In this document: piece by piece, positions 1 to 45,447 of the stretch
How the letters are laid out: every line of letters starts with the position of its first letter
Numbering within the stretch: the first letter of the stretch is position 1
From: a virus
Direction: 5' to 3' (one strand)
IMG/VR virus record: IMGVR_UViG_3300031997_002779
Coordinates: 1-45,447 of that record
DNA: 45,447 nt
Translations under genes and position numbers: made by a program
Notes under the pieces: generated by a model
What the model was told of the DNA's origin: nothing
What the model saw: the letters and a program-made list of their open reading frames with translations, nothing else
Databases searched by the model: none

Positions 1-723
1 ATGGATATATCTAATAAAAATAAAGAAGAGGGCGGTTCCGCGGCGGTCCTTATTGATGATCGCGGCGCAATAGCCGATAGAGACCGGCAGAATGAGCCGG
101 ACAGATCCGCCGAGGATGATTCTTCCGGGGTCATGGGAGAAATCAATCCTGATGTCTCCGATAGTGAACCCGATCCGGTTTTGGCGGAGGATTCAAGGGA
201 TTCTGGTGGAGATAAAAGCACAGCAACAGAATCCGGCGATGGCGCTCCCGATAAGACGAGGGAAAATAATGAGGAGAGGATTCGCAGGCTGGAGGAGGAC
301 ATCTCAAGGCTGAAAGCCGAGTATGAGGGTGAAATCGAGCGCAGCCGCGGAGAGATCGCTGGATTGAAAATACTGGCAGGGATCAAGGACGTCGCCTTTA
401 AAAGCGGTTTTATCGAGCCGGACGAGGCTGTCCTGCACCTCAAGGAAAATTTCAATTTTGCCGGGAATGAGTTTCATTTCAAAGGCAAGCGGATCAAAGA
501 GAACGAGGTTGACAGGTTTATAGCGGTGGCTGTGAAGAAGCTTGCGGAGAATAAACCGCACCTTATCCGCTTTGAATCGAAGCCCGGTTCCGGCGCCGTC
601 AAATCAGAAACCGTCGTTCATCCGGCGCAGTCCATCAGCGATTTTTCCGATCCCCGGGTCAAGCGGGCATATGAACAGGAGCTGAAAAGACGGGGAATAA
701 TGCCGCTGAACCCGGTTTCGTGA
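1..723 (+). CDS. Putative phage capsid scaffolding protein
   Basis: This 240-residue acidic protein lies 63 bp upstream of a coat-protein gene, the usual place for a scaffold that guides procapsid assembly. Residues 1-85 are rich in D, E, S and G and look disordered. Residues about 88-125 form a predicted coiled coil (EERIRRLEEDISRLKAEYEG). The C-terminal half is mixed charged with a basic tail (RVKRAYEQELKRRGIMPLNP), typical of a coat-binding end. The window begins at its ATG, so its upstream context is unseen. The assignment rests on composition and gene order, not on a recognised domain. It belongs to a phage different from the Mu-like prophage, which has its own head genes. Confidence 0.5.
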   Translation: MDISNKNKEEGGSAAVLIDDRGAIADRDRQNEPDRSAEDDSSGVMGEINPDVSDSEPDPVLAEDSRDSGGDKSTATESGDGAPDKTRENNEERIRRLEEDISRLKAEYEGEIERSRGEIAGLKILAGIKDVAFKSGFIEPDEAVLHLKENFNFAGNEFHFKGKRIKENEVDRFIAVAVKKLAENKPHLIRFESKPGSGAVKSETVVHPAQSISDFSDPRVKRAYEQELKRRGIMPLNPVS

Positions 724-786
724 AGGAGTTCGGTTTAACGGCCGACAAGGCAATTTAATCAAATATACAAGGAGAATGAAAATACT

Positions 787-1662
787 ATGGCAAATGAAAG
801 CACAACCACAACCCTGACGGAGATAATCCAGAGGGAAGCATACCAGGCCGCCGCTTACGCATACCAGGCTGTGGCAGTGATGCCGCCTCTCGTAACCCGC
901 GCGGACTTAAGCGGAAAACCCACCCTGACAGCTCGCTTCCCCATCTTCAACAGGCTTGTGGCCGAGCCGGTTTCGGAAGGAACCGATTACACTACGGCAC
1001 AGGCCATTGACACGGGCAATTCGGTGGACGTCATTGTCACGGAGCATGTCGTCCGGCTGATGGTGACCGACCTTGCGGAAGAGGCGGCGACGCTCGATAT
1101 GGCGAGGGTGCGCGGCATCCAGCTCGGCAAGGCGATGGCGGAGCGAGTTGACAAGGACATCACCGCGCTTTTCAGTGGTTTCAATTCCACCGCCGGGGAC
1201 GATGACGGCAGCCTGACTGTATCTTTATTTCAGCAGGCTGTGATAACTCTCGAGAAGAACAACATCCCGCGGCCCTATTTCGCCGTCCTGCATCCGAAGC
1301 AATGGGGGGACCTCATCGGTTCTCTCGCGTCATATAATACCTTCGGCGATGTTGGCCAGGAGGTGATAAAGACCGGCAGGGTCGGCAGGCTGCACGGGGT
1401 TGATATATATATCACCGGCAACGTTTCGACAGCCACCGTTAGCGGCAATACGGTCTATTCCGGCGCTGTCTTCAATCCAGAGGCTCTAGCGTTCGCCTTC
1501 AAGGGTGAAATCCCGGCGATTGAAGTCCAGCGGGACGCGTCTCTCCGGGCTTTCGAGGTGATAGGCATCGGGGTTTGGGGCGAAGCGGAATACCGCGGCG
1601 GCTCGGCCTCCGATGGGATCGGCGGAGCGGGAGTGAACCTGTATTCGAATTCGACGACTTAA
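787..1662 (+). CDS. Major capsid (coat) protein, HK97-fold type, of a second phage
   Basis: This 291-residue protein has the feel of a tailed-phage coat protein. The N-terminus is Ala/Thr rich and helical (TLTEIIQREAYQAAAYAYQ). A central segment carries a long helix followed by D-K-D-I-T-A-L-F (about residues 110-130). A P-domain-like HPKQW motif lies near 170, and the C-terminus ends in AFKGEIPAIEVQRD followed by a glycine-rich tail. Length fits small coat proteins of the HK97 fold. An AAGGAG sequence lies about 13 bp before the ATG. It is not similar by eye to the capsid at 22513-23445, so two different phages contribute to the window. Confidence 0.6.
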   Translation: MANESTTTTLTEIIQREAYQAAAYAYQAVAVMPPLVTRADLSGKPTLTARFPIFNRLVAEPVSEGTDYTTAQAIDTGNSVDVIVTEHVVRLMVTDLAEEAATLDMARVRGIQLGKAMAERVDKDITALFSGFNSTAGDDDGSLTVSLFQQAVITLEKNNIPRPYFAVLHPKQWGDLIGSLASYNTFGDVGQEVIKTGRVGRLHGVDIYITGNVSTATVSGNTVYSGAVFNPEALAFAFKGEIPAIEVQRDASLRAFEVIGIGVWGEAEYRGGSASDGIGGAGVNLYSNSTT

Positions 1663-1742
1663 TAATATGCAGCCGTTGCTGCCGGCGTTCCTCCGTCAAA
1701 GGGGGGACGCCGTTTTGCATAAAACAATTGGGGATAATCACA

Positions 1743-2057
1743 ATGACGGATATCGAAATTGAAAGATTGATCTCAAGCGACCGGCACGGCGTTTACAGAA
1801 AATCGTCCGGCGAACTCGTTTGGCTGCCGGTGAGGCGGCATTATGACTGGCTCCGCAAGGGGATGGTCTTCGTCTGCGAGGCGGAGAGGGTTGACGAGGA
1901 AAAAGTGAAACGGCTGTCCGATGAGACGGAAGACCTCCGCAAAAAGAAAGCTGGCGAATTGATCGAAAAATACGGCGAAAGCATAGCGGACGAATTCCCG
2001 GATCACTTCAAGGGTTTAAACCTCAAGAAAGGAAAGAAAACCCCGAAACCGGAATGA
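1743..2057 (+). CDS. Small charged protein downstream of the coat protein gene
   Basis: A 104-residue hydrophilic protein starts at the ATG at 1743; an upstream extension of the same frame overlaps the coat gene and is unlikely to be translated. The sequence begins MTDIEIERLISSDRHGVYRK and continues into a charged helix (EEKVKRLSDETEDLRKKKAG) and a lysine-rich tail. No family is recognised. Its place after the coat protein and before a strong terminator makes it the last gene of this head operon fragment. A head-completion or minor head role is possible but not shown. Confidence 0.55.
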   Translation: MTDIEIERLISSDRHGVYRKSSGELVWLPVRRHYDWLRKGMVFVCEAERVDEEKVKRLSDETEDLRKKKAGELIEKYGESIADEFPDHFKGLNLKKGKKTPKPE

Positions 2058-2146
2058 CGCTCTTTCTTGTATCGTGCAGGAGCGGCAGCCTTGCTGCGAT
2101 GTCCAGTTTGACTTTAAACTGTATTTGGTCGAGATAATAAATACTG

Positions 2147-2186
2147 ATGCCCGGCGATGCTTCGAAAGCCTTTCCGGGCATTTTTG
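2147..2186 (+). terminator. Rho-independent terminator of the foreign phage head operon
   Basis: The arms ATGCCCGG (2147-2154) and CCGGGCAT (2174-2181) can pair, and the second arm is followed by a run of T. It lies 90 bp after the stop of the 104-residue gene. This hairpin explains the apparent N-terminus of an open frame that starts at 2147, which is therefore not coding there. Confidence 0.75.
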
Positions 2187-2230
2187 CGATATTTTTTTCT
2201 TTATACGGACATCATTTCACTACTGCTTTT

Positions 2231-2434
2231 ATGAATGTGGATGAAAATATCGGGAAAGCCATTGGTTCGGCGGGGACGCTGACGGAAGGCGTGGCAGGTA
2301 TCTTCAAAGCGTTCGAAGGGGAGAAAGTCAACGGCCTCGGCCTGATGTCCGGCATACAGGGCGGATTCGCCGGATTGCAGGGTCTGTTCGGCGGGGAGCC
2401 AGGATCGGACTCATCGCAGCTTCTCGGCGGTTAA
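2231..2434 (+). pseudogene. 3' remnant of a phage structural-type gene (copy 1)
   Basis: From the ATG at 2231 the frame encodes 67 residues beginning MNVDENIGKAIGSAG, Gly/Ala rich, ending GGEPGSDSSQLLGG. The first ~50 residues closely match the frame at 45274-45420 (copy 2), which also has extra N-terminal sequence missing here. Copy 1 therefore looks like the C-terminal end of a longer protein whose 5' part has been lost. The product is not recognised; Gly/Ala-rich ends of this kind are common in phage tail or internal virion proteins. The frame upstream of 2231 reads through a terminator. Confidence 0.55.
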
Positions 2435-2556
2435 CTCTTGTATTGTAGGCATTATTTCACTCCTATGAATTCATTTGTAATTGCTTTTGCACGCTCACAT
2501 AGGATGAGCATATAAATCACCATTTTCAATACAATACAGATTAAGCATGTTATCAG

Positions 2557-2844
2557 TCATTCAACATTTCCAACAAAAAGCATATCCGTACTTCTCTTGT
2601 AATTTATACCATTTTCAGGGATTAAACCATCCTTCTTTGAAACCGAAGACGCTGACTGATGGCTGTCTAGCAATGTTTGCAATGGATCTGGACCAAATCT
2701 ATTTGGACCATCTGTTCCTTTTTTGAATACGAGAACCAAACCAAGATATTGCCCATAAATTGGGATCAATTGGAGCCACCAATACCAATCTGGCATGTCC
2801 AGATCGTGAAGACGTTTAACTACTGCTGACCCTGATAATATAAG
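2557..2844 (-). pseudogene. DUF805 inner-membrane protein, N-terminus lost to IS insertion
   Basis: Reading away from the IS end, the frame contains KRLHDLDMPDWYWW, a hydrophobic stretch LIPIYGQYLGLVLVF and FKKGTDGPNRFGPDP. This order (RLHD, aromatic membrane helix, KxGTxGPNRFGPDP) is the C-terminal signature of DUF805 membrane proteins. The N-terminal membrane helices are absent because the IS481 element begins at 2845. An unusual tail of about 40 residues follows the NRFGPDP motif. The open frame runs on into the IS only by chance. Confidence 0.7.
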
Positions 2845-2891
2845 TGTACAGCTAGTCTTCTTCCAGAGCTTATTTGAAAGTGTTAGAATCG

Positions 2892-2962
2892 GTTGTTGGA
2901 ACGAAGCGGAGGCCCCCCGCTTTCGCGGAGGACAGGCTGCGCCGGAGCGGAGTTCCAACAAC
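2892..2962. repeat. Inverted repeat upstream of the IS transposase gene
   Basis: The 11-base arms GTTGTTGGAAC (2892-2902) and GTTCCAACAAC (2952-2962) are exact inverted repeats. Between them lies GC-rich sequence with a smaller hairpin (CCGCTTTCGCGG). The structure sits inside the IS just before the transposase ribosome-binding site. It could form a strong RNA stem that limits transposase translation from outside transcripts, or it could be a small element nested in the IS. Confidence 0.6.
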
Positions 2963-2996
2963 AAAAAGCATTAACAATCCAAGCGGAGGAAGGAGC

Positions 2997-4019
2997 ATGA
3001 CGACCTCAGAAAAGAAATTAATCAATAATCGCCTCAGTGTCCTGGAATTGGCTGCAGCCCTGGGAAACGTTGCTGAAGCCTGCCGTCATCGCGGGATTGC
3101 CAGGTCTCAGTTCTACGAATACAAGCGCCGTTTCCAGACGCACGGAATCGAAGGCCTGAAGGATTTACCGCCTATTCATCATTCCCACCCCATGACAACT
3201 CCGGACGAGCACGTAACCCGGCTTATCGAATTATCTCTTCAGAACCCGATGTGGGGTTGCACACGCCTGAGCAATCAACTCAAACTGGAAGGCATCTCCG
3301 TCTCGGCGCCTACTGTACAGAGTATCCTTATCAAGAAAGGGATGGGCAAACGCTACGAAAGGTTGTTGAAACTCGAGGAGAAGGCGCACACTGAAAAGAT
3401 CGAGTTGACCGGTGCCCAGGTGCAAGCTATTGAAAAATATAACCCTTGCTTCAAGGAACGGCGCATCGAGAGCTCCATGCCAGGTGAGCTTCTCAGCCAG
3501 GATACCTTTCTCGTCGGCACATTGAAGAGGGTCGGCAAGGTTTACTTCCAGGTGGTTGTAGACACCTACGGTTCCTACGCATTCGGTTACCTGCATACCG
3601 GTAAAATCCCTGAACATTCGGCCGCGATCCTGCATAACGATGTTCTGCCGCAATACAAGGCTTGGAGCATCGAAGTGAAAACCGTTCTTACCGATAATGG
3701 AAGGGAGTACTGCGGTAAGGACACCAACCCTTACGAAATATACCTGGCTCTCAATGATATCGAGCACCGAACGACGCGCGTTAAGAGACCTCAGAGAAAT
3801 GGATTCGCCGAGAGGTTCAACAGGACGGTTCTTGATGAATTCTTCAGGCCGGTTTTCAGGTCCAAATACTACGAATCTGTCGAAACTCTGCAAACTGATT
3901 TGAATAAATGGCTGAAGTTTTATAACTATGAAAGATCACATCAGGGTTATAGAAACATGGGAAAAAGACCGTTTGACACCACCAAAGAATTCATCAAGAA
4001 TGAACGGAAAGAAGCTTAG
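2997..4019 (+). CDS. IS481-family transposase
   Basis: The 340-residue DDE transposase starts at the ATG at 2997, preceded by GGAGGAAGGAG; the same frame is open further upstream but runs through the IS terminal inverted repeat. An N-terminal helix-turn-helix (AEACRHRGIARSQFYEYKRR) is followed by a second DNA-binding segment (WGCTRLSNQLKLEGISVSAP). The catalytic core shows SQDTF, LTDNGREY and AERFNRTVLDEF, giving the D, D and E residues. The C-terminus has the YNYERSHQG motif common in this family. The gene fills the element and appears intact. Confidence 0.9.
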   Translation: MTTSEKKLINNRLSVLELAAALGNVAEACRHRGIARSQFYEYKRRFQTHGIEGLKDLPPIHHSHPMTTPDEHVTRLIELSLQNPMWGCTRLSNQLKLEGISVSAPTVQSILIKKGMGKRYERLLKLEEKAHTEKIELTGAQVQAIEKYNPCFKERRIESSMPGELLSQDTFLVGTLKRVGKVYFQVVVDTYGSYAFGYLHTGKIPEHSAAILHNDVLPQYKAWSIEVKTVLTDNGREYCGKDTNPYEIYLALNDIEHRTTRVKRPQRNGFAERFNRTVLDEFFRPVFRSKYYESVETLQTDLNKWLKFYNYERSHQGYRNMGKRPFDTTKEFIKNERKEA

Positions 4020-4026
4020 CTATACA

Positions 4027-4572
4027 GGAGCCCAACAAGGCATCCATCAGGGCAGTCTCGACCTCTTCGCTGCTGAATCGAACCAGAGCTATTGCGGTTT
4101 CGGCTCTGACTCTTTCATCCTTCTCTTCTTTCATCGTTTTGATGAGCGCGTCCCTGACCAGGAGCTCATTGATCCCCACATTAGAGAACAAATTGACGTA
4201 GCGTATTTTAACGTTAAAAGATTTTTCTTTGCCGAAAGCCTCCAGGATTCTTTTCGTGTCATCTAAATACGCCTAACTGATCAGGACGTCCACGGCACCA
4301 TACCGAACGAGCGTATCGGGATTGCGTAACGCGTCAAGCACATTGGGGAGGGCTCTCCTGTCATAACGGACCAATTGATTAATAGCATCGGCGCGCTCCC
4401 CTCTCTCTTTCGAACCCAAACGACGGATGTGCCTTTCAATGGCGGACCGATCTTCATCACTGACATGGACCGTTATCTCCCCCGCCGCCAATACAAAAAG
4501 CGGCACAAAGGCAACGGACAAAAGGGAGATTGCGATGAGCCGCCATTTTATTAATTGTTTATAAATATTCAT
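4027..4572 (-). pseudogene. Secreted/membrane HEAT-repeat protein, broken
   Basis: From the ATG at 4572 the frame gives a signal-peptide-like start (IKWRLIAISLLSVAFVPLF) and HEAT-type helices (ERADAINQLVRYDRRALPNV). It then meets a TAG at 4273-4275. The same frame continues without another stop through VRDALIKTMKEEKDERVRAE and HEAT-like sequence until the IS481 end at 4026. So the gene has both an in-frame nonsense codon and a 3' truncation by the IS. Just upstream lies another HEAT-repeat gene (4596-5471) on the same strand. Without the stop it would be at least 180 residues. Confidence 0.65.
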
Positions 4573-4595
4573 TAATGAGAACCGCAAACGATTGT

Positions 4596-5471
4596 TTATT
4601 TCTTCTTAAGATCCTCGAGTCTCTCTTCCGCGGCGTTGCGCACATAATATTCTTTATCATTCCAGGCGATATCAGCCAGGAGAGCTTTGTCGGTGAGTTT
4701 TATTACTGCGGATTCGCGAACACGCCAGTTTTTATCATTCTTGGCTACATGTGCCAGGGCGTCTGTGTCGGTAAGTCTATTCACTGCGGCCCGACGTATA
4801 TCTTTATCTTTATCATTCTTGGCTACATATGTCAGGGAAGCCTGATCGGTAAGACTTCCCACTTCAGTTAGCTTTTGAAAAGGCTGATCTTTTTTTTTCT
4901 TGCGTACATCATAAAGCCATTTACCTACAGGTATACAACAACATAGAAATCCTAGTACTGCAAGATATGATGCATCTGTATAGTCGTCCGCTACCCCTCT
5001 GATACTAATGCTGATTATCCATCCTGGTAATAAACCTATTAATCCAAAATAAAGAATGAAACCGCCTCCTGATAAAATAGATGATAATAAAGATTTAGTA
5101 CCAAATAATGTGCGGTAATCAAAGAAAAATACTCCTATCAACACAAACAGTATCCCAAGGCCAAAAAAACAAAAACCGATAGTGGAAGTGATTTTTGCTA
5201 GTTCCGGATTTGGAGCACCAACTATTATTTCTTTCTCATACCATACTGCTTCCCCCTCTCCTACATACGCATAACCTCGCCTTGCTGCCTCACTGTCTCT
5301 TGCCACTTCTCTATGATCTGGATCATACTCTCTTTTTGTTTCTTCGTGACTTTTTAATAAACTTCTTGAAGTAACTAGAAATATACTTCCAAACAATGAT
5401 GAATAGATTATGATGAATAGAAGAAGGTCAAGTCTCTTTATTCCAGTAAATATACCTTTGGTTGATTTCAT
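4596..5471 (-). CDS. Multi-pass membrane protein with C-terminal HEAT-type repeats (paralog A)
   Basis: This 291-residue protein has about four membrane helices: residues 17-36 (LLLFIIIYSSLFGSIFLV), ~97-115, ~130-150 and ~170-182. The C-terminal third has three to four ~24-residue helical repeats of the form LTDxxxLxxVAKNDKxxxVR followed by AAVxxLTD, and ends ERLEDLKKK. Such variant leucine-rich/HEAT repeats form protein-binding solenoids. A GGAG sequence precedes the ATG. The repeats strongly resemble those of the next gene upstream (5610-6659) although the membrane parts differ. Function is unknown; a membrane-tethered binding role is an inference from the architecture. Confidence 0.75.
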   Translation of the reverse strand: MKSTKGIFTGIKRLDLLLFIIIYSSLFGSIFLVTSRSLLKSHEETKREYDPDHREVARDSEAARRGYAYVGEGEAVWYEKEIIVGAPNPELAKITSTIGFCFFGLGILFVLIGVFFFDYRTLFGTKSLLSSILSGGGFILYFGLIGLLPGWIISISIRGVADDYTDASYLAVLGFLCCCIPVGKWLYDVRKKKKDQPFQKLTEVGSLTDQASLTYVAKNDKDKDIRRAAVNRLTDTDALAHVAKNDKNWRVRESAVIKLTDKALLADIAWNDKEYYVRNAAEERLEDLKKK

Positions 5472-5609
5472 CTTTTTTCTCCATAATAGGATTTTTAAAA
5501 AAATGCAGTTGTGGCAGTTATTATTACATTCAATCTCATGAAAATTGTGGTATTAATACTTAATTTTATCTTTCTCTGAAAATTCATTAATAGAACTATA
5601 AAGGATTGT

Positions 5610-6659
5610 TTACTTCTTCTTAAGTTCCTCGAGTCTCTCTTTTGCAGCGTCCTTTATAATCGACGTTTTTGCCCAATCCTTACCTCCCCAGTTGATATCA
5701 TTTTTGGCAATCTCAGTCAGGAGAGCCGTATCGGTGATTTTTCTCACAGCGGCTCTGCGAACATCTATGTCTTTATCATTTTTTGCTATCTCGACTAAGA
5801 GAGATTGGTCGGTAAAATTTGGATTTCCCACTGCGGCCATTCGAACGTCTTTGTCTATATTATTTTTAGTCACAGATGCCAGCACGGCCTGGTCGGTGAG
5901 TTTTTCCACTTCAGTTAATTTTTGATCAACAGCGACAAATGATCTTACAGTAAGATATTCTATAAGCGGTAGTGAAAGAAGGCGAATAGTGATAAAAAAG
6001 GCAATGATTATATAATTGTACTTAGCTCCACCTAATATTAGAAAAAAGAAAGCAATTCCAAATGAAAGAGATTCTATTACTCGATAGCTGAACAGCTCAT
6101 TATCTGTCCAACTATTAGAATCTGTGCAACTTTCTAAAAGCGACTTAATCTTTAATCCTTGTTCAGCTTTATAACAAAACCTTTTTCTTAAAAATACACT
6201 GATACGAGGTGCAATTATTATCAACAACACGCATAAAAGGACGGCTCCAATCAGTGCAATCATTGCTTCATCGGTATAAGTAAATATACCTGTTCTAGGT
6301 CCATATTCTTTCCCTTCCGGTCGATCAAACCAACGCACATAATCTATTTCAAAATTCTGGTTAGGAGTGATAAAATGAGATATCCACATCATTGATGCAA
6401 TATGTATAATTGGGATACCCCATCTTCTAAAACTCGCCTGGGAAAATGTGTTAAATTCATCGCTTTGTTCTTTTATTTTTGGAGTCAAGATTTCGAATTT
6501 CAAAGAAATTGCACGGAGCATAATAAGAAGAAAAGTAATGCTTAGAAAAGGATGTTGTCCGAATAAATTCAACAAAGGAGCAAAGGCAAACTGTAGTCGA
6601 TCCGAAAGTGTAAAAACTGTGCCCAGCACAAAAAAAATTAAAATTAGTAAACAACCCAT
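5610..6659 (-). CDS. Multi-pass membrane protein with C-terminal HEAT-type repeats (paralog B)
   Basis: The ATG at 6659 has an AGGGG ribosome-binding site; a GTG two codons upstream is less likely. Of the 349 residues, about 1-240 hold four or five hydrophobic helices (LLILIFFVLGTVF, FLSITFLLIML, MIALIGAVLLCVLLIII, FGIAFFFLILGG). The C-terminal ~110 residues carry LTDQAVLASVTKNN, FTDQSLLVEIAKNDKD and ITDTALLTEIAKND repeats, ending KERLEELKKK. The tail parallels paralog A, down to the 3' flanking bases, while the membrane part is unrelated by eye. It lies 57 bp downstream of the 152-bp promoter repeat. Confidence 0.75.
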   Translation of the reverse strand: MGCLLILIFFVLGTVFTLSDRLQFAFAPLLNLFGQHPFLSITFLLIMLRAISLKFEILTPKIKEQSDEFNTFSQASFRRWGIPIIHIASMMWISHFITPNQNFEIDYVRWFDRPEGKEYGPRTGIFTYTDEAMIALIGAVLLCVLLIIIAPRISVFLRKRFCYKAEQGLKIKSLLESCTDSNSWTDNELFSYRVIESLSFGIAFFFLILGGAKYNYIIIAFFITIRLLSLPLIEYLTVRSFVAVDQKLTEVEKLTDQAVLASVTKNNIDKDVRMAAVGNPNFTDQSLLVEIAKNDKDIDVRRAAVRKITDTALLTEIAKNDINWGGKDWAKTSIIKDAAKERLEELKKK

Positions 6660-6716
6660 TTTCACCCCTTAAAAGTGATATACATATTACATGATAAGAA
6701 AATTAACCTTCCATAT

Positions 6717-6868
6717 GATGGGATTTTAAGTGGAATATATTGACATTACAATAGGCGGTTATGAATTGTTTGTTAAAAAATAGTGAAAACCGGTTTTCAA
6801 GGGCAATGATGGCGCTTTTTGAAATCCGGATAGAAATGGCGGCAAAATAGGTTACCGGCTCAAATAAT
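6717..6868. repeat. 152-bp direct repeat, left copy
   Basis: This stretch matches 44835-44986 with three mismatches, all near its low-coordinate edge. It contains the perfect palindrome GAAAACCGGTTTTC and a promoter reading to the minus strand. Each copy ends just upstream of a minus-strand gene start (here 5610-6659), although the two downstream genes are unrelated. Outside the repeat the sequences diverge at once. It behaves as a mobile or duplicated promoter unit rather than a prophage end, since the prophage termini lie 300 bp further in. Confidence 0.85.
6723..6751 (-). promoter_or_regulatory. Promoter in left 152-bp repeat, for paralog B
   Basis: On the minus strand TTGTAA (6746-6751), a 17-bp spacer and TAAAAT (6723-6728) form a sigma-70-type promoter. 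Transcription would begin near 6716 and reach the ATG at 6659. The right repeat copy has the consensus TATAAT at the same place, so this copy is probably weaker. Confidence 0.55.
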
Positions 6869-6933
6869 GAAATTATCTGCGCTTCCCTTGACGCTGTTCC
6901 TCTTTAACCGTTCAAGCGCTTCTGTCTTTTTGC

Positions 6934-6960
6934 CGGAGACGGTGCTTTTCACCGTCTCCG
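6934..6960. other. 11-bp stem hairpin flanked by T-run and A-run
   Basis: CGGAGACGGTG (6934-6944) and CACCGTCTCCG (6950-6960) form a perfect stem with a five-base loop. A T-run lies 5' and an A-run 3' on the plus strand, the reverse of a terminator on either strand, so the flanking bases extend the stem instead. It lies between the 3' end of the split zinc-ribbon gene and the 152-bp repeat. Its role is unknown. Confidence 0.6.
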
Positions 6961-7008
6961 AAAAAACAATATATCTGGCATTAAATTCAAAAAGTAAAAA
7001 CTGTACCC

Positions 7009-7176
7009 TTACTCCCTTATATTTTTATAGAGTTGATTATACTCTTCATTTACAAATACCAATTTACCAGTATCATCGTCGAAATAAGCGATTTCATTTT
7101 TTATCTTTTTCAACTGTTTGTTCCTTATTAATCCTGTAGTTATAAACATAAAGAGAATTAGTATGATGATTGTAAA
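7009..7176 (-). pseudogene. 3' part of a zinc-ribbon membrane-protein gene, cut by the prophage
   Basis: Outside the prophage end the minus strand encodes FTIIILILFMFITTGLIRNK, a membrane helix, then a polar tail ending KLVFVNEEYNQLYKNIRE. A single helix plus an 'F-x-N-x-x-Y' tail is typical of the C-terminus of small two-helix zinc-ribbon membrane proteins. The matching 5' part with CCKC and CKNC cysteines lies beyond the other prophage end (44475-44782). The open frame into the prophage is fortuitous. Whether both halves come from one gene or two paralogs is uncertain, because no target duplication is present. Confidence 0.55.
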
Positions 7177-7208
7177 TGAGACAACTTTTAGGCAAAATTG
7201 AGACAAAT
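7177..7208 (+). repeat. Prophage right end: tandem transposase-binding motifs
   Basis: TGAGACAACT (7177-7186) and TGAGACAAAT (7199-7208) lie 22 bp apart, with GGCAAA between them. The other prophage end carries the same pair in inverted orientation with the same spacing and the same GGCAAA. The outermost dinucleotide is TG, as at the ends of Mu and related DDE elements. These are the probable end-binding sites of the transposase at 37033-38700. Confidence 0.8.
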
Positions 7209-7330
7209 CGTCATATTTGCAAAATGCAATCCTATCATAAAATTTCATTATAGGATTAATAGGGCATATTAATTGATTTTTCTGGAGAGTCAAGAGAAAA
7301 CCCCGCAGGATCCCGGGCCGTATTGATGCA

Positions 7331-7361
7331 AAAAACCCCGCGAAGGAGGTCTGCGCGGGGT
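7331..7361 (-). terminator. Rho-independent terminator of the late operon
   Basis: On the minus strand ACCCCGCG and CGCGGGGT form an eight-base stem followed directly by a T-run. It lies about 110 bp after the last late reading frame and 154 bp before the prophage end, so it stops late transcription before it leaves the element. Confidence 0.85.
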
Positions 7362-7470
7362 CATAAGCGCCGCTTCTGGCGAGCGGCCCTGGCGGAATCG
7401 GGGTTAAAATTTCAGGTTGCGCCGGCGTTTCAACTCTGCCGGCAAGAGACCGATTATCCGCCGAAACTTT

Positions 7471-7680
7471 TCATCTTTTATCCAATTCCCTTCTCGCTAT
7501 TTCCTTGAATCTTTCCTCTGCTTCCTGCTCGCTTATGATTTCATGGAAAGCCGCCTCCAGACGCGAAATCGAGTTATCCCGCTTTGTCAGCTGCCTTCCC
7601 AGGTGAACATTCAATATTAGTGATCCCGCCAATGCCGCGAGAAGGACGGCGATTGCAAAGGGAAAAGCATTCTTTCTCCT
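7471..7680 (-). other. Membrane-anchored coiled-coil frame lacking a clear start codon
   Basis: Directly after the TAA of the upstream gene, the same frame encodes a hydrophobic helix (FPFAIAVLLAALAGSLIL) and a charged coiled coil (FHEIISEQEAEERFKEIARR) ending DKR. This looks like a real small bitopic protein, possibly a lysis accessory protein. But the ATG that follows the good ribosome-binding site AAAGGAG is one base out of frame and stops after 17 codons. Either the start is non-standard, there is an indel in the gene or the assembly, or a frameshift is used. The 69-codon frame runs from 7680 to the TGA at 7471. Confidence 0.45.
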
Positions 7681-8379
7681 TTAAACTTCGTCTATCCAGG
7701 CGGTGCCTTTGCGGAGCCAGGTTCCGCCTCCGTCGGTTATTATACAGAGTTTCCCGCTCGAGTAGTTTTTCGAGCAGAGATAAAGATACAGCACCTGTCC
7801 GTTTACGTTGAACTGTCCAACGGTGAGCAACCCGCGCGTAACCATATTCGCGGTAATATCAAGCCAATACTCGCCTGCCGGGCCAAACTTTGAAATCGTT
7901 TTAGTGCTGACCAGGTTCCAGAACCTGTCCGTGTTCGCGACTCCGACGCTGTTTGCGAGTTGGATTCGCGCCCGGATAGGATTAGCGCTGTCAATCGCTT
8001 CCGGCCATGTATTGATTTTCACGCGCGCCAGATAATGTCCGCCGATGGCTTCTGCTATTTCTAAATCCAGCTCAACATTAACGCCTTTTGCGTTTTTATA
8101 GAAATAGGGGAATAGTGAGTCGCCGTTAGAATTCCAGTTGGAGCTCTTGCTTGTCGGCTGCGCAAAGTCGCCCGTCCCGAAATTGCCGGTCGTGTAATCA
8201 TCCCCGCCCTGCGGCATCACGATGCCCTTACGATAATCTCCGGCGGGATAGACGGCGTCCGGAACTATCACGGGATCAACAACCGGATCATCCGGCGTTG
8301 GATCCGGGGCCGGCCCAACATCGGTATCAATCTCCTCGGTGACTATTGTAGTCGTTCTTTTATGAACTTTTAATGCCAT
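7681..8379 (-). CDS. Virion-associated or tail-tip accessory protein, beta-rich
   Basis: This 232-residue protein has a Pro/Asp-rich linker (GPAPDPTPDDPVVDPVIVPD, residues 22-41) and then a beta-rich domain with many aromatic residues. A domain of this kind could bind a surface ligand or carbohydrate, but no family is recognised. It sits at the end of the late operon, after the holin-like gene, with which it overlaps by 10 bp. A receptor-binding or host-surface role is an inference from composition. Confidence 0.5.
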   Translation of the reverse strand: MALKVHKRTTTIVTEEIDTDVGPAPDPTPDDPVVDPVIVPDAVYPAGDYRKGIVMPQGGDDYTTGNFGTGDFAQPTSKSSNWNSNGDSLFPYFYKNAKGVNVELDLEIAEAIGGHYLARVKINTWPEAIDSANPIRARIQLANSVGVANTDRFWNLVSTKTISKFGPAGEYWLDITANMVTRGLLTVGQFNVNGQVLYLYLCSKNYSSGKLCIITDGGGTWLRKGTAWIDEV

Positions 8380-8558
8380 TTTTTCTTCTCCTGAAAATAA
8401 GATTTAAAAACGTATCCGCCCGCGGTGATAACCAGTGCCATTACTATCCCGCTCGGGATCCCGATCCCGTCTTTAAGGATAAATAGCGCGTCGCCGGAGG
8501 CTATTACGAGCAGGCCTGTCAGTGCGGCAAGCCAGCCTTCGGAATTTAGCTTGTTCAT
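8370..8558 (-). CDS. Holin-like small membrane protein
   Basis: The 62-residue product has two hydrophobic helices (WLAALTGLLVIASGDALFI and SGIVMALVITAGGYVF) and a short basic C-terminus (QEKKKWH). This size and topology fit a class II holin, which would permeabilise the inner membrane to release the endolysin. It overlaps the preceding gene by four bases (ATGA) and lies among other lysis-type genes. No sequence family was recognised, so the call rests on topology and context. Confidence 0.5.
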   Translation of the reverse strand: MNKLNSEGWLAALTGLLVIASGDALFILKDGIGIPSGIVMALVITAGGYVFKSYFQEKKKWH

Positions 8559-8980
8559 TTCTCGCCCTTTCCGAAGAGTTCCGGATTCTCTTTTTTGGTC
8601 TTTCTGAAAGCGGTCTTGATTATCAGGTTAGCCTTCAGTTTGCTATAACCGGTTTCTTCCGCCAGTTTTTTTGCAGCCCATTTATGCTTAATCCCTCCGG
8701 CGATCTCTTTCCCGAGTTTCAAGCCTTCGCGGAGACCCTTCTTCTGCGCTGCGATTATCGCCTTGCCCGCCTTTTCTTTTACTTCGTCTTTGAGTAACCA
8801 ACTCAAATCCAGCCCTAATTCTTTCGCAAGTTTTACTATAGCAAGAAGTCCCAGCCCTCCGATTTCAATTGGATATTCCTCGATAAGGTTCAGCCCGCCG
8901 TAAAAGAGAAGGGCACATATCCCGGCGATCAGGCCACCGAAGACGATATATTTCCATATTGGTATTCTTTTCTTTGCCAT
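8555..8980 (-). CDS. Small membrane protein of the lysis region
   Basis: This 141-residue protein has an N-terminal helix (YIVFGGLIAGICALLFYGG) and a second hydrophobic stretch (IGGLGLLAIVKLA). A lysine-rich helical cytoplasmic-type tail follows, ending ENPELFGKGEK. It is translationally coupled to the spanin-like gene upstream through TGATG and to the holin-like gene downstream through ATGA. It could be a holin, antiholin or lysis accessory factor; the sequence does not decide between these. Confidence 0.5.
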   Translation of the reverse strand: MAKKRIPIWKYIVFGGLIAGICALLFYGGLNLIEEYPIEIGGLGLLAIVKLAKELGLDLSWLLKDEVKEKAGKAIIAAQKKGLREGLKLGKEIAGGIKHKWAAKKLAEETGYSKLKANLIIKTAFRKTKKENPELFGKGEK

Positions 8981-9609
8981 CAGAATATCCTCGGTAGTTT
9001 CAAAATTCTTTTGCCGATGCTTATGCTGATCACCCAGCCGGATTTTATCTCGCCGTCAACGCTCATCGCGCCTAATCCGCCGCCGGCATAAACGCCCCAG
9101 CCGTCGTCCATCCCTTTTTCCTGACAGTCTTTGGTTTCCTGAATCTGAATAGCGAGAAGCTCGGAGGTGGATTTTTCTTTTGTGTCGCATTTTTTATATA
9201 GATCGGTCATCGCGTTCAATCTCAATTCGCAATTCGCGCCCATCTCGTCGCTGGCTTTCTTCGCCTCCCATAGATTGCCGTATGCGGCTGATATTTCCTC
9301 TGTCGCCTCGGCACATTTCGCTTTCAGCAATTCATCGTTGAATCTTTCAAGGCTGATTATCTTTTTATCTTTGGCTTTGGACGTTTCCGCGAGTATCGCC
9401 TTGTCTTTCTCGAGTGCGCCCATCTTCACGAGTCCGGCCTTCTTCTCGGCTTCGTATTTCTTGTTCTGTTCTTCCGCAACTTGCTTCGCCGCAAGCGTCT
9501 TCGCATAATCTTCCGGATCGATCTTCGGCTTCTGCCATTGCCAGACCAAGAAGCAAAGTAGAAGAAAGCCTATGACGGTAACGACAGCCTTCACTTTATC
9601 TGTCCACAT
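8980..9609 (-). CDS. Spanin-like bitopic coiled-coil protein
   Basis: Translation likely starts at the ATG at 9609, six bases after AAAGGAGTG; the frame also has an upstream TTG. The 209-residue product has one N-terminal membrane helix (AVVTVIGFLLLCFLVW) and then about 140 residues of charged coiled coil with four cysteines. A short Gly-rich segment (WGVYAGGGLGAMSVDG) resembling outer-membrane strands ends it. An inner-membrane anchor with a long periplasmic coiled coil matches an i-spanin; the C-terminal end could reach the outer membrane like a unimolecular spanin, though no lipobox is present. It overlaps the GH5-like gene by 14 bp. Confidence 0.5.
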   Translation of the reverse strand: MWTDKVKAVVTVIGFLLLCFLVWQWQKPKIDPEDYAKTLAAKQVAEEQNKKYEAEKKAGLVKMGALEKDKAILAETSKAKDKKIISLERFNDELLKAKCAEATEEISAAYGNLWEAKKASDEMGANCELRLNAMTDLYKKCDTKEKSTSELLAIQIQETKDCQEKGMDDGWGVYAGGGLGAMSVDGEIKSGWVISISIGKRILKLPRIF

Positions 9610-10759
9610 GGATTTCACTCCTTTCAATCTTCTTTATTGCCGGCAGGTTCAGCATTTTTAAAACCTTTCTGCCTTCTATCTCGAAATCACGGAAGATTAT
9701 GCCGGAGGGTTTCAGCCGGTAATCGGTGGTATAGAGTCCCCAGAAATTCTCTGTGGAATCCGGCGGATATGGACTCAAGAAAGGCACGTAATCAAAACCA
9801 CACCAAAACATAATATACGCCCCGCGTTGCGCGGCGACGTTCATCCAGCTATAGTAATAATCCGCCACCTGCTGTTCGTTCAGATGCCAGGGGACGCCTT
9901 TGCCGTCTTTGCCGCCGGTCGGCAGTCCGATCTCTTCTATGACTATCGGCTTTCCGGTTTCCTGCTTTAATTTCTGAAGCGCAACATCGAGCGCGTAATA
10001 ATGCGAATACCAGTGAAAGCAGATGAAATCCTGATCTGCCAGTGGGACGGACATCTGCGACAGATCGAGCGAAATCCCGGAGCCGTAGGGGTCGTCGCGG
10101 TTTCCCAGATAATGTCCGTAATCGCCGGCGGTAACAAGGTGATTCGAGTCAATCGCCTTGATCTCGGCGAAGATCGCCGCCGCCCATGTCTGGATGGATT
10201 GTCTTAGTTTCGGGTTATTTATCCAGCCGTGATCCAGTTCGTTCGATATGTCCCATCCAAAGACGCGTGGATCGTCTTTGTATCTTGAGACAATCGCGCG
10301 GATATGCGCCTTGTCCGTTGCGATGTTTCCCGAACCCCAGACGAACGGCGTGATCAACGCCCTCATCCCGTGCGTGTCGCAGATGCGCAGGAGTTCATCG
10401 AGGCGGATAAGCATGATATTGTAATCACCGTAAGAGCGATGGCGTTCAAAGAGTTTGTAATCGAGGAAGACGCGAACGGTATTGACGCCGAGGTTTTCCA
10501 GAAGCGCGAGTTCGGTATTGATCCCGGCCGCATCCCAGTTTTCCCACATCCGCTGCCAGCTGTTCGCGCTCGGATAGTAATTGATCCCCTTGAAGGCATA
10601 TATCTCGCCGCGTAGCCAGAAGTGCGAACCCTCGGCGTAGATAAAGTCTTTGGCCACGCGCGGATCATTATCGGGCAAGAGAGGTATTAATGGCCCAATC
10701 TTATCTGTTGTGAAAATAAACAGCGATAATGCGATCGCAAAAAGAGTTGCAATTTTCAT
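9596..10759 (-). CDS. GH5-like glycoside hydrolase (TIM barrel) in the lysis region
   Basis: The ATG at 10759 follows AAGGTGG and overlaps the stop of the M15 peptidase gene. The 387-residue protein begins with a hydrophobic segment (IATLFAIALSLFIFTT) that fits a signal peptide or anchor. Signatures of clan GH-A follow: NYYPSANSW near 60, WDISNELDHG with the acid/base E174, FHWYSHYY near 250, and IVIEEIGLP with the probable nucleophile E276. Members of this clan cleave beta-linked glycans such as mannan or glucan. In a phage lysis cassette it may attack a host cell-surface polysaccharide. It is a well-formed gene and fits the operon in strand and spacing. Confidence 0.75.
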   Translation of the reverse strand: MKIATLFAIALSLFIFTTDKIGPLIPLLPDNDPRVAKDFIYAEGSHFWLRGEIYAFKGINYYPSANSWQRMWENWDAAGINTELALLENLGVNTVRVFLDYKLFERHRSYGDYNIMLIRLDELLRICDTHGMRALITPFVWGSGNIATDKAHIRAIVSRYKDDPRVFGWDISNELDHGWINNPKLRQSIQTWAAAIFAEIKAIDSNHLVTAGDYGHYLGNRDDPYGSGISLDLSQMSVPLADQDFICFHWYSHYYALDVALQKLKQETGKPIVIEEIGLPTGGKDGKGVPWHLNEQQVADYYYSWMNVAAQRGAYIMFWCGFDYVPFLSPYPPDSTENFWGLYTTDYRLKPSGIIFRDFEIEGRKVLKMLNLPAIKKIERSEIHVDR

Positions 10760-11259
10760 CAAGCCACCTTCTTTCCGCCGCCGGCGGGATCGTAATCCGG
10801 TTCGTAATGCTTCCCGTCCGAATCCTGAATCCACATGCGGCCCACCCTCGGATAATTTTTCTTTAGTCCGGAGATATGAATCCAGTGTTTTTTAGTATCC
10901 GGATTGCAAACGTCCATATAGGCGTAGCTGAATTTCATCCGGTTATTTTTCAGCCAATCCCAGGCCGAGGATAAATTCTGAACGCGGATATCAACCGCGC
11001 TTTTATCGGGTCCGCCGAAGAGGTGATCCGAATTCGGGCTGGCGTTTTTCAGCCTCGCATTATAGGCGTCCGACCTGTAACCCGAAGTAATCACGACAGG
11101 CGCGCCCAGCGCGTAGCGCATCGGCTGAAGAATCGGATTGACTAATTTATCTTTTATTCTTTGGTAAATATCCGGTATATGGAAGCTGGCCATATCCTGG
11201 GCTTTTTTCCCTTCCGTGAAAAAATCCGCGATATTAAAATGTTCCGATAGGTTTCCCAT
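10759..11259 (-). CDS. Endolysin, peptidase M15 family
   Basis: This 166-residue protein has TSGYRSDAYN (residues 59-67), then SDHLFGG with H79 and the spaced D90 (SAVDI), and HWIHISG with H128. H79, D90 and H128 form the zinc site of M15/VanY-type D-Ala-D-Ala or L-Ala-D-Glu peptidases. It would cleave peptide cross-links in peptidoglycan. A GGAG lies eight bases before the ATG. No signal peptide is seen, so export would depend on the holin. It sits directly upstream of the GH5-like gene. Confidence 0.8.
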   Translation of the reverse strand: MGNLSEHFNIADFFTEGKKAQDMASFHIPDIYQRIKDKLVNPILQPMRYALGAPVVITSGYRSDAYNARLKNASPNSDHLFGGPDKSAVDIRVQNLSSAWDWLKNNRMKFSYAYMDVCNPDTKKHWIHISGLKKNYPRVGRMWIQDSDGKHYEPDYDPAGGGKKVA

Positions 11260-11270
11260 TTGGTGAACTC

Positions 11271-11612
11271 CTATTTAAAAATTCCGATAATTTTTTCAAC
11301 CCCGAACTTGAACATAAGAATAGTCAAAGCCACTGGAAAGAGGCAGAGGAACATAGCAATGAATGCCAGTCCCCATTTCTTTTTGGCAAGTTTCGCGAAA
11401 ATATCAAAAAGAAATTTCTCCGGCTTATCTTTATGCTCGAGCAAATGGCCGTCCATCTGTTTTTGAGTGCCGTTCACGTTGTCAACAAGGATTTTCAGAT
11501 CGCCCTTTATCTCCGCGATTCCCTGTATAATTTCTTTCATATTTTCCTGGTTCTGAAGCATTAGACCGTTCCGGAGTCCGTAATTCTTCCCGTCGCCGTT
11601 GTTTTTGTTCAT
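11271..11612 (-). CDS. Small tail-anchored membrane protein, holin-accessory type
   Basis: The 113-residue product has a polar N-terminal coiled coil (NQENMKEIIQGIAEIKGDLK) and a C-terminal membrane helix (WGLAFIAMFLCLFPVALTIL). The layout resembles XhlA-type hemolysin/holin accessory proteins found next to endolysin genes. It overlaps the preceding gene by four bases and lies 11 bp before the endolysin gene. The similarity is in topology only. Confidence 0.5.
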   Translation of the reverse strand: MNKNNGDGKNYGLRNGLMLQNQENMKEIIQGIAEIKGDLKILVDNVNGTQKQMDGHLLEHKDKPEKFLFDIFAKLAKKKWGLAFIAMFLCLFPVALTILMFKFGVEKIIGIFK

Positions 11613-11932
11613 TTCGCTTTCTCCGGCACGTTTGAAATAGTCATCGGATCCTTCAGCAGCAGATCTTCCGGCGTGATCTGGATTGTTTCGGGCAGGGTTT
11701 TTATCTTACCCTCGATGACATTTGTCTGGATCGCTGTCCGCTGAAGGTAGAGGATCGCCTTCCGCTTCGTGAACGCGAGGATCTGTTCTGGCGTCTGCAA
11801 TCCATCCGATTCGAGGCTGTCGTAAAGCTGGTCCGTGAGAAGCAGTCCGGCTCCGTCGAAGAGTGCTATACGGATTTCAATCGTCCGATCGGTAGCCTTT
11901 GTGCTTAATATTTTAATCGTTTCTTTTGCCAT
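11609..11932 (-). CDS. Small late protein of unknown function
   Basis: The ATG at 11932 follows AAAGGAG. The 107-residue product begins MAKETIKILSTKATDRTIEI with an alternating beta pattern and ends in Pro-rich sequence (LKDPMTISNVPEKAK). It lies between a tail-type gene and the lysis genes. No family is recognised; an assembly chaperone or tail accessory function is possible by position. Confidence 0.5.
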   Translation of the reverse strand: MAKETIKILSTKATDRTIEIRIALFDGAGLLLTDQLYDSLESDGLQTPEQILAFTKRKAILYLQRTAIQTNVIEGKIKTLPETIQITPEDLLLKDPMTISNVPEKAK

Positions 11933-11942
11933 TTTTTCTCCT

Positions 11943-12455
11943 TTAAACAATCGGCATTACAGCGAGCAGCCGAACCATCCCAACGGCAAAGTTTTTGCCG
12001 CCCACCTGCGCGTGGGTTTGAACTTGGTATTTTTTTTCGTTGGCAACCAGGCTGAAATAATTTGCACTCGACGCCGGCAGTTGGATCGAAACCCAGGCGG
12101 CGCCGGATCCGGGACAGTTAACTTCCGAGTTCGCTACGGCTGCCGCGTCCGTGAGGTTATAAAGCCGGACATATCCGCCCGAGTCGGCGGCGGCAAGATA
12201 GCTGATTTCCCAGCGGAGATAATTCGCTCCCACAAGCCGGCTGCCGTTTTCCCAGAAGTCCCCGACCGTCAGATTCGGTCCGATCGGGACGTATCCGGTC
12301 GTGCTCATGACCCAGCCGGCCGCTGGGCCGGTTATCGTATGTAGAATTTTCAGCCGGTAGCCGTTGCATAGTGTGTTATCGAGAAGCTTGTCAAAATTTG
12401 TTTTTTTCGCCGCGTCGCCGACCGTAATGCCAAGAGCAGTTGTAAAATCCGGCAT
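11943..12455 (-). CDS. Tail-tip or fibre-like beta-rich protein
   Basis: A 170-residue protein with a short helical start and a long beta-rich domain (YVRLYNLTDAAAVANSEV, WVSIQLPASSANYFSLVA). It follows the baseplate-type gene by 12 bp. Its composition resembles small trimeric fibre or adhesin domains that bind host surfaces. It also resembles in style the protein at 7681-8379, which may be a second surface-binding protein. No domain family was recognised. Confidence 0.45.
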   Translation of the reverse strand: MPDFTTALGITVGDAAKKTNFDKLLDNTLCNGYRLKILHTITGPAAGWVMSTTGYVPIGPNLTVGDFWENGSRLVGANYLRWEISYLAAADSGGYVRLYNLTDAAAVANSEVNCPGSGAAWVSIQLPASSANYFSLVANEKKYQVQTHAQVGGKNFAVGMVRLLAVMPIV

Positions 12456-12467
12456 AATCTGAATCCT

Positions 12468-14285
12468 TTAAATAATGTATTTTTTTCTCTTCAATTCGGG
12501 GTCCACAAATCCGTCGCCGTCGCCGAGATAGCCCCAGGCGTCCCGCTGCTCCTCGGTGCTGGCCGCCCAGTTCGGATGATCATCCGCGGTGATGATGCAG
12601 AGATCGGTTCCCAGGCCTTTCATGTCATCCAGATCGAGCGTCACCTCGAAGGTGTTCAGGTCTTTGGAGTAGCCGGTGATCTCGAAATACCTGTCCGCGA
12701 GTTCGCCGCTAAGGTGCGGCGCGCGGGAATAATTCAGGCGTACCTTGTCGCCGATCTTCAGCCCCAGGGCGCGCGGACTGAATGCCGCGGAGATTTTGAG
12801 AGACCTGGACTTCGAGACGAAAAGATAATAGCTCGCGGCATTCAGCGCGTCCGCGTATTCGATCAGGGTTGCGCTTTCGACCGTGATTGTCTTCTGGCGT
12901 TGATAGACCAAAGCCGAAACGGAATCCTCGGCGATATAATGTTGCGGTTCATCGTCCGCGTAATCCTGGTCGTATGCGACGTCAACCTTAAAAAAGATCT
13001 GTTCGGTAGTGCTCGATGCTTTCGGCTCGGTGATTAAATCGCTTTCTTCAAGCCGTGTCGTCGAAGCCGGAATCTCCGGCTTCCAGGCTTTGATTGAGAG
13101 CAGGCCCGAAGCATCAAAATAGAAGAGCAGAAACAGATCTTTAAAGAGCGTCGAGAGCAGATCGGAGATGTTCGTCTTGGTTTCCACGGCAAGCCGGGTA
13201 ACCGCAGGATTGTCCGCGGCCGCGGTTGTGAAAGATGCATCGTTTATCAGAACTGTCGGGATTATCGAATATTTAAGCAGGTCCCGCACCTGGTCAACTC
13301 CCGTCGTCAGGTATTTCGTGCCGTCGTGTTTGCCCTCGATGTCCGCCGTAACCGCGCTCGCGCCAGGGTCTATCGTCAGCGTGAATTCGCCGTTAGGCAG
13401 GTCCGCCGTGTAATTGGCTGACGAGGTCGGCGTGCCGGCGATCCGCACGGCCGTGAGCGCATTGATCCGGTGCCCGGCGATCTTGTATTTCCGCGGGGAG
13501 GCGGAAATCTTCACCGTCGGGAAATAAGACCAGGGGCCGTAAACGATAGGGATGGCTTTCCCTATGTCCGCGTCGGCGAGACCGGGATAGGTATCTTGTT
13601 TATATTCATCCGCCGGGATCTGCTCCTGCAGCCAGGCGCGCAGATCGCACGCGGAGAAGGAAATTGCGTCTAATTCCCAGCCCGGGTCCTTTAGGATGCC
13701 GATGAAGCCGGTCTCGAAATCCGTGAAGTCCAGATCCGCCACACCGTAATAGACTTTCACGAGCGCGTTCTCCCAGTAAAATAACCGGGAGATAATATCG
13801 AAATACCCCTCGCTGTTTTGAATCGAAAAAGAAATCTGCTCGGTCTTGACCTGGCTGAAAAACAGGTCGGGAACACTGTCCGCAATCGTCGGAGCGGAGG
13901 TTATGAACGGCTCCCATACGTGGCCGTCCCAGGTGATTGCGCCGGCGTTGATCCCGCAGAAGCGGTAAACCGTCTCCAGCAGGATCGTATAATTCGCAGG
14001 GGAATCGTCTCCGGATGTGTGAACATAAATTTTTCCGGCCGCGCGGTCCCAATACCAGGAACCGTCCGTCGCTTCGACTTCGGCGATATTAGATGTTTTT
14101 TCAATCAGATCTGTTCCGTCTTCCGAGACGGCTGAGGGGCGCCGCTCCGTCCACGCGGTTTCGAAAGTATATGTTTTCCCGCCCGTCAAAAACCATCCCT
14201 CGATCTTTGCTCTTGGTTCGATTGAGATCAATGCCCGCGGGCGGATGTCGGTTTTTGCGAGGGCTTGGCTCAGGGTAATCGTCAT
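12468..14285 (-). CDS. Baseplate/tail hub protein
   Basis: A 605-residue protein located after the tape measure and a distal-tail-like protein, which is the usual place for a tail hub or tip protein. The N-terminus (MTITLSQALAKTDIRPRALI) is followed by beta-rich domains, including DADIGKAIPIVYGPW near residues 238-252 and a late LGLKIGDKVRLNYSRAP stretch. This alternation of beta domains is common in siphophage tail-hub proteins. It overlaps the upstream gene by ATGA. The call is by position, size and composition. Confidence 0.55.
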   Translation of the reverse strand: MTITLSQALAKTDIRPRALISIEPRAKIEGWFLTGGKTYTFETAWTERRPSAVSEDGTDLIEKTSNIAEVEATDGSWYWDRAAGKIYVHTSGDDSPANYTILLETVYRFCGINAGAITWDGHVWEPFITSAPTIADSVPDLFFSQVKTEQISFSIQNSEGYFDIISRLFYWENALVKVYYGVADLDFTDFETGFIGILKDPGWELDAISFSACDLRAWLQEQIPADEYKQDTYPGLADADIGKAIPIVYGPWSYFPTVKISASPRKYKIAGHRINALTAVRIAGTPTSSANYTADLPNGEFTLTIDPGASAVTADIEGKHDGTKYLTTGVDQVRDLLKYSIIPTVLINDASFTTAAADNPAVTRLAVETKTNISDLLSTLFKDLFLLFYFDASGLLSIKAWKPEIPASTTRLEESDLITEPKASSTTEQIFFKVDVAYDQDYADDEPQHYIAEDSVSALVYQRQKTITVESATLIEYADALNAASYYLFVSKSRSLKISAAFSPRALGLKIGDKVRLNYSRAPHLSGELADRYFEITGYSKDLNTFEVTLDLDDMKGLGTDLCIITADDHPNWAASTEEQRDAWGYLGDGDGFVDPELKRKKYII

Positions 14286-15049
14286 AACGCCTCCCTGAAT
14301 TCAAAGGCCCACGTTCTGTGGCCGGCGGGCGTGATCTCCTTGAAGTCTGAATAATTTTCTATCCGGCCGTAAAAGCTATGGTCGTATAAATCCGTCCCTT
14401 GTTTGATGGAAAGTATGATCGCTTCGTCCGCTCCGCCTTCTTCGAGGAGAGCCTTGACCGCGTCGTAATCGTCAGCACAGAGCGGGTTCGTCTCGGAAAA
14501 GGTAATCGAGACACGGTGATATTTCTGTTTCAGCCGGGTGTATTCCTGTCCTCCGGCCGCCTCGGTTATTATGCTGGGGTTCACCGGCGTAAGCTGCCAG
14601 CCGCGCGGCAGCGGCGCGCAGAGTTCGGCGCGCAGGCCAAGAACGATGTTGCCGATTCTAATATAAGTATCCGGATTCGCGGCATCCGCGATCAGCAGCC
14701 GCCAGTATTGATAAGTTTTGCCCGTGAATAATTTTACAATCTTGTCCGCGTTCCATAGAAGCGTTTCTTCCTCCGGCGTCGTGAAGCCCGCGTTGTCGTC
14801 GGCCTGCAATGTTATGGTTGCGCCGTCCGTAAGGTTATGCGCGATCACCGCGACGGAATCTATCTCGACAGGAGCTCCGAAATCAAAGTCTATCGTCTCG
14901 GACGTGTCGCCGGTGGTCCGCCAGGCGCGCGAAGGGGTCTGCGTGAGCAGGCGGTCTTTCTCGTATTCCACCGCTTCCGATGAAGCGGTCAGGTCGGCGT
15001 CCTCGAGATCGAGAATCAGGTTCCGGACTAAAGTGATTACGGTTTCCAT
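14282..15049 (-). CDS. Distal-tail-type protein with galactose-binding-like fold
   Basis: This 255-residue protein starts right after the tape measure stop. It contains DFDFGAPVEIDSVAVIAHNL, a signature-like stretch of discoidin/F5-F8 type jelly-roll domains, and a C-terminal Dit-like beta region (RIENYSDFKEITPAGHRTWA). Proteins in this position often cap the tail tube and link to the hub. The jelly-roll part could bind carbohydrate. Recognition is by pattern only. Confidence 0.5.
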   Translation of the reverse strand: METVITLVRNLILDLEDADLTASSEAVEYEKDRLLTQTPSRAWRTTGDTSETIDFDFGAPVEIDSVAVIAHNLTDGATITLQADDNAGFTTPEEETLLWNADKIVKLFTGKTYQYWRLLIADAANPDTYIRIGNIVLGLRAELCAPLPRGWQLTPVNPSIITEAAGGQEYTRLKQKYHRVSITFSETNPLCADDYDAVKALLEEGGADEAIILSIKQGTDLYDHSFYGRIENYSDFKEITPAGHRTWAFEFREAL

Positions 15050-18000
15050 CTATTGCACCCTGACGGCGTTTGCGTTGATAACCAGGCTGCCGTTGTTCAT
15101 CGCCGTTTGCAGAAACCTCAGGATCGAGTTTCCGTTCAGCGCGACATTCGCGTTCACTTCCGTTTTGCCGGGTCCGGGCATCGCCGCGGCGATCCCTTCC
15201 TTCAGGGATTTTCCGATCGTGTTTCCGAACCCCGCGAGGAATGCCGCCTGCTGGTTTTTCAGGTCTTCGCTGGTTCTCCGGATTTCGTTGGTCAGCTGTT
15301 GCGTTTCCATAGGCTGGAAGACAGGGACGTATTTCGTGGGCATCAGTCCGGTAGAGTTAACCGTCTCGATCGCGTTCTGGCCGGCGCGCCGCACGGCGTC
15401 CGCCGCGAGGACGTATTCCCCGCCGTGGATCCGGGCGATTCCCTCTTCTCCCTCGGCCTGTTCCACGAAACCGCCCCGCGCGAAACGGGGGACGGAATCA
15501 TAAAAACCTTTCATAACCTCGACGACCCGGTCGAAGCCGGCGACAAGGCCGTCCGATATAGTTTCGTCCAAAGGCTTCTCGCCTGTGAGGTTCATGGCTT
15601 CGGCCTGAGTTGTGAGCTCGGCGATCCCCTCAGGGATCGTATAGCCGTATTGCTCCGCGGATTTTGAGATCTCGCCGAGCGTCGGGCCGATCTGCGCGAG
15701 GGCTTCGTTCTGCGTGAATCCTTGCGCGATTAATTTATCGTAGGTCTCCTGCGCGGTTATCGCCGCCTGGTTGATGTTTTCCTGCGTCAGGCTGCCGGTC
15801 TCGGCGAGGCCGGTTACGGCGGTGTTCAGACCGGAGATGACATCGAGCAGGCCGCCGGCGCCGGACATCTTCGCGTAAAAATCTTTCAGCTGCTGGATCG
15901 AGGAGGTGTCTATCCCCTGCTCCTCGGCGATCTTTAATGCCTTCTCCATCGTCGGCCCGATGATCGCCTGGATCTCGGACATGCTGAGGCCCTGGCCTTG
16001 CAATTGTTTGAACGCGTCCTGGAACATCCCAAAAACGGATGTCCATGACCCTTGCGAATAATTTTGTCCGGCCATGCCGGAGATCATTTTTTCGATTCCG
16101 CCGACGACGTCCGTCAGCCCCGCAACCTTGCCAGCTTTAGTCTGCTGCCTCTGAATCGCAATCATCGTGCTCAAAGATTCGGTCGTCTCGAAGCCGTATT
16201 TTTCCTGCGCATCTGTCAGTTGCGCCAGCTCGTCGCCGTACTTCTCGTATGCTTCGTCCGCCGTATGTCCCTGCGCGATGTATTCCCCTATGGATTCGTT
16301 CAGCAGGTCGGACATCCGCGAAAATTCCTCGGCGTTGTCTATGTTCGTCTCTTTGAAAAAGTCCTCGATGTAGGCCTTTATTCCGTAGGACTTGTCGCCC
16401 ATCGCGTCCGAGACCTCGGACATCTTGTCGAGAAGTTCCTGGCTGTATTCGTCGTTGAAACCCTGCTTGCCGAGCTGCTTGACGTAGCCCTCCTGAGTGG
16501 ATTCGAACAGTCCGTCTAATAAATCGGGCAATGAGGCAAGGGCGTCGAAAATGCCAGTCAAATCTCCTGTTGCAATCTTTCCAATGCCGGTCGCCATCCC
16601 CTCAACACCGGAGAGAAGAGCCGCCATATCGTCGTTCATAAGCCCGAGGGCGCCTAATGCCCTGGCGATGCCGGGAGTCCATCGAAGGATTTCATCAGCA
16701 ACACCAGCAGCACCATCGGCAATATCAGCGAAGAGATCCGATTGTTCCAATAACCCATTCGTCAATGGATCAACCGTAATCTCTTTAAATTTCGGTTGTG
16801 TTTCTATAAATGTATTTATATAATTCAGAAAATCTGTATCATCTAATTTTCCGAGCTGCGCACCGAGCTCCGCATATTCATCTTTGAGTTTCTTGACCCC
16901 TTCATCGGAAAGCTGGATTGTCCCCGCCTGAACCTCCGCCAGAATTCTCTTATGAGCTTCAAAATCCGCGTTGAGAGCCTTGATCGTATATTTCTGGATA
17001 TCGTCTAATAAAGCTTTATAAATCTCCGTTTCCTGAGAGATTTTCTTTACTACCGGTGGAATCGTTTTCAGGGCTTTATTTGAGTTTTCAATCTTCTCTT
17101 TGTTCTTGCCGATTTCCGTATTCAGAAGATTCCAGACCTGCGCCGCCTCTTTGTTCGTCGCCTTGTTTTGTACTGCCCATTGCTGAAGCGCGCCGAACCG
17201 CTCCGTGCTGGATTTTCCGACGAGGTCGAGGTCTTTAATCAGCTGTCCCCAAGCTTCGCGTCCGAGTCCCTTGCTCACGGCCGCGAGAACGTCCTCCTGT
17301 TTCTTCTGCGTTTTAACGAGCGAGGCGGTTCTTTTCTCCGCTTCGTCGAGCTGTTTATTTAAATAATCGAAAGCTTTATTTATTCCCCAGATTGCTGCGG
17401 CTGTCGCGATTCCCGCTATTCCGAATTTCGCAAGCATCCCGCCCGAAAGACCGATCTTGGAAGCGATTGACGAAAATACCGGAATCAACGTTTTTACGGC
17501 GGTTATCGTTGCGGATATCTTTGCCGCCGCACTGAGCGCAATTAAGGCCGCAACAACGGAAAGAATCACGATCTTCCACTTCGCGAAGAATTCCACGAGG
17601 TTCTTGACGGTCTCGATAAACCCTTTAAAGAAGTCGCTTATTTTCTGCGCGATTATTTCTTTATTTGCGGCGATCCATTCGGTGAGTTGGCTGACGTATT
17701 TCGTCAGGATCGGGAGGATTTCTTTTCCGATTGTATTTCGGACGCCTTGCAAAGCTCCGTTCAGTTTATCGAGGCTTTGGTTGAACGCGTCGCCGCCGCG
17801 TGCCGTCTTTTCGTCCAGCGTGATGCCGAGGCGGTCCGCCTCCTTCATCAGTTCGTTGATCCCCACCTTGCCCTGCTTCAGGAACGGGATCAGCTCCGCG
17901 CCGCGTTTCCCGAAGAGTTCCATCGCCTGCGCGGTTAGGCGCGTGGAGTCGTTGCTGTTCTTTGCGACCTCCGAAAAATCCAGCATCACTTCTATCGCGG

Positions 18001-18478
18001 GGCGCAAACTGCCGTCGGCGTTCTTGATCGATATCCCGATATCGGTGAATGTCTTTGCCGCCGCCTTGTTCCCGTCGGCGGCGTCCGCCATCTTCCGGGA
18101 TAGAAGCGCGAGTCCGCCTGTCAATCCTTCCAGTGATGTCTCGCCGATCTTCGCGGCGTAGCCTAATCTGGAAAGGTTCTCGACGGATATGCCGGTCTTC
18201 TCGGACATGGCAAGCATCTCGTCGCCATAGTTCGCGGCCGATTTTGCGATCGCGAGCATCGCCCCGCCGATTGCGAGCGAAGCGTTCCGGATGATTTTGA
18301 CGAGGTCAACCGTGCTGGTCTTCAGCGTGTCCCAGGCTTTCTTCTGCTCCGCGACCTGCGCCTTCCGCGCGGTTGCCGCCTCTCTCTCGGCCTTCGAGAC
18401 CTTCTTGACGGCGTCCACCGCCTCGGCGGAGTTCCCGCTGAATTTCACTAAGACGTCAAAAATGCTTGTTGCCGCCAT
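15050..18478 (-). CDS. Tail tape measure protein
   Basis: At 1142 residues this is the longest gene, directly before the tail-tip genes. The N-terminus (residues 1-110) is helical and charged. Residues ~105-260 have the MAEKTGxS-like element typical of tape measures (EMLAMSEKTGISVENLSRLG). Hydrophobic helices follow at ~295-345 and ~355-390 (IVILSVVAALIALSAAAKIS). The rest is long alpha-helical and repetitive. It sets tail length and may act in DNA entry through the membrane. A tape measure of this size predicts a long flexible or contractile tail of roughly 170 nm by the usual 0.15 nm per residue rule. Confidence 0.9.
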   Translation of the reverse strand: MAATSIFDVLVKFSGNSAEAVDAVKKVSKAEREAATARKAQVAEQKKAWDTLKTSTVDLVKIIRNASLAIGGAMLAIAKSAANYGDEMLAMSEKTGISVENLSRLGYAAKIGETSLEGLTGGLALLSRKMADAADGNKAAAKTFTDIGISIKNADGSLRPAIEVMLDFSEVAKNSNDSTRLTAQAMELFGKRGAELIPFLKQGKVGINELMKEADRLGITLDEKTARGGDAFNQSLDKLNGALQGVRNTIGKEILPILTKYVSQLTEWIAANKEIIAQKISDFFKGFIETVKNLVEFFAKWKIVILSVVAALIALSAAAKISATITAVKTLIPVFSSIASKIGLSGGMLAKFGIAGIATAAAIWGINKAFDYLNKQLDEAEKRTASLVKTQKKQEDVLAAVSKGLGREAWGQLIKDLDLVGKSSTERFGALQQWAVQNKATNKEAAQVWNLLNTEIGKNKEKIENSNKALKTIPPVVKKISQETEIYKALLDDIQKYTIKALNADFEAHKRILAEVQAGTIQLSDEGVKKLKDEYAELGAQLGKLDDTDFLNYINTFIETQPKFKEITVDPLTNGLLEQSDLFADIADGAAGVADEILRWTPGIARALGALGLMNDDMAALLSGVEGMATGIGKIATGDLTGIFDALASLPDLLDGLFESTQEGYVKQLGKQGFNDEYSQELLDKMSEVSDAMGDKSYGIKAYIEDFFKETNIDNAEEFSRMSDLLNESIGEYIAQGHTADEAYEKYGDELAQLTDAQEKYGFETTESLSTMIAIQRQQTKAGKVAGLTDVVGGIEKMISGMAGQNYSQGSWTSVFGMFQDAFKQLQGQGLSMSEIQAIIGPTMEKALKIAEEQGIDTSSIQQLKDFYAKMSGAGGLLDVISGLNTAVTGLAETGSLTQENINQAAITAQETYDKLIAQGFTQNEALAQIGPTLGEISKSAEQYGYTIPEGIAELTTQAEAMNLTGEKPLDETISDGLVAGFDRVVEVMKGFYDSVPRFARGGFVEQAEGEEGIARIHGGEYVLAADAVRRAGQNAIETVNSTGLMPTKYVPVFQPMETQQLTNEIRRTSEDLKNQQAAFLAGFGNTIGKSLKEGIAAAMPGPGKTEVNANVALNGNSILRFLQTAMNNGSLVINANAVRVQ

Positions 18479-18481
18479 TAT

Positions 18482-18682
18482 TTACATCCCTGCGGTTTTT
18501 TTGCCGCTCGCGAGGAAAGAGGCGAAGATATCGCTTAATTTTACCGTTCGTGTCCCGCCGGTATTCGTCTGTCTTTCCTGTTTATGTTCTTCCAAGTTTT
18601 CTTTCTCTTTCCCGTTGCAGAGGATCATCAGCGCGATATCGAAATCAAGGCTGGTCGGGAGATCCGCCGGCAGGCCGATCAT
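18482..18682 (-). CDS. Second tail-assembly-chaperone frame
   Basis: A 66-residue frame overlaps the end of the gene at 18645-19151 by 38 bp and ends four bases before the tape measure start. It opens MIGLPADLPTSLDFDIALMI, like the short second part of tail assembly chaperones (G/GT type). A GGAGG nine bases before the ATG would allow independent initiation. No classic slippery heptamer was seen in the overlap, so a programmed frameshift is not shown. Confidence 0.6.
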   Translation of the reverse strand: MIGLPADLPTSLDFDIALMILCNGKEKENLEEHKQERQTNTGGTRTVKLSDIFASFLASGKKTAGM

Positions 18683-19151
18683 CTCCGACGGCCTCCGGTT
18701 CCAATACCTTGCCGCCTGTCCGATCCACGCCGCCGCCGGACTCGCCAGGAAAGGGTTTGAGGTCTATCTCAGCCCCCTGGTCTTTCACTGAGAGGGAATT
18801 CCCCTCGATGGCGTTGAACAGCTCGATCTTCGTGACGTCGTCCAACTCGGATATCGAGAGCGCGTCCTTGGTTCCTTCGCCCCTGATGAATTTCGGCTCC
18901 GCCGATCCGTGGATTATGATCTCCTCCATGACCCGGATATAATTCGCGGAATCATCGAGAATCTCCTTCGAGCTGGCGGCCTTCCCGGCCATCTTTATCG
19001 CCGTGCGCATCAATTCCGAAGGAAATGCCCCGGAGGAAATCATTGCGGTAAGCGAAATCACCCTGATATGATAAGTTTCCCCTGCGGTGGTCGTGAAAGG
19101 GAACGGCTTGCGCCGTTCCCTGAATTCGGATATTGATATCGGGCTGCTCAT
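18645..19151 (-). CDS. Tail assembly chaperone
   Basis: This 168-residue protein lies between the tail-tube-like gene and the tape measure, where tail assembly chaperones are found. It has a short beta start, a helical core (FPSELMRTAIKMAGKAASSK) and a disordered C-terminus rich in G, P and E. Such proteins bind the tape measure and recruit tube subunits. It overlaps the tail-tube gene by four bases and the next frame by 38 bp. Confidence 0.6.
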   Translation of the reverse strand: MSSPISISEFRERRKPFPFTTTAGETYHIRVISLTAMISSGAFPSELMRTAIKMAGKAASSKEILDDSANYIRVMEEIIIHGSAEPKFIRGEGTKDALSISELDDVTKIELFNAIEGNSLSVKDQGAEIDLKPFPGESGGGVDRTGGKVLEPEAVGDDRPAGGSPDQP

Positions 19152-19744
19152 GGGGTTACGACCTCTTTGCCGATCAAGGCTATCTGCCGTCCGGCCGTGC
19201 GTGTCAGATCTGTTATCGGCTTCAGGGTAACCGGGATTACCGATTCCTTTCCTTTGCCGATCGAAAGATCAAGCCCGCTCGAAGCGAAGGCCTCGAACAT
19301 CAGGAAATAAAGATAATAATCATCATCCTGGAAGGGCAATTTCGTGACGAACGCCCAGGGGATTCTCTTCGTCGCCGGGATCTCGTTCAGTCCGCCGACG
19401 CCGAGGATGGATTGATTCGGGGTGAGCGCGACGTCCGTAAACGGCGAAGCTCCCATGAGAACGCGGTTTAGGAGCGTGAAATCCTGTACCTGTTTTAGTG
19501 AGAAACTCGCCTCGAATTCCTCATCGCTCTGGTATATGTTCAGGATTCCGTTTCCCTGCACGCCTTTCATTTCGACCATTGACGGAGCTCCTTTGATCGC
19601 GAGATCGCCGTCCGTGATCCCGATCAGCGTTCCGCCTGTAGGCACTCCGGCGACCATTTCGAGGCCCGCGCCGTCCGCCGGGACGGTCGGGTTCAGATAG
19701 ACGTTATAAACGCCTATCAAAAATTCAGATGCGTTTATTGCCAT
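19148..19744 (-). CDS. Major tail tube protein
   Basis: A 198-residue beta-rich protein with MAINASEFLIGVYNVYLNPT at the start, a central GDLAIKGAPSMVEMKGVQGN segment and IPWAFVTKLPFQDDDYYLYF later. Size, composition and position before the chaperone and tape measure fit a siphovirus-type tube subunit that forms the tail lumen. There is no separate sheath-like gene in the window, which argues against a contractile tail like that of Mu. Confidence 0.6.
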   Translation of the reverse strand: MAINASEFLIGVYNVYLNPTVPADGAGLEMVAGVPTGGTLIGITDGDLAIKGAPSMVEMKGVQGNGILNIYQSDEEFEASFSLKQVQDFTLLNRVLMGASPFTDVALTPNQSILGVGGLNEIPATKRIPWAFVTKLPFQDDDYYLYFLMFEAFASSGLDLSIGKGKESVIPVTLKPITDLTRTAGRQIALIGKEVVTP

Positions 19745-19747
19745 TTT

Positions 19748-20044
19748 TTACTCCTTCGCTTTCAGATATTTTTTTTCGTATGCCGCTTTCAGCGCGGGGT
19801 CTTTCGGAGTTCCGTTTGAATCCGTTTTTACGCCGGTCAACACCTCGCCGTCGCGGTAAACCCGGTCGCCGATGTTGTAGCGCGTATCCGCGAGGTCCCA
19901 GTAGAAGTCCGCGTTCGGCTTTTTCTTCTTCGGTTCAGTTTCCGACTGAGACTGAATATCGTCTGATTCATAAGGCGGTTTAACCGCAGCCTCGGGGAGG
20001 GTTTCCGTTTCATCGAAAGATTTGTATCTGTCTTTTTTGCTCAT
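19748..20044 (-). CDS. Small acidic/basic late protein
   Basis: A 98-residue polar protein with a charged N-terminal half and the segment DTRYNIGDRVYRDGEVLTGV, which could form a small SH3-like barrel. The C-terminus is helical and lysine rich. It lies between two tail genes. No family is recognised; a tail accessory role is inferred from position. Confidence 0.5.
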   Translation of the reverse strand: MSKKDRYKSFDETETLPEAAVKPPYESDDIQSQSETEPKKKKPNADFYWDLADTRYNIGDRVYRDGEVLTGVKTDSNGTPKDPALKAAYEKKYLKAKE

Positions 20045-20057
20045 TTTTCCCTTCCCT

Positions 20058-20777
20058 TTATAGCGTTGCGGTGCGTTCGGGCTCGCTCCGGATTTCCACG
20101 TCGTCGCCGTTCGTCCCGCCGGTGAACGTAACCGCGGAGACGTTGACGTACATGTGCGTATTATGCGTCCCGACGTCGAACGACGCGCCGACGATGGAAT
20201 TTGCCGTGACGGTTACAACCTTGGTTTCTGTCGTTAAATCCTGTTTTACGCAGGTCAGCGTCAGAACGAGGTTCGCCGCGCCGAGGGTCTGGTTCACGAC
20301 CTTGACGACGAGGTTGGATTTCCCATAATGCCCGTTGAGCGAGGTTCCCGGGGTCAGCGTCCCGCTGTTCGTCCCGGCGTCCACGACGGCATAGCTGCCG
20401 ATCAGGGTTTCCGGCGCGAAGAACATTTTGGGGTCTCCGCTGAAAATCTGCTTGATCTTGTGGTGCAGGCGAAAATCCTGCGCGAGCGCATAATCCGAGA
20501 GGCCGCCGACGTGAAGGTCAATCGCGTTCAAGAGCGGAAACGCCATCTTGTAGTTCCGGCTCCCCTTCGAGAGCGACGCGGTATGCCGCGCGCCGAGGGT
20601 TAGCGCCGTTTTCTGGCGTTCGTCTTCGAGCGCGAGGACCGCCGCCAGCAGATCCGCCGCCGTATCCGACGGCGTGGACGCTTCCGAACCTGTTCCCAGA
20701 TCGGTGTCCAGCTCCAGCAGGATCGCGGCGAGCTTATCCGTGTAATTTTTGATGTTCGTGTTCGATAAAACTGCCAT
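20058..20777 (-). CDS. Tail-region protein with C-terminal beta domain
   Basis: A 239-residue protein with helical N-terminal ~130 residues (LAAVLALEDERQKTALTLGA) and a Thr/Val-rich beta C-terminus (NLVLTLTCVKQDLTTETKVV). The beta part resembles Ig-like domains found as decorations on phage head and tail proteins. It starts one base after the preceding gene ends. The specific function is unknown. Confidence 0.5.
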   Translation of the reverse strand: MAVLSNTNIKNYTDKLAAILLELDTDLGTGSEASTPSDTAADLLAAVLALEDERQKTALTLGARHTASLSKGSRNYKMAFPLLNAIDLHVGGLSDYALAQDFRLHHKIKQIFSGDPKMFFAPETLIGSYAVVDAGTNSGTLTPGTSLNGHYGKSNLVVKVVNQTLGAANLVLTLTCVKQDLTTETKVVTVTANSIVGASFDVGTHNTHMYVNVSAVTFTGGTNGDDVEIRSEPERTATL

Positions 20778-21287
20778 TTAATACTCCAAAGTTTGTATGT
20801 TCAGAAAAATATAGACCGGCCGTATGAAGCCGTTTTCCGAATTCACCGTCATACCGAATTGGTTTCCGGAGAGTGTGAGCTTCCTGAGTAGTAATCTGCT
20901 GCGCAGATTCTCCTCGTAATCGCGCAAGACGTCGCGGATGATATCGGCGTAGAGCTCCAGGCAGCGGTCGAGGATCGCGAGGTCGAAGTTCAGATGCCAG
21001 ATGCCGATTTCCAGTTCCGGCGTCTGTTCTTCCACCTGCTGTAAATCTTGCGGAAAGGAGATATTGCCGTCCTGAATAACCGCAAAAGGTATCTCGGATT
21101 CGAGCGAAGTGGGATAGGTATAGACGTTCCGAATCTTCGGGAGGGCGGTCGTGACCGTCGTATTCGCGGCTGTAACGTAATCGTAATATGTCGTGGTGAA
21201 ATTCGTAGGGTCCGTCGGGATCCGCGCCGCGAATTCCTTCCGGAGGAGCGAGGCTATCGTATATTTTGCGATCTGGATTTTAGACAT
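20778..21287 (-). CDS. Tail terminator/head-tail joining protein
   Basis: A 169-residue protein placed between the Mu G-like gene and tail genes. It begins MSKIQIAKYTIASLLRKEFA and carries a conserved-looking EIGIWHLNFDLAILDRCLE beta-helix unit, resembling small terminator proteins that cap the tail tube. In Mu-like phages the gene after gpG (gp37 type) often has this role. The assignment is by order and shape. Confidence 0.5.
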   Translation of the reverse strand: MSKIQIAKYTIASLLRKEFAARIPTDPTNFTTTYYDYVTAANTTVTTALPKIRNVYTYPTSLESEIPFAVIQDGNISFPQDLQQVEEQTPELEIGIWHLNFDLAILDRCLELYADIIRDVLRDYEENLRSRLLLRKLTLSGNQFGMTVNSENGFIRPVYIFLNIQTLEY

Positions 21288-21288
21288 A

Positions 21289-21834
21289 CTAAGCGCCCCA
21301 TCTCTTCGCCGCTTGCCCGGTTTCGTAATCGGAAATCGCCGCCTGTCTGAAATTCTCCTTGTTCACCGCCTGCCAGGTCTCGTAGGCGAAGGCGTGCAGG
21401 TTTTTGGTGATCGCCTTGATGTCCTCTTCGGTCAGGCTGAAGAACGGCCGCGCCGGAAGTTTGCCGTCCTTGGTTCCGCGCTGATGGTAGATTCCGATCT
21501 TCGGGGTATAGACTGTATATTCGGTTTCGCTGGCCTGGCTGACGAACCGGTTCTCGTCGGTCATAAAGCTTTTCAGTTCGCCGGTCGCCACGAGGATCGG
21601 CTTGCCGGGATATTTCTTCGCTTTGCGTTTCGCATAAGCGTCGGTCAGCGGCTGCCATGCTCCGGCCTTGCCCGCTTCGCCTTCGGTGGCAAAGACCTCC
21701 GAGAAATGCGCGCGCATTATCGGCTCGAGCCGTTCCGTGAAGAATTTCCGGAAATCACTGATATCGTCCATGAAACGCGACAATCCGAGGACTATCGCAT
21801 TTTCATCCGGAGACTGGATTGTGATCATCTGCAT
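21289..21834 (-). CDS. Mu G-like virion morphogenesis protein
   Basis: The ATG at 21834 has CAGGAG nine bases upstream. The 181-residue protein contains WQPLTDAYAKRKAKKYPGKP then ILVATGELKSFM, the hallmark of the Phage_tail_S/Mu gpG virion-morphogenesis family, and later YHQRGTKDGKLPARPFF. These proteins act at the head-tail junction during tail assembly. Position two genes after the capsid matches Mu order. Confidence 0.85.
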   Translation of the reverse strand: MQMITIQSPDENAIVLGLSRFMDDISDFRKFFTERLEPIMRAHFSEVFATEGEAGKAGAWQPLTDAYAKRKAKKYPGKPILVATGELKSFMTDENRFVSQASETEYTVYTPKIGIYHQRGTKDGKLPARPFFSLTEEDIKAITKNLHAFAYETWQAVNKENFRQAAISDYETGQAAKRWGA

Positions 21835-21838
21835 TCTG

Positions 21839-22288
21839 CTAAAACTCCTGGTCGCGCGTGATGAACGGCTCATTGCTGTCTTCGGTCTCGAAGCTGCTGG
21901 CAAAGCCGCTGCCTCGCGGCTGCCCCTGCGCGTTCGCCGTGACCGGCGCATCCGGCAAAGTCATCTCCCCTTTTCGAAAGGCGCGGAGAGCGTCGGAATA
22001 TTTCAGGCCGTAATCTTTCCCCTGGTCGGATTGGTTCGGTGAAACGCCCGAATAGGCGGCGCTCATCGCGTAGAACGCCGCCCCGTCCGAGCATATCTTT
22101 CTGAGCAGTTTAAGCGTCTTGGTGCCTGTGGCCGGAACGACGTAGCCCAGCGTGGTCAGGATGCCGTCAATCTCCTCGGAGCAGTCGTCTATGAATTGAG
22201 TTACTTCTGTCAAGGTTGGTTTCGATGTCGCATCCATCGGCAACCGCTGGCATTTCGCCTTCACGTCCGCGAGCACGCAATACGCCAT
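21839..22288 (-). CDS. Mu gp36-like (DUF1320) head-tail adaptor
   Basis: A 149-residue helical protein beginning MAYCVLADVKAKCQRLP, with LTEVTQFIDDCSEEIDGILT and an Ala-rich helix (DGAAFYAMSAAYSG). The pattern 'x-Y-x-x-x-x-D-V' start with a long helix and a compact bundle is that of DUF1320/gp6-type adaptors, which join the portal to the tail. It lies between the capsid and the G-like gene as in Mu. Confidence 0.65.
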   Translation of the reverse strand: MAYCVLADVKAKCQRLPMDATSKPTLTEVTQFIDDCSEEIDGILTTLGYVVPATGTKTLKLLRKICSDGAAFYAMSAAYSGVSPNQSDQGKDYGLKYSDALRAFRKGEMTLPDAPVTANAQGQPRGSGFASSFETEDSNEPFITRDQEF

Positions 22289-22292
22289 TGTT

Positions 22293-22493
22293 TTATTTCA
22301 CCCGTTTTCTCTTGATCAGGCCGGCGATTTCCGCGCTCATGATGTTTGCCGGAACCCCTGCGCCTTTTTTATAGATCTTTTTTTTGTAGATTATATTCGC
22401 AGTCCACTTTAAAGATCCGTTAGGGTTCTTTCCTTTTTCGGCCGATTTTATTTCCGGGACGGGTGTTATTTCTTTTTTGTCCAGAATTCCCAT
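22293..22493 (-). CDS. Small basic protein after the capsid gene
   Basis: A 66-residue lysine-rich protein (WTANIIYKKKIYKKGAGVPA) ending in IKRKRVK. Short basic proteins at this position are common in Mu-like phages (gp35-type region). No function can be given; DNA or capsid contact is possible from its charge. Confidence 0.5.
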   Translation of the reverse strand: MGILDKKEITPVPEIKSAEKGKNPNGSLKWTANIIYKKKIYKKGAGVPANIMSAEIAGLIKRKRVK

Positions 22494-22512
22494 TATTTTT
22501 TTTCCTTTCGCT

Positions 22513-23445
22513 TTATGCTTCCGTCAAAAGAGCTTCAAGGATATATCCGGCTTTTTCCGTGAGAATTTTCGTCCCTGTCTGAATCTGGGCCTGATACATC
22601 ACGCCGTCGCGGTCTTCGAGGCGGTAGGTTTTGACTGCCACATCGAGCCCGCTGATCGGAACGCGGAACTGAACGCCGACGGTGAATGTCTCCTCGTCGA
22701 GAAGCGGATTCACGTAGTAGATGCCGACGTTATTTGTCTTCCAGACCCGGCCGACTACTGTTTCGATCCCCGGCTCGGTGGTGACGATTCTGGTTCCGGG
22801 AACGAGCACCTGCATATTCCGGATTACCGGAGGCAGACCGTTCCCTTCTATCAGGTTTCCCTTCGTATATTTCTGGAGCTCGAGGAAGGTTTCATCCGCT
22901 GCCATTACGCGCGCGATTTGCGGAGGGATTACGATCTTATTCGGCTCGATGCCGGCCTGGAGTATAAAGGCGTCAATCGCGGCGTCTATGTCGCCGAGGA
23001 TGTCCGCGCCTTCCGCGTCCCAAAGCGTATCCGGTGTCGACGCGTCGAAAACGTCCGTATCATCGAGCAAAGCATGGTTTACAAACTCGACAGAGAGCTT
23101 AATCATCGTCATTAATTTTCTGACTGTTTTCTGCTCTAATCTGACAATCGGATCCTGGTTGCGAAGCTGTCTGTCTGTCAGGAATTTTCTCGCGGCGATA
23201 TTCTTTGTTGAATATTCGTCCTCGTTGATTCCGAAATCTATTTCCGTCGCAGGGGCGCCGTCCGCTCTTGCGAGATTATAGTCGAGGCGGAGTTCCTCGT
23301 CTCCGAAGACGAAGAAACTGTCCTTCTCTTTCTGAACCGGAATCGCCGGAAGCAGAAGATCGGAGGGGAAAGAAGTATTCTGTACAATCCCGACCGCGAA
23401 ATTCGAGAGGGCTTGATTTATGTGGACTGAATTTACACCTGGCAT
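22513..23445 (-). CDS. Major capsid protein of the Mu-like phage
   Basis: The ATG at 23445 follows GGGAGGATTATAAA. This 310-residue protein begins MPGVNSVHINQALSNFAVGI and contains AARKFLTDRQLRNQDP, the helix-rich VRKLMTMIKLSVEFVNHALL, a PNKIVIPPQIARVMAAD element (P-domain) and a C-terminal DAVKTYRLED-type strand, as seen in capsid proteins of Mu-like and related phages. It follows the decoration-like gene and the protease/scaffold gene. Being 310 residues with no N-terminal protease or delta domain, it likely assembles on the separate nested scaffold. Confidence 0.85.
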   Translation of the reverse strand: MPGVNSVHINQALSNFAVGIVQNTSFPSDLLLPAIPVQKEKDSFFVFGDEELRLDYNLARADGAPATEIDFGINEDEYSTKNIAARKFLTDRQLRNQDPIVRLEQKTVRKLMTMIKLSVEFVNHALLDDTDVFDASTPDTLWDAEGADILGDIDAAIDAFILQAGIEPNKIVIPPQIARVMAADETFLELQKYTKGNLIEGNGLPPVIRNMQVLVPGTRIVTTEPGIETVVGRVWKTNNVGIYYVNPLLDEETFTVGVQFRVPISGLDVAVKTYRLEDRDGVMYQAQIQTGTKILTEKAGYILEALLTEA

Positions 23446-23446
23446 T

Positions 23447-23854
23447 TTATAATCCTCCCTGTATATCTGTATCGGAATCAATTCCGAAGGTTAACAAAAC
23501 GGGGAACTCCTCGTTTTCCGCTTCGGGGTTTCCGTAACTCATCGCGCAATAACGGCGCGAGCCGACCCCGCTTTCGAGCGGCGTTGCATGTGCGCTCGCG
23601 TCGGAATCGAGCAAGTCTCCGGCAACGACGGCCGAGCCGCCGCGAATCGCGGTTCCCATTCCGCCGACGAGGAAGCGGACATCGTCCCCTTCTTCGCCGT
23701 CATCGAGGAAGATTCCCATCCCCTCTCCGTCATCGGCCAGAATCGCTACGGGCGGGTTGCCGGTGGCGGCAATCTGTCCGAAACAATTCTTTGTTACTTC
23801 TTCTCCTGCTGTTACGGAGATAATTGTCGTGAATTCTTCGAATTTTTTAGCCAT
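23447..23854 (-). CDS. Capsid decoration-type protein
   Basis: The ATG at 23854 is preceded by AAGGAG and overlaps the protease stop by 8 bp. The 135-residue beta-rich product has DDGEGMGIFLDDGEEGDDVR and a GGSAVVAGDLLDSDASAHAT segment, resembling DUF2190-like or trimeric decoration proteins. It lies between the protease/scaffold gene and the capsid gene, the typical place for a head stabilising protein. Confidence 0.55.
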   Translation of the reverse strand: MAKKFEEFTTIISVTAGEEVTKNCFGQIAATGNPPVAILADDGEGMGIFLDDGEEGDDVRFLVGGMGTAIRGGSAVVAGDLLDSDASAHATPLESGVGSRRYCAMSYGNPEAENEEFPVLLTFGIDSDTDIQGGL

Positions 23855-24461
23855 TTGCCTTTTTCTCCTTCGCAACGGCGATCTGAGCCGCGCCGTAGTC
23901 CGTCATTTTGTGCTCAGCCATGTAAGCCTTGATTTTCCGGTCTTCCTTCACGCTTTCGGGATCTATCCCCGCAGCAGAAGCCTTCTGAAGATCGGCTTCG
24001 CTGGTCTCGTCCTCGATATCCGTTTCCGTTCCCAGAGGGTCAGGGATAACCTTCGGCGCCGTCGCAAGGAAGATTTTCAGGTCTTCGTTCGTCTGGAAAG
24101 GCTTGGCGAAAATCTTCTCAGGTTCGTTTTCGTTTTTCTTTTCCGCCTCTTTCGCGTAAGCTTCTTTTTGAACGAAGGTTAGCTTCCCCGCGCGGTATGC
24201 CTCCGCGATCAATTTCTCGCGCTGCATCTTCGCGACCTCTTTGCTCGTTTTGTTCAGATCGGTTTGAAGCGAGGCGATTTTCTTATCCTTCTCGGTCAGA
24301 GCTGCCGTTTTCTTGCTGTCTTCCTCTTCGGCGGGCTTGTTTTTCGCATCCGCCGTCATCTTCACGAGAGCCTCGGAGTCCGCCTTCCAGGCCTCGATTG
24401 TTTTTTTCTGCTTTTCCGGATTTTCCTCTCCGGTCAAAGCCGTCAATATTTCAGGGTCCAT
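23847..24461 (-). CDS. Nested in-frame scaffold protein (Mu Z-like)
   Basis: Within the protease gene an ATG at 24461 (Met212 of the long form) is preceded by GAAGGAG with a good spacing. It opens MDPEILTALTGEENPEKQKK and gives a 204-residue product identical to the C-terminal scaffold part of the protease. Mu uses the same arrangement for proteins I and Z. The long form would supply the protease, the short form the bulk scaffold. Confidence 0.7.
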   Translation of the reverse strand: MDPEILTALTGEENPEKQKKTIEAWKADSEALVKMTADAKNKPAEEEDSKKTAALTEKDKKIASLQTDLNKTSKEVAKMQREKLIAEAYRAGKLTFVQKEAYAKEAEKKNENEPEKIFAKPFQTNEDLKIFLATAPKVIPDPLGTETDIEDETSEADLQKASAAGIDPESVKEDRKIKAYMAEHKMTDYGAAQIAVAKEKKANG

Positions 24462-25094
24462 TCTTTTCGTCTCCTTCGTTAATAGTGGTTGTGTTGCCCT
24501 CGAGGCGACCTTGAGAAGACCTTCGTCTTCGAGAAGGTAAAGCCCGTCGAGGCTGACGGAGAAATAGGGTATGTTCGTCAGCGCGCCGCCGAAGAACATG
24601 TCGCCGTATTTTTCTCCGAATTCGTCCTTGAAATTCGGCGCCCATTCCGCGCTGAAGCGCTTGTAGCCGTCGGATTTCATTTTTTTGTAGCCGTTTGGCG
24701 TCAGCTTGGCTGTGACCCAGAGGCCGTTTTCCCGCATTTCCAGTTTTATTATTTCGCCCGCATTCTGGGCGTCGTCATGGTTGAAATTCAGATTTATCAA
24801 TCCGCCCTTCGCGCGCCACCGCTCGGCGGCCGCTGCCATCTTTGAGAGGGATTCGAATGTGAGCGCGAAGTCGCCCCACCAGGGGTGAACGAATTCGCCT
24901 ATCGGCAGGGCGTGGGCAATCAAAAAATGCTCGCTTTTATTCTCGGAAGAAAATTCCTTGATGTTTGAGAAAAAAATCGCTTTTCTGGTGTTCGGGTCAT
25001 CCCCGAACATCCGTTTACAAACGTTTCGAAACGGTATCTGCGGCGAGATCGCCCCCGCCCCCGTATCTTTCCCCTCTGTTATTTTTCCGTCCAT
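23847..25094 (-). CDS. Mu I-like prohead protease with scaffold domain
   Basis: Translation starts at the ATG at 25094, after the portal-F stop; an upstream extension of the frame overlaps the portal gene and is spurious. In the 415 residues, LNFNHDDAQNAGEIIKLEMR contains the putative catalytic H106, followed by GLWVTAKLTPNGYKKMKSDG and RFSAEW with S148. This spacing is that of the Mu gpI-type prohead protease family. Residues ~230-415 are charged, coiled-coil and disordered, as a scaffold. A second start inside the gene (24461) appears to give the scaffold alone. Confidence 0.8.
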   Translation of the reverse strand: MDGKITEGKDTGAGAISPQIPFRNVCKRMFGDDPNTRKAIFFSNIKEFSSENKSEHFLIAHALPIGEFVHPWWGDFALTFESLSKMAAAAERWRAKGGLINLNFNHDDAQNAGEIIKLEMRENGLWVTAKLTPNGYKKMKSDGYKRFSAEWAPNFKDEFGEKYGDMFFGGALTNIPYFSVSLDGLYLLEDEGLLKVASRATQPLLTKETKRMDPEILTALTGEENPEKQKKTIEAWKADSEALVKMTADAKNKPAEEEDSKKTAALTEKDKKIASLQTDLNKTSKEVAKMQREKLIAEAYRAGKLTFVQKEAYAKEAEKKNENEPEKIFAKPFQTNEDLKIFLATAPKVIPDPLGTETDIEDETSEADLQKASAAGIDPESVKEDRKIKAYMAEHKMTDYGAAQIAVAKEKKANG

Positions 25095-25108
25095 TTTTAA
25101 GCCTCTGT

Positions 25109-27292
25109 TCAAGCCGCGGCGGTTCCGCGGTAAACGAAGACGCAGCGGCATTTCCGCCCGCCTTCGCAATCTCTGTAGGGCGGCATCGCGTCGTAATATT
25201 CGCCGCTGCCGACCGTGAATTCCTGTCCGTCTATGTCGTCCCTGCACGCATCGCATAGGTTCTCGTCCAGAATAGAACTGCCGGTGCAGGTCTCTTCTAT
25301 CTCTCCGGCGTCCAGGAGTTGCGCCGCCTCGTCGAACCTTCCGTATGAAAAAGCGGAATTGATTAGCGATGTTCCTTCGAGGGCGATCACGTCGTCCGAG
25401 AGGGATTCCAGCCGCTCGGTGAGAAATGATTTCTTCTCTTCGTCCGAGAGCCGGTTCCATGACATGCTCCCCGCCGCCTCTGCGGTGGCGGTCTTCAATC
25501 TATTTGCGACCTTCACCGCCGCGAGCCGGACCCAGTCATCTATCGAGAAGAGCTTCGCCGGATTCTTACGCGCGGCTCCCCTGGCTGCGGAGGATTTTGC
25601 TTTGATTTCTTTCATTACCTGTTCGCGCCCGAAGGCATATATTTCTTGCGCTTTTTTGCGAAGCCGTCCCTCGTTCGTCGGGTCAGAAAGTTCAAGAGAG
25701 CTGATCGTTTCCGGCGTGAGGCCGGAAATCTGATCGAGAATCTGTCCCTTCATCGTGTCTTCGACCATCAGCACGAGCTTTCCGGCGCCAGCCGAGTCGC
25801 TGTCCAGCCGCGAGGCGATCAACTTGAAATCAACCTTTTTTTCGAATTCCGTAAGTTCACGGTGCGGATTGAATTCGCTTGTCTCGGATGCGCCGTGTCT
25901 GTGCCTGTGCGTTGCGGCCGCCTTCGGATCGTCGTCCGGGTTCTGGTCGTCGGGGCTTTGATCGTTTTGATTCTGCGGCTGGTTCTTCAGGTTTTCTTCA
26001 ATCTGTTTTTGCCTTGCTTCTTCTTTTGCCGCGTCCTCTTCGCGTTTCAGTTCCCGCGCCGCAAGGTCTATCTCCGGCAGTCCGGCGACGTTGCGGACGA
26101 ACTGCTCCAGCTCGTCGTCCGCCTGGATCAATTTGCCGTCGGCGAGCAATTTCATTGCGGACGCCCATTGCTGGATATTTATGTTGGTCAATTTTTCGGC
26201 TTTAATTATTGGCGGTTCGATCCCGTCGCCGTAATTCCAGGCGAGCAGCTTCGGCACGAGATACGAATTCAGAACCCCTTCGATGTTCTTTGCGATCGAG
26301 CGTAAAGACAGCAGGAAGAATTCCTTGAGTTCGCTTGCGAGGGCGTAGCTCCCCGTGCCGGTGGTCCCGAGGTTCAGGAATCCGGAGAGGACGTTCTCGC
26401 TGATCTGCTGCTTGTGATAATTGATGTCCGGCATCAGATCCGCCCGCGCGTTCGCGGTGGTCAAAATTTTCATGTCCGCGCCCGGAGGAAGAACGGCATA
26501 GGCTTTTTCGTTCGCCCGCATATTCGCTCCCGTCTCCTTTGCCCGCTTCAGGTCTTCTTCCGAGAAACCCTCCTGTAGCGTAATAACCGGGATGCCGAGC
26601 GCGAACCTGTCCGCGGAGATCATCCCAAGCGTTTCCAGACGCGTCTTGAAATACCAGGCCTTGTATGCCGTGCGCAGGATCGAAACCCCCTGCCAGTTCT
26701 TGCCTTCTTTCTTGTTGGAAAAAATAACAGCCTGTTCGATGGGTATCGTGATTTTTTTTGACACGCCGCCGACCATCGCGGTCTGCTCGATGCCGGTCAA
26801 TTCGCCGTTCGCGTCGCAGACCCATTTCGTGATCGTCCGTTGCGGCCGGAAGGCGAGCTTCGAAAGAGTGATCCCTTCTTCGGTCTGTTCGAAGACCGGC
26901 TCGAAGACGGAGAAACCGAAATCGAGCGCGGTCAGGATTTCTTCCAGCGTCAACTGCCAGTCTTTGGCATTATGAAAAAGATTCCGCTCGATAAACTCCG
27001 CAACCTTCCTGTCGGCCCGCTTCTCGCTCGCCGGTTCCACGCGCCAACTTGCCATCAGAAGAGGGAGTTTCACGGCCATCAGGCTGGCGTTCACCGTGCC
27101 GTCCGAACGGCGCATCTTGTCGTATGTCTCGATACCCCGGTCGCCCTGCAGTTCCGGCAGGTATTCAGCCTCGGCCGGATAATTCAGATAGGTCTCTCCG
27201 GAGAAACCGGACTCTTTCGTAATAGGTTTCGCCGCCGCCGCTTTCTTCGCGGTGTCGTTCCGATTGAAAAAATTTGAAATAATTCCAGGCAT
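25109..27292 (-). CDS. Portal protein (DUF935) fused to Mu F-like minor head protein
   Basis: The 727-residue product joins two usually separate proteins. Residues 1-~410 have portal features: PELQGDRGIETYDKMRRSDG, ILTALDFGFSVFEPVFEQTE, and KNWQGVSILRTAYKAWYFKT, as in DUF935/Mu gp29. A polar hinge (~415-465), rich in Q, N, D and P with HRHRHG, follows. The last ~260 residues resemble SPP1 gp7/Mu F minor head proteins, with CTGSSILDENLCDACRDDID near 670 and a final CEGGRKCRCVFVYRG cysteine motif. The fusion would place the minor head protein at the portal vertex in a fixed ratio. The gene starts in the base before the terminase stop. Confidence 0.8.
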   Translation of the reverse strand: MPGIISNFFNRNDTAKKAAAAKPITKESGFSGETYLNYPAEAEYLPELQGDRGIETYDKMRRSDGTVNASLMAVKLPLLMASWRVEPASEKRADRKVAEFIERNLFHNAKDWQLTLEEILTALDFGFSVFEPVFEQTEEGITLSKLAFRPQRTITKWVCDANGELTGIEQTAMVGGVSKKITIPIEQAVIFSNKKEGKNWQGVSILRTAYKAWYFKTRLETLGMISADRFALGIPVITLQEGFSEEDLKRAKETGANMRANEKAYAVLPPGADMKILTTANARADLMPDINYHKQQISENVLSGFLNLGTTGTGSYALASELKEFFLLSLRSIAKNIEGVLNSYLVPKLLAWNYGDGIEPPIIKAEKLTNINIQQWASAMKLLADGKLIQADDELEQFVRNVAGLPEIDLAARELKREEDAAKEEARQKQIEENLKNQPQNQNDQSPDDQNPDDDPKAAATHRHRHGASETSEFNPHRELTEFEKKVDFKLIASRLDSDSAGAGKLVLMVEDTMKGQILDQISGLTPETISSLELSDPTNEGRLRKKAQEIYAFGREQVMKEIKAKSSAARGAARKNPAKLFSIDDWVRLAAVKVANRLKTATAEAAGSMSWNRLSDEEKKSFLTERLESLSDDVIALEGTSLINSAFSYGRFDEAAQLLDAGEIEETCTGSSILDENLCDACRDDIDGQEFTVGSGEYYDAMPPYRDCEGGRKCRCVFVYRGTAAA

Positions 27293-29038
27293 TTAAAAAT
27301 TTATCTCATAAGAATTCATTAGTCTTTCGTTCTCTTCGCGTCCCTGCGGCATCGCGGCTTGTAGGTCCGCCCATCTCGCGGGCGGGGCGTCTTTCTCGCG
27401 CATGCCCCAGACCGACCAGGCGAAACTTTTCATCGCGTCGTCCTTCAGGAAGACCTTTTGTTTTACGCCGTTTATCGTGACGGTGGCCTTGATAGAGCTT
27501 TTAAGCCCGAAGTGCGGCTGAACGCCGGAGTAATCCACGGTGAAAGAATAACCCTCGTAAATAAGCAGCCAGAGGGAATCCGGTATCCAGCATCGCCCCT
27601 GCGCCACCGCGCGGTAAACCATGTCGAAGGCGTCCCTTTGCGTCAGGGCGTTCGGGGAAACCGCCTCCACCGGCAGGCCGTTGCGCTCGCATGTTCGGGC
27701 GAGGTCGTCCGTCTCGTACCGCTCGAAGGCATACGCGCTCGGATGGTATTTCGCGCGCCACAAGCTTAAGTGTCTTTTTATCTCCGCATCGTTCACGCGC
27801 GGCATCTCCACGCTGTCGATAACCCAGTATTCGGTGTTGTCCTCCTCGGTTTCCTTCTCGTCGCCGTAAGCGTCCGTGATCGTCTTCTCGGTTTTTTTGT
27901 AATACTTGTTTTTAAGGAATCCCTTCGCCGTAAGCGTCAGGACCGTCCTGTCCGGATTCTTGGAATAGCTCTGCGCGCGGTCCAGCCCCACGCCGAAGAT
28001 CAACCGTTCGCCCAGCATCCGCGGGGCGATGTTTTTCTTGACGTATTCCGGCGAAAGAGGGGCCCGGCAATTCGGCAGGATACAGGCCTGCCATTCCTCG
28101 CGGGTGAACATCGGGTCGGATTTTCCGGCCGGCTTGTTAAGATGGAATTTCCTGAATTCTCCGGGGAGGCTTTGAGCGGAGCGGGACCGAAGCCACGCCC
28201 GGCTTATCCATTCCGGCGAATTTTTAAGAGCATCCGAAAGATCGTCGTAAGAGAGATAGGAAACGTAAAGACTGTCATCCCCGCCGTCCTCGAAGAGGCA
28301 GGCGAGCTCCCATACAATATTGTCAGCCGCTCCGAGGGTGGAATCCGCCAGCACCACGCCGTCCTTCGAGTCGCCCACGCTGCCGGCGAGGGCGTCATAA
28401 AGGCTGCGGTCCTTCGCTTCATGGAGTTCGGTCAGGTGCGCGACGGATATCCGCTGCCCGTATGCGCTCGCGGCGTTCGAGGTGACGCGCAAAATCCGCG
28501 AGCCGGTCTCGTGAAAGAGTATCCGTTCCTTGTTGATCTGGATATATCCGGCCTCGACCCGTTTTTTGAAATCGGGCGAATTGAGCAGCGTGGTGACCAC
28601 CCAAAAATAGGCCGTCTCCTCGGATTGCGTCGCCGAGTTCGACCCGATGTTTATCCGTTGATTCTTATAATTGGCTGAGCGGTAAATATCGTAATAAGAA
28701 AATATCTGCGTCTTGCCATGGCGTCTCGGCCATGTGAACATGACCGTAATATATTTCAGCGCGCCTTTGACGACGCTGAACGCTTTCTCAACGATCGGGA
28801 GTTGCCATTTCGCGAAGCGGAACGGTTTGTATTCGTTCGTCTCGCGCTCCGGGGCATAGAGACGGTCTTCTGTGAATTCCATGAAATGCTCTCCGTGCCC
28901 GCGGTAATCCTTGCCTTCGAAAGTCCCGTCGTATTTCGGGATTCTTTCCGGCTCGGCGATGTCTTCCAGCCGTTTCCAGATATCGGGCGAGAGATCGGCC
29001 AGAAACTTCTGGTCTTCGGTCTGGTTTTTCTTACGCAT
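27293..29038 (-). CDS. Terminase large subunit
   Basis: The start is the ATG at 29038 (overlapping the small-subunit gene by 8 bp). The 581-residue packaging motor has an N-terminal adenine/Q-type region (PFRFAKWQLPIVEKAF), a Walker A-like WPRRHGKTQIF, and SVAHLTELHEA as a Walker B/catalytic-glutamate candidate. The C-terminal nuclease part includes FGVGLDRAQ and later DDAMKSFAWSVW. It would cut and pump DNA through the portal encoded next. Mu-like phages package headful from the integrated left end, which would be the high-coordinate end here. Confidence 0.85.
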   Translation of the reverse strand: MRKKNQTEDQKFLADLSPDIWKRLEDIAEPERIPKYDGTFEGKDYRGHGEHFMEFTEDRLYAPERETNEYKPFRFAKWQLPIVEKAFSVVKGALKYITVMFTWPRRHGKTQIFSYYDIYRSANYKNQRINIGSNSATQSEETAYFWVVTTLLNSPDFKKRVEAGYIQINKERILFHETGSRILRVTSNAASAYGQRISVAHLTELHEAKDRSLYDALAGSVGDSKDGVVLADSTLGAADNIVWELACLFEDGGDDSLYVSYLSYDDLSDALKNSPEWISRAWLRSRSAQSLPGEFRKFHLNKPAGKSDPMFTREEWQACILPNCRAPLSPEYVKKNIAPRMLGERLIFGVGLDRAQSYSKNPDRTVLTLTAKGFLKNKYYKKTEKTITDAYGDEKETEEDNTEYWVIDSVEMPRVNDAEIKRHLSLWRAKYHPSAYAFERYETDDLARTCERNGLPVEAVSPNALTQRDAFDMVYRAVAQGRCWIPDSLWLLIYEGYSFTVDYSGVQPHFGLKSSIKATVTINGVKQKVFLKDDAMKSFAWSVWGMREKDAPPARWADLQAAMPQGREENERLMNSYEINF

Positions 29039-29636
29039 CGTTCGCCTCGATATGCGCCGCCTTCGGCGCGGATTCAAGGAGCAGTTGTCCCTTCCTGACC
29101 TGCTCGGTTATCTTCTGTATTTCGGTCAGAAATTTTTCATTGATTTGCGAATCCTCGAAAATCCTCCTCGCCTCCGGAACCTTCCTGATCGCCCGATAGA
29201 AAATTTCCGCGTAGAGATTGGCGCTCAGATCCGTATTCGCGTTGAGATTGATATTCTTCTGCGTGGTCGAATATTTCGGATGCTGTGGCGAGAGGGTAAG
29301 GATATCGCCAGCGAGTTTCACGAAATCGCGGACATCTTCGAAGGAGAGGGTTTTCTTCTCCTCGTATTGCAGCCGCAGGCGCAGGAAAACCGTCAGAACC
29401 ATATCGAGTATCGCGGGCTGGATATTCTCGATAGACTCACGTATGGACTTTGAAATCCGGTGCTGCGCGTCCAATTCCTTCTTGTCCGGCAGTTTGCAAT
29501 AGCGGCCCTTGAAAGACATCCATAAACCGGGTTCGAAACCTTCCGCTTTCAATGCGTCATAGCATTCCCGCACGTCCCGCCCCTCGGCGGCATACAGCAC
29601 CCTGAACCGGTCGGAAAGCGTGTTTAACTTGGGCAT
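29031..29636 (-). CDS. Probable terminase small subunit
   Basis: A 201-residue helical protein opens the late operon. It has an N-terminal helix-turn-helix-like part (VRECYDALKAEGFEPGLW, residues ~22-39) and long helices, with the later LSANLYAEIFYRAIRKVPEA. Size, fold and place just before the large subunit fit the small terminase. No strong ribosome-binding site precedes the ATG at 29636, so expression may be tied to the late leader. Confidence 0.65.
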   Translation of the reverse strand: MPKLNTLSDRFRVLYAAEGRDVRECYDALKAEGFEPGLWMSFKGRYCKLPDKKELDAQHRISKSIRESIENIQPAILDMVLTVFLRLRLQYEEKKTLSFEDVRDFVKLAGDILTLSPQHPKYSTTQKNINLNANTDLSANLYAEIFYRAIRKVPEARRIFEDSQINEKFLTEIQKITEQVRKGQLLLESAPKAAHIEANDA

Positions 29637-29754
29637 AATTACTTATTCATAAGATTTTCCGGTGATGATCGTTTGATATATTTTCTCTTCACGCTTTAAT
29701 AATGGGGATTTATTTGCGCATAAAACAGGGGGGAGGAAAAATAACACCCTAATA
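29637..29754 (-). promoter_or_regulatory. Late operon control region (inferred)
   Basis: This 118-bp AT-rich gap is the only gap of this size between early/middle and late genes. It has no full sigma-70 promoter: -10-like boxes occur (TATTAA, TATATC) but no matching -35, as expected for an activator-dependent late promoter of the Mu type. The activator is not identified. Confidence 0.4.
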
Positions 29755-29760
29755 TTAGGG
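29747..29760. promoter_or_regulatory. 14-bp perfect palindrome at the early/late boundary
   Basis: CCCTAATATTAGGG is a perfect palindrome that includes the stop codon of the 57-residue zinc-ribbon gene and lies just upstream of the late control region. It may be a binding site for the late activator, or a short hairpin helping to end early transcription (a T-rich stretch follows on the minus strand). Confidence 0.5.
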
Positions 29761-29928
29761 TTTTGCTTTTTTGGACCTTCTAACTTCGCGGCGGATCTTC
29801 GTTTCAAGCAGCCATTTTTTGCCGCACTTCTGGCAAACGGCGCGATGGTGGCGCAGGTTCGGAAGCGGAATTTCTAAGGTTTCATATATCCGGAGTTTTC
29901 CTCCGCAGGTTGGCCTGCCGCAGATCAT
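29755..29928 (-). CDS. Com-like small zinc-ribbon protein (57 residues)
   Basis: Too short for routine gene calls, this frame begins MICGRPTCGGKLRIYETLEI and ends with CQKCGKKWL and a basic tail. Two CxxxxC/CxxC pairs form a zinc ribbon like that of Mu Com, which binds RNA to control translation. The ATG overlaps the previous stop by four bases. The basic tail fits nucleic-acid binding. A Com role is only suggested; no mom gene is seen. Confidence 0.6.
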   Translation of the reverse strand: MICGRPTCGGKLRIYETLEIPLPNLRHHRAVCQKCGKKWLLETKIRREVRRSKKAKP

Positions 29929-30620
29929 TTCTGCGCCTCCGTCCAGTTCACCGGGATTCCGAGGAAGCGGAACGCCTCGGAGGTGACCTCCCAGAAGGTT
30001 ATCTCGCCGTTGCGTCTTTCGAGGCGCATCCTCGCGTCCGCCGCGTGGCGGAGCCAGATGATCTTGTCAACGCAGGATTCAATCCCTTCGCGCGCGGCTC
30101 GGTGGAAGTCCTGCTCCTGTTCGACAACCAGCTCATAAAGCCATTCCACCCACTTGGCGCCGGCGGCCCGCCGCCTGTCAGCCTCCATTATAAAACCTTC
30201 CAGCGCGGACGCCGCCTCGTTCAGCGCAAAGCGGCCTTCCTGCGGCACGGTGAAAACCCCGCGCAGAAGTTCGATATTCGTTTTTAATATGGCGATAAAT
30301 TCATCATCAAGAGTCTTTTTGTCTTTTCGGATGCCCGCCGGATCGAGCGGGGCTTTTCGGTTCTGCGCCTCGGCGATCGCGAGGAAGTAAGCGAACGCCG
30401 GGATGACCTTCTGCGCCGGATAGCGGGCCTTATATTTGGGCGCTTCCTCTTTTATGACTTTCAGGATCAACCCGCAGGGGATTTTCATATCCGCCGCCTT
30501 CGAGATCGCATCCATATCGGTCTTCAGCGGCCGCCGCCGCACCGGGTCATATCTGAAAACGCTGTCCCGCGCGTCCAAATACGCCGCCTTGACTTCTTTT
30601 ATATATTCCTCGCGCGTCAT
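29925..30620 (-). CDS. Early/middle helical protein of unknown function
   Basis: A 231-residue helix-rich protein starting MTREEYIKEVKAAYLDARDS, with a conserved-looking RRRAAGAKWVEWLYELVVEQ segment and ending VTSEAFRFLGIPVNWTEAQK. It lies between the methyltransferase and the Com-like gene. No family is recognised. It is likely part of the middle genes of the prophage. Confidence 0.55.
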   Translation of the reverse strand: MTREEYIKEVKAAYLDARDSVFRYDPVRRRPLKTDMDAISKAADMKIPCGLILKVIKEEAPKYKARYPAQKVIPAFAYFLAIAEAQNRKAPLDPAGIRKDKKTLDDEFIAILKTNIELLRGVFTVPQEGRFALNEAASALEGFIMEADRRRAAGAKWVEWLYELVVEQEQDFHRAAREGIESCVDKIIWLRHAADARMRLERRNGEITFWEVTSEAFRFLGIPVNWTEAQK

Positions 30621-30638
30621 GCGGCCAGCCGCCTTTCC

Positions 30639-31388
30639 TTAGTCTTCATTCCTCAGCCCTTCCTCGGAGATGATAATTGCCCGGATGATCTCCGCGGCGA
30701 CCTGCGGGACGATTGCGTTGCCGAGCGCGGCCACAAGCGGAAGTAGTTTTTCGGATACCCCATCAGGCATCTCCGGAATTCCGCGCTGTGCGAAAGGTCC
30801 AGGCGGCCAATCAGGAAACAAAAATGATTCAATCGGATTCCCCGATGATTTCTTTTCTTCAAATAGGTTTTTCCGCATTTTGCGCCGTGAATATCTGTTG
30901 CCGTCGGAGTTGGCCACAAGATATATTCTCCGCCTTTCTTGCGTGGACCCGACCGCGCAAGCCGGTATATCGAGGACGACCGGGGCGTAGCCGAGGGTTT
31001 CCATTTCAGAGAGAATTCCGTCGAGGCCCAGCGTTCGGATTCCAGGAGGATTTTCAAAAATGACCCAATACGGCCAGGCTTCGGAAACGATTCGTATAGC
31101 CTCCGGCCAGAGCCAGCGGTCATCTTCCGCTCCTCGTCTTTTGCCGGCGCAGGAAACAGGCTGGCAGGGGACTCCGGCGGTGAGCAGGAAAGCCCCGCGG
31201 TAATCGGAAGCGGGGAAGATTTTGACGTCTTCGTGGACGGGGATCCCGGGCCATGTCCGTTCGAGGAAGGTCCGGCATTCGGGATCGATCTCGCAGAAGC
31301 AGACGGTTTCAAGCCCGTTCCACTTCGCGGCGAGGGCAAAGCCCCCGATCCCGCTGAAAAGATCAATGTGAGTTCGCCGTTCATCCAA
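30639..31388 (-). CDS. C5-cytosine DNA methyltransferase
   Basis: Translation must start at TTG 31388 because a stop lies two codons upstream; GGGGG serves as ribosome-binding site. The 249-residue enzyme has motif I (DLFSGIGGFALA, 10-20), motif IV with catalytic C75 (GVPCQPVS), motif VI ENPP (E112), motif VIII (TQERRRIYLVA) and motif X-like LVAALGNAIVPQVAAEII near the end. It transfers methyl groups from S-adenosylmethionine to cytosine C5. The target-recognition domain is short. No partner endonuclease is present, so it probably protects phage DNA from host restriction or affects its own expression. Confidence 0.9.
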   Translation of the reverse strand: MDERRTHIDLFSGIGGFALAAKWNGLETVCFCEIDPECRTFLERTWPGIPVHEDVKIFPASDYRGAFLLTAGVPCQPVSCAGKRRGAEDDRWLWPEAIRIVSEAWPYWVIFENPPGIRTLGLDGILSEMETLGYAPVVLDIPACAVGSTQERRRIYLVANSDGNRYSRRKMRKNLFEEKKSSGNPIESFLFPDWPPGPFAQRGIPEMPDGVSEKLLPLVAALGNAIVPQVAAEIIRAIIISEEGLRNED

Positions 31389-31427
31389 TCTTCAGCCCCC
31401 TTGGGCGGCCAGCCGCCTTTTGCCTTT

Positions 31428-31625
31428 TCATAGATTCAGTCCTGCAGGGAATTGCTTGAGCGGATTTTCCAGGCCGAGATTATCCTTTTGGGAAACCGGA
31501 ATACCCCTCGCGTTCATAAATTCGGAGATATCTTCAGCCGATTCTTTTATTTCCGCGGATGTTTTTTCATTCCCGGAAAAACCGCCGATGATCACCCAAT
31601 GAATATGAATCGTATAAATAATCAT
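31428..31625 (-). CDS. Small early protein
   Basis: A 65-residue frame starts MIIYTIHIHWVIIGGFSGNE and overlaps the MazG-like gene stop by four bases. Its C-terminal half resembles a short helical segment (SAEIKESAEDISEFMNARGI). No function is recognised. Expression is probably coupled to the MazG-like gene. Confidence 0.5.
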   Translation of the reverse strand: MIIYTIHIHWVIIGGFSGNEKTSAEIKESAEDISEFMNARGIPVSQKDNLGLENPLKQFPAGLNL

Positions 31626-31906
31626 TTTTCAGATTCCTTCAATAATTCATCGAGTCTTACTATCTTATGCCTGATCCATATCCTGACTCTGTCTTTGCCG
31701 TAATATTCCGAGAGCTGATTGAGCATGATATAGGCATCGGCGATCTCCTGGCAGATATGATCGGTCGAAGCTTTACCGCGGAAATCCTTTACAAGTTCTT
31801 TCGTCAGTTCGGCCATTTCCTCAATAGCCATCATAACTTGCGCTTCCTTGCCCCAGGCATCCAGCGCGCGGAGATATATATTACGATATCTTGCTTTCTC
31901 GCTCAT
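31622..31906 (-). CDS. MazG-like nucleotide pyrophosphohydrolase
   Basis: The 94-residue product carries AIEEMAELTKELVKDFRGKA followed by HICQEIADAYIMLNQLSEYY. The E-E-x-x-E and E-x-x-D acidic pairs spaced about 27 residues apart form the metal site of all-alpha NTP pyrophosphatases (MazG/dUTPase superfamily). Phages use such enzymes to shape nucleotide pools or counter stress alarmones. It is coupled to both neighbours by ATGA overlaps. Confidence 0.75.
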   Translation of the reverse strand: MSEKARYRNIYLRALDAWGKEAQVMMAIEEMAELTKELVKDFRGKASTDHICQEIADAYIMLNQLSEYYGKDRVRIWIRHKIVRLDELLKESEK

Positions 31907-32079
31907 GAATTATCCTTTAGCCATTCGATCAGGTGATGGATTTTCAATCTCATTTTGTTTTTGAAATTTTTAATAGAGAAATTATAGGCTTTATAAGCCA
32001 GCCAATAATAAAAGGGAATCTTCCTTGAACCGTGGCATATATCGCAATAAACGCCAGATTCGCAGTCCGGGCATTTCAT
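31903..32079 (-). CDS. Tiny zinc-finger protein (58 residues)
   Basis: A frame below the usual size limit begins MKCPDCESGVYCDICHGSRK and continues into a basic amphipathic tail. The CxxC/CxxC spacing is like a rubredoxin-type knuckle or J-domain zinc finger. It overlaps both neighbours by four bases and has GAGGAGG upstream, so it is very likely translated. Its role is unknown. Confidence 0.6.
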   Translation of the reverse strand: MKCPDCESGVYCDICHGSRKIPFYYWLAYKAYNFSIKNFKNKMRLKIHHLIEWLKDNS

Positions 32080-32252
32080 AGAGGCTTCCTCCTCGATAAG
32101 AATTGATCAATCTTGTATTTCAGCCAGGCGAAGAGATTTATCTCTTCAGTACTTTCACAGAGATCACAAGTTACGCGAAATAACCGGCCATTAAACTTGC
32201 TAATTTCCAAATGAGACGGGCAGGGGCGTTTGGGGCATTTCTTCTTAAACAT
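32076..32252 (-). CDS. Tiny zinc-finger protein (58 residues)
   Basis: The frame begins MFKKKCPKRPCPSHLEISKF and contains VTCDLCEST, giving two cysteine pairs likely to bind zinc, followed by a basic C-terminus (FLSRRKPL). It is coupled by a four-base overlap to the next small zinc protein and has GGGG before the ATG. No family name can be given. Confidence 0.6.
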   Translation of the reverse strand: MFKKKCPKRPCPSHLEISKFNGRLFRVTCDLCESTEEINLFAWLKYKIDQFLSRRKPL

Positions 32253-32255
32253 AGA

Positions 32256-32609
32256 TCACCCCTTTCCGCGGATACTTGCTTGGTCAAGAGCGAACCGGTT
32301 TCTTGCCTCCTCGAATATCCCCGCGAGGAGCATCAGGTAATTCCGCGCGTCCTGAATCCGTCCGTCAATCGGCTCCGCCAGTTTCGATTCATCCATCCCG
32401 TTAGCAGTGAAAGTTATAATCGAATCCATGTGTTTCTGGAGGTATATCATACAGACGACAGCCGGATGGATTTTGAGCGCCACGCCGAGGCGTTTGAAGT
32501 TCGCGAGGACGTCATCCGAATTGCGGTATTCGGCGCCTTTAGTCCCCTGGAGTTCCATCTCCGCTTCATTGAACCGCTCAATCAGTTTCTTGAATTGTTC
32601 GTCTGTCAT
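32256..32609 (-). CDS. Phage early helical protein, possibly nucleotide-modification associated
   Basis: A 117-residue helical protein with MTDEQFKKLIERFNEAEMEL, a KGAEYRNSDDVLANFKRLGV core, and KLAEPIDGRIQDARNYLMLL. This 'Y-x-N-x-D ... F ... K-H ... G-R-x-x-D-x-x-N-Y' pattern resembles small phage proteins annotated with nucleotide-modification-associated domains. It overlaps the short frame upstream by ATGA. The identity is tentative. Confidence 0.5.
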   Translation of the reverse strand: MTDEQFKKLIERFNEAEMELQGTKGAEYRNSDDVLANFKRLGVALKIHPAVVCMIYLQKHMDSIITFTANGMDESKLAEPIDGRIQDARNYLMLLAGIFEEARNRFALDQASIRGKG

Positions 32610-32680
32610 TTCTTTACCTCCGGCATTATTGAAATTGGCTCAATTCCTGTTTTAAAAATTATTCCCATTGTCGCAATCAC
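32606..32680 (-). CDS. Micro-frame between two coupled genes (24 residues, GTG start)
   Basis: A GTG overlaps the stop of the 40-residue membrane peptide and the frame ends in an ATGA overlap with the next gene. The hydrophobic peptide would read (V/M)IATMGIIFKTGIEPISIMP. Its only support is the chained overlaps; it may just carry ribosomes across the gap. Confidence 0.3.
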   Translation of the reverse strand: MIATMGIIFKTGIEPISIMPEVKK

Positions 32681-32799
32681 AAAAACCGGCTGGCCGGCCA
32701 CCTCCCCGCCAGGGCGGTGAAGATCACGGCGGCGGCAAGGATCGCCAGCGCCAGCTTCCCTGCATTGACCGTCCAATGGGATTTAACGATGATGATCAT
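32677..32799 (-). CDS. Tiny membrane peptide (40 residues)
   Basis: The frame starts at an ATGA overlap with the preceding gene and gives MIIIVKSHWTVNAG followed by a membrane helix (KLALAILAAAVIFTALAG) and a basic end (RWPASRFL). One-helix peptides of this kind occur among early phage genes as membrane modulators. The coupling and clean helix support it. Confidence 0.5.
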   Translation of the reverse strand: MIIIVKSHWTVNAGKLALAILAAAVIFTALAGRWPASRFL

Positions 32800-32993
32800 T
32801 CCGGCACCTCTTGTGTATCTGCATGTTCCACGGGTTCAAATTCAAAATCATCAATATCCGGATTACCGGGCAGTAGATCATCATATTCAGTGGCCATTTT
32901 CATAAATATTTCATTTGCGGCATTAGCATTTTCAGCTTCGCAAACAACTTTTTTTCTTCCTATAATTATGATATTCGCTTCGAATTTTGCCAT
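32796..32993 (-). CDS. Small acidic early protein
   Basis: The ATG at 32993 has GGAGGG at proper distance; the ATG two codons earlier is too close to it. The 65-residue product begins MAKFEANIIIIGRKKVVCEA, resembling a small beta-alpha protein, and ends in an acidic tail (FEFEPVEHADTQEVPE). Acidic ends of this kind occur in DNA-mimic anti-restriction proteins, but that is not shown here. Confidence 0.5.
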   Translation of the reverse strand: MAKFEANIIIIGRKKVVCEAENANAANEIFMKMATEYDDLLPGNPDIDDFEFEPVEHADTQEVPE

Positions 32994-32995
32994 TT

Positions 32996-33643
32996 TCATC
33001 CCTCCTGTTTGTTTATATTCTTTATCTGCTGCCTCTGTTCCCAGTCCGGACGGTTTCTCGATCCTGCCGGCGGGGCGGGGTCGAGTCCGTCGCGTTCCGC
33101 CATCGCGTTCAGCCCCCGGCAGGCGGAGGTTGCGATTTTGCGTGTGGTTATGATTTCCACTCCGGTCCAGTTCGTTAGCCAACTGCGGAAATTATCCGGC
33201 TGTTTGAATATCAGAATCGCGTGCCGCAGAATGAAATCCTGCTGTTTTTTTGAGATAACGCGGTCTCCCCGGCTGGAGCCAAACTCAAGAATATTCTCCG
33301 GAAAGAACAAACGCCGCCAGTCCTCGAAACGTTCATCCGCGCTCGCATAGTTCTTTCGTTCCGGCGCGTTCGCAGCCGGGTTTGTGCCTTGCATCTTGTC
33401 CGCCGTTTTTTGCAATACGGCCAGAATCCTATTCATCTCGAAAAAAGAAATCTTCTTCGTGCTGGTGATCTTGAGATCGGCGTAGGCCTGGTCTTTCTGG
33501 TGCCGCACATCATAACCGGCCAGCTTCAAAAGCAGAAAGAACCGTTTCCGCTGCCATTCCGCGACCGGCTTCATGTATGCCTTCTTCTGCGCTGTGGGAG
33601 CGGGCCACTGCCCGCGATTCTTTTCTATCCTTGCGGTGGTCAT
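32996..33643 (-). CDS. GemA/gp16-like (DUF1018) early regulator
   Basis: The ATG at 33643 overlaps the previous stop by four bases. The 215-residue protein has KKAYMKPVAEWQRKRFFLLL, a DLKITSTKKISFFEMNRILA segment and later SKKQQDFILRHAILIF and WLTNWTGVEIITTRKIATSA. The layout (an aligned 'k...L.....Y.......S...L......L' unit, then a 'tt.ki' end) fits the Mu GemA family, which alters host DNA topology-sensitive expression. The order after a Gam-like gene also agrees with Mu. Confidence 0.5.
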   Translation of the reverse strand: MTTARIEKNRGQWPAPTAQKKAYMKPVAEWQRKRFFLLLKLAGYDVRHQKDQAYADLKITSTKKISFFEMNRILAVLQKTADKMQGTNPAANAPERKNYASADERFEDWRRLFFPENILEFGSSRGDRVISKKQQDFILRHAILIFKQPDNFRSWLTNWTGVEIITTRKIATSACRGLNAMAERDGLDPAPPAGSRNRPDWEQRQQIKNINKQEG

Positions 33644-33942
33644 AATCCCAGCGCCTTTCTCGCTTCCCTCGTTCCCGGAAAGGAGATCGCCCAGAACTGC
33701 CGCCGGTTCATCTCGCAGTATTCGCGGAATTTCCGCACCGTCGGCTGGCAAATGGAGACGACGGATTCCTCCGGCATCAGGTCAGATGCCGCGGCGTAGA
33801 TTTTCCATAGATGCGTTGTCAGGCCGCGAATCTGGCCTTGCGATAAGACCTTTGCCTTTGGCATATAGAAATCCATCAGGCACGACAGCCCGAAGAGCGC
33901 TTTCATGATCCTGTCCTGCTGCTCCGTCGTATAGTTAATCAC
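33640..33942 (-). CDS. Early protein of unknown function
   Basis: Translation begins at GTG 33942, five bases after GGAGGG. The 100-residue helical product contains RIMKALFGLSCLMDFYMPKA and MNRRQFWAISFPGTREARKA. No family is recognised. It overlaps both neighbours by 4-8 bases and is part of the early operon. Confidence 0.5.
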   Translation of the reverse strand: MINYTTEQQDRIMKALFGLSCLMDFYMPKAKVLSQGQIRGLTTHLWKIYAAASDLMPEESVVSICQPTVRKFREYCEMNRRQFWAISFPGTREARKALGL

Positions 33943-34363
33943 GATGTCCCTCCTGTTCTTTCAGCCATAGCGGAATCTGCGCGCTGAATTCGTCCTCGCG
34001 CATATTCTTGATCGCGCAATAACGTTTTGCCAAAGATAGAAACCGGTGGCGGATATTCTCCGCCGCGGCCGCCGCCTCTTCGTCATCTCCCGGTATCCAG
34101 ACCCCCGCGCTGTCCGTCCCGATCAGCTTCCCGTGAATCTCGATCAGGTCTTTTATCTTCGCCGAGACGACCCGGACGTCCAGCCCGAACGCGGAAGCTA
34201 ATTCTTTGCGGCTGGTCGCGGCACCGCGCCCGCGCGCGTGCGTTTTCAGATAATCCCACAGAGCATTCTCAATCGCGCCCCAGGATTGCAGCGCAAGGGT
34301 CGTCTGTTCCGGCTGATTCCGGTCCAGGCTGGTCTGTCCCGGGCTGGTCTGGTCGGCGAACAT
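33935..34363 (-). CDS. Winged-helix-like early protein
   Basis: A 142-residue protein with a Gln/Thr-rich start, then WDYLKTHARGRGAATSRKEL, ASAFGLDVRVVSAKIKDLIE and LIGTDSAGVWIPGDDEEA. The order helix, turn, recognition helix and beta wing fits a winged-helix DNA-binding domain (residues ~35-95). It could be a middle or late regulator (Mor/C role), which this phage otherwise seems to lack. That assignment is inference. Confidence 0.5.
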   Translation of the reverse strand: MFADQTSPGQTSLDRNQPEQTTLALQSWGAIENALWDYLKTHARGRGAATSRKELASAFGLDVRVVSAKIKDLIEIHGKLIGTDSAGVWIPGDDEEAAAAAENIRHRFLSLAKRYCAIKNMREDEFSAQIPLWLKEQEGHRD

Positions 34364-34365
34364 TG

Positions 34366-34779
34366 TTAGAATACCTCCACGCTGATCGAATCATCCTTCA
34401 CGATTTCAAGACCGAGAACTTTCAGCTCTTCCGGCTTGGCTTCCTCCTTGACTCTGTTTTTGATCAATTTATAGACCGGTTTATAGAAACGAGTCCACCG
34501 TTTATCCCTGGCGATGATCGCGGCCTTATCGAAGGAATGCTCGGCATGTTCCGCATCCGTAAGAACCGCAAGAGCGCCTTTGCCGGGATTGATTTTGATC
34601 TGTCCATTTGTGAATGCTCTCGAATCCGGCCATTTTTCATTTTTAGCTAAACCAATAAGCTCAGTCTCAAGATCGGCGTATTCCTTCTTCTCCATGTCAA
34701 TCTCAGCTTGAATCGGCTTGAAATGTTTCAACAGCTCAGCCATGCGTTTTAATTTTTCCTCGATGTCTTTTTCTTTCAT
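34366..34779 (-). CDS. Possible Gam-like DNA-end protection protein
   Basis: The ATG at 34779 follows AAAGGAG; a TTG three codons upstream is too close to it. The 137-residue protein has a long N-terminal coiled coil (EEKLKRMAELLKHFKPIQAE) and then FTNGQIKINPGKGALAVLTD, as in the coiled coil plus beta hairpin of Mu Gam. Gam binds DNA ends and blocks RecBCD-type nucleases. It lies downstream of the B ATPase, similar to Mu gene order. Similarity is by architecture only. Confidence 0.5.
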   Translation of the reverse strand: MKEKDIEEKLKRMAELLKHFKPIQAEIDMEKKEYADLETELIGLAKNEKWPDSRAFTNGQIKINPGKGALAVLTDAEHAEHSFDKAAIIARDKRWTRFYKPVYKLIKNRVKEEAKPEELKVLGLEIVKDDSISVEVF

Positions 34780-34784
34780 AAATT

Positions 34785-35072
34785 TCAATCTCCTTTCGTT
34801 TTTTTAATTGATAAATCGCTCATATATCCGATTATTTCATCAAATTTTTTGTTGATTTCTCGGATTTTTGTTTTATCTTCTTCGAAAATCGGCAGTAATG
34901 TCTCGCAATGAATCAGGGTCCAGTACACAATTTCGCAGTGCTCCCTGAAGATTTTTTCCGAATATGCGATGGAAAAAGATTCATCGTTCGCGCAACAAGG
35001 GCAGCTTCCCCTGATTGCCTGTTCATCCTTAAAGATTTTCTTGACGTCCTTACTCAGCGTTGCAGTACACAT
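34785..35072 (-). CDS. Small cysteine-containing early protein
   Basis: A 95-residue protein with AGGAGGG upstream. It contains SCPCCANDESFSIAYSEKIF, a CxxC pair, and further cysteines at HCEIVYWTLIHCE. The rest is helical and lysine rich. A zinc or redox site is possible. No family is recognised. Confidence 0.5.
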   Translation of the reverse strand: MCTATLSKDVKKIFKDEQAIRGSCPCCANDESFSIAYSEKIFREHCEIVYWTLIHCETLLPIFEEDKTKIREINKKFDEIIGYMSDLSIKKTKGD

Positions 35073-35084
35073 CTTTCCCTCCTG

Positions 35085-35285
35085 TTATTTCCTGACCCGC
35101 CACTCCTTGAGTGTCGGGTGGAATTCGATTTTGTTTTTCTTTAGAACGGTCGAGACCGTTCCCGGCAGGACTCCCGTCCTCCGCGCTATCGTCTGGATTC
35201 CATATCTATGCCCGACCGCCAGGTCGATTATTTTCCTTTGTCTTGCTTCCTCTTCAGCTAAAAGATCATGTATTCGTTCAATCAT
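35085..35285 (-). CDS. Small helix-turn-helix protein
   Basis: The 66-residue product starts in an ATGA overlap with the B ATPase gene. It contains HRYGIQTIARRTGVLPGTVS, a clear helix-turn-helix, and a short basic end (PTLKEWRVRK). It is probably a DNA-binding regulator of early or middle transcription. Its size is like Ner/Cro-type proteins, but the sequence resembles resolvase-type HTH domains. Confidence 0.6.
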   Translation of the reverse strand: MIERIHDLLAEEEARQRKIIDLAVGHRYGIQTIARRTGVLPGTVSTVLKKNKIEFHPTLKEWRVRK

Positions 35286-36718
35286 GCCAGCACCTCGTGA
35301 AGCCCGACGACTGAAGCGTTCGGGTTATAGGTATATTTCCAGAGCAGGGCGGCTGTCGCGATGCGGTTTATCCTCGCCGGCGTGCGTCCGCCGTAGCGGT
35401 CCGCCATATCGAGGATGGCGCTCAAAGCTTCGTCGGTGAATATATCGTTCGGTTTCCGGCCGACGAGCGCCAGCCTGCTTGCGATGAAATTCTCCGCGTC
35501 GGTCTTTTCGAGCGGCTTCAGGCAATCCTGCGTCGCCCGTAAACCCACCTCCTGGAGTGTCGGCAGGAATTGGATTTTATCTTCCAGCCCCACCGGCTGG
35601 CCGGCGACGATCACCGTAAGCAGCCGCTTGTCCGTCTCCCGGTCTTCCAGTTCGAAAAAGGCTTTGAGGGATTGCAGCGTCCCCGGATTCATCTGGTTGC
35701 CTTCGTCGATCCAGAGGATTACGGCCTGTTTTTTGCTCGAGAGGGCTTTTTTCAGGATCATGGCTTTTTCAAGTCCGTCCTGGCGCAGGTTCCCGACGCC
35801 TAATTCCAGCAGAAGCAGGTTCAGGAAATTGTTCGCTGCGGCCGATTGCGCCATTATGTTCTCCGGTTCGACGATCAGGTATGCCCTCTTGTCCGCGGAA
35901 ATCCGGGGCAGTTCTTCGAGTTCTTCCAGGCTGAAAACCCTGTCTTTGTCCTCGAGCGGTATCCGCCAAAGAAGATTCCTGGCTTTCTTCTGAAGCAAGG
36001 TTTTTCCCGCCCCGGTCTCGCCGGACAGGATGAAGAACTTGCGTCCCTGCGCCGCCTGCAGCAGCCGGTCGAGTATTTCCCTGTGCTTTTCCCCGAAAAA
36101 CATCTCTTCGGTTTTCAAAGATTCGTCCACCGCAAACGGATTGCGGTTAAATTTATAGTGCCTGAGTGCTTCCTGTGTAAGCATTCTGTTAACCTCTTTT
36201 TCTCTTGTTTTTTGTCTGAATATTTTGAATTCATCCGCGGCCATCGGTTTCCAGAGATCGTCCAGAACCGGCGCGCTGTAATATTGGCCCAGCAGCAGGA
36301 TAATCACCTGCTGGAATTTTTCGTATGACATGGACTGGCGGTTTTCCGGCAGCCATCCGCGCAGGTATTGAGCGACCGCCGGCTGCGAGATCCCGCATTC
36401 AGCGGAGAGCCGCCCCTGTGATATCTTCGCGTCATAGCAGAGCCATTTCGCGAGCGGCCAGCGCGGTTTGCCGTCGGTTTCCTTCTCCTGAAAATTCCGC
36501 TCCGGCGGCTCCGCAACCGGAACGCCGAGATCGGTGAGTTTCTTCAGAATGAATTCCTGGAAATGCAGGATTGATATTTTTTTCGGATACCGGCCGTAAT
36601 TAAGTATCTGGCTGAAAGTCCCCTGGTTCAGGTTCAGTTCCCGGGCGATCCCCGCCTGCGAATATCCGGAAATCTTGCGCCAGTCGTCTAAGGTTTTCTT
36701 CAGAGGGATTGCGGCCAT
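35282..36718 (-). CDS. Transposition ATPase B (MuB/TniB-like AAA+) with two N-terminal HTH domains
   Basis: The ATG at 36718 follows GGGAGGGGAG; the longer open frame upstream overlaps another gene. The 478-residue protein has two helix-turn-helix units, residues ~16-43 (GYSQAGIARELNLNQGTFSQ) and ~97-121 (KISQGRLSAECGISQPAVAQ). Then comes an ExeA/TniB-type AAA+ module with Walker A GETGAGKT (233-240), Walker B VILWIDEGNQ (~333-342) and a C-terminal PARINRIATAALL helix. MuB-type ATPases bind DNA as filaments, pick the target and activate transposase A. MuB has one HTH; two is unusual. It follows transposase A with one small gene between. Confidence 0.85.
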   Translation of the reverse strand: MAAIPLKKTLDDWRKISGYSQAGIARELNLNQGTFSQILNYGRYPKKISILHFQEFILKKLTDLGVPVAEPPERNFQEKETDGKPRWPLAKWLCYDAKISQGRLSAECGISQPAVAQYLRGWLPENRQSMSYEKFQQVIILLLGQYYSAPVLDDLWKPMAADEFKIFRQKTREKEVNRMLTQEALRHYKFNRNPFAVDESLKTEEMFFGEKHREILDRLLQAAQGRKFFILSGETGAGKTLLQKKARNLLWRIPLEDKDRVFSLEELEELPRISADKRAYLIVEPENIMAQSAAANNFLNLLLLELGVGNLRQDGLEKAMILKKALSSKKQAVILWIDEGNQMNPGTLQSLKAFFELEDRETDKRLLTVIVAGQPVGLEDKIQFLPTLQEVGLRATQDCLKPLEKTDAENFIASRLALVGRKPNDIFTDEALSAILDMADRYGGRTPARINRIATAALLWKYTYNPNASVVGLHEVLA

Positions 36719-36984
36719 CTCCCCTCCCGTCTCTGTATGCGGCGCAGGCGCATCTCCCGTTTGGCTTCGGCGCATTGTTCCAATTGAGTTTTCTTGAGTT
36801 TTCGGCGCATCCGTTCCCGTTCGTTCAGTTCCTGCGTATCCAGTGCCCCTTCGCCCTGCTCGCCGCATTCCGAGCCGTCACCCAAGCCCCAGCGTTCGAG
36901 CATCGGCTTGAATTTCGCGAATGCCATGCGCCGTATCCGCCTGTGCCTGTATTTCTTGCCTAACTTCTCGATTATCTTGCTCAT
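36700..36984 (-). CDS. Small basic protein between transposase A and B
   Basis: A 94-residue, Arg/Lys-rich protein (KKYRHRRIRRMAFAKFKPML near the start, REMRLRRIQRREGRWPQSL at the end). AGGAGG lies before the ATG and it overlaps the B gene by 19 bp. A basic protein between the two transposition genes could bind DNA or RNA, but no known counterpart is evident in Mu. Confidence 0.5.
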   Translation of the reverse strand: MSKIIEKLGKKYRHRRIRRMAFAKFKPMLERWGLGDGSECGEQGEGALDTQELNERERMRRKLKKTQLEQCAEAKREMRLRRIQRREGRWPQSL

Positions 36985-37032
36985 CCGGAATCCTCCTTTC
37001 TTAAAGGTGAGCGGCTTTCCAGCCGTCCGGAT

Positions 37033-38700
37033 TTATGCCTGTTTTTCCCCCGCCCTTCGGAGGAAAGACATCTTCTTCGCTTCGAGGTCTTCGCGCTTTA
37101 TCCCGCGCTTGACCATCGCGTCTATCTCGACTATAAAAATCTTGAAATTCTTTGGCCCGATCTCGCGGCGTAAATATTCCCGCGCCGCCGTCTCGGAAAC
37201 GTATGTCGTCTCGTTCGGTAAGGTTATTTCCTGCTTCGGCAGCCTCGCCGAGATCGCGGTTATCTTCTGTATCTCGCTTGGCATATCGGGGAAAGCCCTC
37301 ATGCCGGTATGGTCTATCGCGTTCAATGTCTTCAAATTCCTGTCCGCCGCCGCGTCCTTCGCCCGCTTCCATTCGCCGAACGGGACCGCGTCCGAGGCGA
37401 AGCCGAATTCATCCCGCTCGATTCTCGCCGCTTCGTATTTCTCGTTCTGCCAGAGGACAATAAGGACGTCGTCCTGGTGGTAGGGCGACGGGTAACAATC
37501 AACCGTTTCGTTTTTCAACGATGCCTCGCCGACCCGGTATTCCCGCCCGTCGTAAGAGATCATTCCGAGGCCGTTGACCTTGCGATCCTCCGGCTTCCTG
37601 TGCGCGAGCGCGCGGATCAAATCCATCTTGTTCTCCGGCAGGACGCGGAATTTGCCTTCGGGGATCAGGGCGATTCCGTCCGTCCACATCTCGAACCGCG
37701 TCCGCCCGGAAGTCCGGTGGACCTTCACCGCGTTGAATTCCGCGATCAGGATATCCTTCCGGCGGTTCAGGTCTTCGAGGGATTTAGCCGGTTCGATTGC
37801 AAGCCTGCTCTCGAAATAGTTCTGCCATAGCCGGTGTCCCACCTCGACGGCCCCCTTGCCGCGTGGGTTGCCCGGCATGTGTGTCGCGTAATTTACCTCG
37901 AGGGCTTCCAGAAATCCCTTTGCGGTTGCATTGTTCAGCCCGGAGCCTTTGTCGGAATATATATTTTGCGGAACCCCCATGAACGGGAACTGGTCCGCTG
38001 ATGATTTCTTGAAAAAGCAGCGCAGGAGAAAATCAACCCAGTCGTCCGCGTTTTCCCCTGCCGCGTAATAATAATGTATGAATAAATTCCTGGTGAAATG
38101 ATCCACCGCCGCGTATCGGAACAGTGCCCGCTTCTTGCCTGCATAATTTTTCAAATCCTTGCCGTAATAGCGGTTCATCGGCTCGAAGGTGAGATCCCCC
38201 TTCTTGCCGAACCGGTATTGCAAACAGACCGAGACGTCGGCCATCAGCCATTCCAGCGGATAGCCGCTCCTGCGTTCCAGCGGCATGGATGAAACCTTGC
38301 CTGTCGGATTCGCTTTGCCGAGCGTCCGGCTGTCCATCTTGTTCTCCCGCAAAAGCCGTGAGAGGTAGGCCGATGAAATGTTCGCTTCCTGCCCGTTCAG
38401 CCCGGCGATCTCCAGCGCCACTTCCGCCGGCATCGTAACCGTCCCCGTCCTCCGGCGGGAGGATTCCTTGATCGAGGCGATATTCTCTATCTGCTCGCGG
38501 TTGAGCATGCGCGCGCCCGCTCCGGCGCGCTTCTTCTTCTTCGCGAGAACGCCCTGCGTCTTCAGGATTCGGTAGGCCGTGGCCGCGGATATCTTCTTGT
38601 CGTTTGCCCATTTCTCGGCGAAAGACCTTCTCCCGCCATGTTCTTTCTGCGCATAATCCCTGGCGAAATTTAACGCTGTTTCTTCAGATACCCGCGGCAT
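37033..38700 (-). CDS. DDE transposase A (Mu A-like)
   Basis: The 555-residue enzyme has an N-terminal DNA-binding region with several helical motifs (residues ~25-125, e.g. DKKISAATAYRILKTQGVLA). A DDE/rve core follows with D155 (LMADVS), D250 (IYSDKGSG) and E286 (GKGAVEVGHR), the last two 35 residues apart. A Mu-transposase beta-barrel lies near 385-430 (YDGREYRVGEASLKNETVDC), and the C-terminus is basic and helical, as where MuA contacts MuB. It would bind the paired TGAGACAA motifs at both ends and carry out replicative transposition with the ATPase at 35282-36718. Confidence 0.92.
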   Translation of the reverse strand: MPRVSEETALNFARDYAQKEHGGRRSFAEKWANDKKISAATAYRILKTQGVLAKKKKRAGAGARMLNREQIENIASIKESSRRRTGTVTMPAEVALEIAGLNGQEANISSAYLSRLLRENKMDSRTLGKANPTGKVSSMPLERRSGYPLEWLMADVSVCLQYRFGKKGDLTFEPMNRYYGKDLKNYAGKKRALFRYAAVDHFTRNLFIHYYYAAGENADDWVDFLLRCFFKKSSADQFPFMGVPQNIYSDKGSGLNNATAKGFLEALEVNYATHMPGNPRGKGAVEVGHRLWQNYFESRLAIEPAKSLEDLNRRKDILIAEFNAVKVHRTSGRTRFEMWTDGIALIPEGKFRVLPENKMDLIRALAHRKPEDRKVNGLGMISYDGREYRVGEASLKNETVDCYPSPYHQDDVLIVLWQNEKYEAARIERDEFGFASDAVPFGEWKRAKDAAADRNLKTLNAIDHTGMRAFPDMPSEIQKITAISARLPKQEITLPNETTYVSETAAREYLRREIGPKNFKIFIVEIDAMVKRGIKREDLEAKKMSFLRRAGEKQA

Positions 38701-38710
38701 TTCGGCTTCC

Positions 38711-39649
38711 TCAATTTTCCTTGTTCGTAAACGGTTTGTCCGGCGCAGGCTCGATATCGTGAGCCTCCGGAACCAGGTCCGGATTCCAGTTCCCTTGTAT
38801 CGGCGTGCAACGCAGGCGCTCGACGCATGGGATTCCTTCCCCGACCTCGCTCAGAGCGTGTTTGTAAATGTCTTCCCTGAATTCCGCGGCGACGTGCAGG
38901 ATCAGATCGGTGAAACCGACCACCTGCATCCGGCTGGCTTCCGTGAAGAGTTCGGGGTGTTCGTAAATCTGGTCCGCGATGTTGCGCACGTAGAGCAGCT
39001 TTGCCTTCACCTGCAGAAACAGGTCGTGGCATTTCTTCTCCACCTCTTTTTCAAGGTCATCGGTATAAGGATTAAAGATATCCGCGAGCTGCTTCTCAAG
39101 CTTCGCGATCTTCTCGTCTTTCTCGGTGTTTTGTTTCTCGACGTTCTCCGTGCGCTTCTTCCATTTCTTGATCTCGGCCTGGAATTCCCTTACCGATAAA
39201 ATCCTTAACTGATCTTTTGGAATGCCTATCAAATAACCTTCATCTTCAAGTTTTTCTATTTCTTCGTCCGGTATGCTTAGGGCGGCGATCATCTTTGTGG
39301 TCCCCAAATGCGTCATCAATGACGCATTTGAAAACTTCAGGTAAATGGCCATATATCGCTGGGCCTGGCGAGGAAGAATATTTCTCCTTTCCAGCATTTT
39401 ATAGAAATTGCCATGCTCTTCGTTAAGTTTTGCAAGGTAAATCCTTTTCCCTATCTCCATCCCGCTCATCACATGCTGTGTCTGGAAAAAATTTATTTCT
39501 TCTTCGTTTCGAAGGGGATCGTAAGATTCGCCGTTGAGTATTTTCGTTGTCTCGTGTTCGATGCTGATTTTATTTTTAAGTGTCTCTATAGCCTCAGGCT
39601 GGTTGGCAAGGCTAAGGTTTTCAATAACTTGCTCCGTTCCTTTTTTCAT
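38711..39649 (-). CDS. DUF3102-like early protein
   Basis: The 312-residue product follows GGAGGAAAAC. Residues ~60-105 (GMEIGKRIYLAKLNEEHGNF and RRNILPRQAQRYMAIYLKF) show the DUF3102 pattern 'GxRLxxAKxxLxHGxWxxW...sxRTAxRYM', a HTH-like element found in plasmid and phage proteins. A long coiled coil (~155-200) and a C-terminal helical domain follow. It lies just 10 bp before transposase A, so it is produced with it. A DNA-binding or transposition accessory role is an inference. Confidence 0.65.
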   Translation of the reverse strand: MKKGTEQVIENLSLANQPEAIETLKNKISIEHETTKILNGESYDPLRNEEEINFFQTQHVMSGMEIGKRIYLAKLNEEHGNFYKMLERRNILPRQAQRYMAIYLKFSNASLMTHLGTTKMIAALSIPDEEIEKLEDEGYLIGIPKDQLRILSVREFQAEIKKWKKRTENVEKQNTEKDEKIAKLEKQLADIFNPYTDDLEKEVEKKCHDLFLQVKAKLLYVRNIADQIYEHPELFTEASRMQVVGFTDLILHVAAEFREDIYKHALSEVGEGIPCVERLRCTPIQGNWNPDLVPEAHDIEPAPDKPFTNKEN

Positions 39650-39658
39650 GTTTTCCTC

Positions 39659-39925
39659 CTAATTTCCGCCGAGAGATTCTTTGCCGGCATGGAAATCTTC
39701 CATTTCCGGAGTTCCTTCGGTCATCTTTAGCCAATCCTCGGTGTCTTCTATTGTTTCCATGATTTCAGGGTCTTTATCTACCTCGTAAATCTTCTTCAGT
39801 TTATTCAGATTTTCTTGCACAAATTTTCTGCTCAAAGCGCATTTTGTAATCAGGGGTTTGATCTCTTCAATAAGTTTTTCCCTGTCGTAATTCCCCGTTC
39901 CCTTATTATCTGTTTTTTCAACCAT
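39659..39925 (-). CDS. Small charged early protein
   Basis: The ATG at 39925 has GGAGGG seven bases upstream, better than an ATG at 39964. The 88-residue helical protein contains DREKLIEEIKPLITKCALSR and acidic NTEDTEDWLKMTEGTPEMED-type sequence. No family is recognised. Confidence 0.5.
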   Translation of the reverse strand: MVEKTDNKGTGNYDREKLIEEIKPLITKCALSRKFVQENLNKLKKIYEVDKDPEIMETIEDTEDWLKMTEGTPEMEDFHAGKESLGGN

Positions 39926-39953
39926 TATTATTCCCTCCTGTTTTTCTGTAAAA

Positions 39954-40250
39954 TCATCGTTCATTCTCCACGCAGAGCATCTCTAATCCGCAAAGAGAAA
40001 TCTGGTTCAAGTACCATGCGTTCTCCCTTCCTTCGAGAACTTTGTTCAGATGTTTCCCGCAGGAAAACATGTGCTCCGGTTTCAATTCCGGCGTATCCCC
40101 GGAGGTATATCTTTCCGTCCGGTAGATAATATATTTAACTTTCTCCTTGCAAAATGGATTGCCGCATTGTTTGATATCTGATATTTTGAATGCCGCTGCG
40201 CCTTTGATAATCGACGTTTTTCTCCCGTTGGCTATTTTTTCATATTTCAT
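39954..40250 (-). CDS. Small cysteine-rich early protein
   Basis: The ATG at 40250 overlaps the previous gene stop and has AAGGAGG. In 98 residues it has CGNPFCKEKVKYIIYRTERY and MFSCGKHLNKVLEGRENAWY, i.e. a Cx4C pair and a Cx2H pair with the spacing of a zinc-binding treble-clef. It resembles the other small zinc proteins in this operon in layout. Function unknown. Confidence 0.55.
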   Translation of the reverse strand: MKYEKIANGRKTSIIKGAAAFKISDIKQCGNPFCKEKVKYIIYRTERYTSGDTPELKPEHMFSCGKHLNKVLEGRENAWYLNQISLCGLEMLCVENER

Positions 40251-40654
40251 CTCTTCACCTCCTTCAAGATTCCCTCGCGCGTCAGGTACCGCCATGCCTT
40301 GGTCACATCGAAAGGGTTGTCAGGAAAAATGGCTGCGTAGAGTTCCGCAGTCTCGAAGAACCGCTGCTTGCGTATCGCGTTATCCGCGAGGAATATCCCG
40401 ATCATCGCCTCGAGTGCCGGCGAATAGGAATACGAAAAGGCGTCCAACCGTTTGGATATCTTATTGATCTTGTATCCGGCGATCCCGCCGGTCATCTTCT
40501 GGTCCAATAGCTTCGCCTCGCAGACGTCCAACCGGCGTTGCAGATTCCGGCAGCCCCGCTCGGCAAAATAAAGGGCGGCAAACGGAGAGCTGCAAAGAGC
40601 GGTCATGGTGAGAAAGAACCCGGCCCTCCGTATCAGCCGCCTTAATTTTGTCAT
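40247..40654 (-). CDS. Early membrane-anchored protein
   Basis: The ATG at 40654 overlaps the previous stop (TAATG). The 135-residue protein starts with a basic segment and a membrane helix (AGFFLTMTALCSSPFAALYF). A helical domain follows (LFAISYSY-type, then RYLTREGILKEVKR). It may anchor an early phage function at the inner membrane. No family is recognised. Confidence 0.5.
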   Translation of the reverse strand: MTKLRRLIRRAGFFLTMTALCSSPFAALYFAERGCRNLQRRLDVCEAKLLDQKMTGGIAGYKINKISKRLDAFSYSYSPALEAMIGIFLADNAIRKQRFFETAELYAAIFPDNPFDVTKAWRYLTREGILKEVKR

Positions 40655-41118
40655 TACGCCGTCCCCTTCTGCGCGCAGGTCACGCGCGAGAGGGCTGCCA
40701 CGCATTCATGAAGTTTCTTTTCCGCTTCGTCCCGCGCCTTCCGTTTCCGGCTGAATTCATCTTCCAGAAAAGCCATCATCTTCATCCGGCAGTTCGCGCA
40801 GATCACCTGACCGATTCCATTAGCATCGGGCACTAAATAGAATACCGAATCAGCCGCGATCGGCAGGCCGCATCCCGGCTCTTCGCAGACCGGTTCTTTT
40901 ATTGTTGCTGGTGCGCACATTTCTTTCCCTCCTGTTTTTTTAGCTTCGAATTTATGCTCCAAGGCGCGCATTTGCTTCATCCAGCAATCCGCGCATATCC
41001 CGCGCCCGTAACCCTTGGTCTTGTCTTGGACGAAATATAAATCGTCACGTTTTTTTATTTGATTATTGCAATCTAGATCCGAGCAGACGATTAATTCGTT
41101 CTCTTTTATTTCAATCAT
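40654..41118 (-). CDS. Early protein with two zinc-finger modules
   Basis: A 154-residue protein with an internal duplication: CSDLDCNNQI...YFVQDK...ICADCWMKQM (residues ~12-50) and CEEPGCGLPI...FYLVPDA...ICANCRMKMM (~77-115). Each module has a Cx4C and a CxxC pair about 30 residues apart, as in treble-clef zinc folds. A charged C-terminal helix follows. The next gene (41115-41351) encodes a single copy of the same module. Confidence 0.6.
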   Translation of the reverse strand: MIEIKENELIVCSDLDCNNQIKKRDDLYFVQDKTKGYGRGICADCWMKQMRALEHKFEAKKTGGKEMCAPATIKEPVCEEPGCGLPIAADSVFYLVPDANGIGQVICANCRMKMMAFLEDEFSRKRKARDEAEKKLHECVAALSRVTCAQKGTA

Positions 41119-41351
41119 CTGCCATCCTGTTTTTGGTCATATTTTAAAAGGCACTCGTCGCATAACCGCACGAGCCTGTCGTCAACGAATCTGTATCCCC
41201 CGCCGTCGGCTGGCACGTATCTGTCGCAATACCACGCGGGGCACCTGTTGGCCTTGCTGTCTGCCGCCGGGTGATAATTCTTGTCTCCCGGCTTCGGTCC
41301 CGGCTTCCGGGGATTCTGCAGCTCCGTGAGGGTTATCCTGATTTCGCTCAT
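41115..41351 (-). CDS. Early single zinc-module protein
   Basis: The ATG at 41351 overlaps the CII-like stop by four bases. The 78-residue product has a Pro/Lys-rich start (NPRKPGPKPGDKNYH) and CPAWYCDRYV...RLVRLCDECLLKY. The Cx4C/CxxC spacing copies that of the duplicated modules in the next gene. It may bind DNA, RNA or protein; the function is unknown. Confidence 0.55.
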   Translation of the reverse strand: MSEIRITLTELQNPRKPGPKPGDKNYHPAADSKANRCPAWYCDRYVPADGGGYRFVDDRLVRLCDECLLKYDQKQDGR

Positions 41352-41821
41352 TCCCCGCCTCCGTCGTCGAACAGGTCCGTCTGTCCGTAGGCGTATTTCT
41401 CTACGTTCGCCTTCTGCGCGGCTAATGCCTTGATCGCGTCTTTTATGAGCTTGATTATCGGCTGGACGTCTATCGCCTGTTTCTCGGCGTCGTTCAGATG
41501 GTCGTAGAAATAATAAAGCCGCGTTTGCAGTTCGCCGAGCAGCTTCTGGAGCTCCGCGACGCTGACCAATCCCTTCTTGAGTCCGCCGGTCGGTATCTTG
41601 TAAGCGGCGAAACCGCAAAGGCTGTTGATATATTCCAGAACGCGGTAATCTTTTGTTATGTTCATCAATGGGATCAGCCATTCGAGAGGAAAATTGACCC
41701 CGCTGTCAGGCGTCGTGGATTTATAAAGGTGGCTCTCCCCGGCGCCCATCTTGTCGGCAATGGCGCTGACTTTCAGCGGCGAACGCCGAAGGGTCTCATA
41801 AAGTTCTTGTTTTAATGGCAT
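41348..41821 (-). CDS. CII/CP76-like phage regulatory protein
   Basis: The ATG at 41821 follows GGGGGATT; the frame is open further upstream into the leader but without a good start. The 157-residue product begins MPLKQELYETLRRSPLKVSA and shows IADKMGAGESHLYKSTTPDS and LEWLIPLMNITKDYRVLEYI, the pattern of phage regulatory protein CII (CP76). Such proteins bind DNA and steer the lytic/lysogenic choice. It is the first gene of the early operon. Confidence 0.65.
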   Translation of the reverse strand: MPLKQELYETLRRSPLKVSAIADKMGAGESHLYKSTTPDSGVNFPLEWLIPLMNITKDYRVLEYINSLCGFAAYKIPTGGLKKGLVSVAELQKLLGELQTRLYYFYDHLNDAEKQAIDVQPIIKLIKDAIKALAAQKANVEKYAYGQTDLFDDGGGE

Positions 41822-42230
41822 ATTCCAAATCCCCCGCGAAAATGGAAGCGGCTTCTCGCGCCGCATTCCAGACTTCATTGATTACGGAAGTGGTTTTTGA
41901 GAGAAAAAGCCTTATAATATAATTGACGCGCCCCTTTGGGGTAGTGAAACCGGGGCGCGCCGTTCGAGCAGGGTTGCTTTGGGGCGGTACTATTCCCCGT
42001 TGCGGTCCTGCGGTGGTGACTGTTTTAATAAAAAGGGAGGCGTTCAGGGGGGAATTGAACAGCCTCCCCGAGGCGGACAAACTCAGAGAGAGCCTGTCCA
42101 GTTTTTTGTTTTTCTCTATAAGGAGGGTCGTATGGAAAAGCGTCTCCGTCGCCTTTATCGCTTGATTGTTTTTCCGAAAATCGGTGTCCATTGGAATTCC
42201 CCCACGTTAAAATTTGTTTCCCTATTCCAT
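41822..42230 (-). promoter_or_regulatory. Early operon leader with attenuator-like structures
   Basis: The 400-base stretch between the early promoter and the first early gene holds no convincing gene. It holds a strong terminator (42030-42068) and a second hairpin (CGCGCCCC 41927-41934 with GGGGCGCG 41952-41959) that competes with CCCC-TTT-GGGG. Early transcription would meet both before the CII-like gene. Open frames here (for example 131 codons from 42191) read through the terminator and look accidental. Confidence 0.5.
42030..42068 (-). terminator. Rho-independent terminator in the early leader
   Basis: On the minus strand GGGAGGC-T-GTTCA (42068-42056) pairs with TGAAC-GCCTCCC (42046-42035) around a nine-base loop and is followed by TTTTT. 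The 12-bp stem with one bulged base is strong. It lies about 155 bases after the predicted early start site and 215 before the CII-like gene, so full early expression needs read-through. Confidence 0.75.
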
Positions 42231-42259
42231 AATATATATCTCGATTGAGATAAATGCAA
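42231..42259 (-). promoter_or_regulatory. Early promoter with operator in the spacer
   Basis: TTGCAT (42254-42259), a 17-bp spacer and TATATT (42231-42236) form a minus-strand promoter. The spacer is nearly filled by the palindrome TATCTC-N4-GAGATA (42237-42252). A protein bound there would block RNA polymerase. It points toward the transposition operon and lies 54 bp from the regulator gene start, so it is the likely target of that regulator. Confidence 0.65.
42237..42252. promoter_or_regulatory. Operator palindrome, primary
   Basis: TATCTCGATTGAGATA has perfect six-base arms around GATT. It lies inside the early promoter spacer. A related sequence at 42282-42294 suggests that the regulator binds two sites. 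Confidence 0.65.
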
Positions 42260-42281
42260 GGAATAATCACAAAAAAGTATT

Positions 42282-42294
42282 TTATTTGAGATAA
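42282..42294. promoter_or_regulatory. Operator-like site, secondary
   Basis: TTATTTGAGATAA matches the arms of the primary operator with one mismatch. It lies 12 bp before the regulator start codon and may give autoregulation. Confidence 0.45.
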
Positions 42295-42305
42295 AAGGTG
42301 ATAAA

Positions 42306-43094
42306 ATGAAGCCTGATCCTTCCATCGGCAAAAAAATTCGTAAAATCCGCCTGAGTAAAGGTAAAAATCAGAAGGAATTTGCTGATTCCTTGAATATCTC
42401 GCAAGGCTATTATTCAAATGTCGAAAACGGCAAAATGGACCCTTCCAGTGCATTACTGAAGGGATTGGCTGATATTTATGAGATTGATCTGAATTGGTTG
42501 CTTGCAAAAGAAGAAAAAAAATCAAAGTCATCCATAAAACAAAGTAATATATCCGGGGGAAACGTCGTCGCCTTTTCCGGCCCACTTAATCAATCTAATG
42601 TCCAAATAGGTGATAGGTATGAGAAAAAAATAAACCGGATAGTACATTCATTGCCCGAAGGATCAATAACACCAGCGCAAGCAGTAGAGCTAAAGGATTA
42701 TGTGAATAAAATAGTAGCTGCCGGCGAACTTGCACACTATTATCCACGACCTCATTGGAAGGGAATCTGGAATGCTTTTTATAAAAAATTTAGGGTTCCA
42801 TCATACAGAGAATTGCCGGAAATATTTTATCCGGAAGCCGTTAGATACTTCCAGAAGAAGCTTGGTATAATTAACAGTAAGGGATTGCATAGTAGAAACA
42901 AAACAAGCTTCATTAAGAAATATATCCAAAATATTCATGTGATTTACAAAAACGAATTGAAATGGACCGAAGAAGAATATCGTGCTTTCTTGAAAAAATA
43001 TTATAATGTGGATAGCTCATTGGACTTGAAAGATGAACAGATCATCGCCCTATATCATAAATTAAACCGCATAAAAACAAAGAAGGAGGAATGA
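42306..43094 (+). CDS. Lysogeny regulator: HTH_XRE with ORF6C-like and GemA-like segments
   Basis: This 262-residue protein starts at the ATG at 42306 after AAGGTG. Residues 8-65 form an XRE helix-turn-helix (RKIRLSKGKNQKEFADSLNI). A Ser/Asn/Gly linker (~72-103) follows. Residues ~118-187 (TPAQAVELKDYVNKIVAAGE, then NAFYKKFRVPSYRELPEIFY) look like the ORF6C domain of phage antirepressors. Residues ~205-255 (YIQNIHVIYKNELKWTEEEY, then DSSLDLKDEQIIALYHKL) resemble a Mu GemA/DUF1018 unit. There is no LexA-type peptidase, so induction by RecA-driven self-cleavage is not expected. It faces away from the early operon across two operator sites and is the likely repressor. Confidence 0.75.
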   Translation: MKPDPSIGKKIRKIRLSKGKNQKEFADSLNISQGYYSNVENGKMDPSSALLKGLADIYEIDLNWLLAKEEKKSKSSIKQSNISGGNVVAFSGPLNQSNVQIGDRYEKKINRIVHSLPEGSITPAQAVELKDYVNKIVAAGELAHYYPRPHWKGIWNAFYKKFRVPSYRELPEIFYPEAVRYFQKKLGIINSKGLHSRNKTSFIKKYIQNIHVIYKNELKWTEEEYRAFLKKYYNVDSSLDLKDEQIIALYHKLNRIKTKKEE

Positions 43095-43690
43095 TGGGAT
43101 TTATGGGGTGGCTGATTTTTATAATCGTTTTTGTGATCCTTTTTATTCTGGCTGGTTATGTAATGCGAAAACAAAAAAGAAGAGAAATTAACGCCTTGGA
43201 TCATTTTGATATTGGACATTATATATCGGGACTGGGTTCTGGTGGTTCGGGGCTAACTGAGTGTATGGTTACAGAACGCGATCTTCTCTTTTTTACACAA
43301 CAGGCGGTCGAATTCGGGCGGATTCCGCGCGATCGGATTAATGCAATTTATGTCGAAGACCATTCACAAATTCAGAGTCGTATTACAGCCACCCGTATGC
43401 TTACACTTGGAATCTTTTCGCTCGCTGCGAAAAAGAAAACCACCGCCGAAGAATATTTCATCCTAATAGACTGGCAAAATGAAAAGGGGATGCAAGAAAA
43501 TGCACTCTTTAAATATTCTGGAATGGCGAGTAGAAGTCTTGCAAATATTGCCGCAGAAAAACTGAAAAAATACATATTGACAAAACGCGAGATAATAAAA
43601 GAGGGAGAGAGAAAATGCCCGTTCTGCGCAGAGATCATTAAATCAGAGGCAAAGAAATGCAAACATTGCAAGTCCGCGCTTATTTGTTAA
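43091..43690 (+). CDS. Membrane protein with PH-like domain and C-terminal zinc ribbon
   Basis: The gene overlaps the regulator stop; the second ATG (43094) is better spaced from AGGAGG. The ~199-residue product has one N-terminal membrane helix (WLIFIIVFVILFILAGYV), a middle domain (ECMVTERDLLFFTQQAVEFG, then RINAIYVEDHSQIQ) that resembles small bacterial PH-like folds, and a zinc ribbon (CPFCAEIIKSEAKKCKHC). It is expressed with the regulator, so it is made in the lysogen. A role in superinfection exclusion or defence is plausible from this position but not shown. The lower GC and AT-rich codons than the structural genes suggest later acquisition. Confidence 0.65.
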   Translation: MMGFMGWLIFIIVFVILFILAGYVMRKQKRREINALDHFDIGHYISGLGSGGSGLTECMVTERDLLFFTQQAVEFGRIPRDRINAIYVEDHSQIQSRITATRMLTLGIFSLAAKKKTTAEEYFILIDWQNEKGMQENALFKYSGMASRSLANIAAEKLKKYILTKREIIKEGERKCPFCAEIIKSEAKKCKHCKSALIC

Positions 43691-43712
43691 CCAAAATGGA
43701 GGGAGGGTAATT

Positions 43713-44201
43713 ATGGGTAAGTATGTAGATCAAAATTTAAGCACTGGCGAGAAGGTCATCTATGAAGCAAGATTGCATTGGATTATGTATGCCAATGCTT
43801 TTCTTGTGGTTTTTGTTGGGCTCCTTCTTCTCTATATCGGAATCATCATGGAGGGGGAAGAAGCATCTGATAGTTTAAAAATCGCGGGATATTTCGTTAT
43901 CGCTTGCGGGGTGGTTAGTGAGTTATATATGTATCTTTTTCTTAAAACCGCGGAATTCGCCGTCACCACAAAGCGTATAATTTCCAAGCGCGGCATCATC
44001 TCGACGAAAACAATAGAATTACTATTATCCAAGGCCGAGGCGATCTCTGTGGATCAGAATGTTTTAGGAAAAATCTTCGCTTTTGGTTCTATTCGGATAA
44101 CCGGCTCCGGCGGCACTAATAATGTAATCCCGTTTATCGCCGACCCCTTCAAGTTCCGCAAAATCGCCCAGGAGGAAATCGAAAAAGCGCAGAAAAAGTA
44201 A
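43713..44201 (+). CDS. Two-helix membrane protein with bPH_2 domain
   Basis: The 162-residue protein follows GGAGGGAGGG. It begins STGEKVIYEARLHWIMYANA, has two membrane helices (~29-47 and ~60-78), and a beta domain with FAVTTKRIISKRGIISTKTI and GSIRITGSGGTNN. This is the bPH_2 (YdbS/YdbT-like) bacterial PH architecture. It is the outermost gene before the prophage end, in one operon with the regulator and the zinc-ribbon protein, so it is a lysogenic-conversion candidate acting at the envelope. Host copies of such genes are linked to membrane stress and antimicrobial resistance. Confidence 0.75.
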   Translation: MGKYVDQNLSTGEKVIYEARLHWIMYANAFLVVFVGLLLLYIGIIMEGEEASDSLKIAGYFVIACGVVSELYMYLFLKTAEFAVTTKRIISKRGIISTKTIELLLSKAEAISVDQNVLGKIFAFGSIRITGSGGTNNVIPFIADPFKFRKIAQEEIEKAQKK

Positions 44202-44229
44202 TTTGTGTTTCTGTTAAATGATCATAGAA

Positions 44230-44317
44230 AATCCGGCGGGAAAATCGGGGCGGTTTTTCTTGTGTAAATTATCCTTTCTCGCGAAGTGGAATAATCCGGG
44301 GAATCGGGGCGGTTTTT
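44230..44317. repeat. Two AATCGGGGCGGTTTTT direct repeats near the prophage end
   Basis: AATCGGGGCGGTTTTT occurs at 44243-44258 and 44302-44317, 59 bp apart, each preceded by AATCCGG-type sequence. An inverted relative (AAAACCCGCCC) lies at 44411-44421. The region between the last gene and the prophage end has no gene. These may be extra transposase or host-factor sites. Confidence 0.5.
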
Positions 44318-44442
44318 GGGTGTTTTCTGTCAATAAAAATACTTATTTTATTGGAAATCCTGCTGAATATGGCGTGATTTTTCGCTGTTTTGCGCGTAAA
44401 ATATCCCTCAAAACCCGCCCTTTTTGCTTTTTTCTCATGCCT

Positions 44443-44474
44443 ATTTGTCTCAACTTTGCCCTCTATTTGTCTCA
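44443..44474 (-). repeat. Prophage left end: tandem transposase-binding motifs
   Basis: On the minus strand TGAGACAAAT occurs at 44474-44465 (outermost) and 44452-44443, 22 bp apart, with GGCAAA between. This mirrors the right end at 7177-7208. The terminal dinucleotide is TG read inward (CA on the plus strand). It is the regulatory end of the phage, equivalent to attL of Mu. Confidence 0.8.
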
Positions 44475-44782
44475 TCTCCGATCAGTATGATATAAATTGG
44501 AGCCAGATAGGATTCTTCTGTATTTGGCAAAAAATATTTAAATATCAAATATGGACTAGCCATCAATACAACAAGGGAAAGAGTAAAGATAAGAAGAGAC
44601 TTGACTTTAACTTTATAAGGATCATAGCAATTTTTGCATAAAGGGACTTTTGTTGTCCAACTAACATTTTGATGATAATCCCCTCTCCCACCCATTATAT
44701 AAAGTTTTTTGTCAGGTGATGGTTTTAAACATTTACAGCAATAGTCCGGAAAAACTATTTTAAATTTTTCTGTATTATACAT
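44450..44782 (-). pseudogene. 5' part of a zinc-ribbon membrane-protein gene, truncated by the prophage
   Basis: From the ATG at 44782 (AGGAGAG upstream) the frame encodes PDYCCKCLKPSPDKKLYIMG and LCKNCYDPYKVKVK, a CxxC...CxxC zinc ribbon, then a membrane helix (SLLIFTLSLVVLMASPYLIF) and the start of a second (YLAPIYIILIG). At 44474 the frame enters the prophage end, reading eight foreign residues (DETNRGQS) to a stop. The intact relative would continue like the fragment at 7009-7176. The gene sits 53 bp below the right 152-bp repeat, whose promoter would drive it. Confidence 0.65.
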
Positions 44783-44834
44783 ACACTCTCCTGTCGCTGC
44801 ATATTAAACACGATTAGAAAATCCTCTTCCCCTT

Positions 44835-44986
44835 GATGGGATTATAAAGGGAATATATTGACATTACAATAGGCGGTTATGAATTGTTTGTTAAAAAATA
44901 GTGAAAACCGGTTTTCAAGGGCAATGATGGCGCTTTTTGAAATCCGGATAGAAATGGCGGCAAAATAGGTTACCGGCTCAAATAAT
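44835..44986. repeat. 152-bp direct repeat, right copy
   Basis: It matches 6717-6868 with three mismatches at its low edge. It contains GAAAACCGGTTTTC and a minus-strand promoter with consensus -10. It lies outside the prophage and upstream of the truncated zinc-ribbon gene. Confidence 0.85.
44841..44869 (-). promoter_or_regulatory. Promoter in right 152-bp repeat, for the truncated zinc-ribbon gene
   Basis: TTGTAA (44864-44869), 17 bp and TATAAT (44841-44846) form a strong sigma-70-type promoter on the minus strand. The start site would be near 44834, about 50 bases before the ATG at 44782. Transcription now runs into the prophage end. Confidence 0.65.
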
Positions 44987-45150
44987 AATATGCACCAAGT
45001 ATCCCGTTGAAGACAAAGACTGTGCAGAATCATTTCCTGAATCCATTTTGTTATTCACCGTGGACGATATGTAGGCTGCCTCTTGAATCCGCCGGTTTCG
45101 CGCGACGCTTGCGGCGCGTCGTTCTTATAAAATCGCGGCTGCGGCGGTAG
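44987..45150. other. Gene-free stretch
   Basis: No gene is supported here. A small GC-rich hairpin (CGACGC near 45099 with GCGTCG near 45116) is present. The stretch joins the 152-bp repeat to the phage remnant copy 2 and probably marks an old recombination joint. Confidence 0.4.
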
Positions 45151-45447
45151 ATGGAGGGCGGGTCCAGGCCGAAGATGGCATCGGATACCGAAAAAATGAG
45201 CCGGAACGCTTATACCTTCAGCCATACTTTATCTGATGTTGCCAGGTATGCAGGCCAGATCGGCGGGGCATTTATGAATGTTGATGAAAACATCGGGAAA
45301 GCCATTGGTTCGGCGGGGACTCTGACGGAAGGAGTGGCAGGTATTTTTAAGGCCTTTGAAGGAGATAAAGTCAACGGCCTCGGCCTTATGTCCGGCATAC
45401 AGGGCGGGTTCGCCGGAGAGGCTGATTCTTTTCGATTTGTATATTAA
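45151..45447 (+). pseudogene. Remnant of a phage structural-type gene (copy 2)
   Basis: The frame includes SRNAYTFSHTLSDVARYAGQ, then MNVDENIGKAIGSAG and Gly/Ala-rich sequence as in copy 1 (2231-2434). At DNA level the shared ~145 bases are about 90 % identical by eye. After GGFAG the two differ: copy 2 reads EADSFRFVY and stops at the window edge, whereas copy 1 continues to QLLGG. Copy 2 thus keeps more of the 5' part and lacks the true 3' end. The start of the original protein is not in view. Confidence 0.5.

Follow-up and report, generated by a model that had tools for sequence, protein, structure and literature searches.

A Sie309-type protein and a bPH_2 protein encoded with the repressor of a Mu-like prophage: a candidate superinfection-exclusion module

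Results

A Mu-like prophage and its surroundings

The window, by which we mean the whole stretch of DNA analysed, is the 45,447-nt IMG/VR record IMGVR_UViG_3300031997_002779. It holds a prophage with TG...CA ends. The inverted ends read TGATTGTAAATGAGACAA, starting at 7167, and, on the minus strand, TGATCGGAGATGAGACAA, starting at 44484; each is followed 22 bp further along by a second TTGAGACAAAT site. The target duplication that flanks the element is 6 bp long (Table 1); that of Mu is 5 bp. The prophage borders are firm, because the flanks joined without the prophage restore a single open frame of about 150 codons. The gene split in this way (44450-44782 with 7009-7166, both on the minus strand) is small, and its product has predicted membrane helices and an N-terminus that resembles a zinc finger.

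The MuA-type transposase, the CII-like gene and the divergent XRE regulator together identify a Mu-like phage, and the features of that transposable class (a MuA transposase, TG/CA ends, a short target duplication and a repressor near one end) are all present. By tblastn the transposase matches those of Pseudomonas, Stenotrophomonas and cyanobacterial Mu-like phages. When MuA, the repressor and P0003 were each used as a single-sequence query against IMG/VR, no relatives of any of the three turned up.

Table 1. Coordinates in the window of the prophage, its target duplication and the genes discussed
Feature	Position	Strand	Basis
Mu-like prophage, 37,318 bp	7167..44484	.	End repeats, target duplication, restored flanking ORF
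Target-site duplication GTATGA, low-coordinate side	7161..7166	.	
Target-site duplication GTATGA, high-coordinate side	44485..44490	.	
MuA-type transposase	37033..38700	-	rve domain; tblastn matches
CII-like (Phage_CP76) regulator, divergent from P0001	41348..41878	-	PF06892, E 2.6e-10
P0001, XRE/HTH_3 regulator, probable repressor, first gene of the operon	42306..43094	+	PF01381, E 8.5e-14
P0002, 199 aa, one TM helix, Sie309-type core, C-terminal zinc ribbon	43091..43690	+	
P0003, 162 aa, two-helix bPH_2 'membrane-flanked domain' protein	43713..44201	+	PF03703, phrog_3707, AF2 model

Outside both prophage ends lie direct repeats, 6708-6873 with 44826-44991 (166 nt, 95%) and 2225-2374 with 45268-45417 (150 nt, 91%), in the order second-first-prophage-first-second, which is not that of a simple insertion duplication. 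A major head protein gene outside the prophage (787-1662, plus strand) belongs to another phage remnant, and an IS481-type transposase (2874-4019, plus strand) has its nearest match in Desulfolutivibrio (60%), a weak hint at the host. Two adjoining, related membrane proteins encoded on the minus strand outside the prophage (4596-5471 and 5610-6665) carry HEAT-like repeats (LTDQ..L..IAKND..VR.AA) that are also visible as DNA repeats.

The operon of regulator, P0002 and P0003

The stop codon of P0001 and the start codon of P0002 share a 4-bp ATGA overlap, a gap of 22 bp separates P0002 from P0003, both of these genes have a GGAGG-type ribosome site ahead of the start, and no terminator-like site was found on the plus strand between the genes of the operon. 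The pair lies inside the prophage, between the regulator and the phage end, from which it is 283 bp distant. These data bear out the initial annotation, which had placed the two genes in one operon with the regulator and outward of it at the prophage tip, and given the prophage borders and the Mu-like genes the pair is phage-borne. Its description as more AT-rich than the structural genes also holds, with GC contents of 40% for P0002 and 43% for P0003 (37% for the regulator) against 55% for the structural genes. Residues 220-260 at the C-terminus of P0001 (42963-43088) match Mu GemA, though below the threshold (PF06252, E 7e-4).

P0003 is a two-helix bPH_2 protein

As first proposed from the sequence, P0003 is a genuine two-helix bPH_2 protein, on which the sequence matches and the predicted structure agree. 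It matches bPH_2 (PF03703) with E 4e-11 and 43.4 bits (cut-off 22) and phrog_3707 over its full length (E 1.7e-26), and its AF2 model (pLDDT 82) consists of two helices and a PH sandwich, with VIA Z scores of 10-12 to PH domains including the bacterial PHb structures 3hsa and 3dcx. Relatives in phages and on plasmids share an MG.Y....L start. Such relatives are found in lytic Ackermannviridae and on 2-kb plasmids, and in Acinetobacter prophages they are morons placed immediately ahead of the tape measure gene; phrog_3707 matches are also chromosomal, in B. subtilis and others. In four Acinetobacter loci (L008, L017, L034 and L035) a membrane zinc-ribbon protein is encoded ahead of the bPH_2 gene, either next to it or one gene further off. 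On a 2.2-kb Enterobacter plasmid and related small plasmids the P0003 relative is one of only three annotated genes.

P0002 has a core homologous to that of Sie309

P0002 begins with a hydrophobic helix followed by RKQKRR and ends in a ribbon, CPFC...CKHC (residues 174-197), that matches ribbon-bearing PHROGs at E 5e-10, with Pfam ribbon models scoring below cut-off. The positively charged stretch that follows the helix points to a cytoplasmic location of the middle domain and the ribbon. The middle domain, approximately residues 55-170, gave no match to a Pfam PH family, and hhalign comparisons to bPH_3 and bPH_2 were not significant, although the control comparison of bPH_3 with bPH_2 worked; the assignment of P0002 as a PH protein by sequence was dropped on these two grounds. 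The AF2 model is poor (pLDDT 57), and its best structural matches are mostly PH, PTB and F3 folds with Z up to 5.5; being too poor to use, it leaves a PH fold unproven. Hence of the one-helix, PH-like, zinc-ribbon protein originally described, the helix and the ribbon stand and the PH-like part is unconfirmed. Sequence searches of the PDB gave no convincing match for P0002, P0003 or the family profile, and PADLOC named neither protein.

Searching 50,697 phage records by tblastn with P0002 gave one match outside the ribbon, ORF XHP1_00030 of Actinomyces phage xhp1 (E 4e-6), and the protein of that ORF in turn matches Orf2 of Lactococcus phage bIL309 (E 5e-6), whose gene is sie309. We then scored Sie309 against a profile from which it had been left out, built from P0002, one IMG/VR relative and xhp1-type and Tepidibacter sequences, and obtained 63.5 bits. 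Many of the relatives had been retrieved by a 9-residue motif, a source of circularity that was countered by masking, by motif-keeping shuffles and by the unbiased tblastn searches; with the motif masked Sie309 still scores 40.4 bits, and the maximum of 1000 motif-keeping shuffles is 26. The shared core is visible in a 16-sequence family alignment, and P0002 carries the Sie309-type motif (R/K)xTxTR...GxFAxAxKKK. By these sequence comparisons the middle domain of P0002 is homologous to the Sie309 core, the homology being limited to about 95 residues, while the anchor and the tail differ.

The Sie309-type core recurs in lysogeny modules

We counted 14 lineages in the family, grouped by inspection. 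The final IMG/VR scan added no further lineage. In nine of them (the window, L010, xhp1, Tepidibacter L013, L062, L088, the Sie309 group L068-L076, L077 and L066) the gene comes after one for a repressor or an ImmA-like protein. On its other side lies a recombinase gene, except in the window, where P0003 and then the phage end take that place; the ImmA assignment in L077 was made by eye, as Pfam gave nothing. In xhp1 the gene sits between an HTH regulator and the integrase. Two hits in genomes lie inside a repressor/recombinase-type module (L062) and between integrase and terminase genes (L061). A few other members (L080-L083, L087 and that of C. difficile phage CD1801) are adjacent to tape measure genes, which suggests a possible target of Sie309-type proteins. 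The viral collection favours phages, but that bias does not force a position inside the phage. Among 346 Actinomycetota genomes and 348 genomes of the Tepidibacter phylum there were three matches and one match, respectively, seeds included, so that by the narrow profile used the gene is not common chromosomally there. The domain has no Pfam model, is absent from PADLOC and falls in unlabelled PHROGs, with phrog 26783 matching 15 of 17 members.

Several members stand out by their annotation or architecture. In Clostridioides phage CD1801 (L105, 2267-3019) the gene immediately after that for the tape measure protein is labelled 'partial tail tape measure protein'; its product is a Sie309-type protein, and the label is probably a misannotation. 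In L066 and L067 (3555-5216), between an ImmA-like gene and the integrase, a single long protein contains an RNase_T/DnaQ-type exonuclease as well as hydrophobic helices and the Sie309-type domain; by analogy with SNIPE, this may be a nuclease that sits in the membrane and acts during injection. The L077 protein (4668-5366) combines a DUF4428-like zinc finger, below the Pfam cut-off, with the Sie309-type domain and SHOCT.

Discussion

How prophage membrane proteins stop the entry of phage DNA is still poorly understood. With moderate confidence we read P0002 and P0003 as a candidate superinfection-exclusion module, which would be co-transcribed with the repressor, expressed in the lysogen and jointly block DNA entry. 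The N-terminal helix of P0002 would anchor it in the inner membrane with core and zinc ribbon in the cytoplasm, P0003 would be a second inner-membrane protein with its PH domain at the same face, and together they would occupy the membrane site through which an incoming genome passes, perhaps blocking entry through contact with the tape measure protein.

This proposal draws on the homology of the P0002 core to Sie309 and its recurrence in lysogeny modules, on the protection given by a PH-domain protein and its partner from the same slot in TP901-1, and on the place that P0003 relatives hold before the tape measure gene, like that of HK97 gp15. Among the family members found only Sie309 has been characterised; as cited in PMC6127208, sie309, like sie312, confers resistance to 936 phages through blocked DNA injection. 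In TP901-1 the slot between cI and int holds orf2, which encodes a PH-domain protein, and orf3, whose product is metalloprotease-like. The two genes, identical to SieF7/2AB, were cloned as a pair and then reduced the plating and plaque size of skunaviruses and gave full resistance to P087 and WRP3 (PMC7693887). Orf2 of bIL285 (sie285), a bPH_3 and SHOCT protein in the repressor-integrase slot, is near-identical to the TP901-1 PH protein, and PHb proteins in lysogenic modules were noted earlier by Xu et al. 2010 (PMC2817789). A membrane or PH-type exclusion gene beside the repressor is therefore of a known kind. A block to superinfection, raised as a possibility in the initial annotation, thus gains support by homology. 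The outcome named beforehand as refuting, a scatter of housekeeping genes without a prophage link, does not hold for the P0002 family; it applies in part to the broad bPH_2 family, whose members are also chromosomal. Lytic phages and 2-kb plasmids with P0003 relatives count against our reading, as a lysogen-limited role does not predict them.

The two-component character of the system is a separate matter. The initial annotation inferred it and suggested looking for the pair in other prophages; no fetched locus other than the window holds both families. The exact pair was found nowhere else, and joint action is a hypothesis for which the operon and the recurring theme of ribbon protein plus bPH_2 argue. 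P0002 might instead be the exclusion protein by itself, with P0003 an unrelated moron that follows by chance, and we regard this as somewhat unlikely. Such an arrangement would fit the lack of a bPH_2 neighbour at the other Sie309-type loci and of a Sie309-type neighbour at the other P0003-type loci, as well as the finding that 2-kb plasmids and lytic phages carry P0003 relatives on their own; the tight operon with its 22-bp gap speaks against it, as do the four Acinetobacter loci, where the bPH_2 gene comes after one for a ribbon-bearing membrane protein, which suggests that the combination is selected.

It is unlikely that the pair has no anti-phage role and serves instead to shield the envelope from stress or membrane-active compounds, as Gram-positive bPH_2 operons do. 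YdbS and YdbT, which we take to be bPH_2 proteins, provide a precedent. They are encoded by the sigma-W operon ydbST (PMC3498285), bPH_2 proteins occur in leaderless bacteriocin clusters (PMC7332713, PMC11580447), and the chromosomal phrog_3707 matches point the same way. However, P0002 is not a bPH_2 protein, its characterised relative Sie309 is reported to be an exclusion protein, and lactococcal prophages with exclusion genes raised, rather than lowered, sensitivity to nisin and lysozyme. That P0002 is a lysogeny regulator, for example one that tethers the repressor to the membrane or relays a membrane signal, appears very improbable: adjacency to a repressor or ImmA gene in many lineages and the 4-bp overlap in the window would suit such a role, but the same domain also occurs next to tape measure genes at sites that have no regulator in the vicinity, and sie309 is reported to act when expressed alone in another strain (PMC6127208).

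Returning to the exclusion module, our data show a Sie309-type core in lysogeny modules of Actinomycetota, Clostridia and Lactococcus phages and of one Mu-like phage, with interchangeable attachments (a TM helix, SHOCT, the zinc ribbon, a DUF4428-like finger or the exonuclease fusion). Sie309 has so far been discussed as a lactococcal protein, and its core is now a searchable family with testable candidates. Tentatively, a cross-phylum exclusion family may here have become a two-protein inner-membrane module, in which a ribbon-bearing Sie309-type protein and its bPH_2 partner would together keep genomes from entering, possibly through recognition of the tape measure protein.

Comparison with known systems

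The earlier statement that no described defence system has this pair holds for the exact pair, but close relatives, Sie309 and TP901-1 orf2/orf3, have been described. The phrog_3707 proteins of Ackermannviridae, Acinetobacter prophages and small plasmids are full-length relatives of P0003 (31-38% identity), but have no repressor alongside in the loci seen. HK97 gp15, cited for its exclusion function in PMC10883804, resembles the P0003 relatives as a small predicted inner-membrane protein in a moron slot before the tape measure gene; its gene is much shorter (189 bp). SNIPE acts at genome injection, and some of its homologues have N-terminal PH or DUF4428 domains (PMC13190303). A weak DUF4428-like finger is also present in the Sie309-type relative L077, whereas no nuclease domain was found in P0002 or P0003.

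SieF7/2AB is, like the window pair, a two-gene exclusion system in the repressor-integrase slot with one PH-domain protein. Its PH domain, however, is a bPH_3 with SHOCT and its partner is metalloprotease-like, and P0001-P0003 gave no matches to bPH_3/SHOCT or Peptidase_M78, which sets the pair apart from that system. Sie309 itself shares with P0002 the homologous core and the place of its gene within the lysogeny module, immediately after that of the repressor. It differs in having a C-terminal SHOCT (present in 6 of 17 family members; P0002 has its zinc ribbon there instead), in lacking a zinc ribbon and a bPH_2 partner, and in being followed by a tyrosine integrase gene, whereas in the window the phage end follows P0003. 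What is new here is thus that a transposable phage carries a Sie309-type core, and that this core is anchored in the membrane, bears a zinc ribbon in place of SHOCT and is coupled to a bPH_2 protein.
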